In this document: positions 1 to 64,000 of the stretch, piece by piece
Layout: every line of letters starts with the position of its first letter
How positions within the stretch are numbered: the stretch's first letter is position 1
Assembly (NCBI RefSeq): GCF_001720485.1
Contig: NZ_CP017114.1
Span: 1,674,001-1,738,000, forward strand
Length of the DNA stretch: 64,000 nt
Source of the DNA: Cobetia marina
Lineage (GTDB): Bacteria > Pseudomonadota > Gammaproteobacteria > Pseudomonadales > Halomonadaceae
Reading direction: 5' to 3'
Notes under the pieces: generated by a model
What the model saw: the letters and a program-made list of their open reading frames with translations, nothing else
The model's database searches: none
What the model was told of the DNA's origin: nothing
Translations under genes and position numbers: made by a program

Positions 1-41
1 CCGTGAGGCTCGTGGTGCGTTCAGCTCATGACGCCGTCCGC

Positions 42-2102
42 TTACACCGCGGTTCTCGGCACCGTGCGCTGCCAGTCACGACGATGGACTTCCCTGTCAT
101 CTTCCCAGGCGATCTGTTCGGCTTCGAGATAGAAGTTCTCGGCATCACAGCGCATGCGGTAGTGACTCTCGACACGGATGTCGAACTGGCCCGGGGTGGT
201 CTCGCCCAGCGCCGTGTCGCGCCCGTGCTGATCGCGTCCGGCGCGGTAGTGCCAGACGATCTCGGCACGCGTGCGATCGGCGTCTTCCGGATGCGTGGTA
301 TAGCGCTCGGTGCAGCGATGCTCGACACGCATGCCGGTATCCTCGAAGGTCATCGCCCCCAGGTCATCCGCGACGATGGTAGTGATTTCTCCGGTCGCCA
401 CGTCCTCGACCACGCTCCGGCTGGGCTTGGCCTCGCGCTGCTCGCTGATGTTGGCCGGTGGCGCGGACTCCGGTGCCTCGAAGGGATTGGCCACGGCCTC
501 GCCGGTGAAGACCGGCAGCGCGAGTGACTGCAGGCCCGGCTGCAGGGTCAGTGCCGCACGCCTGGCCGCCGGCCATACCATCGGGAAGTTGGCGGTCGCG
601 AGCGCCACGCGCAGACGGTGGCCGGCCGGAATCCGGTAGCCCGCCATGTCCAGTTCAAGCTCGACCTCGATGGGCTCGCCCGGTACCAGTGTCTGCGGAT
701 TGTCGTGATCGCGCAGGGTGAGGTTGAGCACGCCGTAGGTGATGCGTGCGACCTGACCATCCGGCTGCACGTCACTCAGGCGCACTGCCAGCTGGCCGCA
801 GGCCTGGTCACTGGCCAGCGTCAGCGTGACCTTGGGCTTGCCGAGGATATCCAGCGGCGCTTCGAGCGGTTCACTGTCAAAGCACACGGCCAGCGCATCA
901 TCGAGACGCTGGTCAGCCGGCAGGTCAGGCCCGAACCAGATGGCGCAGTACTCGCCCTGATGACGGCCAGCAGTGAGCGGGGAATCCACCACGACCGGCC
1001 TGGCCAGTGGCTGCTGGCCCTGGCGTGCATTGTCGCTCAGGCCTGACTCGCTCAGAGACATCTGATGCATCTTGACATCGCTGGCCGGCCAGCCATCCGT
1101 CTGCACCCAACGCCCCGGACGCTCGGCATACATCGTCTTCGGCGGCAGGGAGTCCTGCAGGTAGAAGGTGGCGGACGGCTCGTCCATCACGCCGTTTTCC
1201 TCACCCTTCAGCCAGTGGTCCCACCAGCGCAGCGCTTCCTGCAGGAAGCCGATGGCCGGATTGGGCACCGCGAAGTGCGGATACTTGTGAATCCACGGGC
1301 CGATCAGCGCCTTGCGCGGGCAGCTCAGGTTTTCCATCATCCGCCCGACGGTGTTCTTGTAGGCATCTCCCCAGCCACCGATGGTATAGACCGCCGCTTC
1401 GATATCGGCGTAATTGGTGTTGATGGAACCCTGTTTCCAGTACTCGTCGCGGTGCTGATGCGACAGCCAGGTCTCGGCCAGCAGCGGCATCTCGTCGAGA
1501 CGCTCCTGCCACATGGCGCGCCACTCATCACCCACCAGACGCGGGTCCGGCGGGGCCGCGGAGAAGCTGAGCATGGTGGCGGCCCAGGCCAGGTTCTCGT
1601 TGAGAAGGCACCCGCCCTTATAGTGGATGTCATCGGTGTAGCGGTCATCGGTGGAGCAGAGGGTGATGATGGCCTTGAGCGGTTCCGGCTTGTGCGCCGC
1701 CAGCTGCAGCGAATTGAAGCCGCCCCAGGAGATGCCCATCATGCCGAGCTTGCCGGTACACCACGGCTGATTGGCGATCCAGTCGATCACCTCCAGCGCA
1801 TCGGACTGCTCCAGCGGCAGATATTCATCTTCCATCAGTCCATCAGACTCGCCATTGCCGCGCATGTCGACGCGCACTGAGGCATAGCCGTGGCCAGCGA
1901 AGTACGGGTGGGTGAGCGCATCGCGCGGGGCGGTGCCGTCACTCTTGCGGTAGGGCAGGTATTCGAGAATGGCCGGTACCGGCGCCTGTTCCGCCCCTTC
2001 CGGCAGCCAGATGCGCGCGGCCAGTCGGGTGCCGTCCGAGAGCGGAATCAGCATGTGTTCGATTTCGCGGACGGGATACGGGAAGTCGGTCTTGACCTGC
2101 AT
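42..2102 (-). CDS. CocE/NonD family hydrolase (S15-type alpha/beta hydrolase)
   Basis: About 686 residues. The N-terminal half is an alpha/beta hydrolase of the Xaa-Pro dipeptidyl-peptidase/CocE type: HGYASVRVDMRGNGES, then the nucleophile elbow GISWGGFNS (Ser about residue 146). The C-terminal half is the jelly-roll domain of this family (RLSDVQPDG, then AGHRLRVALATANFP). Such enzymes cleave esters or amides; the substrate is unknown. I chose the ATG at 2102 over an upstream start because AAAGG lies about 8 bases before it and because it follows the BCCT stop codon by one base. It is therefore the last gene of a BCCT-hydrolase unit, which suggests that the imported solute is the ester or amide that is hydrolysed (inference). 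Confidence 0.85.
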   Translation of the reverse strand: MQVKTDFPYPVREIEHMLIPLSDGTRLAARIWLPEGAEQAPVPAILEYLPYRKSDGTAPRDALTHPYFAGHGYASVRVDMRGNGESDGLMEDEYLPLEQSDALEVIDWIANQPWCTGKLGMMGISWGGFNSLQLAAHKPEPLKAIITLCSTDDRYTDDIHYKGGCLLNENLAWAATMLSFSAAPPDPRLVGDEWRAMWQERLDEMPLLAETWLSHQHRDEYWKQGSINTNYADIEAAVYTIGGWGDAYKNTVGRMMENLSCPRKALIGPWIHKYPHFAVPNPAIGFLQEALRWWDHWLKGEENGVMDEPSATFYLQDSLPPKTMYAERPGRWVQTDGWPASDVKMHQMSLSESGLSDNARQGQQPLARPVVVDSPLTAGRHQGEYCAIWFGPDLPADQRLDDALAVCFDSEPLEAPLDILGKPKVTLTLASDQACGQLAVRLSDVQPDGQVARITYGVLNLTLRDHDNPQTLVPGEPIEVELELDMAGYRIPAGHRLRVALATANFPMVWPAARRAALTLQPGLQSLALPVFTGEAVANPFEAPESAPPANISEQREAKPSRSVVEDVATGEITTIVADDLGAMTFEDTGMRVEHRCTERYTTHPEDADRTRAEIVWHYRAGRDQHGRDTALGETTPGQFDIRVESHYRMRCDAENFYLEAEQIAWEDDREVHRRDWQRTVPRTAV

Positions 2103-2103
2103 G

Positions 2104-3702
2104 TCACTGAGCCTTTTGGTCGAGAATGGCGGCGGAGTCTTTGCTGTCGTGCGATGTTGCAGCACAAGCGTCGCGACGCGGATTGGCCTCGACGTTCAAC
2201 AATTCAGGGTTGCTCAGCCAGCGCCAGATGGCGCCACTGGCGAGCAGGATGATGATCAGGGCCGGCAGGCCGCCCAGATTGGAGAGCATCTTGACGCCAT
2301 CGATGCCCACCGAACTTGTCATGACCCAGGCGACGACACCGACCATGCCACCCCAGATGACCTTCATCGGCACACCGGAATTGCCTTCGCTGTCGGCGGT
2401 CAGGCCACGGGTGCACAGATTGCCGATGGCATCGGTGTTGGAATCGGCGGCGGTCACGTAGGACACGAAAGCGATGAACAGCAGCAGCGGAATCCAGACG
2501 CCGGACAGCGGAAGCTGATCGAACAGGGAGTAGAGCACATGTTCGACGCCTTGATCATTGAGCACGCTGTTGAGATCGACATCGGTGTGCAGCTGGAAGT
2601 AGAGGCTGGCGCTGGAGAAGATCGTGATCCACGCGACGGCGAACAGTGCCGGATAGAACAGATTGACGCGCAGGAATTCACGCACGGTATAGCCACGCGA
2701 GATACGACCGAGGAAGAGTGCCGTCACCGGCGCCCAGGCGAACCAGATGGCCCAGTAGAAGATGGACCACCAGTACGGCCATTGGTCATTGCCCGCCGCG
2801 CCGGTGAACAGGCTGCGCGTGAAGAAGGTGTCCAGATAGACACCGAAGGATTCCACGCCCAGCTTGAGCATGAAGATGGTCGGGCCACACACGAACACGA
2901 AAACGCCGAGCACCAGCAGCAGGCCGGCGTTCAGGGATGACAGGCGTGCGATGCCCTTCTGCAGGCCGCTGGCGGCGGATAGCACGAAGGTGACCACGAT
3001 AACGGAGATGATGATGCCCAGCAGCAGGGGAGTCGTCTCACCATCGGTGTACTGACCGATGCCACCGGCCAGGGTCAGGGCGCCGGTTCCCAGGGTGGAG
3101 GCCATGCCGGCGACCAGCGAGTAGAGTGCCAGCGCATCGATCAGACCGCTGTAGCGGGTGATGCGCGGGCCGAATACCGGTTCCAGCATGCTGGAGATGG
3201 AGAACTTCTGGCGGCGATTGTAGAAGGCCAGCGCAAAGACCAGCGCCGGTACGGCGTAGATGGCGTAGGGCGTGAAGGACCAGTGCAGGAACATGGTCGA
3301 CATGCTGAACAGGATGGCGTCGGTGGAACCGGCTTCCAGTCCCAGCGATTCCGGCGGGCTCATCAGGTGATAGAGCGGCTCTGCCGTGGTCCAGAACAGT
3401 ACGCCCACCGCCAGGGTGGTGCACAGGGTGATGGAGAACCAGCGCGGCTTGCTCAGCATCGGCTTGGCATCTTCACCGCCGATGCGGATGTTGCCCAGGC
3501 GCGAGAAATAGATGATGACCGCCAGCACCAGCAAATAGACACTGCCGAGGGTGAACAACCAGGAGAAGTGGTCCAGCACCCAGTTGTTCATCGCTGTGGT
3601 GTTGGCAAGGAAACTGTCCTTGTCACGGACACTCAGGCTGACCGCCGTGATGAGTATCAGGAAGGTCGGCCAGAAGACCAGATGCCGAATGGAACGCGCC
3701 AT
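2104..3702 (-). CDS. BCCT family transporter (divergent sodium-motif type)
   Basis: 532 residues with the hydrophobic pattern of about 12 membrane helices. The BCCT core signature is present (WAIWFAWAPVTALFLGRISRG, about residues 313-333), so this is a betaine/choline/carnitine-type carrier of the inner membrane. Where the sodium-coupled members of this window have GMGIG or GVGIG before the AEP/LEP sequence, this one reads TLAVGVLFWTTAEP, so coupling or substrate may differ. GAGG lies about 9 bases before the ATG. It is followed after one base by the CocE/NonD hydrolase gene. The last 30 or so residues are polar and cytoplasmic. It is clearly distant in sequence from the three BCCT genes at 32.5-38.1 kb. 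Confidence 0.92.
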   Translation of the reverse strand: MARSIRHLVFWPTFLILITAVSLSVRDKDSFLANTTAMNNWVLDHFSWLFTLGSVYLLVLAVIIYFSRLGNIRIGGEDAKPMLSKPRWFSITLCTTLAVGVLFWTTAEPLYHLMSPPESLGLEAGSTDAILFSMSTMFLHWSFTPYAIYAVPALVFALAFYNRRQKFSISSMLEPVFGPRITRYSGLIDALALYSLVAGMASTLGTGALTLAGGIGQYTDGETTPLLLGIIISVIVVTFVLSAASGLQKGIARLSSLNAGLLLVLGVFVFVCGPTIFMLKLGVESFGVYLDTFFTRSLFTGAAGNDQWPYWWSIFYWAIWFAWAPVTALFLGRISRGYTVREFLRVNLFYPALFAVAWITIFSSASLYFQLHTDVDLNSVLNDQGVEHVLYSLFDQLPLSGVWIPLLLFIAFVSYVTAADSNTDAIGNLCTRGLTADSEGNSGVPMKVIWGGMVGVVAWVMTSSVGIDGVKMLSNLGGLPALIIILLASGAIWRWLSNPELLNVEANPRRDACAATSHDSKDSAAILDQKAQ

Positions 3703-3834
3703 ACGCCGTTACCTCGGTTTGTTGTTGGGTGAGTGATGACATGCAAGATGGCTCACTACCTTATCGGCTTGTCGGGGGGCAGCCGCAAACGCGGGTTGTG
3801 TATGGGGGTATGACGCTGACGCATATCCTCCAAA

Positions 3835-3877
3835 CGTCGCAAGGCGCCAATGGGCTGATCATTGGCGCCTTGCGACG
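3835..3877 (-). terminator. Perfect hairpin downstream of the aldehyde dehydrogenase gene
   Basis: An 18-bp perfect inverted repeat (arms 3835-3852 and 3860-3877, 7-base loop) lies 78 bases past the stop of the aldehyde dehydrogenase gene. On the minus strand it is followed by TTTG only, so the T-tract is weak. It separates the dehydrogenase operon from the BCCT-hydrolase unit, whose promoter must lie in 3703-3834. Confidence 0.75.
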
Positions 3878-3955
3878 AGGTGAGTGCTGAAGTTGTGGGC
3901 ACCGTCATGCGCCCAGTGCAAAGCGCGGTGCAAAGCCTAGGGCAAAGCGCAGGGC

Positions 3956-5521
3956 TTATTCTAGGCTGGCACCGTAACCGAAGCTGGCGGCCGGTTCGGC
4001 GGCGGTCTCGACCCACACGCTCTTCACTTCGCTGTATTCGCGCAGCGCATCCAGCCCGGAGGAGCGGCCATAGCCACTCTCGCCGTAGCCCCCGAAGGGG
4101 GAGCTGACGTGAATGGTCTTGTAGCCATTGACCCAGAAGGTACCCGCGCGCACCTGACGCGCCACGCGGTGGGCGCGCCCGACATCACGCGTCCAGACGG
4201 CACCGGCCAGCCCGAAGCGACTGTCATTGGCGATGCGGATGGCGTCGGCTTCCTCCTCGAACGGTATGGCGACCACGACCGGGCCGAAGATCTCCTCCTG
4301 CGCGCAGCTCATGGCGTTGTCGCCCAGCAGCACCGTCGGCGCGACATGATAGCCGCCGGTGTCCGGGATGGGGTCTGCTGAGCCATCCGCCAGGCGAGCG
4401 CCGTCTTCAAGAGCACCAGCCAGCATCGACGTCACATGCTGGTATTGCTTGGCGTTGTTGATCGGGCCGATCTGGGTCGCCGGGTCCTGCGGATCACCGA
4501 GCGTGAATTGCGTGGCAGCCTCGGCCAGCGCGCTGGTGAACTTCTCGTAGATCGAGGCCTGTACCAGCAGGCGCGAACCCGACACGCAGCTCTGACCAGC
4601 GCCGGAGAAGATGGCCGCCTGAGCGCCGCGCAGTGCCACCTCGAGATCGGCATCCTCGAAGACGATATTGGCCGACTTGCCGCCCAGCTCCAGCACGCAG
4701 GGAATGCAGCGCTGCGCCGCGGCGGTGGCGATATGGCGGCCGGTGGCGGGGGAGCCGACGAACACCACCTTGCGGATATCGCCCTCGGCGATGAATGCCT
4801 GGCCAATGGTATGGCCGTAGCCTGCGATGACGTTGACCAGCCCACGCGGCACGCCGGCGCGCTCGATCAACACACCGAGTGCCAGCGAGGACAGCGCCGT
4901 CAGCTCCGAGGGCTTGAGAATCACCGCATTGCCGGCGGTGATGGCCGGGGCGATCTGCCAGCCGGCGGTGAAGATCGGCGCGTTCCACGGCGTGATCTGC
5001 AGCACGGTGCCCAGCGGCTCATAGGTCACGTAGTTGAGGTGTGAAGTCGGGACCGGAATCACCTCGCCGTGCAGCTTGTCCGCCCAGCCCGCGTAGTACT
5101 CGAACATCTCGGCGACCTTGGCCACCTCGACACGCGCATCGCGAATCGGCTTGTTGGCGCTCAGCGCCTCGAGCTCGGCCAGTGTCTCGGCCTGCTCACG
5201 AATCAGGCTGCCTATCTGGTAGATGACGCGCCCACGCGCCTGGGCGGTCATGGCAGCCCACTGCGGTTGCGCCTGGCGCGTGGCGGCATTGGCCAGCGCG
5301 ACCTGAGACGCATCGGCATCCGGGAAGGACAGCATCAGACTGTCATCATGGGCGTTGCGTACCTCGATGGCGTCACCCGTGCCGGTGACGAACTCTCCGC
5401 CGATCAGGCTGCTGACGACAAAACTGTCGTCATGAGATTGGCTGCTGCTCTGAAACGCCTGCATCAGCTCGGCGATGCGCTGAGCAATCGGGGAGGTCGG
5501 GGTCATGTCCTGGGTCAGCAT
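3956..5521 (-). CDS. NAD(P)-dependent aldehyde dehydrogenase
   Basis: 521 residues, about 20-30 longer at the N-terminus than most ALDH superfamily members. Visible catalytic features: the oxyanion Asn in ITPWNAP (about residue 180), the general-base motif LELGGKSANIVFEDAD (about 278-293) and the nucleophile Cys in GAGQSCVSGSR (about 313). EEIFGPVV and the C-terminal SPFGGYGESGYGRSSG are also typical. It oxidises an aldehyde to the acid; the substrate is not predictable. GGAGAA overlaps the stop codon of the upstream hydroxyacid dehydrogenase gene and precedes the ATG at 5521, so the two are co-translated. The divergent LysR gene is the probable regulator. Confidence 0.93.
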   Translation of the reverse strand: MLTQDMTPTSPIAQRIAELMQAFQSSSQSHDDSFVVSSLIGGEFVTGTGDAIEVRNAHDDSLMLSFPDADASQVALANAATRQAQPQWAAMTAQARGRVIYQIGSLIREQAETLAELEALSANKPIRDARVEVAKVAEMFEYYAGWADKLHGEVIPVPTSHLNYVTYEPLGTVLQITPWNAPIFTAGWQIAPAITAGNAVILKPSELTALSSLALGVLIERAGVPRGLVNVIAGYGHTIGQAFIAEGDIRKVVFVGSPATGRHIATAAAQRCIPCVLELGGKSANIVFEDADLEVALRGAQAAIFSGAGQSCVSGSRLLVQASIYEKFTSALAEAATQFTLGDPQDPATQIGPINNAKQYQHVTSMLAGALEDGARLADGSADPIPDTGGYHVAPTVLLGDNAMSCAQEEIFGPVVVAIPFEEEADAIRIANDSRFGLAGAVWTRDVGRAHRVARQVRAGTFWVNGYKTIHVSSPFGGYGESGYGRSSGLDALREYSEVKSVWVETAAEPAASFGYGASLE

Positions 5522-5524
5522 GGC

Positions 5525-6445
5525 TTATTCTCCGTGGCCAAAGAGGGTCGGGTCGGTGCGTTGCACGATGGCGCAGAAGTCTTCGTTGTCATCCAGCGTC
5601 GCACTGCTCTCGTCCCAGAGCTTTGCGACGGTACTGGAGAGCGGAAGCGCCAGCCCCAGTTCTGCCGTCAGATCACTGGCCAGCCCGACATCCTTGCGCA
5701 TCAGGCCCATGGTGAAGCCGGAATCGTAGGCCTTGTTGATCACCCAGCTGGGGAACATCACCTGGCTTGCGCCGCTACGTCCCGAGCCCGCATTCACGCC
5801 TTCCAGCAACTTTTCTGGGGAGACACCCGCCCTGGCGGCCATGGAGACGGCCTCCGCCGTGCTGATCAGATGACAGGCCGCCAGCATGTTGTTGGCGATC
5901 TTGGCGACGTTGCCCGCCCCACAGCGGCCAACGTGCACGCGGCTGCCGCTCATGGCTTCCAGCACCGGCATGGCGCGTGCCAGCACTTCCTCTTCGGCAC
6001 CGATCACCATCGACATGCTGCCACTCGCCGCGCCCTTGGGGCCGCCGGATACCGGGGCGTCGATGAAGTCGATGTCGCGTGTCGCCAGCGCCGCCGCGAC
6101 CTTGCGGCTGGTCTCGGGAGTCGAGGTAGTGGTGTCGATCACGATCAGGCCGGGCTTGCCCTGCGTCAGCAGACGGGTGGCGTCTTGATCCTCTTCCTGT
6201 GCGCCTTCCTTGCCCAGACATAGCTGCTCTACATGCTCTGCCTTGGGCAATGACAGGATCACGATATCGATCCTGTCCAGCAGCTCTGCCAGTGAATTGA
6301 CCGGCGTGACACCTGCCGCGGCAGCTTTGTCACGCGCAGCCTGTGAGAGATCGAATCCGAAGACGGGGAAGTCATGGCGAGCAAGTGTGGCGGCCATGCC
6401 GCCACCCATGTTGCCCAGTCCGATGACACCGACGGTTGTTGTCAT
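5525..6445 (-). CDS. 3-hydroxyisobutyrate dehydrogenase-family NAD(P) oxidoreductase
   Basis: 306 residues, the usual length for this family. The N-terminal Rossmann motif GLGNMGGGMA is at residues 9-18. The substrate-binding motif DAPVSGGPKGAASGSMSMV follows at about 129-147. The catalytic Lys is in GAGNVAKIANNML (about residue 180). These beta-hydroxyacid dehydrogenases (HIBADH, GarR, GlxR and related) interconvert a 3-hydroxy acid and its semialdehyde, which fits the aldehyde dehydrogenase gene that starts 3 bases downstream. AGGAA lies before the ATG. It is the first gene of the operon and is divergent from the LysR gene. Exact substrate unknown. Confidence 0.9.
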   Translation of the reverse strand: MTTTVGVIGLGNMGGGMAATLARHDFPVFGFDLSQAARDKAAAAGVTPVNSLAELLDRIDIVILSLPKAEHVEQLCLGKEGAQEEDQDATRLLTQGKPGLIVIDTTTSTPETSRKVAAALATRDIDFIDAPVSGGPKGAASGSMSMVIGAEEEVLARAMPVLEAMSGSRVHVGRCGAGNVAKIANNMLAACHLISTAEAVSMAARAGVSPEKLLEGVNAGSGRSGASQVMFPSWVINKAYDSGFTMGLMRKDVGLASDLTAELGLALPLSSTVAKLWDESSATLDDNEDFCAIVQRTDPTLFGHGE

Positions 6446-6570
6446 TGTGTGATTCCTGTCGTGGTGAAAGGGGGATGGTCATCCGGTGACTCGAGTATGG
6501 ACAGCGCTTCTGTGTTCCAGCAATAATCCGAAATTCACTTTAATGTTGCCTTCAAGGCAATGCTGGGGGC

Positions 6571-7515
6571 GTGATGAGTCTGGTGCAGGAACGACGTATC
6601 AGTCATTTCCACGAGGCCGCCAGACTGGGCAGCGTGCGGGCAGCGGCGGATTTCCTGAATGTGGCACCGTCTGCGGTCAGCCGGCAGATCACCCAGCTGG
6701 AGCATGAGCTGGGCATGCCGCTGCTTGAGCGTCATCGACGTGGGGTCAAGCCGACGGAAGCCGGCGAGCGGGTGCTGGAGTACTACCGTCAGCGTCTGGC
6801 GCAGCAGGAGGTGCTGCTGGAGTCGTTGCAGTCATTGAAGGGGCTGCAGAGTGGCTCATTGGTACTGGCCATCGGTGAGGGCTTCATCGAGGGACTGGCA
6901 GGGCCCTTGAGCCGTTTTTCCGCGCGTTATCCGGGCATCGAGCTCAAGGTGAATCTATGTGGCAGCAATGAGGTGATCCGTCAGGTCGTCGAGGACGAGG
7001 CGCATCTGGGGCTGGTGTTCCATCCGGCAAGTGATCCAAGGATTCGCGCGCACGTCTCGCGCCCTCAGCCGGTGTGCGCGGTGGTCAATCCGGCGCATCC
7101 TCTGGCGCGTCAGGCGACGGCGGCTGTGCCCGAGCCACTGTCGCTGGCGGCGCTCGACGGATATGCCCTGGCGCTGCCGGAGGTGTCGTTCGGTATTCGC
7201 CAGATCGTCGCGCAGGCGGAGCATCAGGCCGGGGTGATGCTGAGCCCGACGCTCACCTGCAACGCGCTGGCGATGCTCAAGCAGTTCGCGCTGCAGGGCG
7301 GCGTGACCCTGCTGCCGGATTTCGTGGTCAGTGAAGAAGTGGCAGCGGGCAGGCTATGTCGACTGTCGCTTCAGGAAGCGCCTTTCATCACGCCGCATGT
7401 GCAACTGATCAGTCGACTGGGTCGGCAACTGAGCGTCGGTGCCGATCGACTGCTTGGCCTGCTGCGCGAGGACATGACGGCCTTTGCGGATACAGGGCTC
7501 ACAGATGGCGCCTGA
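6571..7515 (+). CDS. LysR family transcriptional regulator
   Basis: About 313 residues. The N-terminal winged HTH reads ISHFHEAARLGSVRAAADFLNVAPSAVSRQITQLEHELGMPLLERH (about residues 10-55), followed by a periplasmic-binding-protein-like effector domain. Either GTG at 6571 or ATG at 6574 can be the start; GGGGG precedes both, and the real start could be either. It is divergent from the hydroxyacid/aldehyde dehydrogenase operon with a 125-base shared promoter region, the classic arrangement for a LysR controlling its neighbour. The inducer is unknown. Confidence 0.92.
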   Translation: MMSLVQERRISHFHEAARLGSVRAAADFLNVAPSAVSRQITQLEHELGMPLLERHRRGVKPTEAGERVLEYYRQRLAQQEVLLESLQSLKGLQSGSLVLAIGEGFIEGLAGPLSRFSARYPGIELKVNLCGSNEVIRQVVEDEAHLGLVFHPASDPRIRAHVSRPQPVCAVVNPAHPLARQATAAVPEPLSLAALDGYALALPEVSFGIRQIVAQAEHQAGVMLSPTLTCNALAMLKQFALQGGVTLLPDFVVSEEVAAGRLCRLSLQEAPFITPHVQLISRLGRQLSVGADRLLGLLREDMTAFADTGLTDGA

Positions 7516-7716
7516 ATCTACGGGCGTCGGCAAGCAGTGCGGGTCAGTTGAGGTCGCGCAGCGTGGCTGACAAGCCTGATGGGAAACAATGAGATAGCGC
7601 CAGCGAGGTTCATGGTCCTGACAAGTGGTCAGCGGTATAGTGCGAGGCTTGTGTCATTTGTCCCGAGCCTCGTGCAGCCCGCGGCCTGCTCGGCATCACA
7701 GACAAGGATTCCCTCG

Positions 7717-8259
7717 ATGGCTTCATTTCGTATTCTGACGCACCCCGAACACGGGACGCGTGCCGTCAAGATCGGCTGGTCCTGGCCGGCCTTCTTCTTC
7801 GGCCTGTTCTGGGCACTCTACAAGCGCATGTGGTTGCTGGCGGCGAGCCTGTTCGGCTTCATCGTGCTCAGCTCGGTCTTCATTCCCGCGACGATGGAAG
7901 GGCAGCTGATTTCCAATGTCCTGTTCCTGGGGCTGAACCTGACCATCAGCATGAAGGGCAATCAGTGGTACGCGAGCCTGCTGGAAACCCAGGGCTATCA
8001 AGAGCAGGCACAGGTCTCGGCGCGCAATCCCGATGATGCACTGGCCGTACATGCCAACTCGCAGAAAGCCTCTGCTGCCGATATCCGTGATTATGAACAA
8101 CGCGGCACTCACGAGCAGGACCTCCCCGTGGATCACCGTGATGAGCAGGAAAACAGGCGCGACCGTAATGATGGCAGGGATGATGACGATAACGGTGATG
8201 GTGGCGGTGACGCCGGTGGCAAGGGCGGCGGCAACACCTCTGGTACCTTCATCGGCTAA
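7717..8259 (+). CDS. DUF2628-type small membrane protein with acidic Gly-rich tail
   Basis: 180 residues from the ATG at 7717, which is preceded by AAGGA; the longer reading frame upstream has no ribosome site. Residues about 15-80 ([22 protein letters not shown], then two hydrophobic stretches) match the DUF2628 pattern of small inner-membrane proteins. After about residue 105 the chain turns polar and then into a low-complexity Asp/Gly/Asn-rich tail ([19 protein letters not shown]). The function of DUF2628 is unknown; the tail is unusual for the family and could be disordered or cation-binding. The next gene starts 26 bases downstream and may be co-transcribed. Confidence 0.8.
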
Positions 8260-8285
8260 GGGCCGGAACAGAAAGAGATGAGACG

Positions 8286-8924
8286 ATGAACCTTCAAGGA
8301 CGATTGACGCGCTGGAACGATGACAAGGGCTTCGGTTTCATCACGCCTGAGTCGGGGGGCAAGGATGTCTTTGCCCACATCAGTGCGTACCAGGGGCGCG
8401 GGCGGCCGAAAGCCAGTGCGCAGGTGCAGTATCAGTTGGGCATGGATGAGAACGATCGCCCACGTGCCACACGCTTTCGCACGTTTGGGGCAGGGGCTTC
8501 CACTACTTCTGCTGGAGTGGGGCTTGCATGGTTGATGCTGCTGGCCGTGATGGTCGTGCTCGGGGCAGGCTGGCAGCAGGGGCGTCTGCCCTGGATGTTG
8601 CCAGTGGCGTATCTGGGCATGAGTCTGGTGACGTATCTGGCCTATCGAATCGACAAGCAGGCCGCGACATCAGGGGAGTGGCGCGTGTCCGAGGGGAAAT
8701 TGCACTTCATGGAGCTGCTGTGTGGATGGCCGGGCGCGCTGATCGCCCAGCAGAGCCTGCGCCACAAGACGCGCAAGACAAGCTACCGGCTCGTGTTCTG
8801 GTGTGTGGTGTTGATCAATATCGCGGCCGTGAGCTGGCTGACGCTCTCGCCGGATGCCGCGACCCTTCGTGACCTGCTCGGCTTTCCCGTCATGGCAGGC
8901 GAGGCCATGATCAGGTGGTCATGA
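8286..8924 (+). CDS. Cold-shock domain fused to DUF1294 membrane domain
   Basis: 212 residues. Residues 1-65 form a cold-shock OB fold with RNP1-like GKGFGFI (written [11 protein letters not shown]) and RNP2-like DVFAHISA, expected to bind single-stranded nucleic acid. After a short linker come hydrophobic segments and a DUF1294 domain ([14 protein letters not shown], then [30 protein letters not shown]), four membrane helices in all. The fusion is known in proteobacteria and would put an RNA-binding domain at the membrane. AGAGATGAGACG precedes the ATG. A strong terminator follows 35 bases after the stop. Confidence 0.88.
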
Positions 8925-8959
8925 ACGGATGATTGAGCGGCGTTATCGATCGCATGACA

Positions 8960-9000
8960 ACGACAAAGGGGGCCTGAACCAGGCCCCCTTTGTCGTTTTT
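8960..9000 (+). terminator. Rho-independent terminator after the CSD-DUF1294 gene
   Basis: Perfect 16-bp stem (8960-8975 and 8981-8996) with loop GAACC, followed by TTTT. It lies between two converging genes and may also stop minus-strand transcripts from the oxygenase gene. Confidence 0.92.
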
Positions 9001-9018
9001 GCTTACTGGCGTGTGCCA

Positions 9019-9960
9019 TCAGAACGGTGCGTAATCATCCTGTTCGGCGCTTGTGGCGACCCAGCGCTCTCTGGCAGGTATCGCCCGACGTTGCGCGCCC
9101 TGTGGCGGTATCTGGCCTCGCTCACCATACAGCCACAGCACCATGTTGGAGCGCTGGCCGCTAGTGATCGGCTGCGCGGCATGCGGCACATTACCGCGAT
9201 GCAGCATGGCCGAGCCGGGCGTGAACGAGAAGCGCACTGCGTCTCCGCTCGCGGCGTCCAGAACATCCAGTTCAGAGCCCTCGAAGGTCTCGTCGGGCAG
9301 GTTCATGTTGATGTTGAGGGTCACGGACGAGGCATCAGTATGCGGCCGAATCGAGGCGTCCGTGGTGGGCTGATAGTGGATCGAGAAGCCGAAGGACTGG
9401 CTGTCGTAGCCGATGATTTCCGGGAACAGCAGCCGCGAGATCGGACGCATGTAGGTATCCAGCAGCTGCTGATAGAACGCCTGGAAACTCGGTGCCGCCA
9501 GATAGCCCTGTGAGCGACGGTCGAGCATGGCGCCGCGCCGATTGAGCACGATGCCGTAGGGCGGGCGCAGCGGAATACCGGCATCCCATGCCTTTTCCAG
9601 CAGGTTGCGCAAATCAGCAATGCGCTCGACATCGAAGAGCTGGAACTGATAGACGTCAGTAGCGACTTCTGTCATCAGCGCCTTGACGTCCGTCTCGCGC
9701 TCGGGATTCTCCCACGCCTGCTTGACGGCAGTGCGCAGCGCCTTGTCGATCAATCCACTGTCGAGGATGGCGAGGTCGTCTTGCTCAACGGCTTCCCATT
9801 CACGCCAGGCGTCACTCAGCAGTTGACGGTGGCTGTCCCAGAATTGCTGGACGGAGGGGGCGCGCCGCAGCATGGCTTCGCGGGAAGGCAGTTCGAGCTC
9901 GCGGGCTTGCTGCAAGCGGGTCTGCTGTAATCGGGTGGGGTGCAATACAGAGTGGGTCAT
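9019..9960 (-). CDS. 2-oxoglutarate/Fe(II)-dependent oxygenase-like protein
   Basis: 313 residues. The C-terminal half carries a facial-triad pattern: HTDASS (His and Asp at about residue 210), a second His in MLHRGNVPHAAQP (about 260-268) and a following Arg in SGQRSNMVLWLYG that could bind 2-oxoglutarate. The N-terminal 120 residues are alpha-helical and specific to this subgroup. The family uses Fe(II), O2 and 2-oxoglutarate for hydroxylation or related oxidation. No neighbour suggests a substrate. It stands alone between two terminators. Confidence 0.72.
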   Translation of the reverse strand: MTHSVLHPTRLQQTRLQQARELELPSREAMLRRAPSVQQFWDSHRQLLSDAWREWEAVEQDDLAILDSGLIDKALRTAVKQAWENPERETDVKALMTEVATDVYQFQLFDVERIADLRNLLEKAWDAGIPLRPPYGIVLNRRGAMLDRRSQGYLAAPSFQAFYQQLLDTYMRPISRLLFPEIIGYDSQSFGFSIHYQPTTDASIRPHTDASSVTLNINMNLPDETFEGSELDVLDAASGDAVRFSFTPGSAMLHRGNVPHAAQPITSGQRSNMVLWLYGERGQIPPQGAQRRAIPARERWVATSAEQDDYAPF

Positions 9961-10092
9961 GGGGTGTCTGCTCCAGAAACTTGCGGCATGAAGGCTGCCG
10001 TTTCGGTGATATGGGGCAATTTATTACGCCGTGTCTTGTTGATAAACAGGCCCCTGGAGTAAACACATTCAATATTCTATTGATGATCTCCG

Positions 10093-10133
10093 TACGACAG
10101 CAGGCCCGCACACAATGCGGGCCTGCTGTCGTA
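10093..10133 (-). terminator. Perfect hairpin downstream of the lactate permease gene
   Basis: 18-bp perfect inverted repeat (10093-10110 and 10116-10133) with loop CACAA, 25 bases beyond the stop codon of the permease gene. No clear T-tract on either side. Confidence 0.75.
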
Positions 10134-10158
10134 TGTCACAGTGATACGTGGCGCTCTG

Positions 10159-11853
10159 TCAGCGCATCAAGCCATCCACCACGCCCAGGCCATGGAAGGC
10201 GATCATGCCGATGATGCCGGCGAAGATCACGTAGTAGAGCGTCGGCAGGATCGTCTTGCGCAGGGTGATGCCTTCACGCCCCAGTAGCCCGACGGTCGCC
10301 GAGGCGGCGACCACGTTGTGGATGGCGATCATGTTGCCGGCAGCCGCGCCGACGGCCTGGAGGGCGACCATCATGGCGCTGGAGATGCCCAGCGCGCCTG
10401 CCACATTGAACTGGAAATCCGCCAGCATCAGATTGGAGACGGTGTTGGAGCCGGCGATGAAGGCCCCGAGGGCCCCGACGCTGGGGGCGAACAGCGGATA
10501 GATGTCGCCCACGCTGTCAGCGATGAACTGCGCCATGGCCACCGGCATCGAGACCAGATCTGCCTCGTTCACGCCGGAGTTGATCAGGATGCGCACCATG
10601 GGGATCGTGAACAGCAGCACGAAGCCTGCGCCCAGAATCGTGCGGCTGGATTCCGTGACGGCGGCACTGACATCCTGCATGCGCATGCGGTGCAGCACGA
10701 CGGTCAGCAGCACCACGATCACCAGGATACCGCCGGGCAGATACAGTGGTTGCAGACTGCCGGAGATGTCACTCTCGCCCAGGATACCGCTCCAGCCGAA
10801 GCTCAAGGAGGTCAGCGCTTCCTTGAGCGGCTCGATGACGCGGGACATCACCAGCAGCACTGCCAGCAGTACGTAGGGCAGCCAGCCCATGCCGACCGAG
10901 AGCGGCGTGCGGCCCTCGACGGGCTCCAGCGTCATGTCCAGCTTGCCCACCCATTCCTCGGGCCAGTGGTCAGCGTTCGGGAAGTCCCAGGTCCGGCTGG
11001 GCAGCAGAAAGCCCTTGCGCGCCGCGGGTACCACGATGGCGAGGCCCACCATGGCGCCGATCATCGAGGGGAATTCCGGCCCGAGCAGCAGGCCGGCCAG
11101 TACATAGGGCACCACGAAGCAGATACCCGCGAACAGCGCGAAGGGAGCGACTTCGAGTCCCTCGCGCCAGGAGCGATTGGCCCCGAAGTAGCGGACCATC
11201 ACCGCCACCATGATGAGTGGCATGCAGATACCGATGATGCCGTGGGTAATGGCGACTTCCGAGGTGATCAACTGGAAGTAGCTGTCCCAGCTTGACCCGT
11301 TCGCGGCCAGAGCGTCACTGACGCCAGCCTTGTCGAGTCCTCCCGAGACACCGACGACGATGGGGGTGCCGACAGCACCGAAGGAGACCGGAGTGGATTG
11401 CACCATCATGCCGACCACGACGGCGGCCAGTGCCGGGAAGCCCAGTGCCACCATCAAGGGGGCAGCGACGGCAGCGGGTGTGCCGAAGCCTGAGGCACCC
11501 TCGATGAAGCAACCGAACAGCCAGGCGACGATGATGGCCTGTACTCGCCGGTCCGGGCTGATGCCGGAGAAGCCATTGCGGATCGCGGCAATGCCGCCGG
11601 AGTGCTTGAGCGTATTGAGCAGCAGCAGGGCACCGAAGATGATCCACAGGATCGCCACCGTCAGTATCAAGCCCTGCAACGATGAGGCCATGACGCGTGT
11701 GAAGGTCATGTCCCAGGCAAGCAGGGCGATCAGGGCCGTGACCACGAAGACGATGGGCATGGCAATGCGGGCAGGGATTCTGAACCCTATCAGCAAGATA
11801 CCAGCCAGTATCAATGGCGTGAACGCCAGAAGCGCCATCCATGATGCATTCAT
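10159..11853 (-). CDS. lldP: L-lactate permease (LctP family)
   Basis: 564 residues, the usual size of the LctP family, with about 13 hydrophobic segments. Typical features are the early [18 protein letters not shown] and [24 protein letters not shown] (about residues 114-137), and the late [14 protein letters not shown] and [16 protein letters not shown]. Members are proton symporters for lactate and sometimes glycolate. GGAGAG precedes the ATG. No lldD or lldR-type gene lies beside it, so its substrate could be another 2-hydroxy acid. A GntR-type operator-like palindrome lies about 175 bases upstream. Confidence 0.92.
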
Positions 11854-12027
11854 GTCAATACTCTCCTTCGCATGAAAGGGTGATTGTCTTTTTGTTGGTT
11901 TTTGTCACTGCAATGTGAAGGTTGATCCAGGGTTTGGCGTTGAGTTTTCATCCACACTGCGGGAAATCACCGTAGGGCTCACCAGATCAAGGTAAGCGAG
12001 GAAAACATTCTTGGCGACGTCATGTTG

Positions 12028-12042
12028 ACTGGTAATACCAGT
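12028..12042. promoter_or_regulatory. GntR/FadR-type operator-like palindrome upstream of the lactate permease
   Basis: ACTGGTAATACCAGT is a complete 15-base palindrome apart from its central base. It contains TGGTNNNACCA, the form recognised by PdhR/LldR-type GntR repressors. It sits in the 391-base divergent space between the permease gene and the EamA gene; no gene is visible in 11854-12244. No GntR gene is in the window. Confidence 0.5.
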
Positions 12043-12244
12043 GTCAAACACCGTTTTGAAGACGCGAATATTCGAAGTTTTTCATGAGGTTATGAAAGCC
12101 CTGGATAGGCAGTCATGGAGTTTCAGAGACTCTGGTTACGACCAATTAGGGATGGGTTTATGTGTCTTGAGGACTCTTGTTACGCTGCGATTGCGGCTGA
12201 TAAATCATCGAAGATCTGATTTTTCCTGAGACAAGGGAGCATGA

Positions 12245-13225
12245 ATGGCAAAACTGGGTAGTGTGTTGGTCGTATTGGCCGCTTTTCAATGGGGGCTGAC
12301 AGGTGGGATTGGCAGCTTGCTGATGTCCTGGGGCTGGGAGGCTGAAGTCATTTCCTTCTGGCGTGCCCTTGTCGGGTTCATCTGCATGCTGGCCTGGATG
12401 GTATTGCTGGGCTACCACAAGGTGCCGGCCAGGAAACCGCTCGCGTTGATGGGGTGGTCGCTGCTGGCGGGGGTAGGGGTCGCCGGCAACTTCATGTTCT
12501 ATTTCACGAGTGTCAGCATGAGTGGTGTCGCCGTTGCCGCGACTCTCATGTATAGCGCGCCGATTTTCGTCTATATCACGTCATTCCTGGCCCGGGTGGA
12601 ACGCCCGACACCAGTGAAGCTGATTTCCATCGTCGGTGTGATGATCGGCATCGTACTGCTGACGGGGGTGCTGCAATCCGGGAGTGGCAAGGTGACTCCC
12701 CTGGGTGTCCTGTTCGGACTTCTGGCGGGTGTGTCATACGCCATCTTCATCTTTGCCTTCAAGTCAGCCACGCGTCATGGCAGCACCCCAGGGGTATTGG
12801 CCATCGCGTTGGGCGTGAGCAGTCTGGTGATGTTGCCGTTGACGAATCTTTCACAGGCAGTGGCGGTCCCCTTCGCCGATGAACTGTGGCTGATTCTGGT
12901 ATTCGGCCTGGTGGGGGGAGGGTTCTCCTTCTATTGCTATGTGATCGGCCTGAAGAATACCTTGCCGTCGGTGGCTTCCATCATCGCCATGATAGAACCG
13001 ATCACGGCCACCTTGTTCGGGGTGTTCGTGTTGGGAGAAGGCATGGACATGATGCAGCTGGCAGGGATGGCGCTGATTCTCGTGGCGATCACGACCCTGA
13101 GCCTGGCGCAGAATGGCCCTGAGGTATTGCTTCGCCTGCCGTTGGGCTTGCGGGGCGGAAAGCCGCGCAACATGACGGCCTCCACCCGTGAGGAAGGTGG
13201 CGGTACTCAGGTCAGCAAGGGTTGA
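12245..13225 (+). CDS. EamA/DMT family transporter (RhaT-like exporter)
   Basis: 326 residues with ten hydrophobic helices arranged as two EamA repeats (about residues 5-140 and 150-285). Typical sequences: FWRALVGFICMLAWM, SGVAVAATLMYSAPIFV and ASIIAMIEPITATLFGVFVLGE. Drug/metabolite transporters of this kind usually export amino acids or metabolites; the substrate is unknown. The C-terminal 30 residues are polar. AAGGGAGC lies before the ATG. A terminator hairpin follows at 13309-13347. Confidence 0.9.
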   Translation: MAKLGSVLVVLAAFQWGLTGGIGSLLMSWGWEAEVISFWRALVGFICMLAWMVLLGYHKVPARKPLALMGWSLLAGVGVAGNFMFYFTSVSMSGVAVAATLMYSAPIFVYITSFLARVERPTPVKLISIVGVMIGIVLLTGVLQSGSGKVTPLGVLFGLLAGVSYAIFIFAFKSATRHGSTPGVLAIALGVSSLVMLPLTNLSQAVAVPFADELWLILVFGLVGGGFSFYCYVIGLKNTLPSVASIIAMIEPITATLFGVFVLGEGMDMMQLAGMALILVAITTLSLAQNGPEVLLRLPLGLRGGKPRNMTASTREEGGGTQVSKG

Positions 13226-13308
13226 GGCTGCAGACGACTGGTTTGGCCCGACGATGTCGGTTGCCAGGATGAAATGACCTGAACGAACCAACGAATGGCA
13301 TGGCCATG

Positions 13309-13347
13309 CAAGAACGCCTCGACCACCATGTGGTCGAGGCGTTCTTG
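13309..13347. terminator. Bidirectional hairpin between the EamA and lipoprotein genes
   Basis: 18-bp perfect inverted repeat (13309-13326 and 13330-13347) with a CAT loop, between convergent genes. No long T-tract on either strand. Confidence 0.75.
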
Positions 13348-13369
13348 TACAAGGGGCGGACGACAGGCG

Positions 13370-14059
13370 TCAGATGGCGGGTGGAGAAACGACTGCGACG
13401 TGCCTCAGTGAGGGTTGGCTGGCCTGGATGAAGAAGTCATTCATCGTCAGCTGAAGGTATTTCTTCATCATGTCGCGGGCAGGCATCAGCATGCGATCCC
13501 CGAGATCAAAGTTGCCGGTCTGATGAGGTACGGAGTCCTTGACCGTGTAATTCTTGCGATAGAGGAGTTGCTCATCCTTGTCATAGAGGCAGTACACCAC
13601 CTCGAAATCGGCAATCACATCGAAGTCTTCATTGGCGATGCCGAAGGTGAGCAGATTCATCGGCAGGTTCTTTGCCATCAGATAGTCGAGATAGACGGGG
13701 CCACGGTTCTCGTGGGCCTGAATCTCGACCTTGAGGCGATAGTCCTTCTCGCGGGCATCATGCGTGATTACCGAGGTGCTGGGTAACTGTTCGCGCAGCA
13801 GCAGGTCGAAATTCTTCATGGGCGGTGAAGAGGCGCGCGGCAGTTTCACGCTGCCCAGTGGGCGCATGGCCTGGGTCGCGGCACCCGAGAACAGATTGGC
13901 CTGAGGCTGGCTGTAATAGATGTCGGGGTAGAACGTCTTGTGTTCATAGGCCAGAGACTGCACCGGCTGAATGTTGGGCATATCGATCTCGGCACGCGAG
14001 GCGCAACCGGTCATCAGCAGCAGCGCGAGACCTGCCGTGGCGAATTTCAACATTGTCAT
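13370..14059 (-). CDS. Predicted outer- or inner-membrane lipoprotein of unknown function
   Basis: 229 residues from the ATG at 14059. The N-terminus is a lipoprotein signal: a Lys, a hydrophobic stretch (FATAGLALLLMTG) and then Cys 18 in LMTGCAS. The remainder is a mixed alpha/beta domain with VITHDAREKDYRLKVEIQAHENRGPVYLDYLMAKNLPMN-like sequence (about residues 90-130), which resembles the LpoB/curli-lipoprotein style of periplasmic lipoproteins only in general character. I do not recognise the family. It is convergent with the EamA gene and has no obvious operon partner. Confidence 0.75.
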   Translation of the reverse strand: MTMLKFATAGLALLLMTGCASRAEIDMPNIQPVQSLAYEHKTFYPDIYYSQPQANLFSGAATQAMRPLGSVKLPRASSPPMKNFDLLLREQLPSTSVITHDAREKDYRLKVEIQAHENRGPVYLDYLMAKNLPMNLLTFGIANEDFDVIADFEVVYCLYDKDEQLLYRKNYTVKDSVPHQTGNFDLGDRMLMPARDMMKKYLQLTMNDFFIQASQPSLRHVAVVSPPAI

Positions 14060-14255
14060 GGAGGCATCCTGCGCTTTCGGGGGGCTCGTGGGCATGAAGA
14101 TATGACTTCACGGTAACACGCACGGTGTCACCCGCTAAACGAGCGCTCTACACGGCATTCAACACTGTTGACACCCTGTTCATAGCGGGGAGGTCGTGGC
14201 CAGTGGGCCGTGTGCCGCCACGAGGGGGAGGCGCTGCCAGGCGCGTCGTCTGCCG

Positions 14256-14660
14256 TCAATCGAACCAGCGCTTGAGCACCTTGTCCGCGCGTGCGCGATG
14301 TTCCGGCTTGATATGGGCCGCCACGATGGCCACCGCGCCCGCCATCAAGGTGATGTCGTCGGTGTAACCTAGCAGGGGGGTGAAGTCCGGCAGGGCATCG
14401 ATGGGGGAAATGAAGTAGCCCAGCGCGCCATAGATGGTGGTTCTGGCCCAGACAGGGGTATCGGAATCCTGCGCCGCGAAGTACATGCGCAGGGCGGGAT
14501 TGAGTGCTGTCTGGCCGGCCTTGCGGGCGACCGACGAGACCTTGTGCCAGAAACCTTCCTCGCTGTACTCGGAGGCGTGGGCCGTGAGGGGCTGTGCATC
14601 CGGTGCCGGCAATCTGGGTGTCTCGGGTGGAGTGGACGTGATGGTCGTGTCCTTGCTCAT
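14256..14660 (-). CDS. DUF1232 (YkvA-like) protein
   Basis: 134 residues. The DUF1232 motif is clear: TIYGALGYFISPIDALPDF followed by TPLLGYTDDITLMAGAVAIV (about residues 75-115). This small domain has one or two hydrophobic helices and an unknown function. The N-terminal 40 residues are polar and Pro/Thr-rich. GGAGG lies 6 bases before the ATG. Confidence 0.88.
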   Translation of the reverse strand: MSKDTTITSTPPETPRLPAPDAQPLTAHASEYSEEGFWHKVSSVARKAGQTALNPALRMYFAAQDSDTPVWARTTIYGALGYFISPIDALPDFTPLLGYTDDITLMAGAVAIVAAHIKPEHRARADKVLKRWFD

Positions 14661-14792
14661 GGGGTTTCCTCCGTCAGCTCACGAGGATGTCGATGACGAC
14701 CAGCCTCGCGCTTGATCGTATCATGCCTCCCTATGACAGATGTCGCCCAGCCACGTTCCCTGCCAGGTGTCCTCCCATGCGGACGTGCCATA

Positions 14793-14836
14793 ACGACGCC
14801 TCCCCGCCGACAGTGATGTGGGCGGGGAGGCGTCGT
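14793..14836 (-). terminator. Perfect hairpin downstream of the pirin gene
   Basis: 16-bp perfect inverted repeat (14793-14808 and 14821-14836, 12-base loop) 43 bases past the pirin stop codon. No T-tract. Confidence 0.7.
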
Positions 14837-14879
14837 GGGTCTAGAGGCCACTCATGGCCAGAGGCCATCGGAGGCCAGC

Positions 14880-15605
14880 TCAAGCGGGCAGGTCGAACAG
14901 CAGCGCATGCAGACCTCGCGCCTCAGCGAGAGTGGCCTCGGGTTCATGATCCAGCGTGACGGCATCCCCCGCGGACAGGGGCAGGCTCTGCTGATCCTTA
15001 CCCTTCAGTGTTGCCGTCCCGTCGATGACGTGCAGGTAGTAGCGGCGCTTTGCGTCCAGTGGCAGTTCCAGTGCTGTGGGCTGCTCGTCATCCCCTTGCA
15101 GGCCGATGCGATACATCCGGGCATCCTGATTGATGGACAGGATGCCGTCCACGGCCTCTTGTGGCGGGGCGATCAACAGGTCGAGTCCCTCGCGTGCCGT
15201 GAAGGGTTGCTGCTGATAGCGCGGCGTCAGGCCCCTGGCATCCGGGGTGATCCAGATCTGCAGGAAATGCAGTGGCTGGCGAGTCGAGGGATTGTACTCG
15301 CTGTGCTCGATGCCGCTGCCGGCACTCATCAGCTGGACTTCGCCCACTCCCAGGGTGCGATGTGAGCCCATGGTGTCACGATGCTCGATGCTGCCTTGCA
15401 GCACATAGCTGATGATTTCCATGTCACGGTGCGGATGCGTCTCGAAGCCTGCGCCGGGTGCCACGGTGTCATCATTGAGCACGCGCAGTACGGAGACGCC
15501 CATGTGATTCGGGTCATAGTAGCTGGCGAAGGAAAAGCTGTGGCGGCTCTCCAGCCAGCCAAATCGAGCATGACCGCGTTCTGCCGCTGGACGTAACGTG
15601 AACAT
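14880..15605 (-). CDS. Pirin family protein (YhhW-type bicupin)
   Basis: 241 residues from the ATG at 15605, preceded by a strong GAGGAGG; the longer frame upstream is not needed. The pirin N-terminal cupin carries metal ligands in ETHPHRDMEIISYVL (His, His) and GSGIEHSEYN (His, Glu nearby). The second cupin is shorter. Related YhhW/pirin proteins have quercetinase activity in vitro or act as metal/redox sensors. It lies 49 bases downstream of the DoxX gene, and the LysR gene is divergent from that pair, a combination that is common in proteobacteria. Confidence 0.9.
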   Translation of the reverse strand: MFTLRPAAERGHARFGWLESRHSFSFASYYDPNHMGVSVLRVLNDDTVAPGAGFETHPHRDMEIISYVLQGSIEHRDTMGSHRTLGVGEVQLMSAGSGIEHSEYNPSTRQPLHFLQIWITPDARGLTPRYQQQPFTAREGLDLLIAPPQEAVDGILSINQDARMYRIGLQGDDEQPTALELPLDAKRRYYLHVIDGTATLKGKDQQSLPLSAGDAVTLDHEPEATLAEARGLHALLFDLPA

Positions 15606-15654
15606 GGCAACCTCCTCAGAGTGTCGTGGTGTCTGCCGGTGAGTGAAGCAGGCT

Positions 15655-16116
15655 TCAGTCTTCGCGCACGGCGTTGCTGCCCGGTTGCAGTACCCGATCA
15701 AGGGACAGCTTGCCGCCGCCGGTGATCATGAGGCTGGCCGCGATGGTCAACAGGGCCAGCGCGTACTCGAAGCCGTTGTTGCTCATGAACAAGCCATTGC
15801 CGATATGCACGGTCAGGATGGCGATCAGCATCGTGAAGACCAGCACGGCAGCTGCCGGGCGCGTCAGCAGGCCGATGAGAATGGCCAGTCCGCCGAAGAA
15901 TTCACCGCTGCCGGACAACAGTGCCATCAGGTAGCCGGGCTCGATGCCCATGGAGGCCATCCACTGCCCCGTGCCTTCCAGGCCATAGCCGCCGAAGGCG
16001 CCGAACAGTTTCTGTGACCCGTGGGCCATGAAGATGATGCCGGTGGGCACGCGCAGCACCAGGCTTGCGAGGCTCGTGTCAGTGGACATCAGGCGAGAGA
16101 GGGCGGACTTGAACAT
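15655..16116 (-). CDS. DoxX family membrane protein
   Basis: 153 residues with four membrane helices. The DoxX signature is visible: VLRVPTGIIFMAHGSQKLFG (about residues 21-40), then SGSGEFFGGLAILIGLLTR. DoxX proteins are small quinone-associated or redox-linked membrane proteins of poorly defined function. GGAG precedes the ATG. First gene of a DoxX-pirin pair, divergent from the LysR gene. Confidence 0.9.
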   Translation of the reverse strand: MFKSALSRLMSTDTSLASLVLRVPTGIIFMAHGSQKLFGAFGGYGLEGTGQWMASMGIEPGYLMALLSGSGEFFGGLAILIGLLTRPAAAVLVFTMLIAILTVHIGNGLFMSNNGFEYALALLTIAASLMITGGGKLSLDRVLQPGSNAVRED

Positions 16117-16247
16117 GAGTGGCTCCAGGGATCAGGTAAGGGGTGGATTTTCAAATCAGTGTGTCTGATCGATGGCGCTACTATAAAATGCGGTGTCACA
16201 GAAAAATAACGGAGGATTCTGGTCTGATTGATCAGAATTTTTGAACC

Positions 16248-17189
16248 ATGGTCTCACCCATCACGCTGGACGCGCTGCGCGTACTGGATGCCATTGACCG
16301 ACGTGGCAGTTTCGCCGCAGCCGCCGAGACACTGCACCGCGTGCCCTCGGCGATTTCCTACTCGGTGCAGAAGCTGGAGGAAGAGCTGGGCGTGCCGCTG
16401 TTCGACCGTTCGCGCCGCAAGGCCGAACTGACCGATGCCGGACGCCTGGTGCTGGAGCATGGGCGACGCATTCTGCTGGCCACCGATGAGATGACGGCGC
16501 TGGCGCGTCAGGCGGGGGCGGGCTGGGAGGTCGAGCTGCGTATCTGCGTCGATACCATTCTTGATCCGGACGCGCTCTATCCGCTGTTGGAGGAATTTCA
16601 GGCCATCCAGCCGCGTACCCGGGTGGTACTGGGGGAGGAGGTGATGGGGGGCGCCTGGGAAGCGTTGCATGACAACCGCTGTGATCTGGTGATCGGAGCG
16701 CCCGGCGAGGCACCGGTATCGGGGTTGTCGAGCCGAGTGCTCGGGGCGATCGAGCCGGTCTTCGCCGTGGCAGCCGACCATCCGCTGACGCATCTGCCAC
16801 AGCCGCTGTCCGCCGACGCCCTGCGTGACTATCCCACCGTCATCGTGGCCGACAGTTCGCGCAGCTTGCCCGGGCGCTCTTCGGGGTTGCTGGATGGTCG
16901 CAGTGAGATCATCGTCAAGACCACAGCGCAGAAGATAGACGTCCAGCGCAGGGGGCTTGGTGTCGGCTATCTGCCGTTGCACCGGATTCGTCAATCACTG
17001 GAAGACGGCAGTCTCACGGTGCTGCCACTGGAGACGGATCGTGCGCCGATCGATCTCTCCCTTGCCTGGCGCAGTGGCCGTCAGGGCAAGGCGCTCAAAT
17101 GGATTCTCCAGCGTCTCTCGGCTCCCGGCATGGGCGAGGCCTTCGGGCTGTTGCCCCGCGAGGCGACGACTGACCGGCACGCGCTCTGA
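16248..17189 (+). CDS. LysR family transcriptional regulator
   Basis: 313 residues. The HTH is at the N-terminus (LRVLDAIDRRGSFAAAAETLHRVPSAISYSVQKLEEELGVPLF, about residues 8-50), followed by an effector domain of usual size. Divergent from the DoxX-pirin pair with 131 bases between starts, so it probably controls them. The ribosome site is weak; the ATG at 16248 is chosen because it gives the usual N-terminal length. Confidence 0.92.
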   Translation: MVSPITLDALRVLDAIDRRGSFAAAAETLHRVPSAISYSVQKLEEELGVPLFDRSRRKAELTDAGRLVLEHGRRILLATDEMTALARQAGAGWEVELRICVDTILDPDALYPLLEEFQAIQPRTRVVLGEEVMGGAWEALHDNRCDLVIGAPGEAPVSGLSSRVLGAIEPVFAVAADHPLTHLPQPLSADALRDYPTVIVADSSRSLPGRSSGLLDGRSEIIVKTTAQKIDVQRRGLGVGYLPLHRIRQSLEDGSLTVLPLETDRAPIDLSLAWRSGRQGKALKWILQRLSAPGMGEAFGLLPREATTDRHAL

Positions 17190-17248
17190 CGATCGGGGGC
17201 AGACGATCGGGAGCTGACAGGCGTTGGGGAGCCATCGAGCAAACGCCC

Positions 17249-18274
17249 TCAGTCCCAGTCGAGCACCACCTTGCCCGACTGACCGGAGCCCATGATCTCG
17301 AAGCCCTGCTGGAAGTCATCGACGCGCAATCGATGCGTGATGATGGGCGAGAGATCCAGCCCTGACTGGATCAGGCTGGCCATCTTGTACCAGGTCTCGA
17401 ACATCTCACGGCCATAGATGCCCTTGATGGTCAGCCCCTTGAAGATGACCTTGGTCCAGTCGATGGCCATCTCGCCGGGGGGAATGCCCAGCATGGCGAT
17501 CTTGCCGCCGTGGTTGATGACATCGAGCATCTGACCGACGGCTGACGGCACGCCGGACATCTCCAGCACTACATCGAAGCCCTCATGCATGCCGAGCTCC
17601 GCCATCACCTCCTTCAGGGATTCGCGGCTGACATTGACGGTGCGGGTCGCGCCCATCCGCTCGGCCAGTGCCAGTCGATAGTCATTCACGTCGGTGATCA
17701 CCACGTGGCGAGCCCCGATATGGCGGATGACCGCCGCCGCCATGATGCCGATGGGCCCGGCACCGGTGATCAACACGTCCTCGCCGACCACATCGAAGGC
17801 CAGCGCCGTATGCACGGCATTGCCGAAGGGGTCGAAGATGGCCGCCAGGTCATCGCTGATCTCATCCGGCAGCTTGAAGAGGTTGTAGGCGGGCAGGGCG
17901 AGGTATTCGGCGAAGGCACCCGGACGGTTGACGCCCACACCCTCGGTATTGCGGCACAGATGGCGACGCCCCGCGCGACAGTTGCGGCAATGGCCGCAGG
18001 TAATGTGCCCTTCGCCGGAGACCCGATCACCGATCTCGTAACCCCGCACCTCGCTGCCCAGCGCGACGATTTCCCCCGCATACTCATGACCGGTGACCAT
18101 CGGCACCGGCACGGTCGCCTGTGACCACTCATCCCACTGATAGATGTGCATGTCCGTGCCGCAGATCGCGGTCTTGCGGATCTTGATCAGCACATCGTTG
18201 TGGCCGATTTCCGGCACGGCCGTCTCGGTCATCCAGATGCCGGGTTCGGGCTTGAGCTTGGCCAGCGCCTTCAT
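17249..18274 (-). CDS. tdh: L-threonine 3-dehydrogenase
   Basis: 341 residues, the family length. Zinc-type medium-chain dehydrogenase with the catalytic zinc Cys in [15 protein letters not shown] (about residue 38) and GHEYAGEIV (about 62), the four structural-zinc cysteines in [15 protein letters not shown] (about 93-107), and the NAD site [12 protein letters not shown] (about 171). It oxidises threonine to 2-amino-3-ketobutyrate. Its ATG overlaps the kbl stop by four bases, and GGGAGGTGA lies before it inside kbl, so the two are translationally coupled. Confidence 0.97.
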
Positions 18275-19509
18275 GCATCACCTCCCGTCGCAGACCCGAT
18301 CACGCCCATCTCGCGGCCGATGCGCGTGAAGGCCGAGACGGCCGTGTCGATCTGCTCCGGGGTATGCGCCGCCGAGAGCTGGGTGCGAATGCGCGCTTGT
18401 CCCCTGGGCACCACCGGATAGGAAAACCCGATCACGTAGATGCCGGCCTCCAGCAGCCGATTGGCGAAGTCACCTGCCAGGCGTGCATCGCCGATCATCA
18501 CCGGAATGATGGCGTGGCCGGCGCCCGCGAGGGTGAAGCCGGCGGCCTGCATGCCGGTGCGAAAGCGTTCGACGTTCTCCCACAGCTTACGGCGCGGCTC
18601 GGCGCTGTCCTCGATTCTGTCCAGCGCCTTGAGGGTCGCCGCCACGATGGGCGGTGCCAGCGAGTTGGAGAACAGATAGGGGCGAGAGCGCTGGCGCAGC
18701 CACTCGACGATGGGCCCGCGTGCGGCCGTCACGCCTCCCGAGGCACCGCCCAGCGCCTTGCCGAAGGTGGTGGTGATGATGTCGATCTGATCCATCACGT
18801 CATGATATTCGTGGCTGCCACGCCCGTTGTCGCCGACGAAGCCGGTGGCGTGGGAGTCATCCACCATCACCAGCGCGTCGTAGCGGCGGGCGAGCTCGCA
18901 GATGCCCTTGAGATTGGCGATCACGCCATCCATTGAGAAGACACCATCGGTGGCGATCAGCTTGAAGCGTGCGCCAGCCGCGTCCGCCTCCTTGAGGCGG
19001 GCCTCGAGTTCACTCATGTCATTGTTGGCATAGCGATAGCGGCTTGCCTTGCACAGGCGCACGCCATCGATGATGGAGGCGTGGTTGAGCGCATCGGAAA
19101 TGATGGCGTCTTCAGGGCCGAAGAGTGTCTCGAACAGGCCACCATTGGCATCGAAGCACGAGGAATAGAGGATGGCATCGTCCATGCCGAGAAAGGCCGC
19201 GAGGCGTTTTTCCAGCACGCGATGCTGGTGGTGGGTGCCGCAGATGAAGCGTACCGAGGCCATGCCGAAGCCATCACGCTCCAGCGCCTGTTGCGCGGCC
19301 GCGATCAGCTCGGGGCTATCGGCCAGGCCCAGATAGTTGTTGGCGCAGAAGTTGATGACCTGGGCGCCTTGTCCCTCGTCTTCATCACTGGCGGAAACCT
19401 GGATGCTGGCACGCTGGGGCGAGGTGATCTCGCGCTCCTGCTTGTAGAGGCCCTCTTCATGCAGCGCATTGATCTGACGGCTGAGGTGGTCGTGGAAACT
19501 GGCTGGCAT
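18271..19509 (-). CDS. kbl: Glycine C-acetyltransferase (2-amino-3-ketobutyrate CoA ligase)
   Basis: 412 residues from the ATG at 19509, with AGGAG 7 bases before it; the longer frame upstream has no support. Alpha-oxoamine synthase of PLP fold type [12 protein letters not shown] near the N-terminus, [10 protein letters not shown] (the Asp that holds the PLP pyridine N) and the PLP Lys in [13 protein letters not shown]. It splits 2-amino-3-ketobutyrate with CoA into glycine and acetyl-CoA. First gene of kbl-tdh. The space 19510-19697 shows no further gene. Confidence 0.97.
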
Positions 19510-19697
19510 GCGTCGCTCCTGTCTGTCGTGATCCTGTTCGCTTCCGATGGACGCTGTACGCCTGGGGGAAACGTGGTGACACACACTTCAGCCTAGTAGC
19601 TCGTTGTCAGCACAGCAGGGCTCTGTCGGCGTCGAGGGCGCAAGACCCGCCATTCCATTCCTGGCAGGTGGCGAAAAAAGGCGGGCATCAGACGTGA

Positions 19698-19732
19698 CAC
19701 GGCCCTGCATCTCTTGCGAGGGCAGGGCCGTG
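19698..19732 (-). terminator. Terminator hairpin at the left edge of the defence island
   Basis: 11-bp outer stem (19698-19708 and 19722-19732) with a small bulge and an inner stem around TTGC. It lies past the hsdS stop codon on the minus strand. The core is nearly identical (29 of 32 bases) to the hairpin at 32433-32473 on the other side of the island. Confidence 0.75.
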
Positions 19733-19835
19733 GGGTCTAGAGACATGAACACCGATGTCTTGGCTTGCTATCACGCATGGCGAGCGTTGGAAGTGATGCT
19801 GTCCTCACGTCAAGCGCCAGTGGTGCGCACAGGCC

Positions 19836-21143
19836 TTATGCGCTGGCCTTCTTCTTGCGAGTGCGCTTGACCGGTGCCTGTGCCGCACGCTCGGCTTGAA
19901 TACGCGCCAGCAGGGTGGAGGCCGAATTCTCACCGCTGATCAACTCCGGATGCTGCTCACGCCACTCGGCGGTCAGCTCGCCGCGAAATGCCTTGGCCAG
20001 AATCGACTGGGTCAGATTGTTCACCCGGCCTTGCGCCTCCTTCACCCGCTGCTCGACCTGATCGGCAAAGGCAAACAGCTGCTCAACCTTGCGCACGATT
20101 TCGGTTTGTTCTTTGAGATCTAGCTTGGGTATTGGTAATTTAACCAAAGACTTCTTGGTTAATTTTGGTTGTGCCGATCCTGTCACCCAAGGAGAGAGGT
20201 CAAGAGAATTAATAGATAAGCGAATAAAATCTAAGCTCACCCCTTCTTTTTCTTGCAATACATGAGCGTGATTGTTAATCCACGATTTGCCAGTGATAAT
20301 AAAGGCAAGATCTTTAGATTTGCTCAGTAAGTTTGCGCCATCTTCTCCTACAAGAAGGTAGCGTCCTGCGTGTGTATGTCCATTTAAGTGATCAACAATT
20401 CCAGTCGCACCATAGTATGGTATATTGCCTTGAATGTCTTTTCTTTTGGTTGACGATATTGGTCTTCGTGCACCATTATGAATGTTAACAAATTCAATTA
20501 ATGGGCTTGAAGATAAACTTGATTTCCCAATCAGGCTACCACTCATAGCAGCAGCCAGCACTGACTGACGGAAGCGCTTCAGAATGCCCGGCAGGGCGTC
20601 GAGGCGGCCCTTGAGCGTGTCCACCTGCGCCAGCAGGGTATCTAGGCGGTCAGCGATTTCTCGCTGTTCGGCGAGGGGGGGAATTGGCACAATTAATTTT
20701 TTTAGCTTAGTGCCATTTACATTAGGTTGGCCTATTCCTGCGCTGAAATCGGTTATCTGACTCCAATAGTCTGGAGTGTTAAAAAAGTAAGAAAGATAAT
20801 CGATGTTTTCACGTAGTAAGCATCGAACCCTAATTAGATAAGATGCATAGATGCAATCAGGTATTTCCTCTTTAATGAGGAAGCTCTTTCCGACAGTTGC
20901 ACCTGTTCTCGCAAAAACAAGATCACCTCTTCGTAGCAAATACTTTATTTTCTTTTCTTGTGGTATTTTGCAATAAGGTACTCTGTTCCAATCTACTTTG
21001 TTATCTTGAATGTCCGTTATCCTGAGCAGTTTAGGGCCAACTTGCTCGTTGTCCGACTTTGCTGTGTATCCATAAGAAATATCGCTTACGATATCATCAA
21101 GGGTAGTCACACCCCATCCGTCGGAATTTATATGGACACTCAT
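19836..21143 (-). CDS. hsdS: Type I restriction-modification specificity subunit
   Basis: 435 residues. Two target-recognition domains (about 1-150 and 200-365), each followed by a conserved helical spacer: IPPLAEQREIADRLDTLLAQVDTLKGRL (about 155-182) and LDLKEQTEIVRKVEQLFAFADQVEQRV (about 345-372). The two recognition domains are encoded by distinctly AT-rich DNA (about 20150-20530 and 20690-21130), against GC-rich spacers, the usual mosaic sign of TRD exchange. The ATG overlaps the hsdM stop by one base. It fixes the DNA sequence recognised by the whole enzyme. Confidence 0.95.
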   Translation of the reverse strand: MSVHINSDGWGVTTLDDIVSDISYGYTAKSDNEQVGPKLLRITDIQDNKVDWNRVPYCKIPQEKKIKYLLRRGDLVFARTGATVGKSFLIKEEIPDCIYASYLIRVRCLLRENIDYLSYFFNTPDYWSQITDFSAGIGQPNVNGTKLKKLIVPIPPLAEQREIADRLDTLLAQVDTLKGRLDALPGILKRFRQSVLAAAMSGSLIGKSSLSSSPLIEFVNIHNGARRPISSTKRKDIQGNIPYYGATGIVDHLNGHTHAGRYLLVGEDGANLLSKSKDLAFIITGKSWINNHAHVLQEKEGVSLDFIRLSINSLDLSPWVTGSAQPKLTKKSLVKLPIPKLDLKEQTEIVRKVEQLFAFADQVEQRVKEAQGRVNNLTQSILAKAFRGELTAEWREQHPELISGENSASTLLARIQAERAAQAPVKRTRKKKASA

Positions 21144-22741
21144 TACTTACCCTCCTCATACAGCCCCAAAACTTCACCCAGCAATTGCTTTTGGCTATCC
21201 ACCTCATCCCCCGCACCCAGTGTCTGTATCAGCTGATCCAGCTCGCGCAGGGCTTCGGTCAGTTCGCTCATTGCTTCGGCGGCCAGCACATCCGGCGCGG
21301 GCAGGTTGGCGGCATCGACGCTGTCGTTGTCTTTCAGCCAGCTGATATCCAGCGAATCGCCCTTGGTATCGCGAATCCAGTCACGGCTGAAGCAGCGCCA
21401 GCGGCTGGTGGCGAGGTCTTGCGCGACGTCCTGGTTTTCTTCTGTCTCGGTGACTTCAATCTGCTCAGCGCCAAAGCTCCAGTCGCCTTCGGTGCGGGGG
21501 CTGGTGCCATCAGGCTGCTCGCCATACACGCCTTCAAACGGCTGCAGGTGTTTGGCAGTAAAGGGGCTGCGCTTGCCGAAGCTCGGCATATTGGTGCGCA
21601 GGTCATACACCCAGACATTCTGCGTGCAGTTTTCCTGCTGGCGCGGGTCAGTGGCGCTGCCTTTGGTAAAGAACAGTACGTTGGTCTTTACCCCCTGGGC
21701 GTAGAAGATACCGGTGGGCAGGCGCAGGATGGTGTGCAGGTTGCACTTGTCCATCAGGTCACGACGGATATCGGTACCGGCACCGGCCTCGAACAGCACG
21801 TTGTCGGGCAGTACCACGGCGGCGCGGCCACCGGGCTTGAGCCCACGGTAGATATGCTGCAGGAAGGCCAGCTGCTTGTTGCTGGTGGGGTAGGTGAGGT
21901 CATCTCGACTGATGCTGGCCTCGCCACCCTTGGCGGTGCCGAACGGCGGGTTGGCCAGCATGATATCGGCCTTGGGCAGCTGCATGCCCACCTGTCCCAG
22001 GCTGTTACCGAGGTGCACCACGCCTTCGTCATCGCCTTCCATGCCGTGCAGCAGGCAGTTCATCAGCGCCAGTCGGCGGGTGCCGGGCACCAGCTCGACG
22101 CCGATGAAGGCCTTATTGCGCTGAAATGCCTGGGCCTTGGCATCCAGATCATAGAGGTCGTCGGTCTGGTCCTTGATGTAGCGGTCGGCGGCAATCAGGA
22201 AACCGCCGGTCCCCGCAGCGGGATCCTGAATCACTTCACCGGGCTGGGGCTTGAGGCAACGCACCATGCTGTCGATCAGGGCGCGAGGGGTAAAGTACTG
22301 GCCGGCACCGGACTTGGTTTCACCCGCGTTCTTTTCCAGCAGGCCTTCATAGAGATCCCCCAGACCATCGGCGCGGGCGCTGAACCAGTCGATGGCATCC
22401 AGGGTGGTGATCATCTGCTCCAGATGGCGAGGCTCGCGCAGCCGAGTCTGGGCATCGGCGTAAATGGCGGCAATCAGGCTGTCACGGCTCTTGGAGAGAT
22501 CCAGCAATATCTGCTTGTAATCGTTGAGCAGGGGCAGGCCGCTCTGACTGGTGAGGTCCGGCCAGCGGCAGTATTCCGGCAGGGCATGCTTGCTGAGCAG
22601 GCCGGCCTCGGTATTTTCGTGTTCCATCTTGATGAACAGCAGCAGCACCAGCTCGGTGACATAGTCGCTGTAGTTGATGCCGTCATCACGCAGCACATCA
22701 CACAGATTCCACAGCTTCTGGACAATTTCGTTGTTGGTCAT
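21143..22741 (-). CDS. hsdM: Type I restriction-modification methyltransferase subunit
   Basis: 532 residues from the ATG at 22741. N-terminal helical domain (NEIVQKLWNLCDVLRDDGINYSDYV) followed by the N6-adenine methylase domain: ARALIDSMVRCLKPQ-type lead, AdoMet motif I in QDPAAGTGGFLIAA (about 195-208) and catalytic motif IV NPPFG (about 285). It methylates adenine in the sequence chosen by HsdS and protects host DNA. 34 bases separate it from hsdR upstream. Confidence 0.96.
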   Translation of the reverse strand: MTNNEIVQKLWNLCDVLRDDGINYSDYVTELVLLLFIKMEHENTEAGLLSKHALPEYCRWPDLTSQSGLPLLNDYKQILLDLSKSRDSLIAAIYADAQTRLREPRHLEQMITTLDAIDWFSARADGLGDLYEGLLEKNAGETKSGAGQYFTPRALIDSMVRCLKPQPGEVIQDPAAGTGGFLIAADRYIKDQTDDLYDLDAKAQAFQRNKAFIGVELVPGTRRLALMNCLLHGMEGDDEGVVHLGNSLGQVGMQLPKADIMLANPPFGTAKGGEASISRDDLTYPTSNKQLAFLQHIYRGLKPGGRAAVVLPDNVLFEAGAGTDIRRDLMDKCNLHTILRLPTGIFYAQGVKTNVLFFTKGSATDPRQQENCTQNVWVYDLRTNMPSFGKRSPFTAKHLQPFEGVYGEQPDGTSPRTEGDWSFGAEQIEVTETEENQDVAQDLATSRWRCFSRDWIRDTKGDSLDISWLKDNDSVDAANLPAPDVLAAEAMSELTEALRELDQLIQTLGAGDEVDSQKQLLGEVLGLYEEGK

Positions 22742-22775
22742 TGAGTTCTCTGTCTTGAATGATTCGTTATGGCGC

Positions 22776-25700
22776 TCAGGCCACTTTCCACAGCTGCTCG
22801 GACAGCTCATCGAGCACGGTCGTCAGCTGATTGTCGAGCTGCTTGTCGAGCACCTTGGCTCCCCCATCACGGGCAAAGGCCTGATTGATGAACTGCTCAT
22901 CAATCACCACCTCGTGAGTGAGCTGCTTGGCCAGTCGGTCAAGCCATTTGCGCTGCTTCGGGGTCCAGTCGTGGGTGCTATAGATATGCGCCATGGCCTG
23001 GTTCACGCGTTCGGCAAAAGGCACCAGCGCTTCGCGCATGGCCGCTCGGCGAATATGGCCGATGATACTGGCGGCAATGTCCTGGTTGCTGTTGTTGCTC
23101 CAGGCACTATTGAGGTTGGCCTCGCTGAAGCCATTCTCGTCGAGCAGCAGTCGCACTTCCTTGAGTTGCTCGCGGGTCAGATCCTTTGGCCGGTTTACCA
23201 CCACGCCCAGGGCGGCCGACTGGTTGAGCTGCTGGCGAATGAAGTCGTCAAAGCTATCCAGATAATCGGCGGGCTTTTCATGCAAGCCATAACTCTGAGT
23301 GCGGGATCTGAACTCATCAGCGCCTGAGTAGACAATCGGACTGCGCTCTGAGCCCAGCAGCATCTTGACTTCGGCCAGGCTATTGAGCAGGCCGACGTGA
23401 CGACGCATGAAACCTGCAGCACCGGTCGGGCCCAGCTCATGGAGATGCTGGTGAAGTTTATCAGGTTGGGTGCCCCACTCGTCACCCAGTTCCATGAGCT
23501 TTTGCTTGAGTTCGGGCTGGGTTTCGGCCTTGCTGGTCGCCTTGCGAGTAATGCGCATCACCTTCTGACAGAGGGTGTTGAGCAGGTCATCGGCATGAGA
23601 CTGGTCGGCCAGGGTGCCGGGGGCGCTCATGGCGTGTTCCATGACCTCATCATCCGTCAGTTCCATCACCAGCTGCTCCAGGCTGACATTGGGATTCTTG
23701 ACCAGGGGCGTCATGGAATTCACGTCTTGCAGGGTGGCGTAGATGTCTACCGGATCGTAGATCTTGAATACCGTCTTGCCGATATCATCGCAGCGGCGGG
23801 TGGCCCGCCCCATCATCTGCTCGAACAGAATGCGGCTTTTCACCCGGCGCAGGAACACCAGATGGCAGATGGGCGGCACATCGATGCCGGTCGTGAGCAG
23901 GTCCACGGTGATGGCGATGTTGGGAAAACGCTCATTCTTGTATTGGCGGATCAGAGTGCTGACCTTGTCGCTCTGGCCGGTGATCTTGCGAACGGCGGCC
24001 TCGTGGTAGGCATCGTCGTACTGATCCTTGAAGGCCTCATCAAGCAGACGCTTGACCATGTCGGCATGCAGGTCGGTGGCACAGAAGATCATCGTCTTCT
24101 CGTCGCCCAGGGGGTCCAGCTCCTTGGCCAGCTGCTGGCAGATCACGCGATTGAAATCTTCCGTGATGACCCGGCGGTTGAAGGCCTCCACTTCAAAGTG
24201 CTGCTCATCTTCCAGTTCGGCCAGCTCCACCTCACCGGTGTGGGTGTTGATGACCTCCACTTGCTCGCCCTTGCCGATATGAATGCCTTGCTGGCTGAGC
24301 AAGGTTTCATAGCGAATGGGGGGCTCATGGTCGATCAGCCAGTCATCGGCCACCGCTTCCCGATAGGAATAGGTGTATACCGGGCGACCGAAGATGTCAG
24401 AGGTGTGCTTGGCCGGGGTGGCAGTCAGGCCGATGCGTACCGAGTCGAAGTAATCGAGCACCCGTCGATAGCTGGACAGATACTGGCTGGCATCTCGAGT
24501 GGCTAGCTCGCCTTCGCTCATTTCCTGGTCCAGGGTATAGCCGCGGTGGGCTTCGTCGATGATGATGCAGTCAAAGTCATCGATGGCCGGGGGAGTGTCG
24601 GACTGAAATACCCGCTTCACCATGGCTTGCACCGTGGCAACCTGAATGCGGGTTTCGCTTGCGGCGGCCATGTCGCCCAGTTCGGCAACGTTATAGATCT
24701 TGTTCAGGGGGAAGTTCTGCTCTAGCGGCATGTCGTCAAAGGCGTTTTGCGCCTGCTCGCCCAGGGCTGTGCGATCCACCAGGAATAGAATCCGCTTGAA
24801 GCGCTCTGCCTTCAGGAAGCGATACATCAAGCCAATGATGGTGCGGGTCTTGCCGGTACCGGTCGCCATGGCCAGCAGACACTGGCGCTGGCCGTGTGAC
24901 AGAGCCTGCTCTACTGATTCAATGGCTTTTTGCTGATAGTCGCGCAGCTTGAGGTAGCCATAGGGCTCCTGCTCCAGTCGGGCCTCGGCATCGCCCTTGC
25001 TGCGGGTAAGATTGTCGAGCAACCCTTCTGGACTGTGGAATTGCTGCAGAGGGCGGGCCAGATTGGCCACGGCGCGTACATCACGAAACCAGGTGCCGGA
25101 CTTTTCTGCCAACTGCTTGACGAAAGGGCGGCCATTGCAGGAATACACGAAAGGCACCTGGAAAGTGCCTCCCTTGCCGTCATCCCAAGGCTTGAGCAGC
25201 TTCGCGATCGCCCAGGGAGACTCCCAGCTTTGATGCATGGATAGGCCACGGGAATAACGCTCAGCCTGGTGGATCTTCCCGGCCACATCGGTGTTCTTGC
25301 GTTTGGCTTCCACCACCGCAATCGGGGTCAAGCCCGCAAACAGCACATAGTCGGCAGCCTGTTTGCCCTGGGTAGGCCATTCGGCAATGGCCAGGTTCTT
25401 GCCCTTTTCCGGGCGAGTGCCGTTGCCCCAGGTCAAAAGCTCGGTGTCGGCCTCCCAGCCGGCCTCGATCAATTGCATATCGATCAGAATGCGGGTTTCT
25501 TCTTCGCTCAGGTTGAGCTGCTTGCTGGCTTGCTGGGTACGGCGGGAAACTTCTGCCACAGCCTTGTGCTGCTCCGCCTGTTGTTGCAGCTCGACCTTGA
25601 GCCTAGCCTCAAAGGCCGCCTGCTGGCGTGCCAGTTCCTGCTCGTGATGCTGAGCCAGCTTCGCCATCGATCTGGCTTCCTGGTCCATCAGGTTGGCAAG

Positions 25701-26279
25701 CTCAGCGTATTCGGCGCTTTCCTGGGCCTTCAGCTCAGCCAGCTGTTGCTGCTTTTCCGTTTCCTGCTGCTGATGCTCCAGCTGTTCGCTGGTGCCTTCA
25801 AGCTGGCTGTTCAACTGAGCAATCTGCACTGTTAGCTGGCGTAGCTCGGCGCTGGGGTCCTTGGGCGGTACAAAGGCACCGGGCTTGAATTCTTCGCCTT
25901 CGGTGCCAAATGCGCGATGGAACCAGACGGCCAGTTCACGGGCCAGCTTGAGTGCATCCATCGCCTCTTTGTGGCCGGTCTGAAACTCGTGGGTGGCGCG
26001 GTTACCTTCAATACGCAGCACATGAAACATCTGCCGCACGGATTGATCCAGCCCCAGCTCGCGAGAGAGCCGGTGCAGCAAGTCGGCCTGGGTGGTGCGT
26101 TCTTCCAGCTCCAGGCCGATTCGAGCAGCTATATGCTGAGCCAATGCCTCACCCAGCTGACGCAGCTTGATGAGTGTGGTGTTGGGGTCCCCGGCAAAGG
26201 TCTGCTCGGCGGCCCGTGCCAGTTGAAAGAACAGCGGATCATGTTCACTGAGAAAATAGAAGTTGGAGTCGTGTTCCAT
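22776..26279 (-). CDS. hsdR: Type I restriction enzyme endonuclease/translocase subunit
   Basis: 1167 residues from the ATG at 26279 (AGGGAG before it). Order of domains: a DUF4145-like N-terminal part with a long coiled coil (about 150-250, Gln/Glu-rich), the PD-(D/E)xK nuclease domain (QAADYVLFAGLTPIAVVEAKRKNTDVAG, about 300-325), then SF2 translocase motor with Walker A MATGTGKTRT (about 473), DEAH box IIIDEAHRGY (about 575) and motif VI QMMGRATRRCDD. The C-terminal helical domain binds HsdM. It translocates and cuts unmethylated DNA. Gene order R-M-S on the minus strand. Confidence 0.96.
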   Translation of the reverse strand: MEHDSNFYFLSEHDPLFFQLARAAEQTFAGDPNTTLIKLRQLGEALAQHIAARIGLELEERTTQADLLHRLSRELGLDQSVRQMFHVLRIEGNRATHEFQTGHKEAMDALKLARELAVWFHRAFGTEGEEFKPGAFVPPKDPSAELRQLTVQIAQLNSQLEGTSEQLEHQQQETEKQQQLAELKAQESAEYAELANLMDQEARSMAKLAQHHEQELARQQAAFEARLKVELQQQAEQHKAVAEVSRRTQQASKQLNLSEEETRILIDMQLIEAGWEADTELLTWGNGTRPEKGKNLAIAEWPTQGKQAADYVLFAGLTPIAVVEAKRKNTDVAGKIHQAERYSRGLSMHQSWESPWAIAKLLKPWDDGKGGTFQVPFVYSCNGRPFVKQLAEKSGTWFRDVRAVANLARPLQQFHSPEGLLDNLTRSKGDAEARLEQEPYGYLKLRDYQQKAIESVEQALSHGQRQCLLAMATGTGKTRTIIGLMYRFLKAERFKRILFLVDRTALGEQAQNAFDDMPLEQNFPLNKIYNVAELGDMAAASETRIQVATVQAMVKRVFQSDTPPAIDDFDCIIIDEAHRGYTLDQEMSEGELATRDASQYLSSYRRVLDYFDSVRIGLTATPAKHTSDIFGRPVYTYSYREAVADDWLIDHEPPIRYETLLSQQGIHIGKGEQVEVINTHTGEVELAELEDEQHFEVEAFNRRVITEDFNRVICQQLAKELDPLGDEKTMIFCATDLHADMVKRLLDEAFKDQYDDAYHEAAVRKITGQSDKVSTLIRQYKNERFPNIAITVDLLTTGIDVPPICHLVFLRRVKSRILFEQMMGRATRRCDDIGKTVFKIYDPVDIYATLQDVNSMTPLVKNPNVSLEQLVMELTDDEVMEHAMSAPGTLADQSHADDLLNTLCQKVMRITRKATSKAETQPELKQKLMELGDEWGTQPDKLHQHLHELGPTGAAGFMRRHVGLLNSLAEVKMLLGSERSPIVYSGADEFRSRTQSYGLHEKPADYLDSFDDFIRQQLNQSAALGVVVNRPKDLTREQLKEVRLLLDENGFSEANLNSAWSNNSNQDIAASIIGHIRRAAMREALVPFAERVNQAMAHIYSTHDWTPKQRKWLDRLAKQLTHEVVIDEQFINQAFARDGGAKVLDKQLDNQLTTVLDELSEQLWKVA

Positions 26280-26402
26280 GGGCTCCCTGCGAGGCTTGGC
26301 GTTATAACGTTGATTTATTGGATAATTTGATTTGGCTGACACGCATGTGAAGATAAATTATCCGGATTGTCAGAGAAGGGTGAAGCATCAGCAATACCAT
26401 TG

Positions 26403-26425
26403 CAGGCCTGTCAGTGACAGGCCTG
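26403..26425 (-). terminator. Hairpin between the DUF4011 helicase gene and hsdR
   Basis: 11-bp perfect inverted repeat around a single central base, 11 bases past the stop codon of the giant helicase gene. No T-tract. It suggests that the helicase gene and hsdRMS are separate transcription units, with the hsd promoter in the AT-rich 26280-26402. Confidence 0.6.
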
Positions 26426-26435
26426 TCGTGTGGGT

Positions 26436-29400
26436 TTATTGCAGTACCTTCGTTCTTGCTTCCTTGCCTTCCAGTATCTCCAGAATATTATCGAGAAAAC
26501 GATGTGCTTCCTTGGGCTCGGTAGCATCACGCAGATACTTGGGGATCATCTCGACAAACTCTGAACGTGAGCAGGGCTGGTGCTCGGCCAGCGCCTCTAT
26601 CATTGCTGGTCTCAGCAGCCGGCGCTCGGCTGGTGTGTCTGGGAAAGCCTCTTCAATCACCTGTTCGGCGAAGCCCTTGAGACGCAGGCTCAAGGGCTGA
26701 TCTCCTGAATCAACCGCTTGCGACCCTGGACTCTGAGCAACTGATTCGAGCTGCTCATTCACTTCGACAGCAACCGCTTCAGTAGTAAATGGCCGCTGTT
26801 CAATTGCGGTTTTCAGTTGGTCAAGCTCACGAATGATCGGTCCCAGCTCGCCATCTGGGTTACTGAACCAGTCGGTGGACCAGATGCGTCGAATGCGCCA
26901 TCCCAGGCGTTCCAGCACCTCCTGGCGCAGACGGTCTCGGTCTCTGGCTGACTTCGCTGAGTGGTAAGTCGCGCCGTCGCATTCGATGCCCATGAGATAG
27001 CGCCCCGGGTTGCCTGGGTCTCTGACCGCGATATCCACAAAGAATCCCGCTACGCCCACTTGAGGCTCACACTGGAAGCCGGCTGCTTGCAGTGACTCCA
27101 TGACTGCAACCTCGAAATCACTGTCAGGTGCCTTGCCGGTGGAATAGCTGATGCCTTCCATATTCCCCTTTTCAGCGAAATGCAGAAAACCACTCAAGGC
27201 ACGTACACCGCTTTTGGTGGTTTCACTCACTAGAATGTCTTCAGACTTCATGGAGCTGAACACATGCATGCGCTTTTTCGAGCGAGTGAACAAGACATTC
27301 AGTCGACGCCAGCCAACATCGGAGTTGATCGGGCCAAAGCGTTGATAGACTCGCCCCCCGACTTCACCCGGGCCATAGGTGAAGGAGATGAAGATGACAT
27401 CCCGCTCATCCCCCTGAACGTTTTCCAGGTTCTTGATGAATAGCCCATCCTCCTGATTGCGCAGAGCATCAATGGCGTTGCTGATCTCTGAGCTTGTCTT
27501 GCAGAGTTCATCCACCGCTCGCTCAACCTGCTCGCGCTGCTTGGAATTCATGGCGACGATGCCCAGTGATTCATGTGCATTGTGCACCGCATGCCGGGCA
27601 ACGGCTTCTGCCACGACTCGGGCTTCTTCGATATTGTGCTGGTTGACAAATCGCCCCTGCTTGACAAGCGTAAACTTGACGCCGAACTCTTCCGACTGTG
27701 CATGTGGTGATGGGAATACCACCAGGTCACTGTCGTAAAAGTGGCGGTTGGAGTAAGCAATCAGGTGCTCATGCTGCGAGCGGTAATGCCAGCGTAAGCG
27801 CCGCATGGGGAACAAGGGGAGAGCAGCATCCAGAATACTGTCAGTCTGCACCATTGCCGCCACATCCTCCTCTTCACCTGATACATCGGAGCGGTCGAAG
27901 AAACTGGTAGGCGGTAACTGTTTGGGATCTCCCACGACCACCAACTGACTGCCTCGAGTAATGACACCCAGGGCGTCTTCAGGTTTTACCTGAGAGGCTT
28001 CATCCATCACTACCAGATCAAATTGTATTTCACCCGGTTGCAAATAGTGCGCTGCAGACATGGGTCCCATCATGAAGCAAGGTTTGAGCTCCTGCAGAGC
28101 TCTACCAGCACGGTTGATCAATTGCCGGATAGGAATATGCCGCGCCTTCTTACCCAGCTCATGCTTGATCAATGCAAGCTCGGTATACTCCGACTTTCGT
28201 CCACCAGATACTCCTTCGGGAATCTTTCTATGGGCGATGATGCTGGCAATACGCTTTCGCTGGAGCTTTTGAAGCTTCTTGTCGTAATGACGGAATGTTT
28301 TCTGATCCTGATTTTTGCTGAGACCGGAGATTCTTGCCAGGTGCGGTTTGGCCGCAATGATCTCTCTGGCCAACTGATCATGGATTGCCAGCGACAGACC
28401 TTCATCGACCTGATCGATGAGGAGATTGCCTGCCATGACTTCCTTCCAGATTTTCTCCAGGCCATTAGCGAACATCTCATGCTCTGAGCGAACAAAGTTG
28501 ACCCAGCCATTCAGCCAGCGAGGATTTGAGATGGCTCTATCGTTACGTTTCGTAATGCCAATGAGGGTAGAGTCGGATGATTCAAGCCAGAGCTTGTTAT
28601 CAAGTTGAGTGGCCTCTGCAAAATTATGATAGGCCGACTCCTGCTGTTGCCATTGTTGTTGATAGTCAAGCGCATCGCGCTGTAATTGCTGGAATTCTTC
28701 AGTTGATGTCATCTCTTTAATGGCATGAACCAGCGAGCTTGCCGAGAGATGTTGCAGTTTTCTGGCAAAGGACAATGTGCTTTGAATCGTGGTGAGAGCA
28801 GCCTGATTGTCCTTGCTCGCCCCCCAGTACAATGGGGCTAAGTCTCCAAATAGAGAGGAGACCAGCGGGTCATGGCTGAGGTGCTGTTGCAGCGAGGATA
28901 ATTGCTTTAGCTGCGACACTCTCTGCTGCAGCTCTAGTAAAGAAATATCCTGTTTCAACACCCAGGCCAGAGTCGTTTCCAGCACTGTCGAAAGAGACAT
29001 GATGACCTGTTGAATTTGCCCCGAGGCACCTGTCAGCTGTTCCCTGTCACTGAATGATTGTTGCAGTTTTGAGTAGAGTCCCAATGTCTGCTCGAGGCCG
29101 GTCATGGTGTCACGAATGGAAGTGACGACATCTTGTTTATGAAGTTGCTGGATGCCCTTGATCAATTGAGCGTCAAGGTCGAGCAAAGCAGTCCCTGCTA
29201 TGACTCTTGGGCCAAAGCCAATGCCATAAACCTCTCGAACTTGGCGATACCAACTTCTGAGTATCAGCAGTGATTCAATATCTGTATCCAGGCTGGCATA
29301 GAGCTCTCCTAGAAGCTTGCTGAAATTGCTTCTTTCCAGATGCCCGACCTGCTCAGAATATTTGATCAAGGTATCCAGCTTTTCGACCAATTCCGCTATT

Positions 29401-31931
29401 TTTGTGTCAGGACTCTTCGCCATGCTTTTTAGGTTTTTTCGAGCAGTACGCCAGTCACTATTGAACCATTTGAACATGCCTGCATTGGCAAGATGATGTT
29501 GCATGTTTTGCAAATCTTCCTGCGGGAGCAGTGCGTCTAGACGATAAGTGTTGCGCAATGTAGCTCGTAGTGGGAGGAGATCCTGCAGTTGCTGCTTCAA
29601 ATTTGCAAGAATCGCATCCATTTCATCATCGTCGAAACGACTTGACCGAAGTTTGACAAGCTCGCCTGGAAGTTCATCGGTAAGCTCTATCAGTTCGATG
29701 AAAGCAGACAGTCCTTCCTTGCTGTTGGTCAGGAGAGCAGCAAGTGGCTCCGGCAGCGCAGTCTTCAACTCTTGTTGCTTGACGAGATATTCATCTAGCT
29801 CGTTTGAGACTTTGGTTAGGTGGATTACGGACTTCACTATATCCGATAGCAATAACTGCGTTGATGCTCCGAAAGCAGTTACAGGGTCAGTGAATGCCGG
29901 TGGTATCTCCCCGTTCATAAGCAAAGTCAGTTTATCCCGAACCAGTTCTGGATCTAACTCTTTATACAGGGTTTGGAGAGTGATGAAGTCATTTATATTG
30001 CGCTCAACATCATCTATGGTTTCTTGATTCAGTCTTCTCAAGGCCGGGAAGCACTCTTGGCCTTTCAGTTCCGGCAATATTGAAAAATCTTGATTAAGAC
30101 AGTCAAGTTCTGGCAGCGTTTGTAGTGTATTCGAGTCAAGCTGCCAGCGTGATACCAAGTGTTCAGTGGTGTCGATAAGCTGACCCAGCGTTTTCTGCCA
30201 GCTACTCAGTAACAGGACTATTCTCTCGCTATCAAAGATCTGAATGTCGGTATTGGTCACGCCACTCCAAGGGTGATCATATATAGCTGCATTTTCACTG
30301 ACTTGTTGGCGAACTTCAGCATAAATCCCCGTGAATGTTTTTATCTGATCGCGTAGTCTGAGTAGCTTCACCTCATCGAGGCTTTTCCCAGAAAGGCCAG
30401 TCACATGTAAGCGTGTAGGATCAATAGTCAGCTGGCGGCGGTAGCGTGAAGCCCCGCTGAAAATATCATGGATGCTCTTGTTTGTGGCACCCCAGATCCC
30501 GTTTATTTCTTTGGCATAATCATTGAGTTGATTTTTCAGTTCTTCATAGCGAGCTACTTCGGCATCAATTTTTTGGGGACTCTGTAGCTTTGACTGACCC
30601 ACGATGCGGGAATTTATCTCTTCAAGGACTTTCCGCTTCTGCGACTTGTGGCTGTGAAGCTCCAGACAAAAATCGCCCAAGCCGGCTTTGTCGAGTCGAC
30701 GCTTGACGACTTCCAGTGCCGCCAGTTTTTCGGCAACGAATAATACTTTCTTGCCGCTTAGCATGGCGGCAGCAATCAGATTGGTAATGGTCTGCGATTT
30801 ACCGGTGCCCGGTGGGCCTTCAATCACTAGGTTATGACCGTCCACAGCATCGATCAAAGCACTATGTTGTGAGCTGTCAGCATCATCAATAAGCGGGAAA
30901 CGCTGATGAATGTCACCAAGCTCATCTATTTCATGCTCCAGTCCAGTGCCACCTCCACCCTCGTTGGCACTTGTCTCTACGCTGGTAAAGAACCGGGTTA
31001 CCACTGGATGTTGAGTGATATTGCGACCGTCCAGAGGCCAGCGTGCCGGATCAAGATCCAGGTACATCAGCATCTTGCCAAAGTTGAGTAAAGCCAAGGA
31101 GGCATAGCGCTTGACTGACCACCTAGGATGAGTTTTCGAGATAATGTCTTCTACCCATGAAAGATATTTCTCGGGTGACATATTTTCTTCAAGATCTGGC
31201 AAATCAATACCAAAGTCATTGGCTAGCTTTACCTGTAATGACAAGTTGGGAATGATGTCTTCGCCGGTATATTTGATCTGGTACCGGTACACTCCAGCGT
31301 TGGCATTCAGCTTGCCTTTTTCCAGCATCACTGGAATGGTAAACAACGGAGCGAGTCGACTCTTGTCTGAATTCGGTGATTCAAACCATTCCAGGAAACC
31401 CAGCGCAAGATACAGAACACCCGTACCGGTTTCTTCAATTGCAGTTTGGGACTTGTTTCGGATTCCACGTAGTCTGGATTCCATTTCCTGAGGAAACAAC
31501 AGGACCTGGATGTCACTATCACAATGTTCGGGCTTGGTGTGATGCTTGTCTGGGTGGGGCAGGTCGTAACTGTTATCAATGCCCAATACCTTTGCCCACT
31601 CGCGTGCAGTCGGGTCCGGCTTCAATCGCTTCTCGCTGCCATCTTCCTCAGTCGTGAGGTATCCATGTTTGAGCAGCTGTTTATATTGTGGGTCGGGTAC
31701 GGCAGCAAACTGCATACCCTTTTCATCAATCAAGTTCTGATACAATTGATCTGGCAGCTCATTCACGATACGAAGTGAGCTACCTTTTTGATCAATTGGA
31801 AAGTTAAGTAGTCGATTTCTGCTGGTAATGTCTAGCAGCTTTCTGCGCATATTCTCGAGCGACTCGAGAACAAAAGGATCGACGTCTTGTGAGAATTTCT
31901 CGAATTGAGTCATTGTCATCTGCTCTACCAT
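26436..31931 (-). CDS. DUF4011 SF1 helicase with C-terminal Vsr-like nuclease (defence-type)
   Basis: 1831 residues. The N-terminal DUF4011 domain begins at LRRKLLDITSRNRLLNFPI (about residues 30-48). Then an SF1 (DNA2/UPF1, COG1112-like) helicase that is split by a long helical insertion: Walker A IEGPPGTGKSQTITN (about 368), DEAS box VVMDEASQVKPED (about 1308), GDPKQLPPTSFF, NVQGDERDVIFISF (about 1502) and motif VI RLNVLFTRSKKRMH. A Vsr/DUF559-like nuclease domain follows (VDIAVRD, then GIECDGATYHS, about 1620-1690). The region coding the insertion, about 28.6-31.4 kb, is clearly AT-richer than the chromosome, a sign of transfer. Start uncertain: ATG at 31931 or 31919. Probably anti-mobile-element defence. 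Confidence 0.88.
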   Translation of the reverse strand: MVEQMTMTQFEKFSQDVDPFVLESLENMRRKLLDITSRNRLLNFPIDQKGSSLRIVNELPDQLYQNLIDEKGMQFAAVPDPQYKQLLKHGYLTTEEDGSEKRLKPDPTAREWAKVLGIDNSYDLPHPDKHHTKPEHCDSDIQVLLFPQEMESRLRGIRNKSQTAIEETGTGVLYLALGFLEWFESPNSDKSRLAPLFTIPVMLEKGKLNANAGVYRYQIKYTGEDIIPNLSLQVKLANDFGIDLPDLEENMSPEKYLSWVEDIISKTHPRWSVKRYASLALLNFGKMLMYLDLDPARWPLDGRNITQHPVVTRFFTSVETSANEGGGGTGLEHEIDELGDIHQRFPLIDDADSSQHSALIDAVDGHNLVIEGPPGTGKSQTITNLIAAAMLSGKKVLFVAEKLAALEVVKRRLDKAGLGDFCLELHSHKSQKRKVLEEINSRIVGQSKLQSPQKIDAEVARYEELKNQLNDYAKEINGIWGATNKSIHDIFSGASRYRRQLTIDPTRLHVTGLSGKSLDEVKLLRLRDQIKTFTGIYAEVRQQVSENAAIYDHPWSGVTNTDIQIFDSERIVLLLSSWQKTLGQLIDTTEHLVSRWQLDSNTLQTLPELDCLNQDFSILPELKGQECFPALRRLNQETIDDVERNINDFITLQTLYKELDPELVRDKLTLLMNGEIPPAFTDPVTAFGASTQLLLSDIVKSVIHLTKVSNELDEYLVKQQELKTALPEPLAALLTNSKEGLSAFIELIELTDELPGELVKLRSSRFDDDEMDAILANLKQQLQDLLPLRATLRNTYRLDALLPQEDLQNMQHHLANAGMFKWFNSDWRTARKNLKSMAKSPDTKIAELVEKLDTLIKYSEQVGHLERSNFSKLLGELYASLDTDIESLLILRSWYRQVREVYGIGFGPRVIAGTALLDLDAQLIKGIQQLHKQDVVTSIRDTMTGLEQTLGLYSKLQQSFSDREQLTGASGQIQQVIMSLSTVLETTLAWVLKQDISLLELQQRVSQLKQLSSLQQHLSHDPLVSSLFGDLAPLYWGASKDNQAALTTIQSTLSFARKLQHLSASSLVHAIKEMTSTEEFQQLQRDALDYQQQWQQQESAYHNFAEATQLDNKLWLESSDSTLIGITKRNDRAISNPRWLNGWVNFVRSEHEMFANGLEKIWKEVMAGNLLIDQVDEGLSLAIHDQLAREIIAAKPHLARISGLSKNQDQKTFRHYDKKLQKLQRKRIASIIAHRKIPEGVSGGRKSEYTELALIKHELGKKARHIPIRQLINRAGRALQELKPCFMMGPMSAAHYLQPGEIQFDLVVMDEASQVKPEDALGVITRGSQLVVVGDPKQLPPTSFFDRSDVSGEEEDVAAMVQTDSILDAALPLFPMRRLRWHYRSQHEHLIAYSNRHFYDSDLVVFPSPHAQSEEFGVKFTLVKQGRFVNQHNIEEARVVAEAVARHAVHNAHESLGIVAMNSKQREQVERAVDELCKTSSEISNAIDALRNQEDGLFIKNLENVQGDERDVIFISFTYGPGEVGGRVYQRFGPINSDVGWRRLNVLFTRSKKRMHVFSSMKSEDILVSETTKSGVRALSGFLHFAEKGNMEGISYSTGKAPDSDFEVAVMESLQAAGFQCEPQVGVAGFFVDIAVRDPGNPGRYLMGIECDGATYHSAKSARDRDRLRQEVLERLGWRIRRIWSTDWFSNPDGELGPIIRELDQLKTAIEQRPFTTEAVAVEVNEQLESVAQSPGSQAVDSGDQPLSLRLKGFAEQVIEEAFPDTPAERRLLRPAMIEALAEHQPCSRSEFVEMIPKYLRDATEPKEAHRFLDNILEILEGKEARTKVLQ

Positions 31932-32244
31932 AAGTAGTTAACCGCGCTCGCTTACCACGGTTGGCAGCCATCTTCTTAATGGCTGGATATGCGTCTTGTC
32001 GACCGCCGGCTTCTGCGAGCTAGCTTGAAGTGGGGATAACCATATGATTCTGAACACTATTGGGAATGGTTAGCGATGGTTGATAGTTGGCTGACGATGT
32101 CGCTGGATTAGGCAGCAGGCCTGTCTGCGCATGACAAATTGGAGCAATACTAGCATATATTATAATTTGAGTATGTTTGGCTGAAACTTCTGAGCTAATA
32201 CAGTGAGCGCAGTAGTAGCGGTTCCCAGGAGGCGTAAATTTTTC

Positions 32245-32365
32245 CTTGAGAGCGCCAGCACCGGACTCGCTTGCTGAGTGACATAGCTCAGCCGCCTGGC
32301 GCCGATTTCACTTCGTACGCAGCTGGGATAGCTGCCTTGCTGCAAGCCCTTCCAGAGCTTGTAAC
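32245..32365. other. Structured intergenic element of unknown nature
   Basis: In the 621-base space between the helicase gene and the next BCCT gene there is a run of nested hairpins: GCGCCAG/CTGGCGC (32252-32258 and 32296-32302) enclosing CTGAG/CTCAG (32274-32278 and 32287-32291), then GCAGCT-GGGAT-AGCTGC (32319-32335), then CAAGC/GCTTG (32343-32347 and 32357-32361). It may be a small RNA, a repeated palindromic unit or a mobile-element end. The open frame across it (32160-32522, minus) does not look like a protein gene. 31932-32160 is AT-rich with no gene seen. Confidence 0.4.
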
Positions 32366-32432
32366 GTAAGAGGAGAGTGCAGAAGGAAGCGGAGGCGGGT
32401 AGGGCACAATCATTCTTCGCTACTTCGTAATA

Positions 32433-32473
32433 CACAACGGCCCTGCACCTCATTCGAGGGCAGGGCCGTTGTG
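32433..32473 (-). terminator. Terminator hairpin at the right edge of the defence island
   Basis: 14-bp outer stem (32433-32446 and 32460-32473), a one-base bulge, a 4-bp inner stem and an ATTC loop. It lies 80 bases beyond the stop of the BCCT gene at 32553 on the minus strand. Its core repeats the hairpin at 19698-19732. Confidence 0.85.
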
Positions 32474-32552
32474 CTGGACAGATTGCGTCGCGCCAGATCG
32501 TTGTCCCGGATTGCGTCGGCACGCGCTGCGGCGTACCTCACGCCATGACGGT

Positions 32553-34031
32553 TCAGCGCTGGGTAAGTGGCACCGATGCCGGGATGGTCTGGGAGGCGCG
32601 ATCACGGCGTACGCGGATCACGAAGGCGATCACCAGGGCGAAGATGCCGAAGGCGACCGGTATCGCGGCGACCGAGATCAGGCTCAGCAGGGTCTTGTAG
32701 ACGTCGCCGCCCAGCCAGCTGACCACGATGGCCAGGGCGGCCATGGCGATGATCCAGAAGGCGCGTGAGCGCTTGACGGTCAGCATCTCGCAGACCAGTC
32801 CTGCCGAGTCGGCACTGGTGATGAAGAACAGCAGGATGTTGAGCGTCAGTATCACCGAGAGGATGCCGGTGGTATCGATGGTATCGATCAGCTTGAACAC
32901 GTCCTCGACGCCCAGGCTGAGACTGCCGAGACCGAACACCACGAACCACAGGCACGAGAACAGAGTCGGCACCAGCATCACCCCCAGCACCATGCCACGC
33001 AGGGTACGGCCCTTGGAGATGCGCGCCACGAAGACGCCGGTGAAGATGAACCAGCCGTACCAGGCAGCCTCGAAGGCATACAGCCAGTCGGCCAGCCACG
33101 CCTTGCGCTCCGGATCACCCAGGCCGATGTCGGTGGCCATCGCCGGGTACTTGAGCAGGTATTCCGGCACCAGACGCACGAAGGTGGAAAGGATGTCGCC
33201 GGGGACGGTCAGTACCAGCACGCCGATCATCAGAATGATGGCGAACAGGGTGTTGTAGTTGCTCAGCCACTTGATGCCGCGCTTGAGGCCAGAGGCGGAG
33301 GAGATGATGGCGCATACGGCCAGCACGCTGATGATCAGGGTCGGGCTGAACTCGATGCCGACCAGCTTGACCAGTCCCTGCTGGATCGGGGTGGTCGCGT
33401 AGGTGAAGGACAGCGACAGGCCGATGACGGTGGAAACGACGAGGCTGACCAGGTTGAGCTTGCTCCACAGGCCATTGCCCAGCAGTTCTTCGGCGGGCTT
33501 GGTCATCTTCATGTTGTACATGGCATGCGCGAACAGCGCGCCGATGGCCAGATAGCCCGCCCAGGCAAGCAGGCCCCAATGATTGAAGGCATTGAGCAGT
33601 GCCATGTCGGTGCTCTGTCCGGCATCGGTATGGTACTTGGGTTCCAGCACGCCCCAGGTGAGCAGGCCGATGCCCATGCCGGTGGCAAACAGCATGCCCA
33701 TCCAGCTCAGGGTGTGGAATTCCGGTTCGCCTTCACCGAAGCGCAGCTTGCCCAGCGGCGTGAAGCACACCGCGACCATCACCAGCGAGATGGCGAAGGC
33801 CGGCCAGGTGAAGATGAAGCCGAGATTGCCGATCACCGAGGTCTTGACGGTGTCGAGGGCCACGAGGAATCCCGTCGGGAAGAGGGCGGCGGCGCCGATC
33901 AGCAGCATGATGACCGCCACGGTGGCGATCGAGGTCAGGTACTTGCCCTTGGCGGAGTCTGTGTCCCCCAGGCCGCAGACGGAATCCGTGGTGGCCTCGG
34001 GCTGGCGGGAGGAGGAAGTGTCGGTCGTCAT
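32553..34031 (-). CDS. BCCT family transporter (GMGIG sodium-motif type)
   Basis: 492 residues from the ATG at 34031, which matches the usual start of the membrane core; the upstream in-frame 58 residues have no ribosome site. Twelve helices expected. The sodium-coupling motif is intact (LFATGMGIGLLTWGVLEPKYH) and the core helix reads FEAAWYGWFIFTGVFVARISKGR. Imports betaine, choline, carnitine or a related compound. AGGAA precedes the ATG. It differs from the two long paralogues upstream and has its own promoter space 34032-34311. Confidence 0.92.
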   Translation of the reverse strand: MTTDTSSSRQPEATTDSVCGLGDTDSAKGKYLTSIATVAVIMLLIGAAALFPTGFLVALDTVKTSVIGNLGFIFTWPAFAISLVMVAVCFTPLGKLRFGEGEPEFHTLSWMGMLFATGMGIGLLTWGVLEPKYHTDAGQSTDMALLNAFNHWGLLAWAGYLAIGALFAHAMYNMKMTKPAEELLGNGLWSKLNLVSLVVSTVIGLSLSFTYATTPIQQGLVKLVGIEFSPTLIISVLAVCAIISSASGLKRGIKWLSNYNTLFAIILMIGVLVLTVPGDILSTFVRLVPEYLLKYPAMATDIGLGDPERKAWLADWLYAFEAAWYGWFIFTGVFVARISKGRTLRGMVLGVMLVPTLFSCLWFVVFGLGSLSLGVEDVFKLIDTIDTTGILSVILTLNILLFFITSADSAGLVCEMLTVKRSRAFWIIAMAALAIVVSWLGGDVYKTLLSLISVAAIPVAFGIFALVIAFVIRVRRDRASQTIPASVPLTQR

Positions 34032-34311
34032 GAGAGCGCGATTCCTGAAGTTGTTGTTGTCGAACTGGCAAGCTGACGGCAGCAAGAAGTCGTCAAGAGA
34101 GGGCAGATAACGATGGCTGACTCCTGTGGGTGGCAAGGACCTCATAAGCCTATCTTGCCCTCTGGTTAATTTTTGGTTATTGGCGACCAGTATTTGCCAT
34201 AACACGACATTATGTGTCTCGTGGAACGTCTGACGTGAAAGACATGCCTCAAGGCCCGCCGTTGCCTGTTGGCACGATGGGCCCGGGTCGAGTGAGGGGC
34301 TTAGAGCGGGC

Positions 34312-35997
34312 TCAGGGGCCTGTGTGATGCTGGGCGGGTTTCTTGAACCTTTTCAGTGCGTTGCCGGATTCCTGATAGAGCGCCACCAAAAGGCCCATCG
34401 TCATTGCCACGATCACGAAGCTCATCGGCAAGGCGGCGGCCATCAGGATGGTCTGCAGTGCCTTGAGGCCGCCTGCCATCAGCAAGGTACCGGCCACCAG
34501 TCCGATGCAGATGCCCCAGAAGATGCGGTGACGCGCCAGCGGCTCCTCATCGCCCAGCGACAGGATGGTGGTGACCACCAGGGTGCTGGAGTCGGAGCTG
34601 GTCACGAACCAGCTGATCAGCAGGAAGATCAACAGCGAGGAAAGGATGACTCCCAGCACGCCGTTGCCGGCCAGGGCATCGGCGGTGGCGAACAGGGCTT
34701 CCGGCAGGTTCCAGTTGCGCACCAGCGTCATCAGCTCGCCGGTCCCCGGGCCCATGGCGGCCGTCAGCTCCTGATGCAGACCGGTACCGCCGAACAGCGC
34801 CTGCCAGAGGAAGATGATCAGCGGTGGGGCGATCAGCACGCCGAGGATGAACTCGCGCAGGGTGCGCCCCTTGGAGATGCGCGCGATGAACAGGCCGATG
34901 AACGGGGCCCAGGCCAGCCACCAGGCCCAGTAGAAGATGGTCCAGCCTTCCTGCCAGCTGCTCTCGCCCGGGGTCTGGGCGACCCAGAGTCCCATCGGCA
35001 CCACGTCGCGCAGATAGGCCAGCAACGTCTCGCCGAACAGCGAGATCAACCACAGGGTGGGGCCGCCGATCAGGAAGCTGCCGACCACGAGCACCGAGAC
35101 GCCGATGTTGAGCTCGGAGATGAAGCGGATGCCGCGCTTCACGCCGGAGACGGCAGATGCGATGGAGATCACGCTGATGACGGCGATCAACGCCAGCTGA
35201 GTGCCGAGCCCGGCATCCAGTCCGGTGAGGCGGTTGAGCCCGACGGCGATCTGGCTGACGCCGAGACCCAGTGAGGTCGCGATTCCGAAGACACAGCCCA
35301 GTACGCCCATGATATCCACGGCGTGACCGATGGGACCGTAGATACGCTCGCCGATCAGCGGATAGAGCGCCGAGCGCAGCGCCAGGGGCAGGTGATGGCG
35401 GTAGGCGAAGTAGGCGAGTGTCATGCCGACGACGCCATACACCGCCCAGCCATGCAGGCCCCAATGGAAGAAGGCCACCTTGAGGGCCTCGACGGCGCGG
35501 GCATGGTCCATGTTGGTAGCGCCGGCCAGACCCGCGTGCGGGTTGTTGGGGTACCCGAAGCCACCGGAGTCGTCGAAGTAGAACAGTGGCTCGGCGACCC
35601 CGAAGAACAGGATGCCGATCCCGACGCCTGCCGAGAGCAGCATCGAGATCCAGGTAAAACGCGAGAACTCGGGTCTGCTGTCCCTGGGGCCGAGTCGCAG
35701 GCTGCCCCAGGGAGACACCACCATGACCAGTGACAGGGCGATCATGCCCACGACCAGGATGAGGTAGTAGGTGCCGAAGGTGTTCTCGATCCAGGCGCGG
35801 GCGGCGCCGAACAGGGCGGAAGAGGCCTGCGGACTCAGGCCGGCACCGACCACGAAGGCCAGCAGCAGGCCGGCAGCGGTGAGTGTCATGCCCTTGTGCA
35901 TGCCCTTGAGCGGGCCGCGGGTCTCAAGGCGCTGCGTCAAATCAGGGGGGATGCCGCGGTGAGCGGACTCTTGCGAGTCCTGTTGGGCGGGTGTCAT
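34312..35997 (-). CDS. BCCT family transporter, paralogue A
   Basis: 561 residues. After a polar N-terminus (MTPAQQDSQESA) come twelve helices with GVGIGILFFGVAEPLFYFDD (the sodium-motif variant GVGIG) and WWLAWAPFIGLFIARISKGR. AGGAGTG precedes the ATG. It is very similar over its whole length to the gene at 36367-38073, with differences mainly at both ends, so the two arose by tandem duplication. C-terminal tail is basic (KRFKKPAQHHTGP) and could sense osmotic state as in BetP (inference). A good candidate for carnitine or betaine uptake next to the carnitine genes. Confidence 0.94.
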   Translation of the reverse strand: MTPAQQDSQESAHRGIPPDLTQRLETRGPLKGMHKGMTLTAAGLLLAFVVGAGLSPQASSALFGAARAWIENTFGTYYLILVVGMIALSLVMVVSPWGSLRLGPRDSRPEFSRFTWISMLLSAGVGIGILFFGVAEPLFYFDDSGGFGYPNNPHAGLAGATNMDHARAVEALKVAFFHWGLHGWAVYGVVGMTLAYFAYRHHLPLALRSALYPLIGERIYGPIGHAVDIMGVLGCVFGIATSLGLGVSQIAVGLNRLTGLDAGLGTQLALIAVISVISIASAVSGVKRGIRFISELNIGVSVLVVGSFLIGGPTLWLISLFGETLLAYLRDVVPMGLWVAQTPGESSWQEGWTIFYWAWWLAWAPFIGLFIARISKGRTLREFILGVLIAPPLIIFLWQALFGGTGLHQELTAAMGPGTGELMTLVRNWNLPEALFATADALAGNGVLGVILSSLLIFLLISWFVTSSDSSTLVVTTILSLGDEEPLARHRIFWGICIGLVAGTLLMAGGLKALQTILMAAALPMSFVIVAMTMGLLVALYQESGNALKRFKKPAQHHTGP

Positions 35998-36257
35998 GGG
36001 AACACTCCTTTATTGTTGTGATTGTTGTCTCGCACTACCTGTGTGGAACGTTCTGGACATCAGACATCGACACGTTCTAAGGCTAGAGCGTCGTCCCCGA
36101 TCATTTTCTCCCCAAACGAAGTCCAGTTAGCTGAACGCGTCATGCGGCAAGCGTCAGGCCGGCTTTTCGGATATTTTCTCGCTGGAAGCCTGCATTGCCT
36201 CAGCGCTCAGGAGCCCTCCGAGAGAGGCTGGAAGAGGATGTCCGGGAGCCAGAAACG

Positions 36258-36297
36258 CCAATCCCCGCCGGGCCTTGTGGCCTCAAGCGGGGATTGG
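36258..36297 (-). terminator. Hairpin between the two paralogous BCCT genes
   Basis: 11-bp perfect arms (36258-36268 and 36287-36297) with an inner GGCC-TTGT-GGCC stem, 70 bases past the stop of the upstream BCCT gene. So the two paralogues are probably transcribed separately. Nothing else is seen in 35998-36366. Confidence 0.7.
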
Positions 36298-36366
36298 TGT
36301 CATGCGGGTGCCGGCATCAGGTCACGGCAGGAGCCGTGACCGGCATTGGTCAGACTGACCGGCGGA

Positions 36367-38073
36367 TCAATTCAGGCCCGTGTCGGGGGAGGCGCGGCGA
36401 CGTGCCTTGAGCGCCATGCGCGATTCCTCGATCAGGGCGATCAGAAGACCCAGTGTCATGAGCAGAATGACCAGGCTGACCGGCAATGCCGCCGCCATCA
36501 GCACGGTCTGAAGGGCTTTCAGGCCGCCGGCCATCAGCAGGACGGCAGCGACCGAGCCGATGCAGACGCCCCAGAAGATCCGGTGGCGCGCCAGCGGCTC
36601 CTCATCGCCCATCGACAGGATGGTGGTGATGACCAGGGTGCTGGAGTCGGAGCTGGTCACGAACCAGCTGATCAGCAGGAAGATCAGCAGTGAGGACAGG
36701 ATGACGCTCAGAGTGTCATTGGCCACCAGTGTATCCGCCGTGGCGAACAGCGCCTCCGGCAGGTTCCAGTCGCGGATCATGCCCATCAGTTCGCCGGTTC
36801 CCGGGCCCATGGCTGCGGTCAGTTCCTGGTGCAGCGCGGTGCCACCGAACAGCGCCTGCCAGATGAAGATGATCAGCGGCGGTGCGATCAGCACGCCCAG
36901 CACGAATTCACGCACGGTGCGGCCCTTGGAGATACGGGCGATGAACAGGCCGATGAACGGCGCCCATGCCAGCCACCAGGCCCAGTAGAAGATGGTCCAG
37001 GCATCCTGCCAGTCGCGTTCCAGCGGCGTGCCCGCCACCCACAGACCCATGGGAATGACGTCACGCACATAGGAGACCAGCGTCTCGCCGAACATGCTGA
37101 TCAACCACAGTGTCGGCCCCCCGATCAGGAAGCTGCCCACCACGATGACGGAGACGCCGACGTTGAGTTCGGAGATGATGCGGATACCCCGGCTGACCCC
37201 CGAGACGGCAGACGCGATGGAGATGGCGCAGATCACGGCAATCAGCACCACCTGGGTGTAGATGCCGGAATCCAGCCCGGTCAGACGATTGAGGCCGACG
37301 GCGATCTGGCTGACGCCCAGGCCCAGCGAGGTGGCGATACCGAACACGCAGCCCAGTACCCCCATGATGTCGACGGCGTGGCCGATGGGGCCATAGATGC
37401 GATTGCCGATCAGCGGATACAGCGCGGAGCGCAGGGCCAGCGGCAGGCCGCGGCGATAGGCGAAGTAGGCCAGGGTCATGCCGACGATCACATAGACCGC
37501 CCAGCCATGCAGGCCCCAGTGGAAGAAGGCCAGCTTGAGCGCATCCACGGCGCGCGCATGGGTCATGGCGGTGTGGCCGGCGAGGTCCGCGTGCGGGTTG
37601 TTCGGGTAGCCGAAGCCGCCGGAGTCATCGAAGTAGAACAGCGGCTCGGCGACCCCGAAGAACAGGATGCCGATGCCGACGCCTGCCGAGAGCAGCATCG
37701 AGACCCAGGTGAAGCGAGAGAATTCGGGACGGCTGTCCGGTGCGCCGAGGCGCAGGTTGCCCCAAGGAGAGAACACCAGGGCGATGCACAGCCCGATCAG
37801 TCCGACGATGGTGACGAGATAATAGGTGCCGAAGGTGGACTCGATCCAGGCGCGGGCGGCGCCGAACAGACTCGCGGACATGTCGGGTGCCAGGCCCGTG
37901 GCCAGGACGAAGAGCAGCAGCAGGCCCGCTGAGGTCAGGGTCATGCCCTTGTGCATGCCGGTCAGCCAGCCTGAGGTCTCGACCTGCACGCTGGAACTGG
38001 CGTCGGGATAGGGCAGAGGGGCGGTATTCGTGGAATCGGGAGAGGACGCGGGGTCGGATTGGGAAGGGGTCAC
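36367..38073 (-). CDS. BCCT family transporter, paralogue B (GTG start)
   Basis: 568 residues from the GTG at 38073. I chose GTG because AGGAG lies 7 bases before it and because the protein then begins MTPSQSDPASS, parallel to MTPAQQDSQES of paralogue A. No ATG is available until MHKGMTLTSAG, which would remove the tail shared with paralogue A. Core features are as in A: GVGIGILFFGVAEPLFYFDD and WWLAWAPFIGLFIARISKGR. The gene is divergent from the GlxA-type regulator at 38557, with 483 bases between them that hold no other gene. Confidence 0.93.
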   Translation of the reverse strand: MTPSQSDPASSPDSTNTAPLPYPDASSSVQVETSGWLTGMHKGMTLTSAGLLLLFVLATGLAPDMSASLFGAARAWIESTFGTYYLVTIVGLIGLCIALVFSPWGNLRLGAPDSRPEFSRFTWVSMLLSAGVGIGILFFGVAEPLFYFDDSGGFGYPNNPHADLAGHTAMTHARAVDALKLAFFHWGLHGWAVYVIVGMTLAYFAYRRGLPLALRSALYPLIGNRIYGPIGHAVDIMGVLGCVFGIATSLGLGVSQIAVGLNRLTGLDSGIYTQVVLIAVICAISIASAVSGVSRGIRIISELNVGVSVIVVGSFLIGGPTLWLISMFGETLVSYVRDVIPMGLWVAGTPLERDWQDAWTIFYWAWWLAWAPFIGLFIARISKGRTVREFVLGVLIAPPLIIFIWQALFGGTALHQELTAAMGPGTGELMGMIRDWNLPEALFATADTLVANDTLSVILSSLLIFLLISWFVTSSDSSTLVITTILSMGDEEPLARHRIFWGVCIGSVAAVLLMAGGLKALQTVLMAAALPVSLVILLMTLGLLIALIEESRMALKARRRASPDTGLN

Positions 38074-38469
38074 GCAGTAACTCCTGTTCGAGCTGGTCAA
38101 AGGGCCAGCGATCCCTGTCTCGGTCGAGGCATCGGGGATATCGACCGCTCATCCGGCACCATTATTGTTGTCGTGTTGGCAACGATAAGAGATGAGGAAC
38201 GCATTTTGGAAAGAGCAGTTCTTGGCTAACTGCCTAAAAACATTACGATATATTATGGATGGAATTGTTTTTGATGGCTACAGCTTCTGGAAAAATCACG
38301 CTAGGCCAGAAGCGGGTCGGGCAAGCGGGACGCGAATCACCGCGACATGATCACCAGGCGCTCGCACTGAGGCCCCGGGGATGCCCGGGAGGCGGCATGG
38401 TGAAGTCTCGACGACAGGTAAATTTCAACAGGCTATTTTGTCGTCAGGCGAATTATTGTTAACGTAATG

Positions 38470-38483
38470 CGTCATTTTTGACG
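38470..38483. promoter_or_regulatory. Inverted repeat upstream of the GlxA-type regulator gene
   Basis: CGTCA-TTTT-TGACG, a perfect 5-bp inverted repeat, 73 bases before the regulator start and in the divergent space shared with BCCT paralogue B. A further GTCGTCA lies at about 38442. Possible operator; no independent support. Confidence 0.3.
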
Positions 38484-38556
38484 GTCGTCGTCATGTCACG
38501 CTCTCGGGTGATGACCCATGACACCTCTCTTTCCCTGTCACGGAGGCTCCCGCGTC

Positions 38557-39513
38557 ATGCGTCTCGACTATTCCGGCCCCTTGCCCGAAACGATCGGATT
38601 TCTGCTGCTGCCGCGTTTTTCGATGATGGCCTTCTTCGCGGCGGTGGAGCCGTTGCGCATCGCGAATCGCATCAGCGGCAAGCCGCTGTTTCGCTGGTTG
38701 CTGATCAGTGAGGATGGCCAGCCGGTCACGGCATCGAGTGGCATGACGCTGGTGACGGATCACAGCATTCTGGATATCCGCTCGCTGCCTTCGCTTGCGG
38801 TATGCAGTGGCTTCGAGCCGGAAGCTCACCTGAATCGCGCTCTCACTGGCTGGCTGAATCGCCTCGATGCCGGTGGCTGTGTGCTGGGCGGGCTGGATAC
38901 CGGGTGCTTCCTGCTCGCCGCGGCCGGGCTGCTCAATGGTGAGCGCGTCACGCTGCACTGGGAGAGTCTGCCGGCGTTTCGCGAGCGTTTCCCTGCCATC
39001 AGCACCTCGGATGAATTGTTCGAGCTGGGCGCACGGCGTTTCTCGTGTGCCGGGGGAGCGGCGGCGATGGACATGGCATTGGACGTGATTGCCCGGCGGC
39101 ACGGCACGGCCCTGGCAGTCGATGTCTCCGAGCAGCTTGTCCATGACCGCATGCGGACGCGAACCGATCAGCAGCGCATGACGCTGGCGCGGCGACTCGG
39201 CACTCACAAGCGCCAGCTGGTCGATGCCGTCGCCTTGATGGAGCAGCATCTGGACACCCCCCTGTCGCTGGAGGAGCTGGCCCGACGCTGTCGCATCTCG
39301 CTCAGACAGTTGCAGCGTCTGTTCGAGCAGGAACTCGCCACGTCGCCGCGAGCCTGGTACCTGAGGCTGCGGCTGGAGCGTGCTCGGCATCTGCTCAAGG
39401 AGACGGATCTCGATATTCTCTCCATCGGACTGTCCAGCGGCTTCACGTCGAGCTCAAGCTTCTCGCGGGCCTATCGCAATCACTTCGGGCATTCCCCGCG
39501 AGCCGAGCGCTAG
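38557..39513 (+). CDS. GlxA family AraC-type regulator (DJ-1/PfpI domain), CdhR/GbdR-like
   Basis: 318 residues from the ATG at 38557 (GGAGG before it). N-terminal DJ-1/PfpI-like domain (IGFLLLPRFSMMAFFAAVEPLRIAN, then GLDTGCFLLAAAGLLNG with a Cys at the elbow, about residue 112) and C-terminal AraC DNA-binding domain with two HTH motifs (LSLEELARRCRISLRQLQRLF and ILSIGLSSGFTSSSSFSRAYRNHFG). In Pseudomonas the CdhR, GbdR and related regulators of carnitine and betaine catabolism have this architecture. Its position beside three BCCT genes and 8 kb from cdhCAB makes a role in carnitine/betaine sensing likely (inference). Confidence 0.88.
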   Translation: MRLDYSGPLPETIGFLLLPRFSMMAFFAAVEPLRIANRISGKPLFRWLLISEDGQPVTASSGMTLVTDHSILDIRSLPSLAVCSGFEPEAHLNRALTGWLNRLDAGGCVLGGLDTGCFLLAAAGLLNGERVTLHWESLPAFRERFPAISTSDELFELGARRFSCAGGAAAMDMALDVIARRHGTALAVDVSEQLVHDRMRTRTDQQRMTLARRLGTHKRQLVDAVALMEQHLDTPLSLEELARRCRISLRQLQRLFEQELATSPRAWYLRLRLERARHLLKETDLDILSIGLSSGFTSSSSFSRAYRNHFGHSPRAER

Positions 39514-39526
39514 GGCTTCGGTAGGG

Positions 39527-39562
39527 CAGTTCTCGTGAAAAAGTCAGTTCTCATGAAAAAGG
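39527..39562. repeat. Two 18-bp tandem copies downstream of the regulator gene
   Basis: Unit at 39527-39544 repeated at 39545-39562 with two mismatches (core AGTTCTC-TGAAAAAG). It lies between the regulator gene and the first YHYH gene. Role unknown. Confidence 0.75.
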
Positions 39563-39694
39563 CAGCTTTGTGCAAATGAGCGGCGCGTCTTTCCTTATGG
39601 AACGTGTTTTCCATAGGCTTGGCCTCGCGATGGGTGGGCCGTTCAGGTGAAGTGCAGATGACGTGCTGATGCCCTGGTGATCACAAGAGGAAAC

Positions 39695-40741
39695 ATGATG
39701 AAGCGAATGGCACTGGCCTCGTTGTTCAGCGCGGGGGTCGCCAGCCTGATCCCCGTGTCCGCGATGGCCCACGAGGGGGATGTCTCGGAGCGACTGGCGC
39801 AGATCGCATCCCTGTTCGATGCCCGGAGCATCGTGGCTGGCCCTGAGGTGGTGGATTGCACGCTGTCCGGTGGGACCGAGACCCAGTGCTTCAGCATCAC
39901 GCTGAAGAACTCGCTGGAGTCCAGCGAGATGGGCCCCTGGTGTCCCGGCAAGCTCTCGGACGGTGCCGACAAGGGGGGTATCTGGGTGCGTGACGGCAAG
40001 CAGTACGACGTGGATGGTGCCTTCATCGAGAATCTGGCCACCTTCTATGATGACCCCGAGTGGCAGCTGTTCGACGAGGCCACCGGCAAGGTTCACGTCA
40101 CGGATACCAGGACGGCCTGTGATCAGGCGGCGCGGCCGGATGTGGCCGAGGCGTACCACAACTACTGCGTGGAATGCCGCACGGAATACATGGATGAGGT
40201 CGTCGAGACCACCTATGTGCTGCCACTGGTTCCCGTTGCCCGTCAGGAAGCGGCATCAGGGCGCACTCCGCCAATTCCGCGGGGAATCGCCTTCAATGGC
40301 GTCAGATTCGATGCGGCAGCGCCTCAGGATGCGATTCTTGCCGCCCATACCCTGGCGCCTTTCGATGACTGCGGAGGGCATGTGAATCTGCATGTCGGCT
40401 ATCACTATCACGGTGCCAATGGCTGCAGTCCCGCGAAGGAGAACGTCGCGGCGGATGCACCGATGATCGGCTTTGCCATGGATGGTTATCCGATCCTGGC
40501 CAGACTGACCGGTGACGAGGCCGAGGAGGCAGAACTCGACGCCTGCAGTGGCCATGTCGGTGCAGGCATCGGATACCATTATCATGGCAACAGCGCCGAA
40601 AAGAACGAGATTCTGGGATGTTTCCATGGCGAGATAGGCTGCGCACTCGACTCACCGGATGCTGTCTGCACCGCAGATGACATGGGACATCGCGGGCCAC
40701 CTCCCGGTGAGGAAGATCGTCCGCCGTCCGGGAAGGAGTGA
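39695..40741 (+). CDS. Exported YHYH-domain protein 1
   Basis: 348 residues. A signal peptide (KRMALASLFSAGVASLIPVSAMA, cleavage before HEGD) targets it to the periplasm or outside. AGAGG precedes ATG 39695; ATG 39698 is an equal choice. The YHYH domain shows two copies of a Cys/His motif: CGGHVNLHVGYHYHG (about 226-240) and CSGHVGAGIGYHYHG (about 283-297), with FAMDGYPIL between. CxxC-like ECRTEY and other Cys pairs could form disulfides. The YHYH family has no proven biochemical role; His-rich sites suggest metal binding (inference). First of three paralogues in the cluster. Confidence 0.88.
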   Translation: MMKRMALASLFSAGVASLIPVSAMAHEGDVSERLAQIASLFDARSIVAGPEVVDCTLSGGTETQCFSITLKNSLESSEMGPWCPGKLSDGADKGGIWVRDGKQYDVDGAFIENLATFYDDPEWQLFDEATGKVHVTDTRTACDQAARPDVAEAYHNYCVECRTEYMDEVVETTYVLPLVPVARQEAASGRTPPIPRGIAFNGVRFDAAAPQDAILAAHTLAPFDDCGGHVNLHVGYHYHGANGCSPAKENVAADAPMIGFAMDGYPILARLTGDEAEEAELDACSGHVGAGIGYHYHGNSAEKNEILGCFHGEIGCALDSPDAVCTADDMGHRGPPPGEEDRPPSGKE

Positions 40742-40841
40742 GCCTGCAGGCACCTGAACACCTGTCGTTTTCTGACATATTCGTTGCACATTGCGTCAGC
40801 AAGCTTGTCGTCATTGAGTGATGACACAAGGAAATGCCGAC

Positions 40842-41132
40842 ATGAAAGCCTCTGAAACTCCTTCCGCTCGCGTGACCTTTCGTCGTCGCGGCAGCCTGGC
40901 CTTGATGGCGGGCGCACTGCTGGCCATCAGCGGGATGAGCATGGCGCAGCCTCCGGGTGGCAAGCCGCCGCAGGAAGCCTTCGATGCCTGTGCCAGCAAG
41001 CAGGTGGGAGACCAGTGCCAGATCGCGGTGCCTGAGGCAGACTCGCTGGTGCCGGGACATTGTGTCGCTCCGCCCCGGGGTGGCGAGACGGCCTGCTTGC
41101 CGGATGATGCCAAGCAGGGGCCCAAGCACTGA
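40842..41132 (+). CDS. Small exported Cys-containing protein
   Basis: 96 residues from the ATG at 40842 (AAGGAA before it). Twin-Arg-like start FRRRGSLALMAGALLAISGMSMA is a signal peptide, with cleavage near AQPPG. The mature part of about 60 residues has four Cys: DACASKQVGDQC, GHC and TAC. Short exported proteins of the pattern DAC-x-KxxGDxC-x-V occur widely and are unassigned. It sits between two YHYH genes and is followed by a hairpin. Confidence 0.75.
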   Translation: MKASETPSARVTFRRRGSLALMAGALLAISGMSMAQPPGGKPPQEAFDACASKQVGDQCQIAVPEADSLVPGHCVAPPRGGETACLPDDAKQGPKH

Positions 41133-41197
41133 GGTCAGGGCCTGAGCCGAGCCTGAGTCCAGGCCGAGCTTGACCCTCACGGCTGTCCCGCCCATCG

Positions 41198-41244
41198 ACA
41201 CCCGCCACGCTGATCACTCGAGAGAGCAACAGCGTGGCGGGTGT
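41198..41244 (+). terminator. Hairpin between the small Cys protein gene and YHYH gene 2
   Basis: 14-bp perfect arms (41198-41211 and 41231-41244, 19-base loop) followed by the pyrimidine run TCTCTCTTC. It ends 20 bases before the next start codon, so it could also act on translation of that gene. Confidence 0.65.
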
Positions 41245-41264
41245 TCTCTCTTCGGAGCCTACTC

Positions 41265-42326
41265 ATGAAGACGGCACGCCTTGTGCGAAAGACCGCATCG
41301 ATCACGGCCTGGTTGCCGGCCTCCCTGTTGATGGCAGGGGTGGCCCATGCCGAAGTGGTGCCGGGCCAATTCTCCACGGCCGCGCTGGTCGAGGCGCCGG
41401 AAACCGTCAGCTGTACGCTGGAGAATGGCAGCGCTGCCCAGTGCACCCGACTTGTCGTGAAGTACCAGCCTGATGACCTGGAGATCGGCCCTTTCTGCCC
41501 ACCGACGCTGGATGATCAAGGCGGTATCTGGCAGTGGGATGGCCAGCACCCCGGTCTATATCGGCTGGATCGTGCCTTCTTCGAGATGCTCGATACGCTC
41601 GGATTTCATTTTCATGATGAGGACGAGACGCTTCACATCATGACGGACCTGAGCAAGCGTCAGGAAGAGGCCAACAACTGCCTCAACGTGGCGGAAGATG
41701 ACAGCGTCGAGATGAGCATTCTGCTGCCTGTCGTCCCGGTGCCGGCCGACTCGCCGACGTCGCTTGGCACTGTCGCCAAGGTAGGCCTGGCACTGGATGG
41801 CGTGCCCATCTTCGCCGATGCTCCCTCGGTGCTGGATACCGGCAATCTGCCGGCATTGGATACCTGCGGCGGTCATGTGGACCCGGGTGGCTGGTATCAC
41901 TGGCACGCGACGGCCACGGATATCGATAGCGTCTATGACACGCAAGGCGTGGATGCCCATTGTCAGCAACCGCAGAGCAAGAGCGCCCAGTTCGCCTATG
42001 CCTTCGATGGCTATCCGATGTTCGGCAGTGAAGACCCGACGGGCGAGGTGCCGACCGATCTCGACCGTTGCAATGGTCACTTCGGCCCGACCGAGCGTCA
42101 CCCGGAAGGCGAGTATCACTATCACGCCACTCAGGAATTCCCCAACCTGCCCGCATGTCTGAAGGGTGTGGTGGCGAAGGACAACTTCACTACCAATGCC
42201 AGGATGGGGATCGGCTCTCCACGCAAGCCGGGTCAGGGCCCCATGCCCGGCCATGCAGGCGACGGACATCCGGGCGGGCCAATGCCGGAAAACGATGATG
42301 ACAGCGCCGGGGTCGGGGCGCCGTGA
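41265..42326 (+). CDS. Exported YHYH-domain protein 2
   Basis: 353 residues from the ATG at 41265 (GGAG before it). Signal peptide ASITAWLPASLLMAGVAHA with cleavage before EVVPG. Two Cys/His motifs as in its paralogues but with one change: CGGHVDPGGWYHWHA (YHWH instead of YHYH) and CNGHFGPTERHPEGEYHYHA. YAFDGYPMFGSED lies between them, and a DGVPIFADA segment precedes the first. C-terminal tail rich in Gly, Pro, His, Asp. A 26-bp tandem repeat overlaps the stop codon. Confidence 0.88.
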   Translation: MKTARLVRKTASITAWLPASLLMAGVAHAEVVPGQFSTAALVEAPETVSCTLENGSAAQCTRLVVKYQPDDLEIGPFCPPTLDDQGGIWQWDGQHPGLYRLDRAFFEMLDTLGFHFHDEDETLHIMTDLSKRQEEANNCLNVAEDDSVEMSILLPVVPVPADSPTSLGTVAKVGLALDGVPIFADAPSVLDTGNLPALDTCGGHVDPGGWYHWHATATDIDSVYDTQGVDAHCQQPQSKSAQFAYAFDGYPMFGSEDPTGEVPTDLDRCNGHFGPTERHPEGEYHYHATQEFPNLPACLKGVVAKDNFTTNARMGIGSPRKPGQGPMPGHAGDGHPGGPMPENDDDSAGVGAP

Positions 42327-42378
42327 ACAGCGCCGGGGGCGGGGCGACTTGAACAGCGCCGGCGTCCGGCGCTGCGTG
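42301..42378. repeat. 26-bp tandem repeat spanning the stop codon of YHYH gene 2
   Basis: Copies at 42301-42326 and 42327-42352 and a partial third from 42353; the unit starts ACAGCGCCGGGG. The first copy encodes the last residues and stop of the protein. The third runs into a hairpin AGCGCCGG-CGT-CCGGCGCT (42355-42373) that may end transcription. Confidence 0.8.
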
Positions 42379-42620
42379 CCATGCCATACCCTGCTGTCTG
42401 CACGAATGTCATGGTCTTTTCCAAGACTTTCGCGTCTCGGTGCGTGTTTCACACTGCTGCTGTCTCCCCCCAACCGAGAGATCTCTTCACTGGATTTGCC
42501 TTCATGTCTCTTTCTCGCACCTCTTCATGCATCTCATCTCGCACCACATCTCACACCTCTTCTCGCGTTGCGCCTCTCGCGGCTCACTCCGCTCGGCGTC
42601 GTGACTCGCGGCCTTGCCGC

Positions 42621-43211
42621 ATGCCCCGTCTGACGGCTGTCATTGTCGGCATGTTGACGGTGCTCTTCACCCAGACAGCCAGCGCGCATGTCGATACGGA
42701 TAGCGTCGGCGGCTTTGCCGCGGGCTTCCTGCACCCCCTCACGGGTCTGGATCACTTTACCGCCATGGCAGCCGTGGGGCTGTGGGGGGTGATTCTGGGG
42801 CGTCCTGCTTCCTGGCTGTTGCCGGTGGTATTCCCGATGATCATGGCGCTGGGCAGTGTGGTGGGCATCGTGGGGGTGACATTGCCCGGAATCGAGATCG
42901 GCATTGCCTTGTCGGCTTTGGTGCTCGGCGGCTTCATCGCGGGGCGCGTGCGCCTGCCGCTGTGGATGGCCTGTGCGGTGATCTCCGTCTTTGCCGTCTG
43001 TCATGGCTACGCCCATGGGGCGGAGTTGCCCCTGGCGTCTGATCCCTTTGCCTTTGCGATGGGCTTCATGGTGGCCACCGGCAGTCTGCATGCCGCGGGT
43101 ATCGGCGTTGGCATCATGGCGGAGCGCTTCCGTCAGGGCATGTTGCTGCGCGGATTGGGGATTCTGACGGCACTGCTGGGTGTCTACTTTCTGGTCGAGG
43201 CATTGTCATGA
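42621..43211 (+). CDS. hupE: HupE/UreJ family metal permease
   Basis: 196 residues if the ATG at 42621 is used, which gives a proper signal peptide (LTAVIVGMLTVLFTQTASA) before HVDTD, as in HupE proteins; longer starts back to 42381 exist but code Ser/Arg-rich sequence. Six to seven membrane helices with HPLTGLDHFTAM (HPxxGxDH metal motif), CHGYAHGAE and GSLHAAGIGVGI. HupE/UreJ proteins move nickel or cobalt. There is no hydrogenase or urease gene here; the neighbours are YHYH proteins. Overlaps the next gene by four bases. Confidence 0.85.
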   Translation: MPRLTAVIVGMLTVLFTQTASAHVDTDSVGGFAAGFLHPLTGLDHFTAMAAVGLWGVILGRPASWLLPVVFPMIMALGSVVGIVGVTLPGIEIGIALSALVLGGFIAGRVRLPLWMACAVISVFAVCHGYAHGAELPLASDPFAFAMGFMVATGSLHAAGIGVGIMAERFRQGMLLRGLGILTALLGVYFLVEALS

Positions 43212-43759
43212 TGTGGCCGGAACAGTGGATGATCGGCGTTCGCGCCGTCTGTGCCAGCCCGGTGATCCTGTATCTCATCGTCACGGCGGGTCTTGTCGGA
43301 GTCGCCAGTCAGGACACGCTCACCTGGAAGGCGGGCGGGCGAATTCTGCTGCGGCTCATCAATGGTCTGCTGCTCGGGATCACCCTGTCACTCTTTGCGC
43401 CACAGAGGCTGGTAATGGCCGTGATGGGACTGGCCATGCTGGTGTCGTTGCTCGTCGCGATTCACGTACCGCTGCGCCATGCCTTCGGTCAGGGCATCTT
43501 CCAGCGGGTGCCGGCGCTGCTGGCCGGGCTGGTGGTGGCACTGCTGTTTCTGGGCCACGAGGTGGCCTCGACACCCTTTGCCATCCTTCTCGGTGTCATG
43601 ATGACGGTGATGTGGGGTGTCCTGCTTTGCTGGGCGATATTCGCGTTGATCGGTCGCCTTCTGCCTCGTGCGGCCTTCGTGATCGCGCAGCGAGTGCTGG
43701 GCGCCTGGATGGTCGCGATCGGTGCCATGTCACTGGCCTTCATCGTGATGCAGTGGTAG
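43208..43759 (+). CDS. Integral membrane protein coupled to HupE
   Basis: 183 residues with about five hydrophobic helices and no soluble domain. Not recognised. Its ATG overlaps the hupE stop (ATGA), so the two are made together and may form one transport complex. Sequence such as LINGLLLGITLSLFAPQ and LLFLGHEVASTPFAILLGVMM gives one membrane His-Glu pair that could contact metal (inference). Function unknown. Confidence 0.8.
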   Translation: MMWPEQWMIGVRAVCASPVILYLIVTAGLVGVASQDTLTWKAGGRILLRLINGLLLGITLSLFAPQRLVMAVMGLAMLVSLLVAIHVPLRHAFGQGIFQRVPALLAGLVVALLFLGHEVASTPFAILLGVMMTVMWGVLLCWAIFALIGRLLPRAAFVIAQRVLGAWMVAIGAMSLAFIVMQW

Positions 43760-43894
43760 CTGCCCCGGCATGACGAGAAGAACTCGGAGACCCTGTCGGC
43801 CTTCCTGCGTCCGCATCTGACTGGCTGACACCTCAGGCCACCCGGCCATGCGCGAATGCCTCATGAATTCATCGTCCGACACACAGGAAAGCTC

Positions 43895-45016
43895 ATGTGC
43901 CCACATTCCCTGACGTCTCGGGGACGACCCCGTATCGTGAAGCCCGTCGTGGCACTGACGGTGGCATCCGTTCTCATGGTGCCAGTGTTCTTCCATGTCG
44001 CGCAGTCAGTCGCGAATGATCAACCCTCGCTCGCGAAGGCTCAGTCCGGCTCAGAGAAGTCCACGTCGGAGGCAGCGGCGCAGCGTATGGCCAGGTCCGC
44101 CGCCGAGGCGCATTGCGCCGCCGTGAAGGCTTCCGTGCAAGATGCCGGCTTCGCCGACTCGGTGTCTGTCACCTGCCAGGACGGCAAGGCGCTGATCACC
44201 TCGGATACCTACCCGGATCACGAGATGATGACCGGTATCGTGGGCACCAATGAGCAGGTGCCGGTGCCCGCCAGCGACTACATCTCTCCGATCGCACTTG
44301 AGTCCACGCTGGGGGACACACCGCAGACACGTGATGCGGCGCTGGGGGTGGCGGTCAATGGTGTGCCCATCTATGACTACACCGGCGGCGGAGAGATGTC
44401 TCAGGATGACCTCTCAAGTTATCAGGCCAAGAATGACACCCTGGCCACCAAACAGCTGGATGCCTGTGGCGGGCACGCCGGACGCGGCGATGATTACCAC
44501 TATCATGTCAAACCCGTGTGCATGATCGACAAGATGAAGAATGCCGATGACAACCCCATCATTGGCTGGGCTTTCGATGGTTACCCCATCTATGGCGATG
44601 ACAACCCGGATGGCTCCCCTATCGCGATGGATGTGCTGGATGTCTGCAACGGACAGCCTGATGACACCTTCGGGTATCGCTATCACACCTCCGAACAGGC
44701 GCCCTACATCATTCAGTGTCTGATGGGCGAGGTGCCAGAGGCGAAAGACCTGCCGCGTGTTCCGCCGCTGAAGGCCGCGAGTGGCGATACGCAGGCCGAC
44801 AGTCGTGGGCGGCCTGCCGGCACTCCGCCGCAAGGGGGCGTGGAAGACCTGGTCTTTACCCAGCAGGCAGACGGCAAGCGCAGCATGGATTACACCTATC
44901 ACGGTGAAGCCTATTACATTCGCTATACGCCCACCGATACGCCCAATTGCTATGACTTCGAGACGCGTACCGTGACGGATGGTGGCGACGTCAAGACCGG
45001 GGAGTACTGCCGATGA
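43895..45016 (+). CDS. Exported YHYH-domain protein 3 (signal-anchor type)
   Basis: 373 residues from the ATG at 43895 (AGGAAA before it). An N-terminal hydrophobic stretch (VKPVVALTVASVLMVPVFFHV, about residues 17-37) acts as signal or anchor. After a Ser/Ala-rich linker the YHYH domain has CGGHAGRGDDYHYHVKP and a second, degenerate motif CNGQPDDTFGYRYHTSE, with WAFDGYPIYGDD between them. Before them is NGVPIYDYTGGGE. It is the most divergent of the three. Its stop overlaps the start of the PEBP gene by four bases, linking YHYH and PEBP functions. Confidence 0.87.
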   Translation: MCPHSLTSRGRPRIVKPVVALTVASVLMVPVFFHVAQSVANDQPSLAKAQSGSEKSTSEAAAQRMARSAAEAHCAAVKASVQDAGFADSVSVTCQDGKALITSDTYPDHEMMTGIVGTNEQVPVPASDYISPIALESTLGDTPQTRDAALGVAVNGVPIYDYTGGGEMSQDDLSSYQAKNDTLATKQLDACGGHAGRGDDYHYHVKPVCMIDKMKNADDNPIIGWAFDGYPIYGDDNPDGSPIAMDVLDVCNGQPDDTFGYRYHTSEQAPYIIQCLMGEVPEAKDLPRVPPLKAASGDTQADSRGRPAGTPPQGGVEDLVFTQQADGKRSMDYTYHGEAYYIRYTPTDTPNCYDFETRTVTDGGDVKTGEYCR

Positions 45017-45639
45017 TTCGGGCATGGTCGAGCAAGTTATCGAGCAATCTGGCGGGCAAGTTCTCAAGTGCATGGCAGACGCGTCTAGCACGTGGCTTGG
45101 TCGTCGGGCTTGGTGCGATGGCCCTGGCCACACCGGCGCTGGCACAAGGCGACTTCACGCTCACCAGCCCTGCCTTCAATGATGATGGCTGGTTGCCGGA
45201 TGACCTGAAATGCACTCGTGACGGCGGCGATGGCGTCACGCCGCCGCTGACATGGGGTGATGTGCCTGACGGCACACAGAGCCTCGCCCTCATCATGCAT
45301 CACTATCCCAAAGGCACCGTCGAAGGTCGTGATGCTCCCAGCCAGTATTGGCTGCTGTGGAATCTTCCGGCAGACACCCACGCCTTGCCGCGCGGCAACC
45401 CGGCGTCGCTGGGGGATGAGGGCGCCGACAAGGACAAGAAACGTATCGGGTATACGCCACCTTGTTCACCTCCCGGTCCTGAGGGCTCATATCACGACTA
45501 CACGATCACGCTGTATGCCTTGAAGGCACCGCTGGAGGCGTTGCCGGATCATGACGACATGAGCGTGAACTGGGACACGATGACCGAGGCACTGCAGGGC
45601 AAGGTGCTGGATTCCTCCTCCATCACTTTCCGTAACTGA
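45013..45639 (+). CDS. Exported PEBP family protein (YbhB/YbcL-like)
   Basis: 208 residues. N-terminal signal segment (GLVVGLGAMALATPALA, cleavage before QGDFT) and a PEBP domain: FTLTSPAF, TPPLTWGDVPDGTQSLALIMHH, then YWLLWNLPADTHALPRG and GYTPPCSPPGPEGSYHDYTITLYAL. Bacterial PEBP-like proteins bind phospholipid heads or small anions; the true role is unknown. Start codon overlaps the YHYH gene 3 stop (ATGA). Confidence 0.9.
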   Translation: MIRAWSSKLSSNLAGKFSSAWQTRLARGLVVGLGAMALATPALAQGDFTLTSPAFNDDGWLPDDLKCTRDGGDGVTPPLTWGDVPDGTQSLALIMHHYPKGTVEGRDAPSQYWLLWNLPADTHALPRGNPASLGDEGADKDKKRIGYTPPCSPPGPEGSYHDYTITLYALKAPLEALPDHDDMSVNWDTMTEALQGKVLDSSSITFRN

Positions 45640-45714
45640 GCAGATGATGGACGCAAGACACCCCCCTGCAAGCCAGGAAGCGCGATCGCCATTCACCACG
45701 AAAGGAATTTTTCC

Positions 45715-46413
45715 ATGCGCACATTGCTGACCGCCGCCCTCATTCTGGCTGCCGCACCTGCCTTTGCCGATTCACATGCCAAGGATGAGCATGCAGCAAA
45801 GCCCAAGGCCGGCCCTCAGAGTGGCACCAGACTCAAGGCCGAGGTCTGGGTCGATAACTGGTTCGAGATGTACGTCAATGGCGAGAAGGCGATGCAAGAC
45901 AGCGTGCCGATCACCACGGAGCGTTCCTTCAATTCAGAAACCGCCATCATCGAGACGCAATTCCCGGTGACGATCGCCATCAAGGCCAAGGACTTCAAGG
46001 AAAATGACACAGGCCTTGAGTACATCGGCACGGACCGCCAGCAGATGGGCGATGGCGGCATGATTGCCCAGTTCCGTGATGCCAGAACAGGCGAGGTCAT
46101 CGGGGTCACCAACCGCGACATGCATTGCCTGGTGGTGCAACACGCGCCTGTCGAGGCTTCCTGTGCCGATGAGAGCGACCCACAGGCAGGCGAGGGCGCC
46201 TGTGACTTCGAGGAAACCACGGTGGACGGTGACTGGACGGCCCCGGACTTTGATGACAGCGCCTGGCCGGCTGCCATCGAGCATCAGTACAGCGATGTCA
46301 GCCCGAAGGACGGCTACGACGATATCGACTGGGATGACAGTGCCAGGTTCGTGTGGGGGCAAAGCCTCAAGCAGGACAACACCCTGCTGTGCCGCATGAC
46401 CCTCGACGGCTGA
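45715..46413 (+). CDS. Exported protein of unknown function in the YHYH-PEBP cluster
   Basis: 232 residues. Signal peptide LLTAALILAAAPAFA, then a His/Asp/Lys-rich link (DSHAKDEHAAKPK). The domain (VWVDNWFEMYVNGEKAMQDS..., then DFDDSAWPAA and ARFVWGQSLKQDNTLLCR) has the look of a galactose-binding-like beta sandwich such as those that precede ligand recognition modules. Cys residues at MHCLVV, EASCAD, GACDF and LLCR may pair. GAAAGGA lies before the ATG. I do not recognise a family with known function. Confidence 0.8.
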   Translation: MRTLLTAALILAAAPAFADSHAKDEHAAKPKAGPQSGTRLKAEVWVDNWFEMYVNGEKAMQDSVPITTERSFNSETAIIETQFPVTIAIKAKDFKENDTGLEYIGTDRQQMGDGGMIAQFRDARTGEVIGVTNRDMHCLVVQHAPVEASCADESDPQAGEGACDFEETTVDGDWTAPDFDDSAWPAAIEHQYSDVSPKDGYDDIDWDDSARFVWGQSLKQDNTLLCRMTLDG

Positions 46414-46513
46414 GAAGACACGCGAAAGGCGTGAGCGCCATGACATTGCATTGTGCCCGTTCCTCCCCCATCCCTGAGGGAGGGGCAGGGAGATATCAAG
46501 GAATGGAGCACTT

Positions 46514-47422
46514 ATGCAGTTCATGAAGAATGCCAAGGAACTGGCGCGCAATCCGCTCGGCATCATCGCGCTGTTCATCTCGTTGATCTACGGCTTCGCG
46601 AGCCTGTTGCTGAATTCATCCGCAGACAAGCTGACAGAGGTCGAGCGTTGGCCGCTGATCGCCTTCATCGTCATCTTTCCGCTATTGGTGCTGGGCGTGT
46701 TCTATCGTCTGGTGACCAGGCATCATGGCAAGCTCTATGCCCCCGGCGATTACCACAAGGACCGCTCCTTCATGCGCACCCTGTCGCCCGCCGAACAGGA
46801 GGAGCGCCTGACGGCCGAGGTACAGGACTCACTGGGCGGAGAGCCTGGCATCGAGATGCCGCCAGCCAAGGCGTCGTCTGCCCAGCCACCCGTAGATGAT
46901 GCCGACGTGGCGCAACTGCTCCACGACGACAGTGACGATACGTCGATGGCGTCACCCGCCGGTGGGGCGGTGACATCGCATGAGATGTCGCGGGAGAAGA
47001 TGACGCGAGAGCATCGCCATGAGCTGCGCGCATTGAAGACCGCACTGGTAGGACAGATCGTCCGCGAGTCCGGGGCAGAGCCGTCCGGCGAGGTACGTCA
47101 TGATGTCCAGGTAGGGGATACGCGGGCATGCTTCGATGCGGTGTTTGCCGGCAAGGCCTCCACGACTACCTTCGTGGATGTCAGAGTGCTCAAGCATCAC
47201 GCCAGGGCCGAGCGTATTCTCGACAGCATTCTCTATGAAGCTCTCATCGCACAGCGGGCGCTGGAGGATGATTTTCGTCTGGTGGTCGTGGTCGTGATCT
47301 ACGGCGACGCGGACCTGCGTGAGCGACTACAGTCCCGCTGGCAGCCGCGGGTCTCACACTGCCCGGCGGATGTCGAACTGCGTGTCCTTCGACGCGATGA
47401 CGTGCGCTGTGAGGCAGCGTGA
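46514..47422 (+). CDS. Two-helix membrane protein with degenerate nuclease-like C-terminus
   Basis: 302 residues. Two N-terminal membrane helices (NPLGIIALFISLIYGFASLLL and WPLIAFIVIFPLLVLGVFY), then a polar linker of about 90 residues and a soluble C-terminal domain (about 180-295). The latter reads CFDAVFAG...TTFVDVRVLKHH...ILDSILYEALIAQRAL...LVVVVVIYGD, which resembles the D...(D/E)xK layout of a PD-(D/E)xK fold but with VDVRV in place of ExK, so catalysis is doubtful. GGAG lies before the ATG. End of the plus-strand block. Function unknown. Confidence 0.75.
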   Translation: MQFMKNAKELARNPLGIIALFISLIYGFASLLLNSSADKLTEVERWPLIAFIVIFPLLVLGVFYRLVTRHHGKLYAPGDYHKDRSFMRTLSPAEQEERLTAEVQDSLGGEPGIEMPPAKASSAQPPVDDADVAQLLHDDSDDTSMASPAGGAVTSHEMSREKMTREHRHELRALKTALVGQIVRESGAEPSGEVRHDVQVGDTRACFDAVFAGKASTTTFVDVRVLKHHARAERILDSILYEALIAQRALEDDFRLVVVVVIYGDADLRERLQSRWQPRVSHCPADVELRVLRRDDVRCEAA

Positions 47423-47524
47423 TGTGCTGAGGCGTGATCCACCGTAGCCATGAGAATGTCTCGTCCAGACACGACAGATGGGGGGACACCTCGGGCCGGC
47501 CAGTGCTTGAGGTGGATCACGACG

Positions 47525-47565
47525 AAAAGAGGCCCGTACCGATGCCATCGGTACGGGCCTCTTTT
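47525..47565. terminator. Bidirectional terminator between converging genes
   Basis: Near-complete palindrome: arms 47525-47544 and 47546-47565 beginning with AAAA and ending with TTTT on either strand, the form of a two-way rho-independent terminator between the gene ending at 47422 and the hydrolase gene ending at 47591. Confidence 0.93.
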
Positions 47566-47590
47566 CATGGCACGACCGGCCGGGGCGGTA

Positions 47591-48511
47591 TCATGCCTCG
47601 TCAAGACGGCGCGTCAAGGCGTCACAGAAATCACGCCAGGCGATGCCCATCTCAGGCAATTCATGATGGGCGTGCAGGGCAGCGTGGACCATCCCCGTCG
47701 CGCAGTGATAGCCGACTTCCGCCCCCTGGGCCTTCCAGGTGGCGACGGCCGCCTCCAGCGGCGCCGTGAGAGGGTCATGTTCGACCGAGAGCACTTCGAT
47801 GACCTGCGCCGGTGCCTGCCGTGAATGGGGTGGCGTCATGGCGTAACTGTGCGAGGGGTCACCCTCGGCCACCAGCTGCCACATGGCGACGACTTCTTCA
47901 CGGCTCAGCAGTGGCGCCGTCGGCCCCAGTGTGGCGAGGTCCTCATTGTCGAGGCTCAGTACCGGGTCCATCGGCGGGTAGATGAGGCCCAGCACATAGG
48001 GGGAGTGTGTCTCGTGATGCAGGCGTGAGACATCCATGACCAGGCGACCGCCAGCACTGTCGCCGACGACTGCGACAGGGGTCAGTTCACGCACGGCAAC
48101 CTCACAGTCCATCAGCGCCTGTTGATAGGACGCTTCCGGCAACAGCCGGTAATCCACGCTGATGACCTCACGATTGAGCCGTGACGCCAGGCTTGAGGCC
48201 ACGCCCTGATGGCTATCCAGCGAACCGACCTGCCAGCTGCCACCGTGCAGATAGACGACACAGCCGTCCTTGCGTGGCGCCTCACGCGTCGGGCGGAAAC
48301 GTCGCAGGGCAATGACGTGGCCATCATCGGAATGCAGTGTCTCGTCGCTTGGCGTGACGCCGTCTGCGAGTGGTGCGGCCAGGCGCGCGTAGAGGGCTTC
48401 GCACTGAGGCCGGCTCTCGGCGACTGACAGGCCTGCCAACTCGGCCATGCCGTCGGCGAAGGCGTCGATGAACGCCTGGCAACGCAGCGGTGAAGATGTC
48501 TCGTGTGTCAT
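47591..48511 (-). CDS. hocS: Alpha/beta hydrolase, likely short-chain acylcarnitine hydrolase
   Basis: 306 residues from the ATG at 48511 (ribosome site weak; a start at 48544 is possible). Hormone-sensitive-lipase family: oxyanion motif YLHGGSWQVGSLDSH (HGG), nucleophile elbow VVGDSAGGRLVMD (GDSAG), and Asp/His of the triad in EHDPLTAPLE and GMVHAAL. In Pseudomonas the gene order cdhC-cdhA-cdhB-hocS places HocS, which frees carnitine from short acylcarnitines, at this same position; I assign it by that synteny and by family. 118 bases with a hairpin (48551-48577) separate it from cdhB. Confidence 0.75.
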   Translation of the reverse strand: MTHETSSPLRCQAFIDAFADGMAELAGLSVAESRPQCEALYARLAAPLADGVTPSDETLHSDDGHVIALRRFRPTREAPRKDGCVVYLHGGSWQVGSLDSHQGVASSLASRLNREVISVDYRLLPEASYQQALMDCEVAVRELTPVAVVGDSAGGRLVMDVSRLHHETHSPYVLGLIYPPMDPVLSLDNEDLATLGPTAPLLSREEVVAMWQLVAEGDPSHSYAMTPPHSRQAPAQVIEVLSVEHDPLTAPLEAAVATWKAQGAEVGYHCATGMVHAALHAHHELPEMGIAWRDFCDALTRRLDEA

Positions 48512-48629
48512 GGTCTCTGGCCCGAAAGGAAAAATGTCATGCATACGATAACACCCCGCCAGAAACTGACGGGGTGTCGGTCCATCCTTCGAAAGGACGG
48601 TCTACCTCTTGACGCTGCCGGTGCGCGTA

Positions 48630-49097
48630 TCAGGCCGTCTTGCGACGGATACCGATACGCCGGCCGGCCGCCTTGGGCCAGTCATCGTCGCCTGCCGGCT
48701 GGGGCAGGGCGGCAATGCGCTCCGCCACCGCTTCCGGGCAGGGGGTCGGACGACCGCCACTGATGCTCATCGCCATCAACATCTGCTCGCTGGTGGCAAT
48801 CTCGCCGCCGTCGGCATCGGTCAGAGTGAACAGCACGTGCTGACGCTTGGGGTCGTGATCCAGCAGCAGGACCTTGACCTTGAGTGTCTGGCCTTCGTGC
48901 GCCTCCGCCAGGTAGCACAGGTGCGTCTCCAGGGTGTAGATGGTCAGGTCGTGTTCGCGACGACCGTCGGCATCCAGGCCCACGTGTTCCATCAGCGCCT
49001 CGACTGCCATCGAGAAGGCGCGCGCGTATTCGGCATCATTCATGTGGCCGTTGTAGTCGACCCATTCATGCGGCACCGTGATCTTGAGCAGGTCCAT
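48630..49097 (-). CDS. cdhB: Betainyl-CoA thioesterase (hotdog fold)
   Basis: 155 residues. 4HBT-type hotdog domain with the active-site sequence VDYNGHMNDAEYARAFS (Asp about residue 13) and YLAEAHEGQTLKVKVLLLDHD. In the carnitine pathway it splits betainyl-CoA into glycine betaine and CoA. The ATG overlaps the cdhA stop by one base (TGATG), giving translational coupling. Place in the order cdhC-cdhA-cdhB fits. Confidence 0.87.
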   Translation of the reverse strand: MDLLKITVPHEWVDYNGHMNDAEYARAFSMAVEALMEHVGLDADGRREHDLTIYTLETHLCYLAEAHEGQTLKVKVLLLDHDPKRQHVLFTLTDADGGEIATSEQMLMAMSISGGRPTPCPEAVAERIAALPQPAGDDDWPKAAGRRIGIRRKTA

Positions 49098-50050
49098 CAG
49101 ATACGCCCCTCGAGACCTTCGGCTTCCGGCCAGTACTTGCGCGTCAGCGTCAGCAGCTCGACCAGGAAGTCATCGCGACGACGATCCAGCTCGGCAACCG
49201 GGCGACCCGCTGCCTGGTATTCGCAGCCTTCCACGACCTTGTCGATCAGCTCGTCGGTCAGCTCCGGCGCTTCGAGCTTGGTCCACGGCAGTTTCAGGGC
49301 CGGGCCGAACTGCTCGAGCATGTGACGCATGCCCGGCTCGCCGCCGGCGAGGTGGAAGGTCAGGAAGGTGCCCATCAGCGACCAGCGCAGACCACAGCCA
49401 TAGACGACAGCCGCGTCGATCTCTTCGGTGGTGGCGACGCCATCGTTGACCAGGTGCAGGGCTTCACGCCACAGCGCTTCCATCAGACGATCCGCGATGT
49501 GACCTTCGATCTCGCGACGCACGATCAGCGGACGCATGGCCAGTGCTTGATAGTCTTCGCGTGCGCCTTCCAGCAGCGCCGGGGAGGTGTGCTCGCCACC
49601 CACCAGCTCGACCAGCGGCAGCAGATAGACCGGGTTGAAGGGGTGGGCGACGATGACGCGGCCCGGCGCCTTCTTGCAATCCTGCTGCAGATCGGTCGGC
49701 TTGAAGCCGGAGGTGGAAGAGCCGATCACGACGTGCTCTTCGGCCGCGGCATCGATGGCGCTGAGGATTTCCTGCTTGAGCGGCAGACGCTCCGGCACGT
49801 TTTCCTGGATCAGATCAGCACCGACGACAGCTTCCTCGAGGGTCGCGGCGAAGCGCAGGCGCTCGACGGAAGCGCCTTCCGCCAGGCCATCCTTCTCCAG
49901 TGCGTGCCAGGCGTTCTCTACGAAGGCGCGAGTGCGGGCTTCGGTGTCCGGGGCCGGATCAAAGGCGACCACGTCCCAGCCATTGGCCAGCGCGCGGGAG
50001 ATCCAGCCGTTGCCGATGACACCGGTTCCTACGACAGATAACTGGCTCAT
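49097..50050 (-). CDS. cdhA: L-carnitine 3-dehydrogenase
   Basis: 317 residues. 3-hydroxyacyl-CoA dehydrogenase fold: N-terminal NAD motif GTGVIGNGWISRALANG (about residues 7-23), catalytic His in VIVAHPFNPVYLLPLVE (about 139-155), then the helical C-terminal domain (GCGLRWSLMGTFLTFHLAGG). It oxidises L-carnitine to 3-dehydrocarnitine with NAD+. Start overlaps the cdhC stop (ATGA). Assignment rests on the joint presence with BKACE and thioesterase genes in one coupled operon. Confidence 0.92.
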   Translation of the reverse strand: MSQLSVVGTGVIGNGWISRALANGWDVVAFDPAPDTEARTRAFVENAWHALEKDGLAEGASVERLRFAATLEEAVVGADLIQENVPERLPLKQEILSAIDAAAEEHVVIGSSTSGFKPTDLQQDCKKAPGRVIVAHPFNPVYLLPLVELVGGEHTSPALLEGAREDYQALAMRPLIVRREIEGHIADRLMEALWREALHLVNDGVATTEEIDAAVVYGCGLRWSLMGTFLTFHLAGGEPGMRHMLEQFGPALKLPWTKLEAPELTDELIDKVVEGCEYQAAGRPVAELDRRRDDFLVELLTLTRKYWPEAEGLEGRI

Positions 50051-50982
50051 GCGACACCTCCTGCGGTTTCGAGGGCTGCCACGTCGCCGGCGGTCTTGCC
50101 GGTGGACGGATCACGCAGCTTGAGGAAGGCGCGAGTCTCGGCCGGGGTCATCACGCTGGAGCCCAGGTTCTCGATGATGCCAGAGGACTTCTCGACCAGC
50201 TGCGCATTGGTCGCCATCACGCCCTTGGACAGATAAAGGTTGTCTTCGAGACCGACGCGAGCGTGACCGCCCAGCAGCACGGCCTGTGCGACCATCGGCA
50301 TCTGCATGCGGCCGATACCGAAGGCTGCCCAGTTGGAGTTGGTCGGCAGCTTGTTCTTCATGGTCAGCATGGTTTCGGTGTCGGCTTCCGCGCCCCACGG
50401 AATGCCCAGGCACAGCTGGAACAGCAGGTCGTCGTCGAGCAGGCCTTCCTGCTGCAGCTGGCGAGCGAACCAGACGTGGCCCAGGTCGAAGCACTCGAGC
50501 TCCGGCTTGACGCCAGCGGCCTGCACCAGACGAGCGTGCTCGCGCAGCCAATCAGCGGTGTTGATGTAGACCATGTCGCCGAAGTTCAGGCTGCCGCAGT
50601 CCAGGGTGCACAGTTCCGGCAGCAGTTCTTGGATCGGCGCGTGACGCTCGGCCGGGGTCTGAATGTCGGTGCCCGGGCCACCACGAGTCGGGTCGTTGAC
50701 GTCCGGAATCCAGTCACCGCCGCCACCGGCGGTGATGTTCATGACGATGTCGGTGTCGGCGGAACGCACGCGGTCCATGACCTCACGGAAGTGCTCGGTG
50801 GAGTGGCTGATGCCGCCGGTCTCCGGATCACGCACGTGAATGTGGGCCACGCTGGCACCGGCCTTGGCGGCCGCGATGCAGTCATCGGCGATCTGCTTCG
50901 GCGTCACCGGGACATTCGGGTTCTTGCTGGCGGTATCACCCGCGCCAGTGATGGCGCATGTCAGGATAGTCTTGCGATTCAT
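50047..50982 (-). CDS. cdhC: 3-dehydrocarnitine cleavage enzyme (BKACE family)
   Basis: 311 residues. BKACE (formerly DUF849) TIM barrel with the zinc-binding HIHVRDPETGG (about residues 47-57), MNITAGGGGDW and a late GGHARVGLEDNLYL. In Pseudomonas CdhC condenses 3-dehydrocarnitine with acetyl-CoA to give betainyl-CoA and acetoacetate. First gene of the operon. GTGAGG precedes the ATG and lies next to an inverted repeat at 50996-51007. Confidence 0.93.
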   Translation of the reverse strand: MNRKTILTCAITGAGDTASKNPNVPVTPKQIADDCIAAAKAGASVAHIHVRDPETGGISHSTEHFREVMDRVRSADTDIVMNITAGGGGDWIPDVNDPTRGGPGTDIQTPAERHAPIQELLPELCTLDCGSLNFGDMVYINTADWLREHARLVQAAGVKPELECFDLGHVWFARQLQQEGLLDDDLLFQLCLGIPWGAEADTETMLTMKNKLPTNSNWAAFGIGRMQMPMVAQAVLLGGHARVGLEDNLYLSKGVMATNAQLVEKSSGIIENLGSSVMTPAETRAFLKLRDPSTGKTAGDVAALETAGGVA

Positions 50983-50995
50983 CGTCGAGCCTCAC

Positions 50996-51007
50996 GTGTC
51001 AGGACAC
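50996..51007. promoter_or_regulatory. Inverted repeat just upstream of cdhC
   Basis: GTGTC-AG-GACAC, a perfect inverted repeat 14 bases before the cdhC start and touching its ribosome site. Possible operator for the carnitine operon, but no consensus is confirmed. Confidence 0.35.
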
Positions 51008-51262
51008 TTGTCTGCGGTAAGTCGCAGCGGCCATGTCACCAGACGTCAACCTGCACGTCACGGTCGCATCGCCTCTGCGCCTTTGTTGAACACAGTGTCG
51101 TGAAGTTGGGGGTAGCGAGATGATCAGAACGCGCCGGATACTTTGCGTTTTACGTCAACCTGCCGCTCGCAGCAGATTGAGGGTGATCACTGACCTCCCT
51201 TGCAGGCTTCTCGACGTCTTCTCCGGCAGGCAGGGCAAGGGTGGCGATACGCTCATTGCGTT

Positions 51263-51480
51263 GAGGAGGAGAGGGTCGAGATGAAGGAAGAGTGTAGGGA
51301 TGAGAGAGGAGAGAGATGAGAGCGAGAAGAGATGAGAGAGGAAGCGAGAGGGAGTGAGATGAGAGAGGAAGCGAGAGGGAGTGAGAGGAGAGAGGGAGTG
51401 AGAGGGAGCGAGAGGGAGCGAGAGGAGAGAGAAGAAAGGTGGAGTGAGAAGAGAGCGACAGGAAGGAGAGACAAGCCAAG
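51263..51480. repeat. Homopurine-rich low-complexity tract with 27-bp tandem copies
   Basis: About 215 bases of almost only G and A on the plus strand. It holds a perfect 27-bp tandem pair (51331-51357 and 51358-51384; the unit begins GATGAGAGAGGAAGCGAG) and then shorter GAGAGGGAGC units. Open frames across it give only Ser/Leu or Arg/Glu repeats and are not genes. It lies in the 751-base space between the carnitine operon and the PL7 gene. Confidence 0.9.
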
Positions 51481-51580
51481 GGAAATGGACAGTCACGAGT
51501 GCCCTGGTCATCGGCAACGCAACTCCCCCTGGATTGCCAGAGGTAGGGCTTCTGACAATCCGGGGGGAAGAGGGCGACAT

Positions 51581-51640
51581 GCCCCTGGCTGAAGAGACAT
51601 GTCCCTGGCTGAAGAGACATGGCCTTGGCTCAAGAGTATG
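51581..51640. repeat. Three 20-bp tandem repeats
   Basis: Period of 20 bases: copies start at 51581, 51601 and 51621. The core CCCTGGCTGAAGAGACAT is exact in the first two apart from the leading bases; the third is degenerate. It lies 94 bases beyond the PL7 stop on the minus strand. Role unknown. Confidence 0.85.
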
Positions 51641-51733
51641 AGTGGCAATCCCTTGCCCGAGACTCGTGATCTCACGCGGGTCTCATCCCTTGGGCGTCTC
51701 AGCGCTTCAGCATCTGATCAGTTCAATCTTTCA

Positions 51734-52792
51734 TCACTGAATCTTGCCACTTTTCAGCTCAGAGAAGACCACCTTGGCGTAGTCGCCGTTGGCCTTGTCG
51801 GTTTCCCATACGCCCGTACCTTCACAGGCATTGGAACTGGCCTTGGTGTTGCACTGGTTGTAGGAGCCCGCCTTGAAGTACATCCAGTCACCGGCGTAGC
51901 CCGCCGGAAGGTCATCTGCGTCCACCTTGCCGTTGGCATCGACATTGTCGGCAAGGTTGATCTCGAAATTGCGTGTCGGATGGCCGTCCGAATTGAAGGT
52001 CAAATGCATGATGTCGCCCTTGACCTCGACTTTGTAGCTGAAGGTCTCGCCCAGCGAAATGCCTTCCTTGCCGGGATCAGCATTGCTGCTCCAGTCGTTG
52101 CCCCATACCGCATAGCTGACATCCGTGCGTTTGGGATCTTCCTTGGCGAGATTCTTCTCGTAGTTCCAGAACACCGAGCCAGTGTCCTGATCCGGCAGCT
52201 TCTTGTAGAAGATCTTGAGTGGCTCGTTGCCATGCCCAAAGCCTTCATTCGCCTCCATCAATGCCTGGTCCTTGCCAGCATGTATCTGGCCGATGACCAC
52301 CGAATAGGCTGACTTCCTGTCTGGTTTCTTCGAACGCTCCGCGACATGTTCCACGCGCAACGTGGCCTCAAGGTAGCCGCCTATCTGAGCGAATTCATCG
52401 GCCTTTTCATGCGAGGCGAGTGCGAAGTTGTTCTTCGGATCATGGGTGCCGATGCTGGTGTCGGTACCGCGTAGCATCTGACGCAGTTCCGTGCGGGCAT
52501 TGCTTGAATTTGGCGTCGTGAAGGCACTGTTGGGCGTCACGAAGACCATATGGGAATCATCGTCGAGATAGAAATAGTCAGAGTGACGATAGCTCTGAAG
52601 GTCTGACACCTTGATTTCATCCACCTTGCCATTGCCGTCGGCGTCCATCGGCAGTGTCAGCTTCCAGGTTCCGAGATCGAATGTCTCTCCGGGGGGAGTG
52701 TCATTGGCAGCACTTGGCGATGAAATGATACCTGCACTGGCAGCGAGGAGAAATGCTGTCACCAAGGGGTGGCGTACCCGAGTATTACGCAT
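51734..52792 (-). CDS. Secreted alginate lyase, polysaccharide lyase family 7
   Basis: 352 residues. Signal peptide (HPLVTAFLLAASAGIISSPSAA, cleavage before NDTPPG). The three PL7 signature regions are present: RTELRQML (about 100), VIGQIHAG (catalytic His, about 172) and YFKAGSYNQCN (about 307). QIH rather than QVH is associated with activity on guluronate-containing alginate. DADGNGKVDE and DANGKVDADD are Ca-loop-like insertions. It depolymerises alginate outside the cell. An operator-like site lies 99 bases upstream. 52793-53359 holds no other gene. Confidence 0.95.
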   Translation of the reverse strand: MRNTRVRHPLVTAFLLAASAGIISSPSAANDTPPGETFDLGTWKLTLPMDADGNGKVDEIKVSDLQSYRHSDYFYLDDDSHMVFVTPNSAFTTPNSSNARTELRQMLRGTDTSIGTHDPKNNFALASHEKADEFAQIGGYLEATLRVEHVAERSKKPDRKSAYSVVIGQIHAGKDQALMEANEGFGHGNEPLKIFYKKLPDQDTGSVFWNYEKNLAKEDPKRTDVSYAVWGNDWSSNADPGKEGISLGETFSYKVEVKGDIMHLTFNSDGHPTRNFEINLADNVDANGKVDADDLPAGYAGDWMYFKAGSYNQCNTKASSNACEGTGVWETDKANGDYAKVVFSELKSGKIQ

Positions 52793-52890
52793 GGTCTCAA
52801 GCCTTTTTTATGCTTATGGGGTGAGTGCCAAGATGGCAGTCGAAGGCTAGAGCCAGTTGATCATGACTGTCAAGACGATTGTTGATGAAA

Positions 52891-52910
52891 ATGAAATAGC
52901 GTTTTGAAAA
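52891..52910. promoter_or_regulatory. Putative alginate-regulon operator upstream of the PL7 gene
   Basis: ATGAAATAGCGTTTTGAAAA, sharing 15 of 20 bases with the site at 54330-54349. Core ATGAAA-N5-TTTY resembles the KdgR-type box of IclR regulators. Likely target of the IclR protein encoded at 53360-54160. Confidence 0.55.
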
Positions 52911-53359
52911 CTGGATTTCCAATATTTTACAGAGGGTTATGTGGTGATCTGAGAGGTGGAATCGTGCTTTCAGCCATGAGAGAGGAAAGGTATCGCTGTT
53001 GGCATCTCAATGATTGATAAGGAAAAAATCATATCAATGCGTTTTCTTGAATTTCCATGTCATCCATTGGTCATGCATGGCAGTTTCGCCATGGTGGGCG
53101 CTGAATGCAGACAAGGATTGGCCACCTCACGCAAGAAGAGAGTGAGCAGTTGCCTGAAGAGAACGGAGAAGGGGTGGCACGGGGTGTCGACACAATTGCT
53201 GACATGGAGTGCTGGCATGCCGACAACGGTGTGACAACGGAGACTCTTTCACGCTGTGACATCCATCCATGGATGTCAGGCGATTGGCGAGCAAAGACTT
53301 GCACGCTGCGTGTCGGATAGCGAAGCGCTACCTGACGTCGTTCAGGGGTGATGCGTGTC

Positions 53360-54160
53360 TCAATCCGTTCCCTTCCAGCCAAGTTGGCGGGAAATATTGC
53401 GCCCGGATTCACACAGGTTGGCCTTGTAGGCCAGGGTGATGTCCTGGTGATAGCGAATGGTGGGGATGGACATGCTCAAGGCGGCAATGGCCTTGCCGGT
53501 GTGATCAAGAATCGGTGTCGCGAAACAGCACACTCCGGCGTCCATTTCCTCGAGATCTTCTGCCAGACCCGACTGACGCGCCTGTGCGAGCTGCTCATCC
53601 AGCGCCTGACGCGAGGTCAGCGTGCGCTCGGTACGCGGTTCCAGTGGTTGCAGTGTCAGCAGGTGCTCAAGCTGGGCTTCGGTCATGCGTGACATCAGCG
53701 CCTTGCCCATGGCAGTGGTGTGCGCGGGGCAACGGTCACCGATGCGGGTATTCATGCACAGATTGAAGTGCGAGTTGTACTTGTGGACATAGACGATCTC
53801 CCCGGTGCTGGCATCCAGAGTGCCCAGGTGAACCGCTTCACGGGTCAATTGCGACAGGGCGGCCATGTCGGGGTCCGCCATCTTGATCAGGTCCATGTTG
53901 CCCAAGGCTGAACTGCCCAGCACGAAGGCTTTCATGGTCAGGCGGTATTTCTCGCTTTCGCTGTCCTGGGCGACATATCCGAGGTTCTTGAGTGTCTGAA
54001 GAAACCGATAAGCAGTGCTTTTCGACATCATGGCACGCTGCGAGAGTTCGGCGAGGCTGGACTCATGATCGATATCCAGCCCCTCCAGCACTGCCATCAC
54101 CTTCATCACCGCGGTGACGTTGTCGACCTTGGCTTCGGCAGCCTTGGTTTCTGAAGACAT
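53360..54160 (-). CDS. IclR family transcriptional regulator (KdgR-like)
   Basis: 266 residues from the ATG at 54160 (AAGGGATCTC before it). N-terminal winged HTH (VMAVLEGLDIDHESSLAELSQRAMMSKSTAYRFLQTLKNLGYV, about residues 20-62), then the IclR effector domain with conserved GDRCPAHTTAMGKALMSRM and GVCCFATPILDHTGKAIAALSMSIP. In gammaproteobacteria KdgR of this family senses KDG and controls pectin or alginate use. It is divergent from kdgF, with operator-like sites between them. Confidence 0.92.
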   Translation of the reverse strand: MSSETKAAEAKVDNVTAVMKVMAVLEGLDIDHESSLAELSQRAMMSKSTAYRFLQTLKNLGYVAQDSESEKYRLTMKAFVLGSSALGNMDLIKMADPDMAALSQLTREAVHLGTLDASTGEIVYVHKYNSHFNLCMNTRIGDRCPAHTTAMGKALMSRMTEAQLEHLLTLQPLEPRTERTLTSRQALDEQLAQARQSGLAEDLEEMDAGVCCFATPILDHTGKAIAALSMSIPTIRYHQDITLAYKANLCESGRNISRQLGWKGTD

Positions 54161-54182
54161 GAGATCCCTTATTCTGAAATTA

Positions 54183-54197
54183 ATGAAACTTGATTTT
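54183..54197. promoter_or_regulatory. Putative IclR operator next to the iclR start codon
   Basis: ATGAAACTTGATTTT, same ATGAAA-N5-TTTT core as the sites at 52891 and 54330, 23 bases upstream of the regulator ATG. Fits autoregulation. Confidence 0.4.
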
Positions 54198-54329
54198 AGA
54201 ACACCCATCTTCGCTTTTACACCCTCAGCCGCGCTACCACAACGCTTGCGGCCGGTGGTGGCATCGATGGATGCGCTGAGCGGCAGATCATCGTCCAGGC
54301 ATTGGAGCGGTCTAAAAGTCTAAGATGGA

Positions 54330-54378
54330 ATGAAATGCTGTTTCAAAAATAAAAATCCCCTGCTACGTTTTCAAAACG
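54330..54378. promoter_or_regulatory. Putative IclR operator in the iclR-kdgF divergent region
   Basis: At 54330-54349 the sequence ATGAAATGCTGTTTCAAAAA contains TGAAA-N5-TTTCA, a perfect inverted repeat like the KdgR box. At 54366-54378 there is a second palindrome, CGTTTTCAAAACG. Both lie in an AT-rich promoter stretch of the 351-base divergent space. Confidence 0.6.
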
Positions 54379-54511
54379 CCATTTCAGATTGATGTCTCAA
54401 TCGACGGTGTCCCTCGCGAATCTGCTCGCGCTGCGAGTGCGGGGGAGCGTCTCAAGGATGGGACATGGTGCTCAGGATTCAGTACCCGGTACTCAGCAGG
54501 GAGCGACAGCG

Positions 54512-54856
54512 ATGAACGCAGGCAGTTTCTTCATCAACGACGAACAGGATTGGCAGGATGTCGAGCCGGGCATCCAGCGCAAGATCGTCGCCCACACTCC
54601 GGACCTGATGGCTGTATGCGTCAAGTTCGACCTCGGTGCCGTCGGCACGCCCCATCAGCACGAGATTCATGACCAGATCGGCTACGTCGTGCAGGGCGCA
54701 TTTGAGGTCGAGCTTGACGGCGAGAAGCGCCGGCTCGGGCCGGGCGATGCCTTCGTCGCACCGCATCACACCCTGCATGGCGCCGTGGCGCTGGAGTCAG
54801 AGAGTGTGGTGATCGATCTCTTCTCGCCGCGCCGCGATGACATGCTGACACCGTGA
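54512..54856 (+). CDS. kdgF: KdgF-type cupin, unsaturated uronate linearising protein
   Basis: 114 residues from the ATG at 54512 (AGGGAG before it). A single cupin domain with metal ligands in GTPHQHEIHDQIGYVVQG (His, His, Gln or Asp) and APHHTLHG. KdgF speeds opening of 4,5-unsaturated uronates from pectin or alginate to linear ketouronates (DEH here). First gene of the plus-strand alginate operon and regulated with iclR. Confidence 0.88.
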   Translation: MNAGSFFINDEQDWQDVEPGIQRKIVAHTPDLMAVCVKFDLGAVGTPHQHEIHDQIGYVVQGAFEVELDGEKRRLGPGDAFVAPHHTLHGAVALESESVVIDLFSPRRDDMLTP

Positions 54857-55021
54857 CGTTACGCCGCTCTCGGGCTCTGGCCCGGGTCGGCACTCTGGCG
54901 CACCAAATGATGCGGTTTATCTAAATAAGACTTTATTGATTGATGGGTGATGGCCGTTGTGCCGGGGCCACTGACGCCCGCCATTCCCCCAATTTCATTC
55001 CACAATTTCAGGAGTGTCGTG

Positions 55022-55795
55022 ATGTTTGAAGATCTCAAGGACAGACGTGTATTGGTGACCGGTTCCACTGCAGGCATCGGGCTTGAGGTGGCGCGAGCCT
55101 TCCTGGCGGCAGGTGCCAAGGTCGTGCTGCACGGCAGCCGGAGCCCGTCTCAGGCGGAATCGCTGCTGAGCGAGCTTTCCGCGCCGGGACGCGTGTTCTA
55201 TCTGCAGGCGGACGTGCGCGAGACGGCTCAGTGCGAGGCGCTGGTGAAGCAGGCCGTCGAGGCCATGGGCGGACTGGACGTGCTGGTCAACAATGCCGGC
55301 GGTCTTGGCGGGCGCCAGGGGCTCGAGAGCATTGACGATGACTTCTTCGACAATGTCATCGACCTCAACATTCGCTCGGTGGTGATGGTGACGCGCTTCG
55401 CGATTGAGTCGCTGCGCGCCTCGGCCCGCCAGTCCGGACAGAGCAGCAGCGTGATCACGACCGGGTCGATCGCGGGGCGTGAAGGCGGTGGCCTGGGCGC
55501 GTGCCTCTACGGTGGCAGCAAGGCGATGGTGCACAACCTGCATCGCAACTGGGTCAAGGAATTCACCAAGGACAGTATCCGCTTCAATACCGTGGCGCCG
55601 GGCACCATCGATACGGCCTTCCATGCCGACAAGAGCGATGCGCTCAAGCAGACCATCGCCGGCAGCATCGCCATGGGGCGCTTCGGCGAGTGCCAGGAAA
55701 TGGCGCCGACCTACCTCTATCTCGCCTCGCATGCGGCCAGTGGCTATGTCACCGGCCAGGTGATCGACGTCAATGGTGGGCAGATGTGTCCGTGA
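55022..55795 (+). CDS. SDR oxidoreductase, probable DEH reductase
   Basis: 257 residues from the ATG at 55022 (AGGAG before it). Classical SDR: TGSTAGIGLEVARAF (cofactor site, residues 14-28), NNAGG (about 93) and catalytic YGGSK (about 163). The His/Gly-rich loop GSRSPSQ after strand beta-2 leaves NADH or NADPH open. In alginate loci an SDR at this place reduces 4-deoxy-L-erythro-5-hexoseulose uronate to 2-keto-3-deoxygluconate. The role is inferred from context. Confidence 0.85.
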   Translation: MFEDLKDRRVLVTGSTAGIGLEVARAFLAAGAKVVLHGSRSPSQAESLLSELSAPGRVFYLQADVRETAQCEALVKQAVEAMGGLDVLVNNAGGLGGRQGLESIDDDFFDNVIDLNIRSVVMVTRFAIESLRASARQSGQSSSVITTGSIAGREGGGLGACLYGGSKAMVHNLHRNWVKEFTKDSIRFNTVAPGTIDTAFHADKSDALKQTIAGSIAMGRFGECQEMAPTYLYLASHAASGYVTGQVIDVNGGQMCP

Positions 55796-55932
55796 GTTCG
55801 TCAATCCGTGCTCAGGCAATCTCTGCGCCCTCTGGTGTCGCGGGGCCGGGCGAGACTGAGCCAACCAGGGACGCCCGACGAGCTGTCGGGCATCAAGACG
55901 ACACGCCAACCATCATCACGAGTGGCCACGCC

Positions 55933-58092
55933 ATGGAACAGACATTGCTATTGGATCGCGCAGCACTGACGGCGCTGCGCCAGGCCCATGAATCGCAGGA
56001 CAGGAGCGGACTGCTGGCACGCCGGCTGGCACATGCCGAGAAGAGCCTGGCATCGGTCCTCTCGGCACCCCTGTGCATTCCCGGGCAGGGTGAGGCGGGC
56101 GGAGAAGAGCATGCACGCCACAAGCTCAACTATCAGCACGTCAATCTGGCCTCTCAGCTGTGGCTGGTGACACATGATGAGCGCTATCTCGAATTCGTGC
56201 GTGGCCTGTTGCTGGGATATGCCGAGATCTATGAAGCGCTGCCCGCCCATGTCTCCAGGGACAGCAATCCGCCGGGCAAGCTGTTTCACCAGTGTCTGAA
56301 CGAGGGGATGTGGCTGCTGTACGCCGCGGATGCCTACGGCAATATCCGCTCCGAATTGCCTGAGGCGGAGCGTGAGCAGATCGAAGCGCATCTGTTGCGT
56401 CCGATGATCGACCTGCTGGTGGTGCAGAACGCCCATGACTTCGATGTGGTGCACAACCATGGCATCTGGTCCGTGGCGGCGGCGGGGATTGCCGGGCTGG
56501 TACTGGGAGACGAGGCGCTGGTGGAGCAGTCATTGCTCGGCAATGCCCGTGATGGCGTCAGCGGTGGCTTTCTCGCCCAGCTGGACCAGCTGTTCTCGCC
56601 GGACGGCTATTACCTGGAAGGCCCCTATTACCATCGCTTCGCCCTCAGACCGATGGTGCTCTTCGCCGAGGCATTGGTGAACAGTGGCGTGCGGCCGGAC
56701 ATCCATGATCATCGCGATCAGATCATTCGCAAGGCGATTCTGTGTCTGCAGGAGGTCGCGTTCCCCGATGGCCGTTTCCTGGCGCTCAATGACAGCTCAA
56801 GAACCATGGGACTGATCGATGAGGGCGCGATGCTGGGCGCTGCCACGCTGCTCAAGCGCTATCAGGATACGCGGCTCAATCCGGCGGTGGCCGGGCTGGT
56901 GCGCGACAAGGTCGAACGCCTGCCGCTGTGTGGTGGCAGTCAGTCGCTGGCGGAATTCGCCGAGACGGCGTCACGGGCCCCCGGCGCACGCGCCAGTCAA
57001 TTCATTTCCGATGGACGCGAGGGCAATGCGGGCGGTCTGGCCATCCTGCGTGCGCCTTCGGCGAGCGGTGCGGAAACCATGGTGTATCTGGCCTTCGGAC
57101 AGCATGGCAGTGACCCCACGCTGCACTCGGCGCTCGACCATGGTCACTTCGATGGCCTGCACTTCGGTTATCACAACGGCCAGCACGAAGTCCTGACCGA
57201 CTATGGCTTCAGTCGCTGGGTCAATATCGAACCGAAATTCGGTGGCCGCTACACCCCGGAGAACCGTTCCTACGCGAAGCAGAGCGTGGCGCACAACACC
57301 CTGGTCGTGGATGAAACCTCGCACCATGGACTGGACACCGCGCGCGCCTGTGAACATCACGGGGAACTCGACGCCTTTGACACGACTGACCCGCGTCTGC
57401 AGATGGTTCGGGCGCGGCTTCGGGATTACGTGCCGGGCGTGGTGCTCACCCGCAGCCTGCTGCTGGTCTCGCTGCCGGAGATGGCCGAGCCGCTGGTCGT
57501 GGACCTGATGCAGGCACGCAGTGATGGCACGCATCGCTATGACTACCCCTTGCATTACCAGGGGCAACTGATGATGGCAGAGCCGGCGCTCGAGCAGCAG
57601 GCCTCACCCACGGCATTGGGTGCAGCCAATGGTTACCAGCACCTGTGGAAGATGGCATCCGGCGCGGAGCAGGCGGCGGGCGTCTCGCAGGCTGTCACCT
57701 GGTTGCAGGAGAACCACTTCGTCACCGCGCGCATGGTGTGCACCGCGCCTGCCACGCTGGTCCAGGGCGTCATCGGGGCGAATGATCCCGAGCGCAATCT
57801 GCGCGATGAGCCCTACCTGCTGCTGCGCTCTCAGGCCTCTTCGCAGACGGTGGCCTGTGTCATCGAGACACACGGTGTCTTTGAGGAAGCGCGCGAGATC
57901 GCCAGTGAGGCGCGTCCCCGTGTCCTCAAGCTTCAGCTGCTTCAGGAGAGTGACGAGGCCTGTGTGCTGGCGCTTGAGCTGCGCGATGGCACTCGACACC
58001 GTCTCGCCGTCGCGCTGACGCCCGGCGAGCAGCATGCGGTGAGCGTGGCAGGCGAGCGTCTCGAATGGCAAGGCGGGTGCGCCTTGCTGTGA
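55933..58092 (+). CDS. Oligoalginate lyase, polysaccharide lyase family 17 (copy 1)
   Basis: 719 residues from the ATG at 55933. N-terminal alpha/alpha-toroid domain with NPPGKLFHQCLNEG, the Asn-His pair in VVHNHGIWSVAA (about 172-183) and catalytic Tyr region YYLEGPYYHRFALRP (about 218). The C-terminal heparinase II/III beta-sandwich has LDHGHFDGLHF, DYGFSRWVNIEPKFGGRY and YAKQSVAHNTLVVDE. PL17 enzymes release unsaturated monomers from oligoalginate exolytically. No signal peptide seen, so the enzyme is probably cytoplasmic or non-classically placed. Followed by a second copy. Confidence 0.92.
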   Translation: MEQTLLLDRAALTALRQAHESQDRSGLLARRLAHAEKSLASVLSAPLCIPGQGEAGGEEHARHKLNYQHVNLASQLWLVTHDERYLEFVRGLLLGYAEIYEALPAHVSRDSNPPGKLFHQCLNEGMWLLYAADAYGNIRSELPEAEREQIEAHLLRPMIDLLVVQNAHDFDVVHNHGIWSVAAAGIAGLVLGDEALVEQSLLGNARDGVSGGFLAQLDQLFSPDGYYLEGPYYHRFALRPMVLFAEALVNSGVRPDIHDHRDQIIRKAILCLQEVAFPDGRFLALNDSSRTMGLIDEGAMLGAATLLKRYQDTRLNPAVAGLVRDKVERLPLCGGSQSLAEFAETASRAPGARASQFISDGREGNAGGLAILRAPSASGAETMVYLAFGQHGSDPTLHSALDHGHFDGLHFGYHNGQHEVLTDYGFSRWVNIEPKFGGRYTPENRSYAKQSVAHNTLVVDETSHHGLDTARACEHHGELDAFDTTDPRLQMVRARLRDYVPGVVLTRSLLLVSLPEMAEPLVVDLMQARSDGTHRYDYPLHYQGQLMMAEPALEQQASPTALGAANGYQHLWKMASGAEQAAGVSQAVTWLQENHFVTARMVCTAPATLVQGVIGANDPERNLRDEPYLLLRSQASSQTVACVIETHGVFEEAREIASEARPRVLKLQLLQESDEACVLALELRDGTRHRLAVALTPGEQHAVSVAGERLEWQGGCALL

Positions 58093-58197
58093 TGCACCGC
58101 CACCTGCCTCGTGAGGCCATCCGTGTCGGTCGCTGCGAGGCAGGCCCCGGGCAACAGGCAGGATCAGTGAACGCTTCATTCAGTGAGAATTCTATCT

Positions 58198-60339
58198 ATG
58201 TCGGCACAAGGTGATTACCTGCTCTGGACCCGTGAGGAGCTTGACGAGATTCGCAGGCAGCAGGGGCAGGACAATGCGATGGGGCGCAGCCTCGCCGCGC
58301 TGGAGGCCAGAGTGGCGGCCAGCATGGCGCGCGGTATCGTGATTCCGGGGCAGGGCGAGGCGGGTAGCTTCGAGCACAATACCCACAAGGAGAATGCCCG
58401 CGTGATCGAGGGGGCGGCTCTGTGGGGACGGCTCAGTGACAACGCGCAGGCCCTGGCGCACGCCGAGGAGCTGCTGGCGGGCTACGCGGCCTGCTACCGC
58501 GACATGCCGTATCAGGTCGCGCGCAATACCAATCCGCCCGGCAGGCTGTTCCATCAGATTCTCAACGAGCATATCTGGCTGCTGCATGCCTCGCTGGGGC
58601 TGGCGTTGCTCAAGCCGTCCCTGAGCGAGGCGCGGTATCAGGCGCTGCTGGATGGGCTTTTCCAGCCGATGCTCGAGATGTTCACCGAGACCTACCGCCA
58701 CGATTTCGACCGCATTCACAATCACGGCCTGTGGGCCGTGGCGGCAGTCGGGATCTGCGCGATGGTGATCGAGAGTCCTGAGCATCTGGCGATCTCCATC
58801 GATGGCCTGGATGGCAGCGGCGAGACCGGTGGCCTTCTCGCCCAGATCGCGCTGCTGTTCTCCCCGCAGGGCTATTACGTCGAGGGCCCCTATTACCACC
58901 GCTTCGCCATCCATCCGCTGTGTCTGTTCGCGGAGGCGATCGAGCGTCACCACCCTGAACGCAGGGTGCTGACACATGCCGACGGACGCATCGAGAAATC
59001 GCTGCACGTGCTGCTGTCCACGGCCTATCCGGATGGGCGCTTTCCGGCGCTCAATGACGCCTCGCGCAGCATGGATCTCGATGATGAGGGCGCGCGCTGC
59101 GCCATGTCGCTGCTGGCGGCACGCTATGAGGCACCCCGGGAGCTGCTGGCTCTGGCGCGTCAGCAGCAGGGCTGCTGGATCCATGCCAATGGGCTGGCGC
59201 TGCTGAACGCGGTGCAGGGTGTCGACACGCAGGTGGAAGCGACCAGCCAGCTCTTCCGCGATGGCCCGGATGGCCAGTCTGGCGGGCATGCGCACCTCAA
59301 GCGTGGGCAGGGGCTTGCGGCACAGCATGTCGTGCTGACGGCCGGTCAGCACGGCATGGGGCATGGCCACTTCGATGAGCTGGGGCTGAGCTTCTTCTCG
59401 CGCGGCAAGGAAGTGCTCAAGGAATATGGCTTCGCACGCTGGGTCAATGTGGAGACCAAGTTCGGTGGACGCTACCTCAAGGAAAACGAGGGCTATGCCA
59501 AGCAGAGTGTCGCCCACAACCTGGTCGTGGTGGACATGCAGTCGCAGCACGCGGCGAATCACGCGCTGGCGGACGAGCGACATGGCGAGATCTCACTGCT
59601 GACTGGTTGCGCGGCGGGTGCGCGTGCCCGATGTGACAACGCGCATGACGGCGTGGCCATGCAGCGTGAGGTGCTGCTGGTGGAAAGCCGCCATACCGAG
59701 ACGCCGATTCTGCTGGATGTCTTCACGCTGACCTCGGAGCAGCCGCACGTCTATGACTACACCTTCCATCATGGTGGCCATGTCGTGCGCTGGTGGGGAA
59801 GTGAATTCACCGCGCTGGATGCCCTGGAAGTGATGGGGGATCGCCACGGCTATCAGCACCTCTGGAAGCAGGGGCAGTGCCGACCCGCCACCGGACACAG
59901 CATGACCTGGCTTGAGGGTGACAGTTTCCATAGCTGGCATCAGATCACCCAGGCACCTGCTGAAGCCTTCCAGCTGCGTGTCGGTGCCAATGACCCTGAT
60001 CACAACCTGCGGCCTGACGCCAAGGTGATGACGCGCCTGACCGCCACCTCGCAGACCTTCTATTCCCTGTTCGAGAGTCACGGGCATTTCGATGAAGCTC
60101 TGGAGCAGTGTGGTGGGGCGCGTCCGCAGGTGATCCATTTCCGGGTGCTGCCGAGTGCGGATGGCCTGACGATTCTCGAGTTGACCTTCGCCACCGGTCG
60201 ACTGCTGGTGGTGCTGGCCGAGCCAGCCCGACAAGGGGAAAGCCTGACGCTCGAGGCCGGGGAGCGCCCCCTGCGAATCGAGCAGGATGTCACGCTCATT
60301 GATCTTCCAGACAAGGCGCGGGTGTCACAGAACGCCTGA
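58198..60339 (+). CDS. Oligoalginate lyase, polysaccharide lyase family 17 (copy 2)
   Basis: 713 residues from ATG 58198 (GTG 58183 is a possible earlier start). Same layout as copy 1: NPPGRLFHQILNEH, RIHNHGLWAVAA, YYVEGPYYHRFAIHP, MGHGHFDELGLSFFSRGKE, EYGFARWVNVETKFGGRY and YAKQSVAHNLVVVD. The active-site residues seen in copy 1 are all kept, but identity is moderate, so it is an old paralogue rather than a recent duplication and may prefer other oligomers. 105 bases after copy 1. No signal peptide. Confidence 0.92.
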   Translation: MSAQGDYLLWTREELDEIRRQQGQDNAMGRSLAALEARVAASMARGIVIPGQGEAGSFEHNTHKENARVIEGAALWGRLSDNAQALAHAEELLAGYAACYRDMPYQVARNTNPPGRLFHQILNEHIWLLHASLGLALLKPSLSEARYQALLDGLFQPMLEMFTETYRHDFDRIHNHGLWAVAAVGICAMVIESPEHLAISIDGLDGSGETGGLLAQIALLFSPQGYYVEGPYYHRFAIHPLCLFAEAIERHHPERRVLTHADGRIEKSLHVLLSTAYPDGRFPALNDASRSMDLDDEGARCAMSLLAARYEAPRELLALARQQQGCWIHANGLALLNAVQGVDTQVEATSQLFRDGPDGQSGGHAHLKRGQGLAAQHVVLTAGQHGMGHGHFDELGLSFFSRGKEVLKEYGFARWVNVETKFGGRYLKENEGYAKQSVAHNLVVVDMQSQHAANHALADERHGEISLLTGCAAGARARCDNAHDGVAMQREVLLVESRHTETPILLDVFTLTSEQPHVYDYTFHHGGHVVRWWGSEFTALDALEVMGDRHGYQHLWKQGQCRPATGHSMTWLEGDSFHSWHQITQAPAEAFQLRVGANDPDHNLRPDAKVMTRLTATSQTFYSLFESHGHFDEALEQCGGARPQVIHFRVLPSADGLTILELTFATGRLLVVLAEPARQGESLTLEAGERPLRIEQDVTLIDLPDKARVSQNA

Positions 60340-60563
60340 CCCGCCGTCGGCGTCCGAGGTCTGGATGGCGTCAACCGGGAGTCGATCCAGGATGTGAATT
60401 GGACCGATCCAAACAACGGCCGGGATCTCTCCCGGAGATGGAAGGCGCTGCCAGCGACAGATGAGACAGCGGCCCCCGTGGTCAGGGAAAGGCGGCGGGG
60501 AAACGTGCACTGCCGGGTGCGCAACAACAATGACAAGACAGATAAAGACAAGAGTGCATTGCC

Positions 60564-62351
60564 ATGAACCTAGATCTGGATACTGCCGTCATCGGCATCT
60601 ATTTCCTCTTTCTGATCGCCATAGGCTGGCTGTTCAGAACCTTTACCTCAAGCACCAGTGATTACTTCCGCGGTGGCGGCAAGATGCTGTGGTGGATGGT
60701 CGGTGCGACCTCCTTCATGACCCAGTTCAGTGCCTGGACCTTCACCGGTGCGGCAGGCAAGGCCTACAACGATGGCTTTGCCGTGGCGATCATCTTCATG
60801 GCCAATGCCTTCGGCTATCTGTTGAACTATCTGTATTTCGCACCACGCTTCCGGCAGCTGCGGGTCATCACCGTGATCCAGGCGATCCGGCAGCGCTTCG
60901 GGGCCGTCAACGAGCAGGTCTTCACCTGGTCCTCCATGCCCACCAGCATCATCAATGCGGGCATCTGGCTCAATGGTCTGGCCATCGTGACCTCCGGCCT
61001 GTTCGGCTATGACATGGAAACCACCATCATCGTGACCGGTCTGGTCGTGCTGGTGATGTCGGTGACCGGCGGTTCCTGGGCGGTCATCGCGTCCGATTAC
61101 ATGCAGATGGTCATCATCATGGCCGTCACCATCACCTGTGCCATCGTGGCCGTGATCCACGCCGGCGGCCCGAGCCATGTCGTGGAAGACTTCCCGGTGA
61201 ACTTCCTGATCGGGGGTGACATGAACTACCTGTCGCTGTTCGCGCTTTGGGGGTTCTTCATCTTCATCAAGCAGTTCAGCATCACCAACAACCTGCTCAA
61301 CTCCTATCGCTACCTGGCGGCCAAGGATTCGAAGAATGCGCGCAAGGCGGGTCTGCTGGCCTGTGTCCTGATGACCATGGGGCCGTTCATCTGGTTCATG
61401 CCCAGCTGGTTCATGGCCAGTGAAGGGGTGGATCTGTTCGCGATGTATCCCGAGGCAGGTGCCAAGGCGGCTGACTTTGCCTACATGAGCTTCGTCAGCC
61501 TCTACATGCCTGCCGGGATGCTGGGGCTGCTGGTGGCGGCGATGTTCGCCGCGACCATGTCCTCGATGGACTCTGGCCTGAATCGCAATTCCGGGATCTT
61601 CGTGAAGAACTTCTACGAGGTCGTGCTGCGTCCCAAGGCGTCTGAAGGTGAACTGCTGCTGATGTCGCGCCTGTCCTCCACCGTCTTCGGCCTGGCGATC
61701 ATCGGGTTTGCTCTGTTCATCAACTCCCTGAAGGGACTGAGCCTGTTCGACGCCATGATGTATGTCGGCGCTCTGATCGGTCTGCCGATGACCATTCCCG
61801 GCCTGCTCGGCTTCTTCATCCGCAAGACGCCTGACTGGGCGGCCTGGGCGACGCTGGTTGTCGGTGGCCTGGTGTCCTATGTGGTCGGCTTCTTGATGAC
61901 GCCGGACTTCATCGTCAACACCTTCGGTCTCGACGCGGACCTGACCTCGCGTGAATGGAGCGACATGAAGGTGGCGGTCGGCATCATGGCGCACACCGTG
62001 ATCACGGCAGGCTTCTTCGTGCTGACCACGCTGTTCTATCGCGGCCTTTCCGCCGAGCGCGAAGCGGAAGTCGCGACCTTCTTCACCAACCGTGACACGC
62101 CCGTCATCAGCGATGACGAGGAACATCGCAGCGTCGACAACCGCCAGCGCAACATTCTCGGCTACCTGATCCTGGTTGCCGGCCTGGGCGTGATGCTGAT
62201 GTTCCTGGTACCCAATCCCTTCTGGGGACGCATGGTCTTCGTGCTGTGTGGCGGCATCATCGTGGCGATCGGTCTGCTGCTGGTGACCTCCATCGACAAG
62301 ACGTCACATTCCAGGGAAGAGCGCCTGGTCAGCGATGGCAGTACGCGCTGA
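60564..62351 (+). CDS. Sodium:solute symporter, ToaA-like oligoalginate/DEH transporter
   Basis: 595 residues, about 14 helices. SSS-family landmarks: SDYFRGGGKMLWWMVGATSFMTQFSAWTFTGAAG (about residues 31-64) and MFAATMSSMDSGLNRNSGIFVKNFYE (about 329-354). Members of this branch in Vibrio alginate operons (ToaA, ToaB, ToaC) import DEH or oligoalginates. The soluble loop near 500-530 and C-terminal tail are polar. Just downstream of both PL17 genes and before the porin gene. Confidence 0.9.
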   Translation: MNLDLDTAVIGIYFLFLIAIGWLFRTFTSSTSDYFRGGGKMLWWMVGATSFMTQFSAWTFTGAAGKAYNDGFAVAIIFMANAFGYLLNYLYFAPRFRQLRVITVIQAIRQRFGAVNEQVFTWSSMPTSIINAGIWLNGLAIVTSGLFGYDMETTIIVTGLVVLVMSVTGGSWAVIASDYMQMVIIMAVTITCAIVAVIHAGGPSHVVEDFPVNFLIGGDMNYLSLFALWGFFIFIKQFSITNNLLNSYRYLAAKDSKNARKAGLLACVLMTMGPFIWFMPSWFMASEGVDLFAMYPEAGAKAADFAYMSFVSLYMPAGMLGLLVAAMFAATMSSMDSGLNRNSGIFVKNFYEVVLRPKASEGELLLMSRLSSTVFGLAIIGFALFINSLKGLSLFDAMMYVGALIGLPMTIPGLLGFFIRKTPDWAAWATLVVGGLVSYVVGFLMTPDFIVNTFGLDADLTSREWSDMKVAVGIMAHTVITAGFFVLTTLFYRGLSAEREAEVATFFTNRDTPVISDDEEHRSVDNRQRNILGYLILVAGLGVMLMFLVPNPFWGRMVFVLCGGIIVAIGLLLVTSIDKTSHSREERLVSDGSTR

Positions 62352-62559
62352 CGCGGCGTGATGGTGAGCGGCGCTGGCACCTGGTGCCTCGTCGCTCACT
62401 TGGCTCGCCATTCGTGCGCGCCACTCGCTCCGTAAACCTCTGATACCCCGAACCCGAATCCCCCCCTCCTGACTCGGTCAACGCCAATGACCACATCAGC
62501 AGGAGAGTCGATGCGCCTTTGCGCCATCGGCAGGGGATTCTGCGGCCTGCATCTGGCGT

Positions 62560-62573
62560 CTGGATCGATCCAG
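62560..62573. promoter_or_regulatory. 14-bp perfect palindrome upstream of the porin gene
   Basis: CTGGATCGATCCAG, 116 bases before the porin start. A second palindrome, AGTCAATTGACT, is at 62648-62659, 30 bases before the start. Both lie in the 337-base space 62352-62688, which holds no gene. Confidence 0.35.
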
Positions 62574-62688
62574 TACGCCGATGCCAACACAAGGCAACCC
62601 ACGCGCTAGCCAATGCCGGGCACGCGACAGGACGCGGGTTGCCTGCAAGTCAATTGACTGACTCCCCATAAAAACAATGAGGTACGCC

Positions 62689-63381
62689 ATGAAACACTAC
62701 AACAAGATCTCCCTTTCGATTGCCGCACTGGTGTTCACTACCAGCGCCCAGGCCGTGACACTGGATATTCGTCATGAATACAAGCATCACGCCAAGCAGC
62801 ATGCCACCCGAGTCAAGGTGAGCGATTCCATCGACAACTTCTATTACGGGCTGGAATCCAAGTTTGCGTCCGAGAAGCGTGAAGATGGCTCACAACCCGC
62901 GATGGGGAATCTGGAGCGCGGTGACAGTGAGATCGATTGGGGCTTCAAGTTCAAGCTGGACGATAACTGGTATATCCAACCCGGCATGCCTATCGCGTTC
63001 GGGGATGGCAAGTACACGATCAAGCCGCAGCTGCGTGTCGGCTACAAGGCCAGCAGTATCCCCTTGACCACGGCGCTGCGCTATCGTCGGGAATACTCCA
63101 ACTACAGTGAAGATTCCAATGATGATTATGAACAGAACAAGATCACCTTCACCATGTCCTACAACCACGGCAAGAATAAATACTGGCTGGAGGCCAACTA
63201 TTATCGCAACGAAGACAAGGACATCTACAACAATACCCGCGAGAACTACGATTATATTCTGAGTGCGGGGCGTCGCATGGGGTCATGGTTCCCGTATCTG
63301 GAATTCGCGGATGTCAGTTCCAGTTCCAGTTCCGATACGCGTCAGCTCAAGACACGTGTCGGCTTGAAATATTATTACTGA
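62689..63381 (+). CDS. KdgM family outer-membrane oligosaccharide porin
   Basis: 230 residues from the ATG at 62689 (GAGG before it). Signal peptide KISLSIAALVFTTSAQA, cleavage before VTLDIRHEY. The rest alternates aromatic and charged residues (VSDSIDNFYYGLESKFAS, KYWLEANYYRNEDKDIYNN) as a 12-stranded barrel and ends in GLKYYY, an aromatic terminal strand. KdgM/KdgN-type porins admit acidic oligosaccharides. Position fits entry of alginate oligomers. Confidence 0.92.
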   Translation: MKHYNKISLSIAALVFTTSAQAVTLDIRHEYKHHAKQHATRVKVSDSIDNFYYGLESKFASEKREDGSQPAMGNLERGDSEIDWGFKFKLDDNWYIQPGMPIAFGDGKYTIKPQLRVGYKASSIPLTTALRYRREYSNYSEDSNDDYEQNKITFTMSYNHGKNKYWLEANYYRNEDKDIYNNTRENYDYILSAGRRMGSWFPYLEFADVSSSSSSDTRQLKTRVGLKYYY

Positions 63382-63565
63382 TCCAGAGATGCCACGCGGT
63401 ACATGCGACATGACGTGCGTGGCAGTTGTCGATAGTTCGCCCCAGCTACGGGGTGAGCCCTCGAGGCCAGATCCATGAGCAAGATCGTGAGCATGAGCGC
63501 GCGTGAGTCACACCTCGAGGGCGCTATCGTGAGCGTCGGCACGGGAATGATCGGCAGGGAGCCAC

Positions 63566-64000
63566 ATGACACAGCTGGATAGAGTCGCACTGTTCTTCTC
63601 CATCATCCTGATCGTGCTGACGATCCTGGTCTATCGACGTCGCAGCCAGACCCCGGACAGCTTCATCCGGGGGAGCGGCAACGTGCCCTGGTGGATGGCG
63701 GGGAGTACGGCGTTCATGACGCAGTTCTCCGCCTGGACCTTCACCGGGGCCGCCCAGAAGGCCTACGAGGATGGCTTTGCCGTGCTGGTGATCTTCTGGG
63801 GCAATGCGCTGGGCTTTCTGCTGGCGGCGCTGTATTTCGCGCCGCGTTTCCGCCGGCTGAGGGTCAGCACCTATTCCGACATTCTCGAGTTGCGCTACGG
63901 CAAGACGACACAACTCGTGTATGTCATCAGTCAGATCTTCCTGACGCTGATGACCGCCTCGATCGGTCTCTATGGCGTCTCGCTTTTCCTGAGCGCGGTC
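63566..64000 (+). CDS. Sodium:solute symporter (partial, runs past the window end)
   Basis: The first 145 residues of an SSS symporter; ATG at 63566 with AGGGAG before it, and no stop before the window end. FIRGSGNVPWWMAGSTAFMTQFSAWTFTGAAQKAYEDGFAV matches the same region of the symporter at 60564, so they are paralogues of the ToaA/ToaB kind. Likely the second uptake system for alginate products. The first helix begins at residue 8. Confidence 0.88.
   Translation, partial: MTQLDRVALFFSIILIVLTILVYRRRSQTPDSFIRGSGNVPWWMAGSTAFMTQFSAWTFTGAAQKAYEDGFAVLVIFWGNALGFLLAALYFAPRFRRLRVSTYSDILELRYGKTTQLVYVISQIFLTLMTASIGLYGVSLFLSAV

Follow-up and report, generated by a model that had tools for sequence, protein, structure and literature searches.

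The window, a stretch of 64,000 nucleotides from Cobetia marina, carries at positions 39695 to 46413 a block of genes on the + strand that includes three YHYH genes, a HupE-type permease gene, a PEBP gene and a gene for a W-x-DNWFxxYxNG (WAD) protein. The features are as follows.

39695..40741, + strand: yhyh1, YHYH protein (PF14240, E 3.5e-15, 56.9 bits), predicted exported
40824..41132, + strand: smallCys, small predicted-exported Cys protein (SCYS family, PPQEAFxAC...C...C)
41198..41244, + strand: inverted repeat read by eye, with 15-nt arms and a 17-nt loop, then TCTCTCTT
41262..42326, + strand: yhyh2, YHYH protein (PF14240, E 9.5e-21, 75.1 bits), predicted exported
42501..43211, + strand: hupE, HupE_UreJ permease (PF04955, E 6.7e-54, 182.5 bits, cut-off 23)
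43208..43759, + strand: mem43208, membrane-like ORF, ATGA-coupled to hupE
43856..45016, + strand: yhyh3, YHYH protein (PF14240, E 1.8e-21, 77.4 bits) of the widespread module B type (see below)
45013..45639, + strand: pebp, PEBP protein (PF01161, E 4.3e-20, 72.9 bits, cut-off 24), exported-looking, ATGA-coupled to yhyh3
45715..46413, + strand: WAD protein, exported-looking, predicted sugar-binding jelly roll

Open reading frames and Pfam matches bear out the gene positions and single coding strand given in the original prediction, and both of its ATGA overlaps are present in the sequence, at 43208 (hupE/mem43208) and at 45013 (yhyh3/pebp). Export was called by sequence inspection together with a home-made signal-peptide rule, and a Pfam profile search returned no match for smallCys or mem43208. 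The inverted repeat, immediately upstream of yhyh2, looks terminator- or attenuator-like; it went unflagged by the hairpin scan, whose loop limit was 8. An alternative, longer start of hupE is possible at 42381. A search of 38000-48000 gave no metal riboswitch, and no hydrogenase or urease genes were recognised in a reading by eye of the ORFs of 36000-50000.

The block is made up of two separable modules, module A (yhyh1-smallCys-yhyh2-hupE-mem43208) and module B (yhyh3-pebp-WAD). One Cobetia genome (G030) has module A and lacks module B, two others (G045 and G068) have neither and retain a 55-bp scar of module A, and yhyh1 is present in four of six Cobetia genomes. As a unit, module A belongs to Cobetia; its yhyh and smallCys components are also found in other genomes, and SCYS-type genes, which resemble smallCys, adjoin YHYH in unrelated ones.

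HupE's part is specific to Cobetia. When all ORFs were searched with a HupE profile, PF04955-type HupE was found near YHYH only in Cobetia: it adjoins YHYH3 in one of 80 loci (the best 80 of 511), that of Cobetia crustatorum, and in none of 40 Alteromonad-type loci, and outside Cobetia the association of YHYH with PF04955 HupE was not above chance. The sole non-Cobetia match to the HupE profile among 55 sampled loci was a HupE_UreJ_2 protein (L076). Metal delivery by HupE, proposed from the block itself, is thus not borne out as a general rule. This restriction to Cobetia would also fit a reading in which the block is a loose set of exported proteins and hupE-mem43208 imports nickel for cytoplasmic use, unrelated to the adjacent YHYH genes, as would the absence of PEBP from 60 of 80 YHYH3 loci (best 80 of 511) and the rarity of mem43208, which is so far known only in Cobetia and on a handful of further contigs (four proteins among 5.8 billion searched, and one of 299 genomes of the phylum, its own). 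We nevertheless consider a loose set unlikely. The genome without module B (G030) keeps hupE-mem43208 3' of yhyh1-smallCys-yhyh2, and the two genomes without either module lost hupE-mem43208 together with the yhyh genes, a mem43208 scar remaining; in G045 there is no PF04955 match at all (G068 lay outside that sample). HupE outside the cluster is mostly urease-linked, with ureF/ureG-like motifs in 21 of the 30 PF04955 loci from a family search, and the cluster copy is not; a HupE_UreJ_2 gene also lies 3' of YHYH in L076 and L078. Finally, the adjacency and fusions of WAD and PEBP are unlike a loose set.

Module B is conserved as a unit among marine bacteria, in some of which its genes are adjacent and in others its parts are fused into a single protein. 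In the best 80 of 511 named loci, WAD is a same-strand neighbour of YHYH3 in 68 and is absent from 12, and PEBP adjoins YHYH3 in 20; the associations of YHYH3 with PEBP and with WAD are both above chance. Other genomes encode PEBP, YHYH and WAD as a single polypeptide, and two domain orders occur. Forty regions were picked by frame length from about 150 listed YHYH places, so fusion and neighbour counts in them describe a non-random sample, and the neighbour counts for yhyh1 and yhyh2 used identity and distance filters. The co-occurrence of YHYH and PEBP genes is conserved outside this strain, adjacent or fused, and the undescribed extracytoplasmic system of the original prediction is likely. 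Beside the YHYH loci of Alteromonad-type relatives lie two-component genes that match the BaeS/BaeR envelope-stress system best (three kinases and three regulators by NCBIfam, all below the curated cut-offs), whereas the Cobetia block has none.

All three YHYH proteins exceed the PF14240 gathering cut-off (25 bits), and the predicted trio of exported YHYH paralogues stands to that extent, but they are distant, yhyh1 and yhyh2 being 24% and 23% identical to yhyh3. Two CxGH...YHYH motifs had been ascribed to each protein; a motif count agrees for yhyh1 (two CxGH and two YHYH-type motifs), makes the claim inexact for yhyh2 (two CxGH, with YHYH-type motifs reading YHWH and YHYH, plus an unrelated FHFH) and contradicts it for yhyh3, which has one of each, the second copy reading CNGQ...YRYH. 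Six residues (D202, H207, H215, H217, D241 and D262) are invariant across 50 aligned YHYH proteins, including yhyh1, yhyh2 and yhyh3. The yhyh3 product has 1399 homologues at E 1e-3, and its AlphaFold2 model has a pLDDT of 82.8. On the basis of three His and an Asp, YHYH has been predicted to be a tail-associated, Zn-dependent hydrolase, and it is fused to lectin-like domains in phages (PMC7824862). We take the His triad and Asp of that proposed metal site to lie among the six invariant residues. Like the phage PF14240 protein, the Cobetia proteins match the profile above its cut-off and conserve the His and Asp of the Zn prediction; unlike it, they are cellular, predicted to be exported and tied to PEBP, WAD and N-terminal-His proteins rather than to a phage tail. 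The literature passages found on YHYH hold predictions or abundance data only, and no tested function was found in them.

The partners of YHYH3 could give module B a sugar-binding face and an altered ligand pocket. WAD is modelled as a sugar-binding jelly roll of the kind seen in rhamnosidases: its predicted fold matches the CBM67 module of SaRha78A (3w5n) and a Pleurotus ostreatus lectin, with weak Foldseek E-values (best 0.019), and its best profile match to a solved chain, 3w5m, is marginal (E 0.054). In the alignment, WAD's FDDSxWPAA corresponds to FDDSGWPAA of 3w5m; the DN of its W-x-DNWF falls opposite an ADN of that chain, within a segment scoring -1.7 bits. Its likeness to the CBM67 of the GH78 alpha-L-rhamnosidase SaRha78A, a module type marked by calcium-dependent rhamnose binding, lies in the predicted fold, and WAD differs in having no glycosidase domain. 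The original prediction had listed this protein as one more exported unknown; it is the commonest YHYH3 partner, and sugar-binding-like. The pebp product matches the PEBP/YbhB profile (PF01161) and resembles YbhB in overall sequence, but it is exported-looking and its pocket would be remodelled. When it is aligned with YbhB, the YDPDAP and the His that we take to form the pocket and anion site are replaced by MHHYP and Tyr, and DPDAP is absent from the module B PEBPs in their own alignment.

Module B might instead be a secreted metal-dependent hydrolase, with YHYH catalytic (Zn), WAD targeting it and PEBP as an accessory ligand or inhibitor domain; the metal would then be a cofactor and hupE unrelated. 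The Zn-hydrolase prediction and lectin-like phage fusions (PMC7824862) fit such an enzyme, as do fusions of YHYH to sulfatase (L075 by Pfam, L297-L303 by a two-sequence profile) and to CotH kinase (L058), the modelled resemblance of WAD to the sugar-binding part of a rhamnosidase, and the lack of HupE in non-Cobetia module B loci. It would leave unexplained why YHYH3 relatives are predicted to start with His once mature, and likewise the N-terminal-His, DUF6702-like and SCYS neighbours; that no solved hydrolase fold matches the YHYH model weighs weakly, the matches being filled by the C-terminal part. We regard a hydrolase as possible and, on balance, doubtful.

The evidence from mature N-termini is as follows, a slash marking the likely cleavage site. 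The start of yhyh1 is signal-peptide-like and ends AMA/H, so its mature N-terminus is probably His; yhyh2 and yhyh3 of this window have no N-terminal His, and the N-terminus of yhyh3 is atypical and possibly uncleaved. Among YHYH3 relatives, His directly follows the signal-peptide site in 140 of 179, a count made after removal of duplicate stretches and of 15 YHYH3-type sequences that lack the Cys anchor. AxA/H was found in 1 of 31 YHYH ORFs with a signal-like start from Alteromonad-type loci and in 10 of 47 YHYH ORFs from mixed sampled loci. In hupE, Ala-His is conserved at the likely signal cleavage (ASA/HVDTD) and invariant in 8 of 8 aligned HupE, and a HupE tally of 1/21 for AxA/H is uninformative because those sequences were truncated close to or at the His. 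In other lineages small proteins with a predicted mature N-terminal His adjoin YHYH genes. Nine small YHYH neighbours were tested for DUF6702: one passes the cut-off (L322, 28.4 against 24 bits), those in L310, L320, L325 and L201 score below it, and those in L290, L306, L327 and L030 have no DUF6702 match in Pfam; two of the five DUF6702-like neighbours pass the AxA/H rule. The DUF6702 sequesterase, from a family in which metal binding by a member has been published, and the HupE/UreJ-2 anglerases have been described as N-terminal-His metal proteins (PMC12537917). HupE and YHYH1 of this window also appear to start with a mature His, and DUF6702-like and HupE_UreJ_2 genes adjoin YHYH in other genomes; YHYH and PEBP go unmentioned in the main text of PMC12537917. 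Whereas an anglerase has a separate extracytoplasmic N-terminal-His domain followed by a PF13795 permease, the window's HupE is PF04955 only, with no separate binding domain and the His just before the membrane part. At the level of sequence, a metal role for the YHYH system is supported indirectly.

We favour, at a probability of about 45%, the reading in which the block specifies a two-module system of exported metalloproteins and module B is targeted to glycans. The YHYH domain would hold a transition-metal site formed by three conserved His and an Asp, the mature N-terminal His being a further ligand in many family members. PEBP would provide the remodelled ligand pocket, and WAD would tether the complex, through its CBM67-like face, to glycans such as the cell's own capsule, biofilm or algal polysaccharide. 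Such a complex, periplasmic or exposed on the cell surface, may bind a transition metal (Ni, Co, Cu or Zn), which could be stored, handed on or used on the bound glycan. HupE, with its likely mature N-terminal His, would be the probable route of metal into the cell in Cobetia, and the adjacent BaeS/BaeR-like system of Alteromonad-type relatives would fit an envelope or metal-stress response. A more specific version, which we put forward tentatively and think rather improbable as a whole, has WAD, remodelled PEBP and YHYH work as a single secreted unit, capturing transition metals at surfaces rich in glycans and delivering them to the cell via N-terminal-His partners (DUF6702-like, smallCys, HupE or HupE_UreJ_2) under a BaeSR-like sensor.

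The fusions and neighbours described here reveal partners of YHYH, a widespread Pfam family, and parts of the block, which look metal-binding and sugar-binding, are kept together or fused in many marine bacteria. If the favoured reading is true, marine metal handling would be linked to surface glycans via proteins of Rhodobacteraceae, Granulosicoccaceae and Alteromonad-type bacteria; the metal-capture unit of the more specific version would also provide a first function for the YHYH family.

The genes lie on the plus strand at the positions where the original prediction had placed them, the ATGA overlaps at 43208 and 45013 are both present, and Pfam bore out the family calls of three YHYH proteins (PF14240), one HupE (PF04955) and one PEBP (PF01161).

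Module A and module B in the window
39695..40741, + strand: yhyh1 (module A)
between yhyh1 and yhyh2, + strand: smallCys, small exported Cys protein (module A)
41262..42326, + strand: yhyh2 (module A)
42501..43211, + strand: hupE (module A)
from 43208, + strand: mem43208, membrane-like partner of hupE (module A)
43856..45016, + strand: yhyh3 (module B)
45013..45639, + strand: pebp (module B)
45715..46413, + strand: 45715 gene, of the WAD family (module B)

The further claim that each YHYH protein carries two CxGH...YHYH motifs was only partly right, as yhyh3 has one plus a degenerate second copy. The smallCys, mem43208 and 45715 proteins matched no Pfam family above its cut-off; database search returned four mem43208 proteins, and the named protein most similar to the 45715 product belongs to Cobetia sp. 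L2A1. The end of yhyh2 is overlapped by a direct repeat (42301-42369) of a 26-bp unit, present about 2.6 times.

Scanning genome contigs with the YHYH3 alignment gave 511 confirmed relatives, and the loci of the best 80 of these 511 show that module B is conserved. WAD adjoins YHYH3 in 68/80 (within 704 bp) and PEBP in 20/80 (within 126 bp), always on the same strand; ten loci have neither. The orders were WAD-YHYH3 (40), YHYH3-PEBP-WAD (10), YHYH3-WAD (10), WAD-YHYH3-PEBP (8) and YHYH3-PEBP (2). Outside this strain, co-occurrence of YHYH with PEBP genes is conserved; hupE was found together with mem43208 in one of the 80 loci, itself from Cobetia crustatorum (L085). Going by record titles, most hosts belong to the Rhodobacteraceae and Granulosicoccaceae, which are largely marine; for genomes G290 and G151 we infer the Granulosicoccaceae label. 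YHYH3 of the module B type (about 64 to 72% identical) also turns up under the names Oceanobacillus, Acaryochloris and Synechococcus, in records (L163, L091 and P0186) that are perhaps contaminated assemblies.

The same partners also occur joined in single proteins.

Single-chain fusions with YHYH, by locus
PEBP-YHYH-WAD: L201, L290-L293
WAD-PEBP-YHYH: L062
PEBP-YHYH: L030, L031, L294, L295
PEBP-YHYH with a smallCys-like N-terminus: L296
smallCys-YHYH: L294
WAD-YHYH-CotH kinase: L058
sulfatase-YHYH, with a canonical YHYH domain: L075, L297-L303

The WAD and smallCys parts, and every sulfatase except that of L075, were called by profiles built for this analysis, and the PEBP, YHYH, CotH and L075 sulfatase parts were checked with Pfam in the scanned loci (L030, L058, L062, L075, L201 and L296). 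Because the same three partners are fused in two domain orders, a pattern otherwise hard to explain, PEBP, YHYH and WAD would appear to function jointly. No description of YHYH together with PEBP or WAD was found in the open-licence literature searched by domain or family name. Other frames of about 726-768 aa among the YHYH places may be sulfatase-YHYH fusions too. In loci L304 and L305 the YHYH domain occurs twice in a long protein (about 1360 aa) that looks exported and has an FG-GAP-like start; a second YHYH protein, some 870-890 aa in length, is encoded beside it. In L070, a YHS-domain-like ORF (7988-8437; 26.5 bits, under the Pfam cut-off of 30.3) precedes a YHYH gene by two ORFs.

HupE of the PF04955 type did not prove to be a partner of YHYH beyond Cobetia in the loci profiled. 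With the HupE profile, no PF04955-type protein was found near YHYH outside the genus: among the 80 loci the only match was that of C. crustatorum, and there was none in 40 loci that we presume from sequence to be Alteromonad-type (picked by frame length from about 150 YHYH places, hence no random sample). In 55 sampled loci the matches were those of Cobetia plus a HupE_UreJ_2 protein in L076; in this locus and in L078, both of family f53, a HupE_UreJ_2 gene follows YHYH. PF04955 occurs in 25/61 genomes of the own family, and 21/30 PF04955 loci, including the second Cobetia HupE, carry ureF/ureG-like motifs; the hupE of the cluster is a different copy, with no such motifs nearby.

Within Cobetia, all six genomes have a YHYH gene and four have the cluster (G000, G030, G057 and, on two contigs, G006). 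G030 is without yhyh3, pebp and the 45715 gene and keeps the five module A genes in order. G045 and G068 have one distant YHYH each and no cluster; judging from sequence, their ancestral state was most likely like that of G030, with module A deleted since, as their araC and 46514 genes are closely spaced and the 55-bp stretch between (L254 5037-5091, L255 4979-5033) matches the end of mem43208 (window 43703-43757) at 80 to 82%. The flanking genes, an AraC regulator (top NCBIfam match GbdR, under its cut-off) and transporter and dehydrogenase ORFs, are unmoved across the genus and do not belong to the system; by their sequence features they resemble carnitine catabolism. The gene at 46514-47422, with a membrane-like product of no assigned family, is probably also outside the system, because it persists in cluster-less Cobetia genomes. 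Between it and the next gene, an inverted repeat (47524-47566) whose 21-bp arms match perfectly and are 1 nt apart is perhaps a two-way terminator. G057 has three added genes between araC and yhyh1 (L024 13791-15970; the two scanned gave DUF6152 and a weak DUF6644 match) and one between yhyh2 and hupE (L024 9654-10361; DUF1554, sub-cut-off). A lone YHYH gene with a lipobox-like start, LLLFGC, lies off-cluster at G000:C1:930855-931145 (locus L028, about 8136-9338), and similar ones in G030, G045, G057 and G068 bring this to 5/6 genomes, with none found in draft G006.

Six residues (D202, H207, H215, H217, D241 and D262, yhyh3 numbering) are invariant in 50 aligned YHYH proteins, a set that includes 31 close relatives of YHYH3 taken from the protein search. 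As candidate ligands they agree with the Zn site that PMC7824862 predicts for YHYH. A predicted signal peptide ending in AxA and followed by His (AxA-His) occurs in 140 of 179 distinct YHYH3 relatives with an anchor Cys, 15 YHYH3-type sequences without that Cys being set aside; His directly precedes the Cys in 121/140 with AxA-His versus 19/39 without (Fisher p 2.7e-6, kinship ignored). Scored near the cleavage site with a crude signal-peptide rule, AxA-His was present in 59/88 YHYH3 homologues and 47/68 YHYH proteins of the 80 loci, against 15/381 and 9/216 other ORFs, and in 6/103 WAD, 0/18 PEBP and 10/47 YHYH proteins of mixed sampled loci. In the Alteromonad-type loci just 1/31 YHYH proteins themselves carry it, and 17/25 small same-strand neighbours with signal-like starts do, versus 2/51 other ORFs. 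These neighbours are smallCys proteins (11/20 loci of one set) and DUF6702-like proteins, among which only that of L322 passed the DUF6702 cut-off, the others tested not reaching it. One DUF6702 protein was shown in PMC12537917 to bind metal, in the picomolar range for Ni and the nanomolar range for Co and Cu. In the window, the predicted mature YHYH1 and HupE start with His after AMA or ASA; yhyh2 and yhyh3 have no such N-terminal His.

A kinase and regulator related to the L291 pair accompany each of the seven loci L290-L296, which carry PEBP-YHYH fusions, and 5/20 further Alteromonad-type loci (L312, L313, L314, L319 and L329); the kinases of L291, L295 and L313 and the regulators of L291, L313 and L319 have BaeS or BaeR as top match, under equivalog cut-offs. 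PF14240 was found in 9/101 genomes of the own family, 20/369 of the class sample and 18/299 of the phylum sample (own genome counted in each), in 60/147 genomes of the family of G734, and in 0/14 control genomes in every search.

The most economical reading is a secreted, glycan-tethered metalloprotein system, for which the analysis shows co-occurrence, fusion, conserved candidate ligand residues and a predicted sugar-binding fold of WAD. The system would then bind both metal and glycan, its proteins may form a physical complex, and metal could be handed over to HupE. The sulfatase and CotH fusions lean towards a catalytic or cofactor role, and the partners with N-terminal His towards metal capture.
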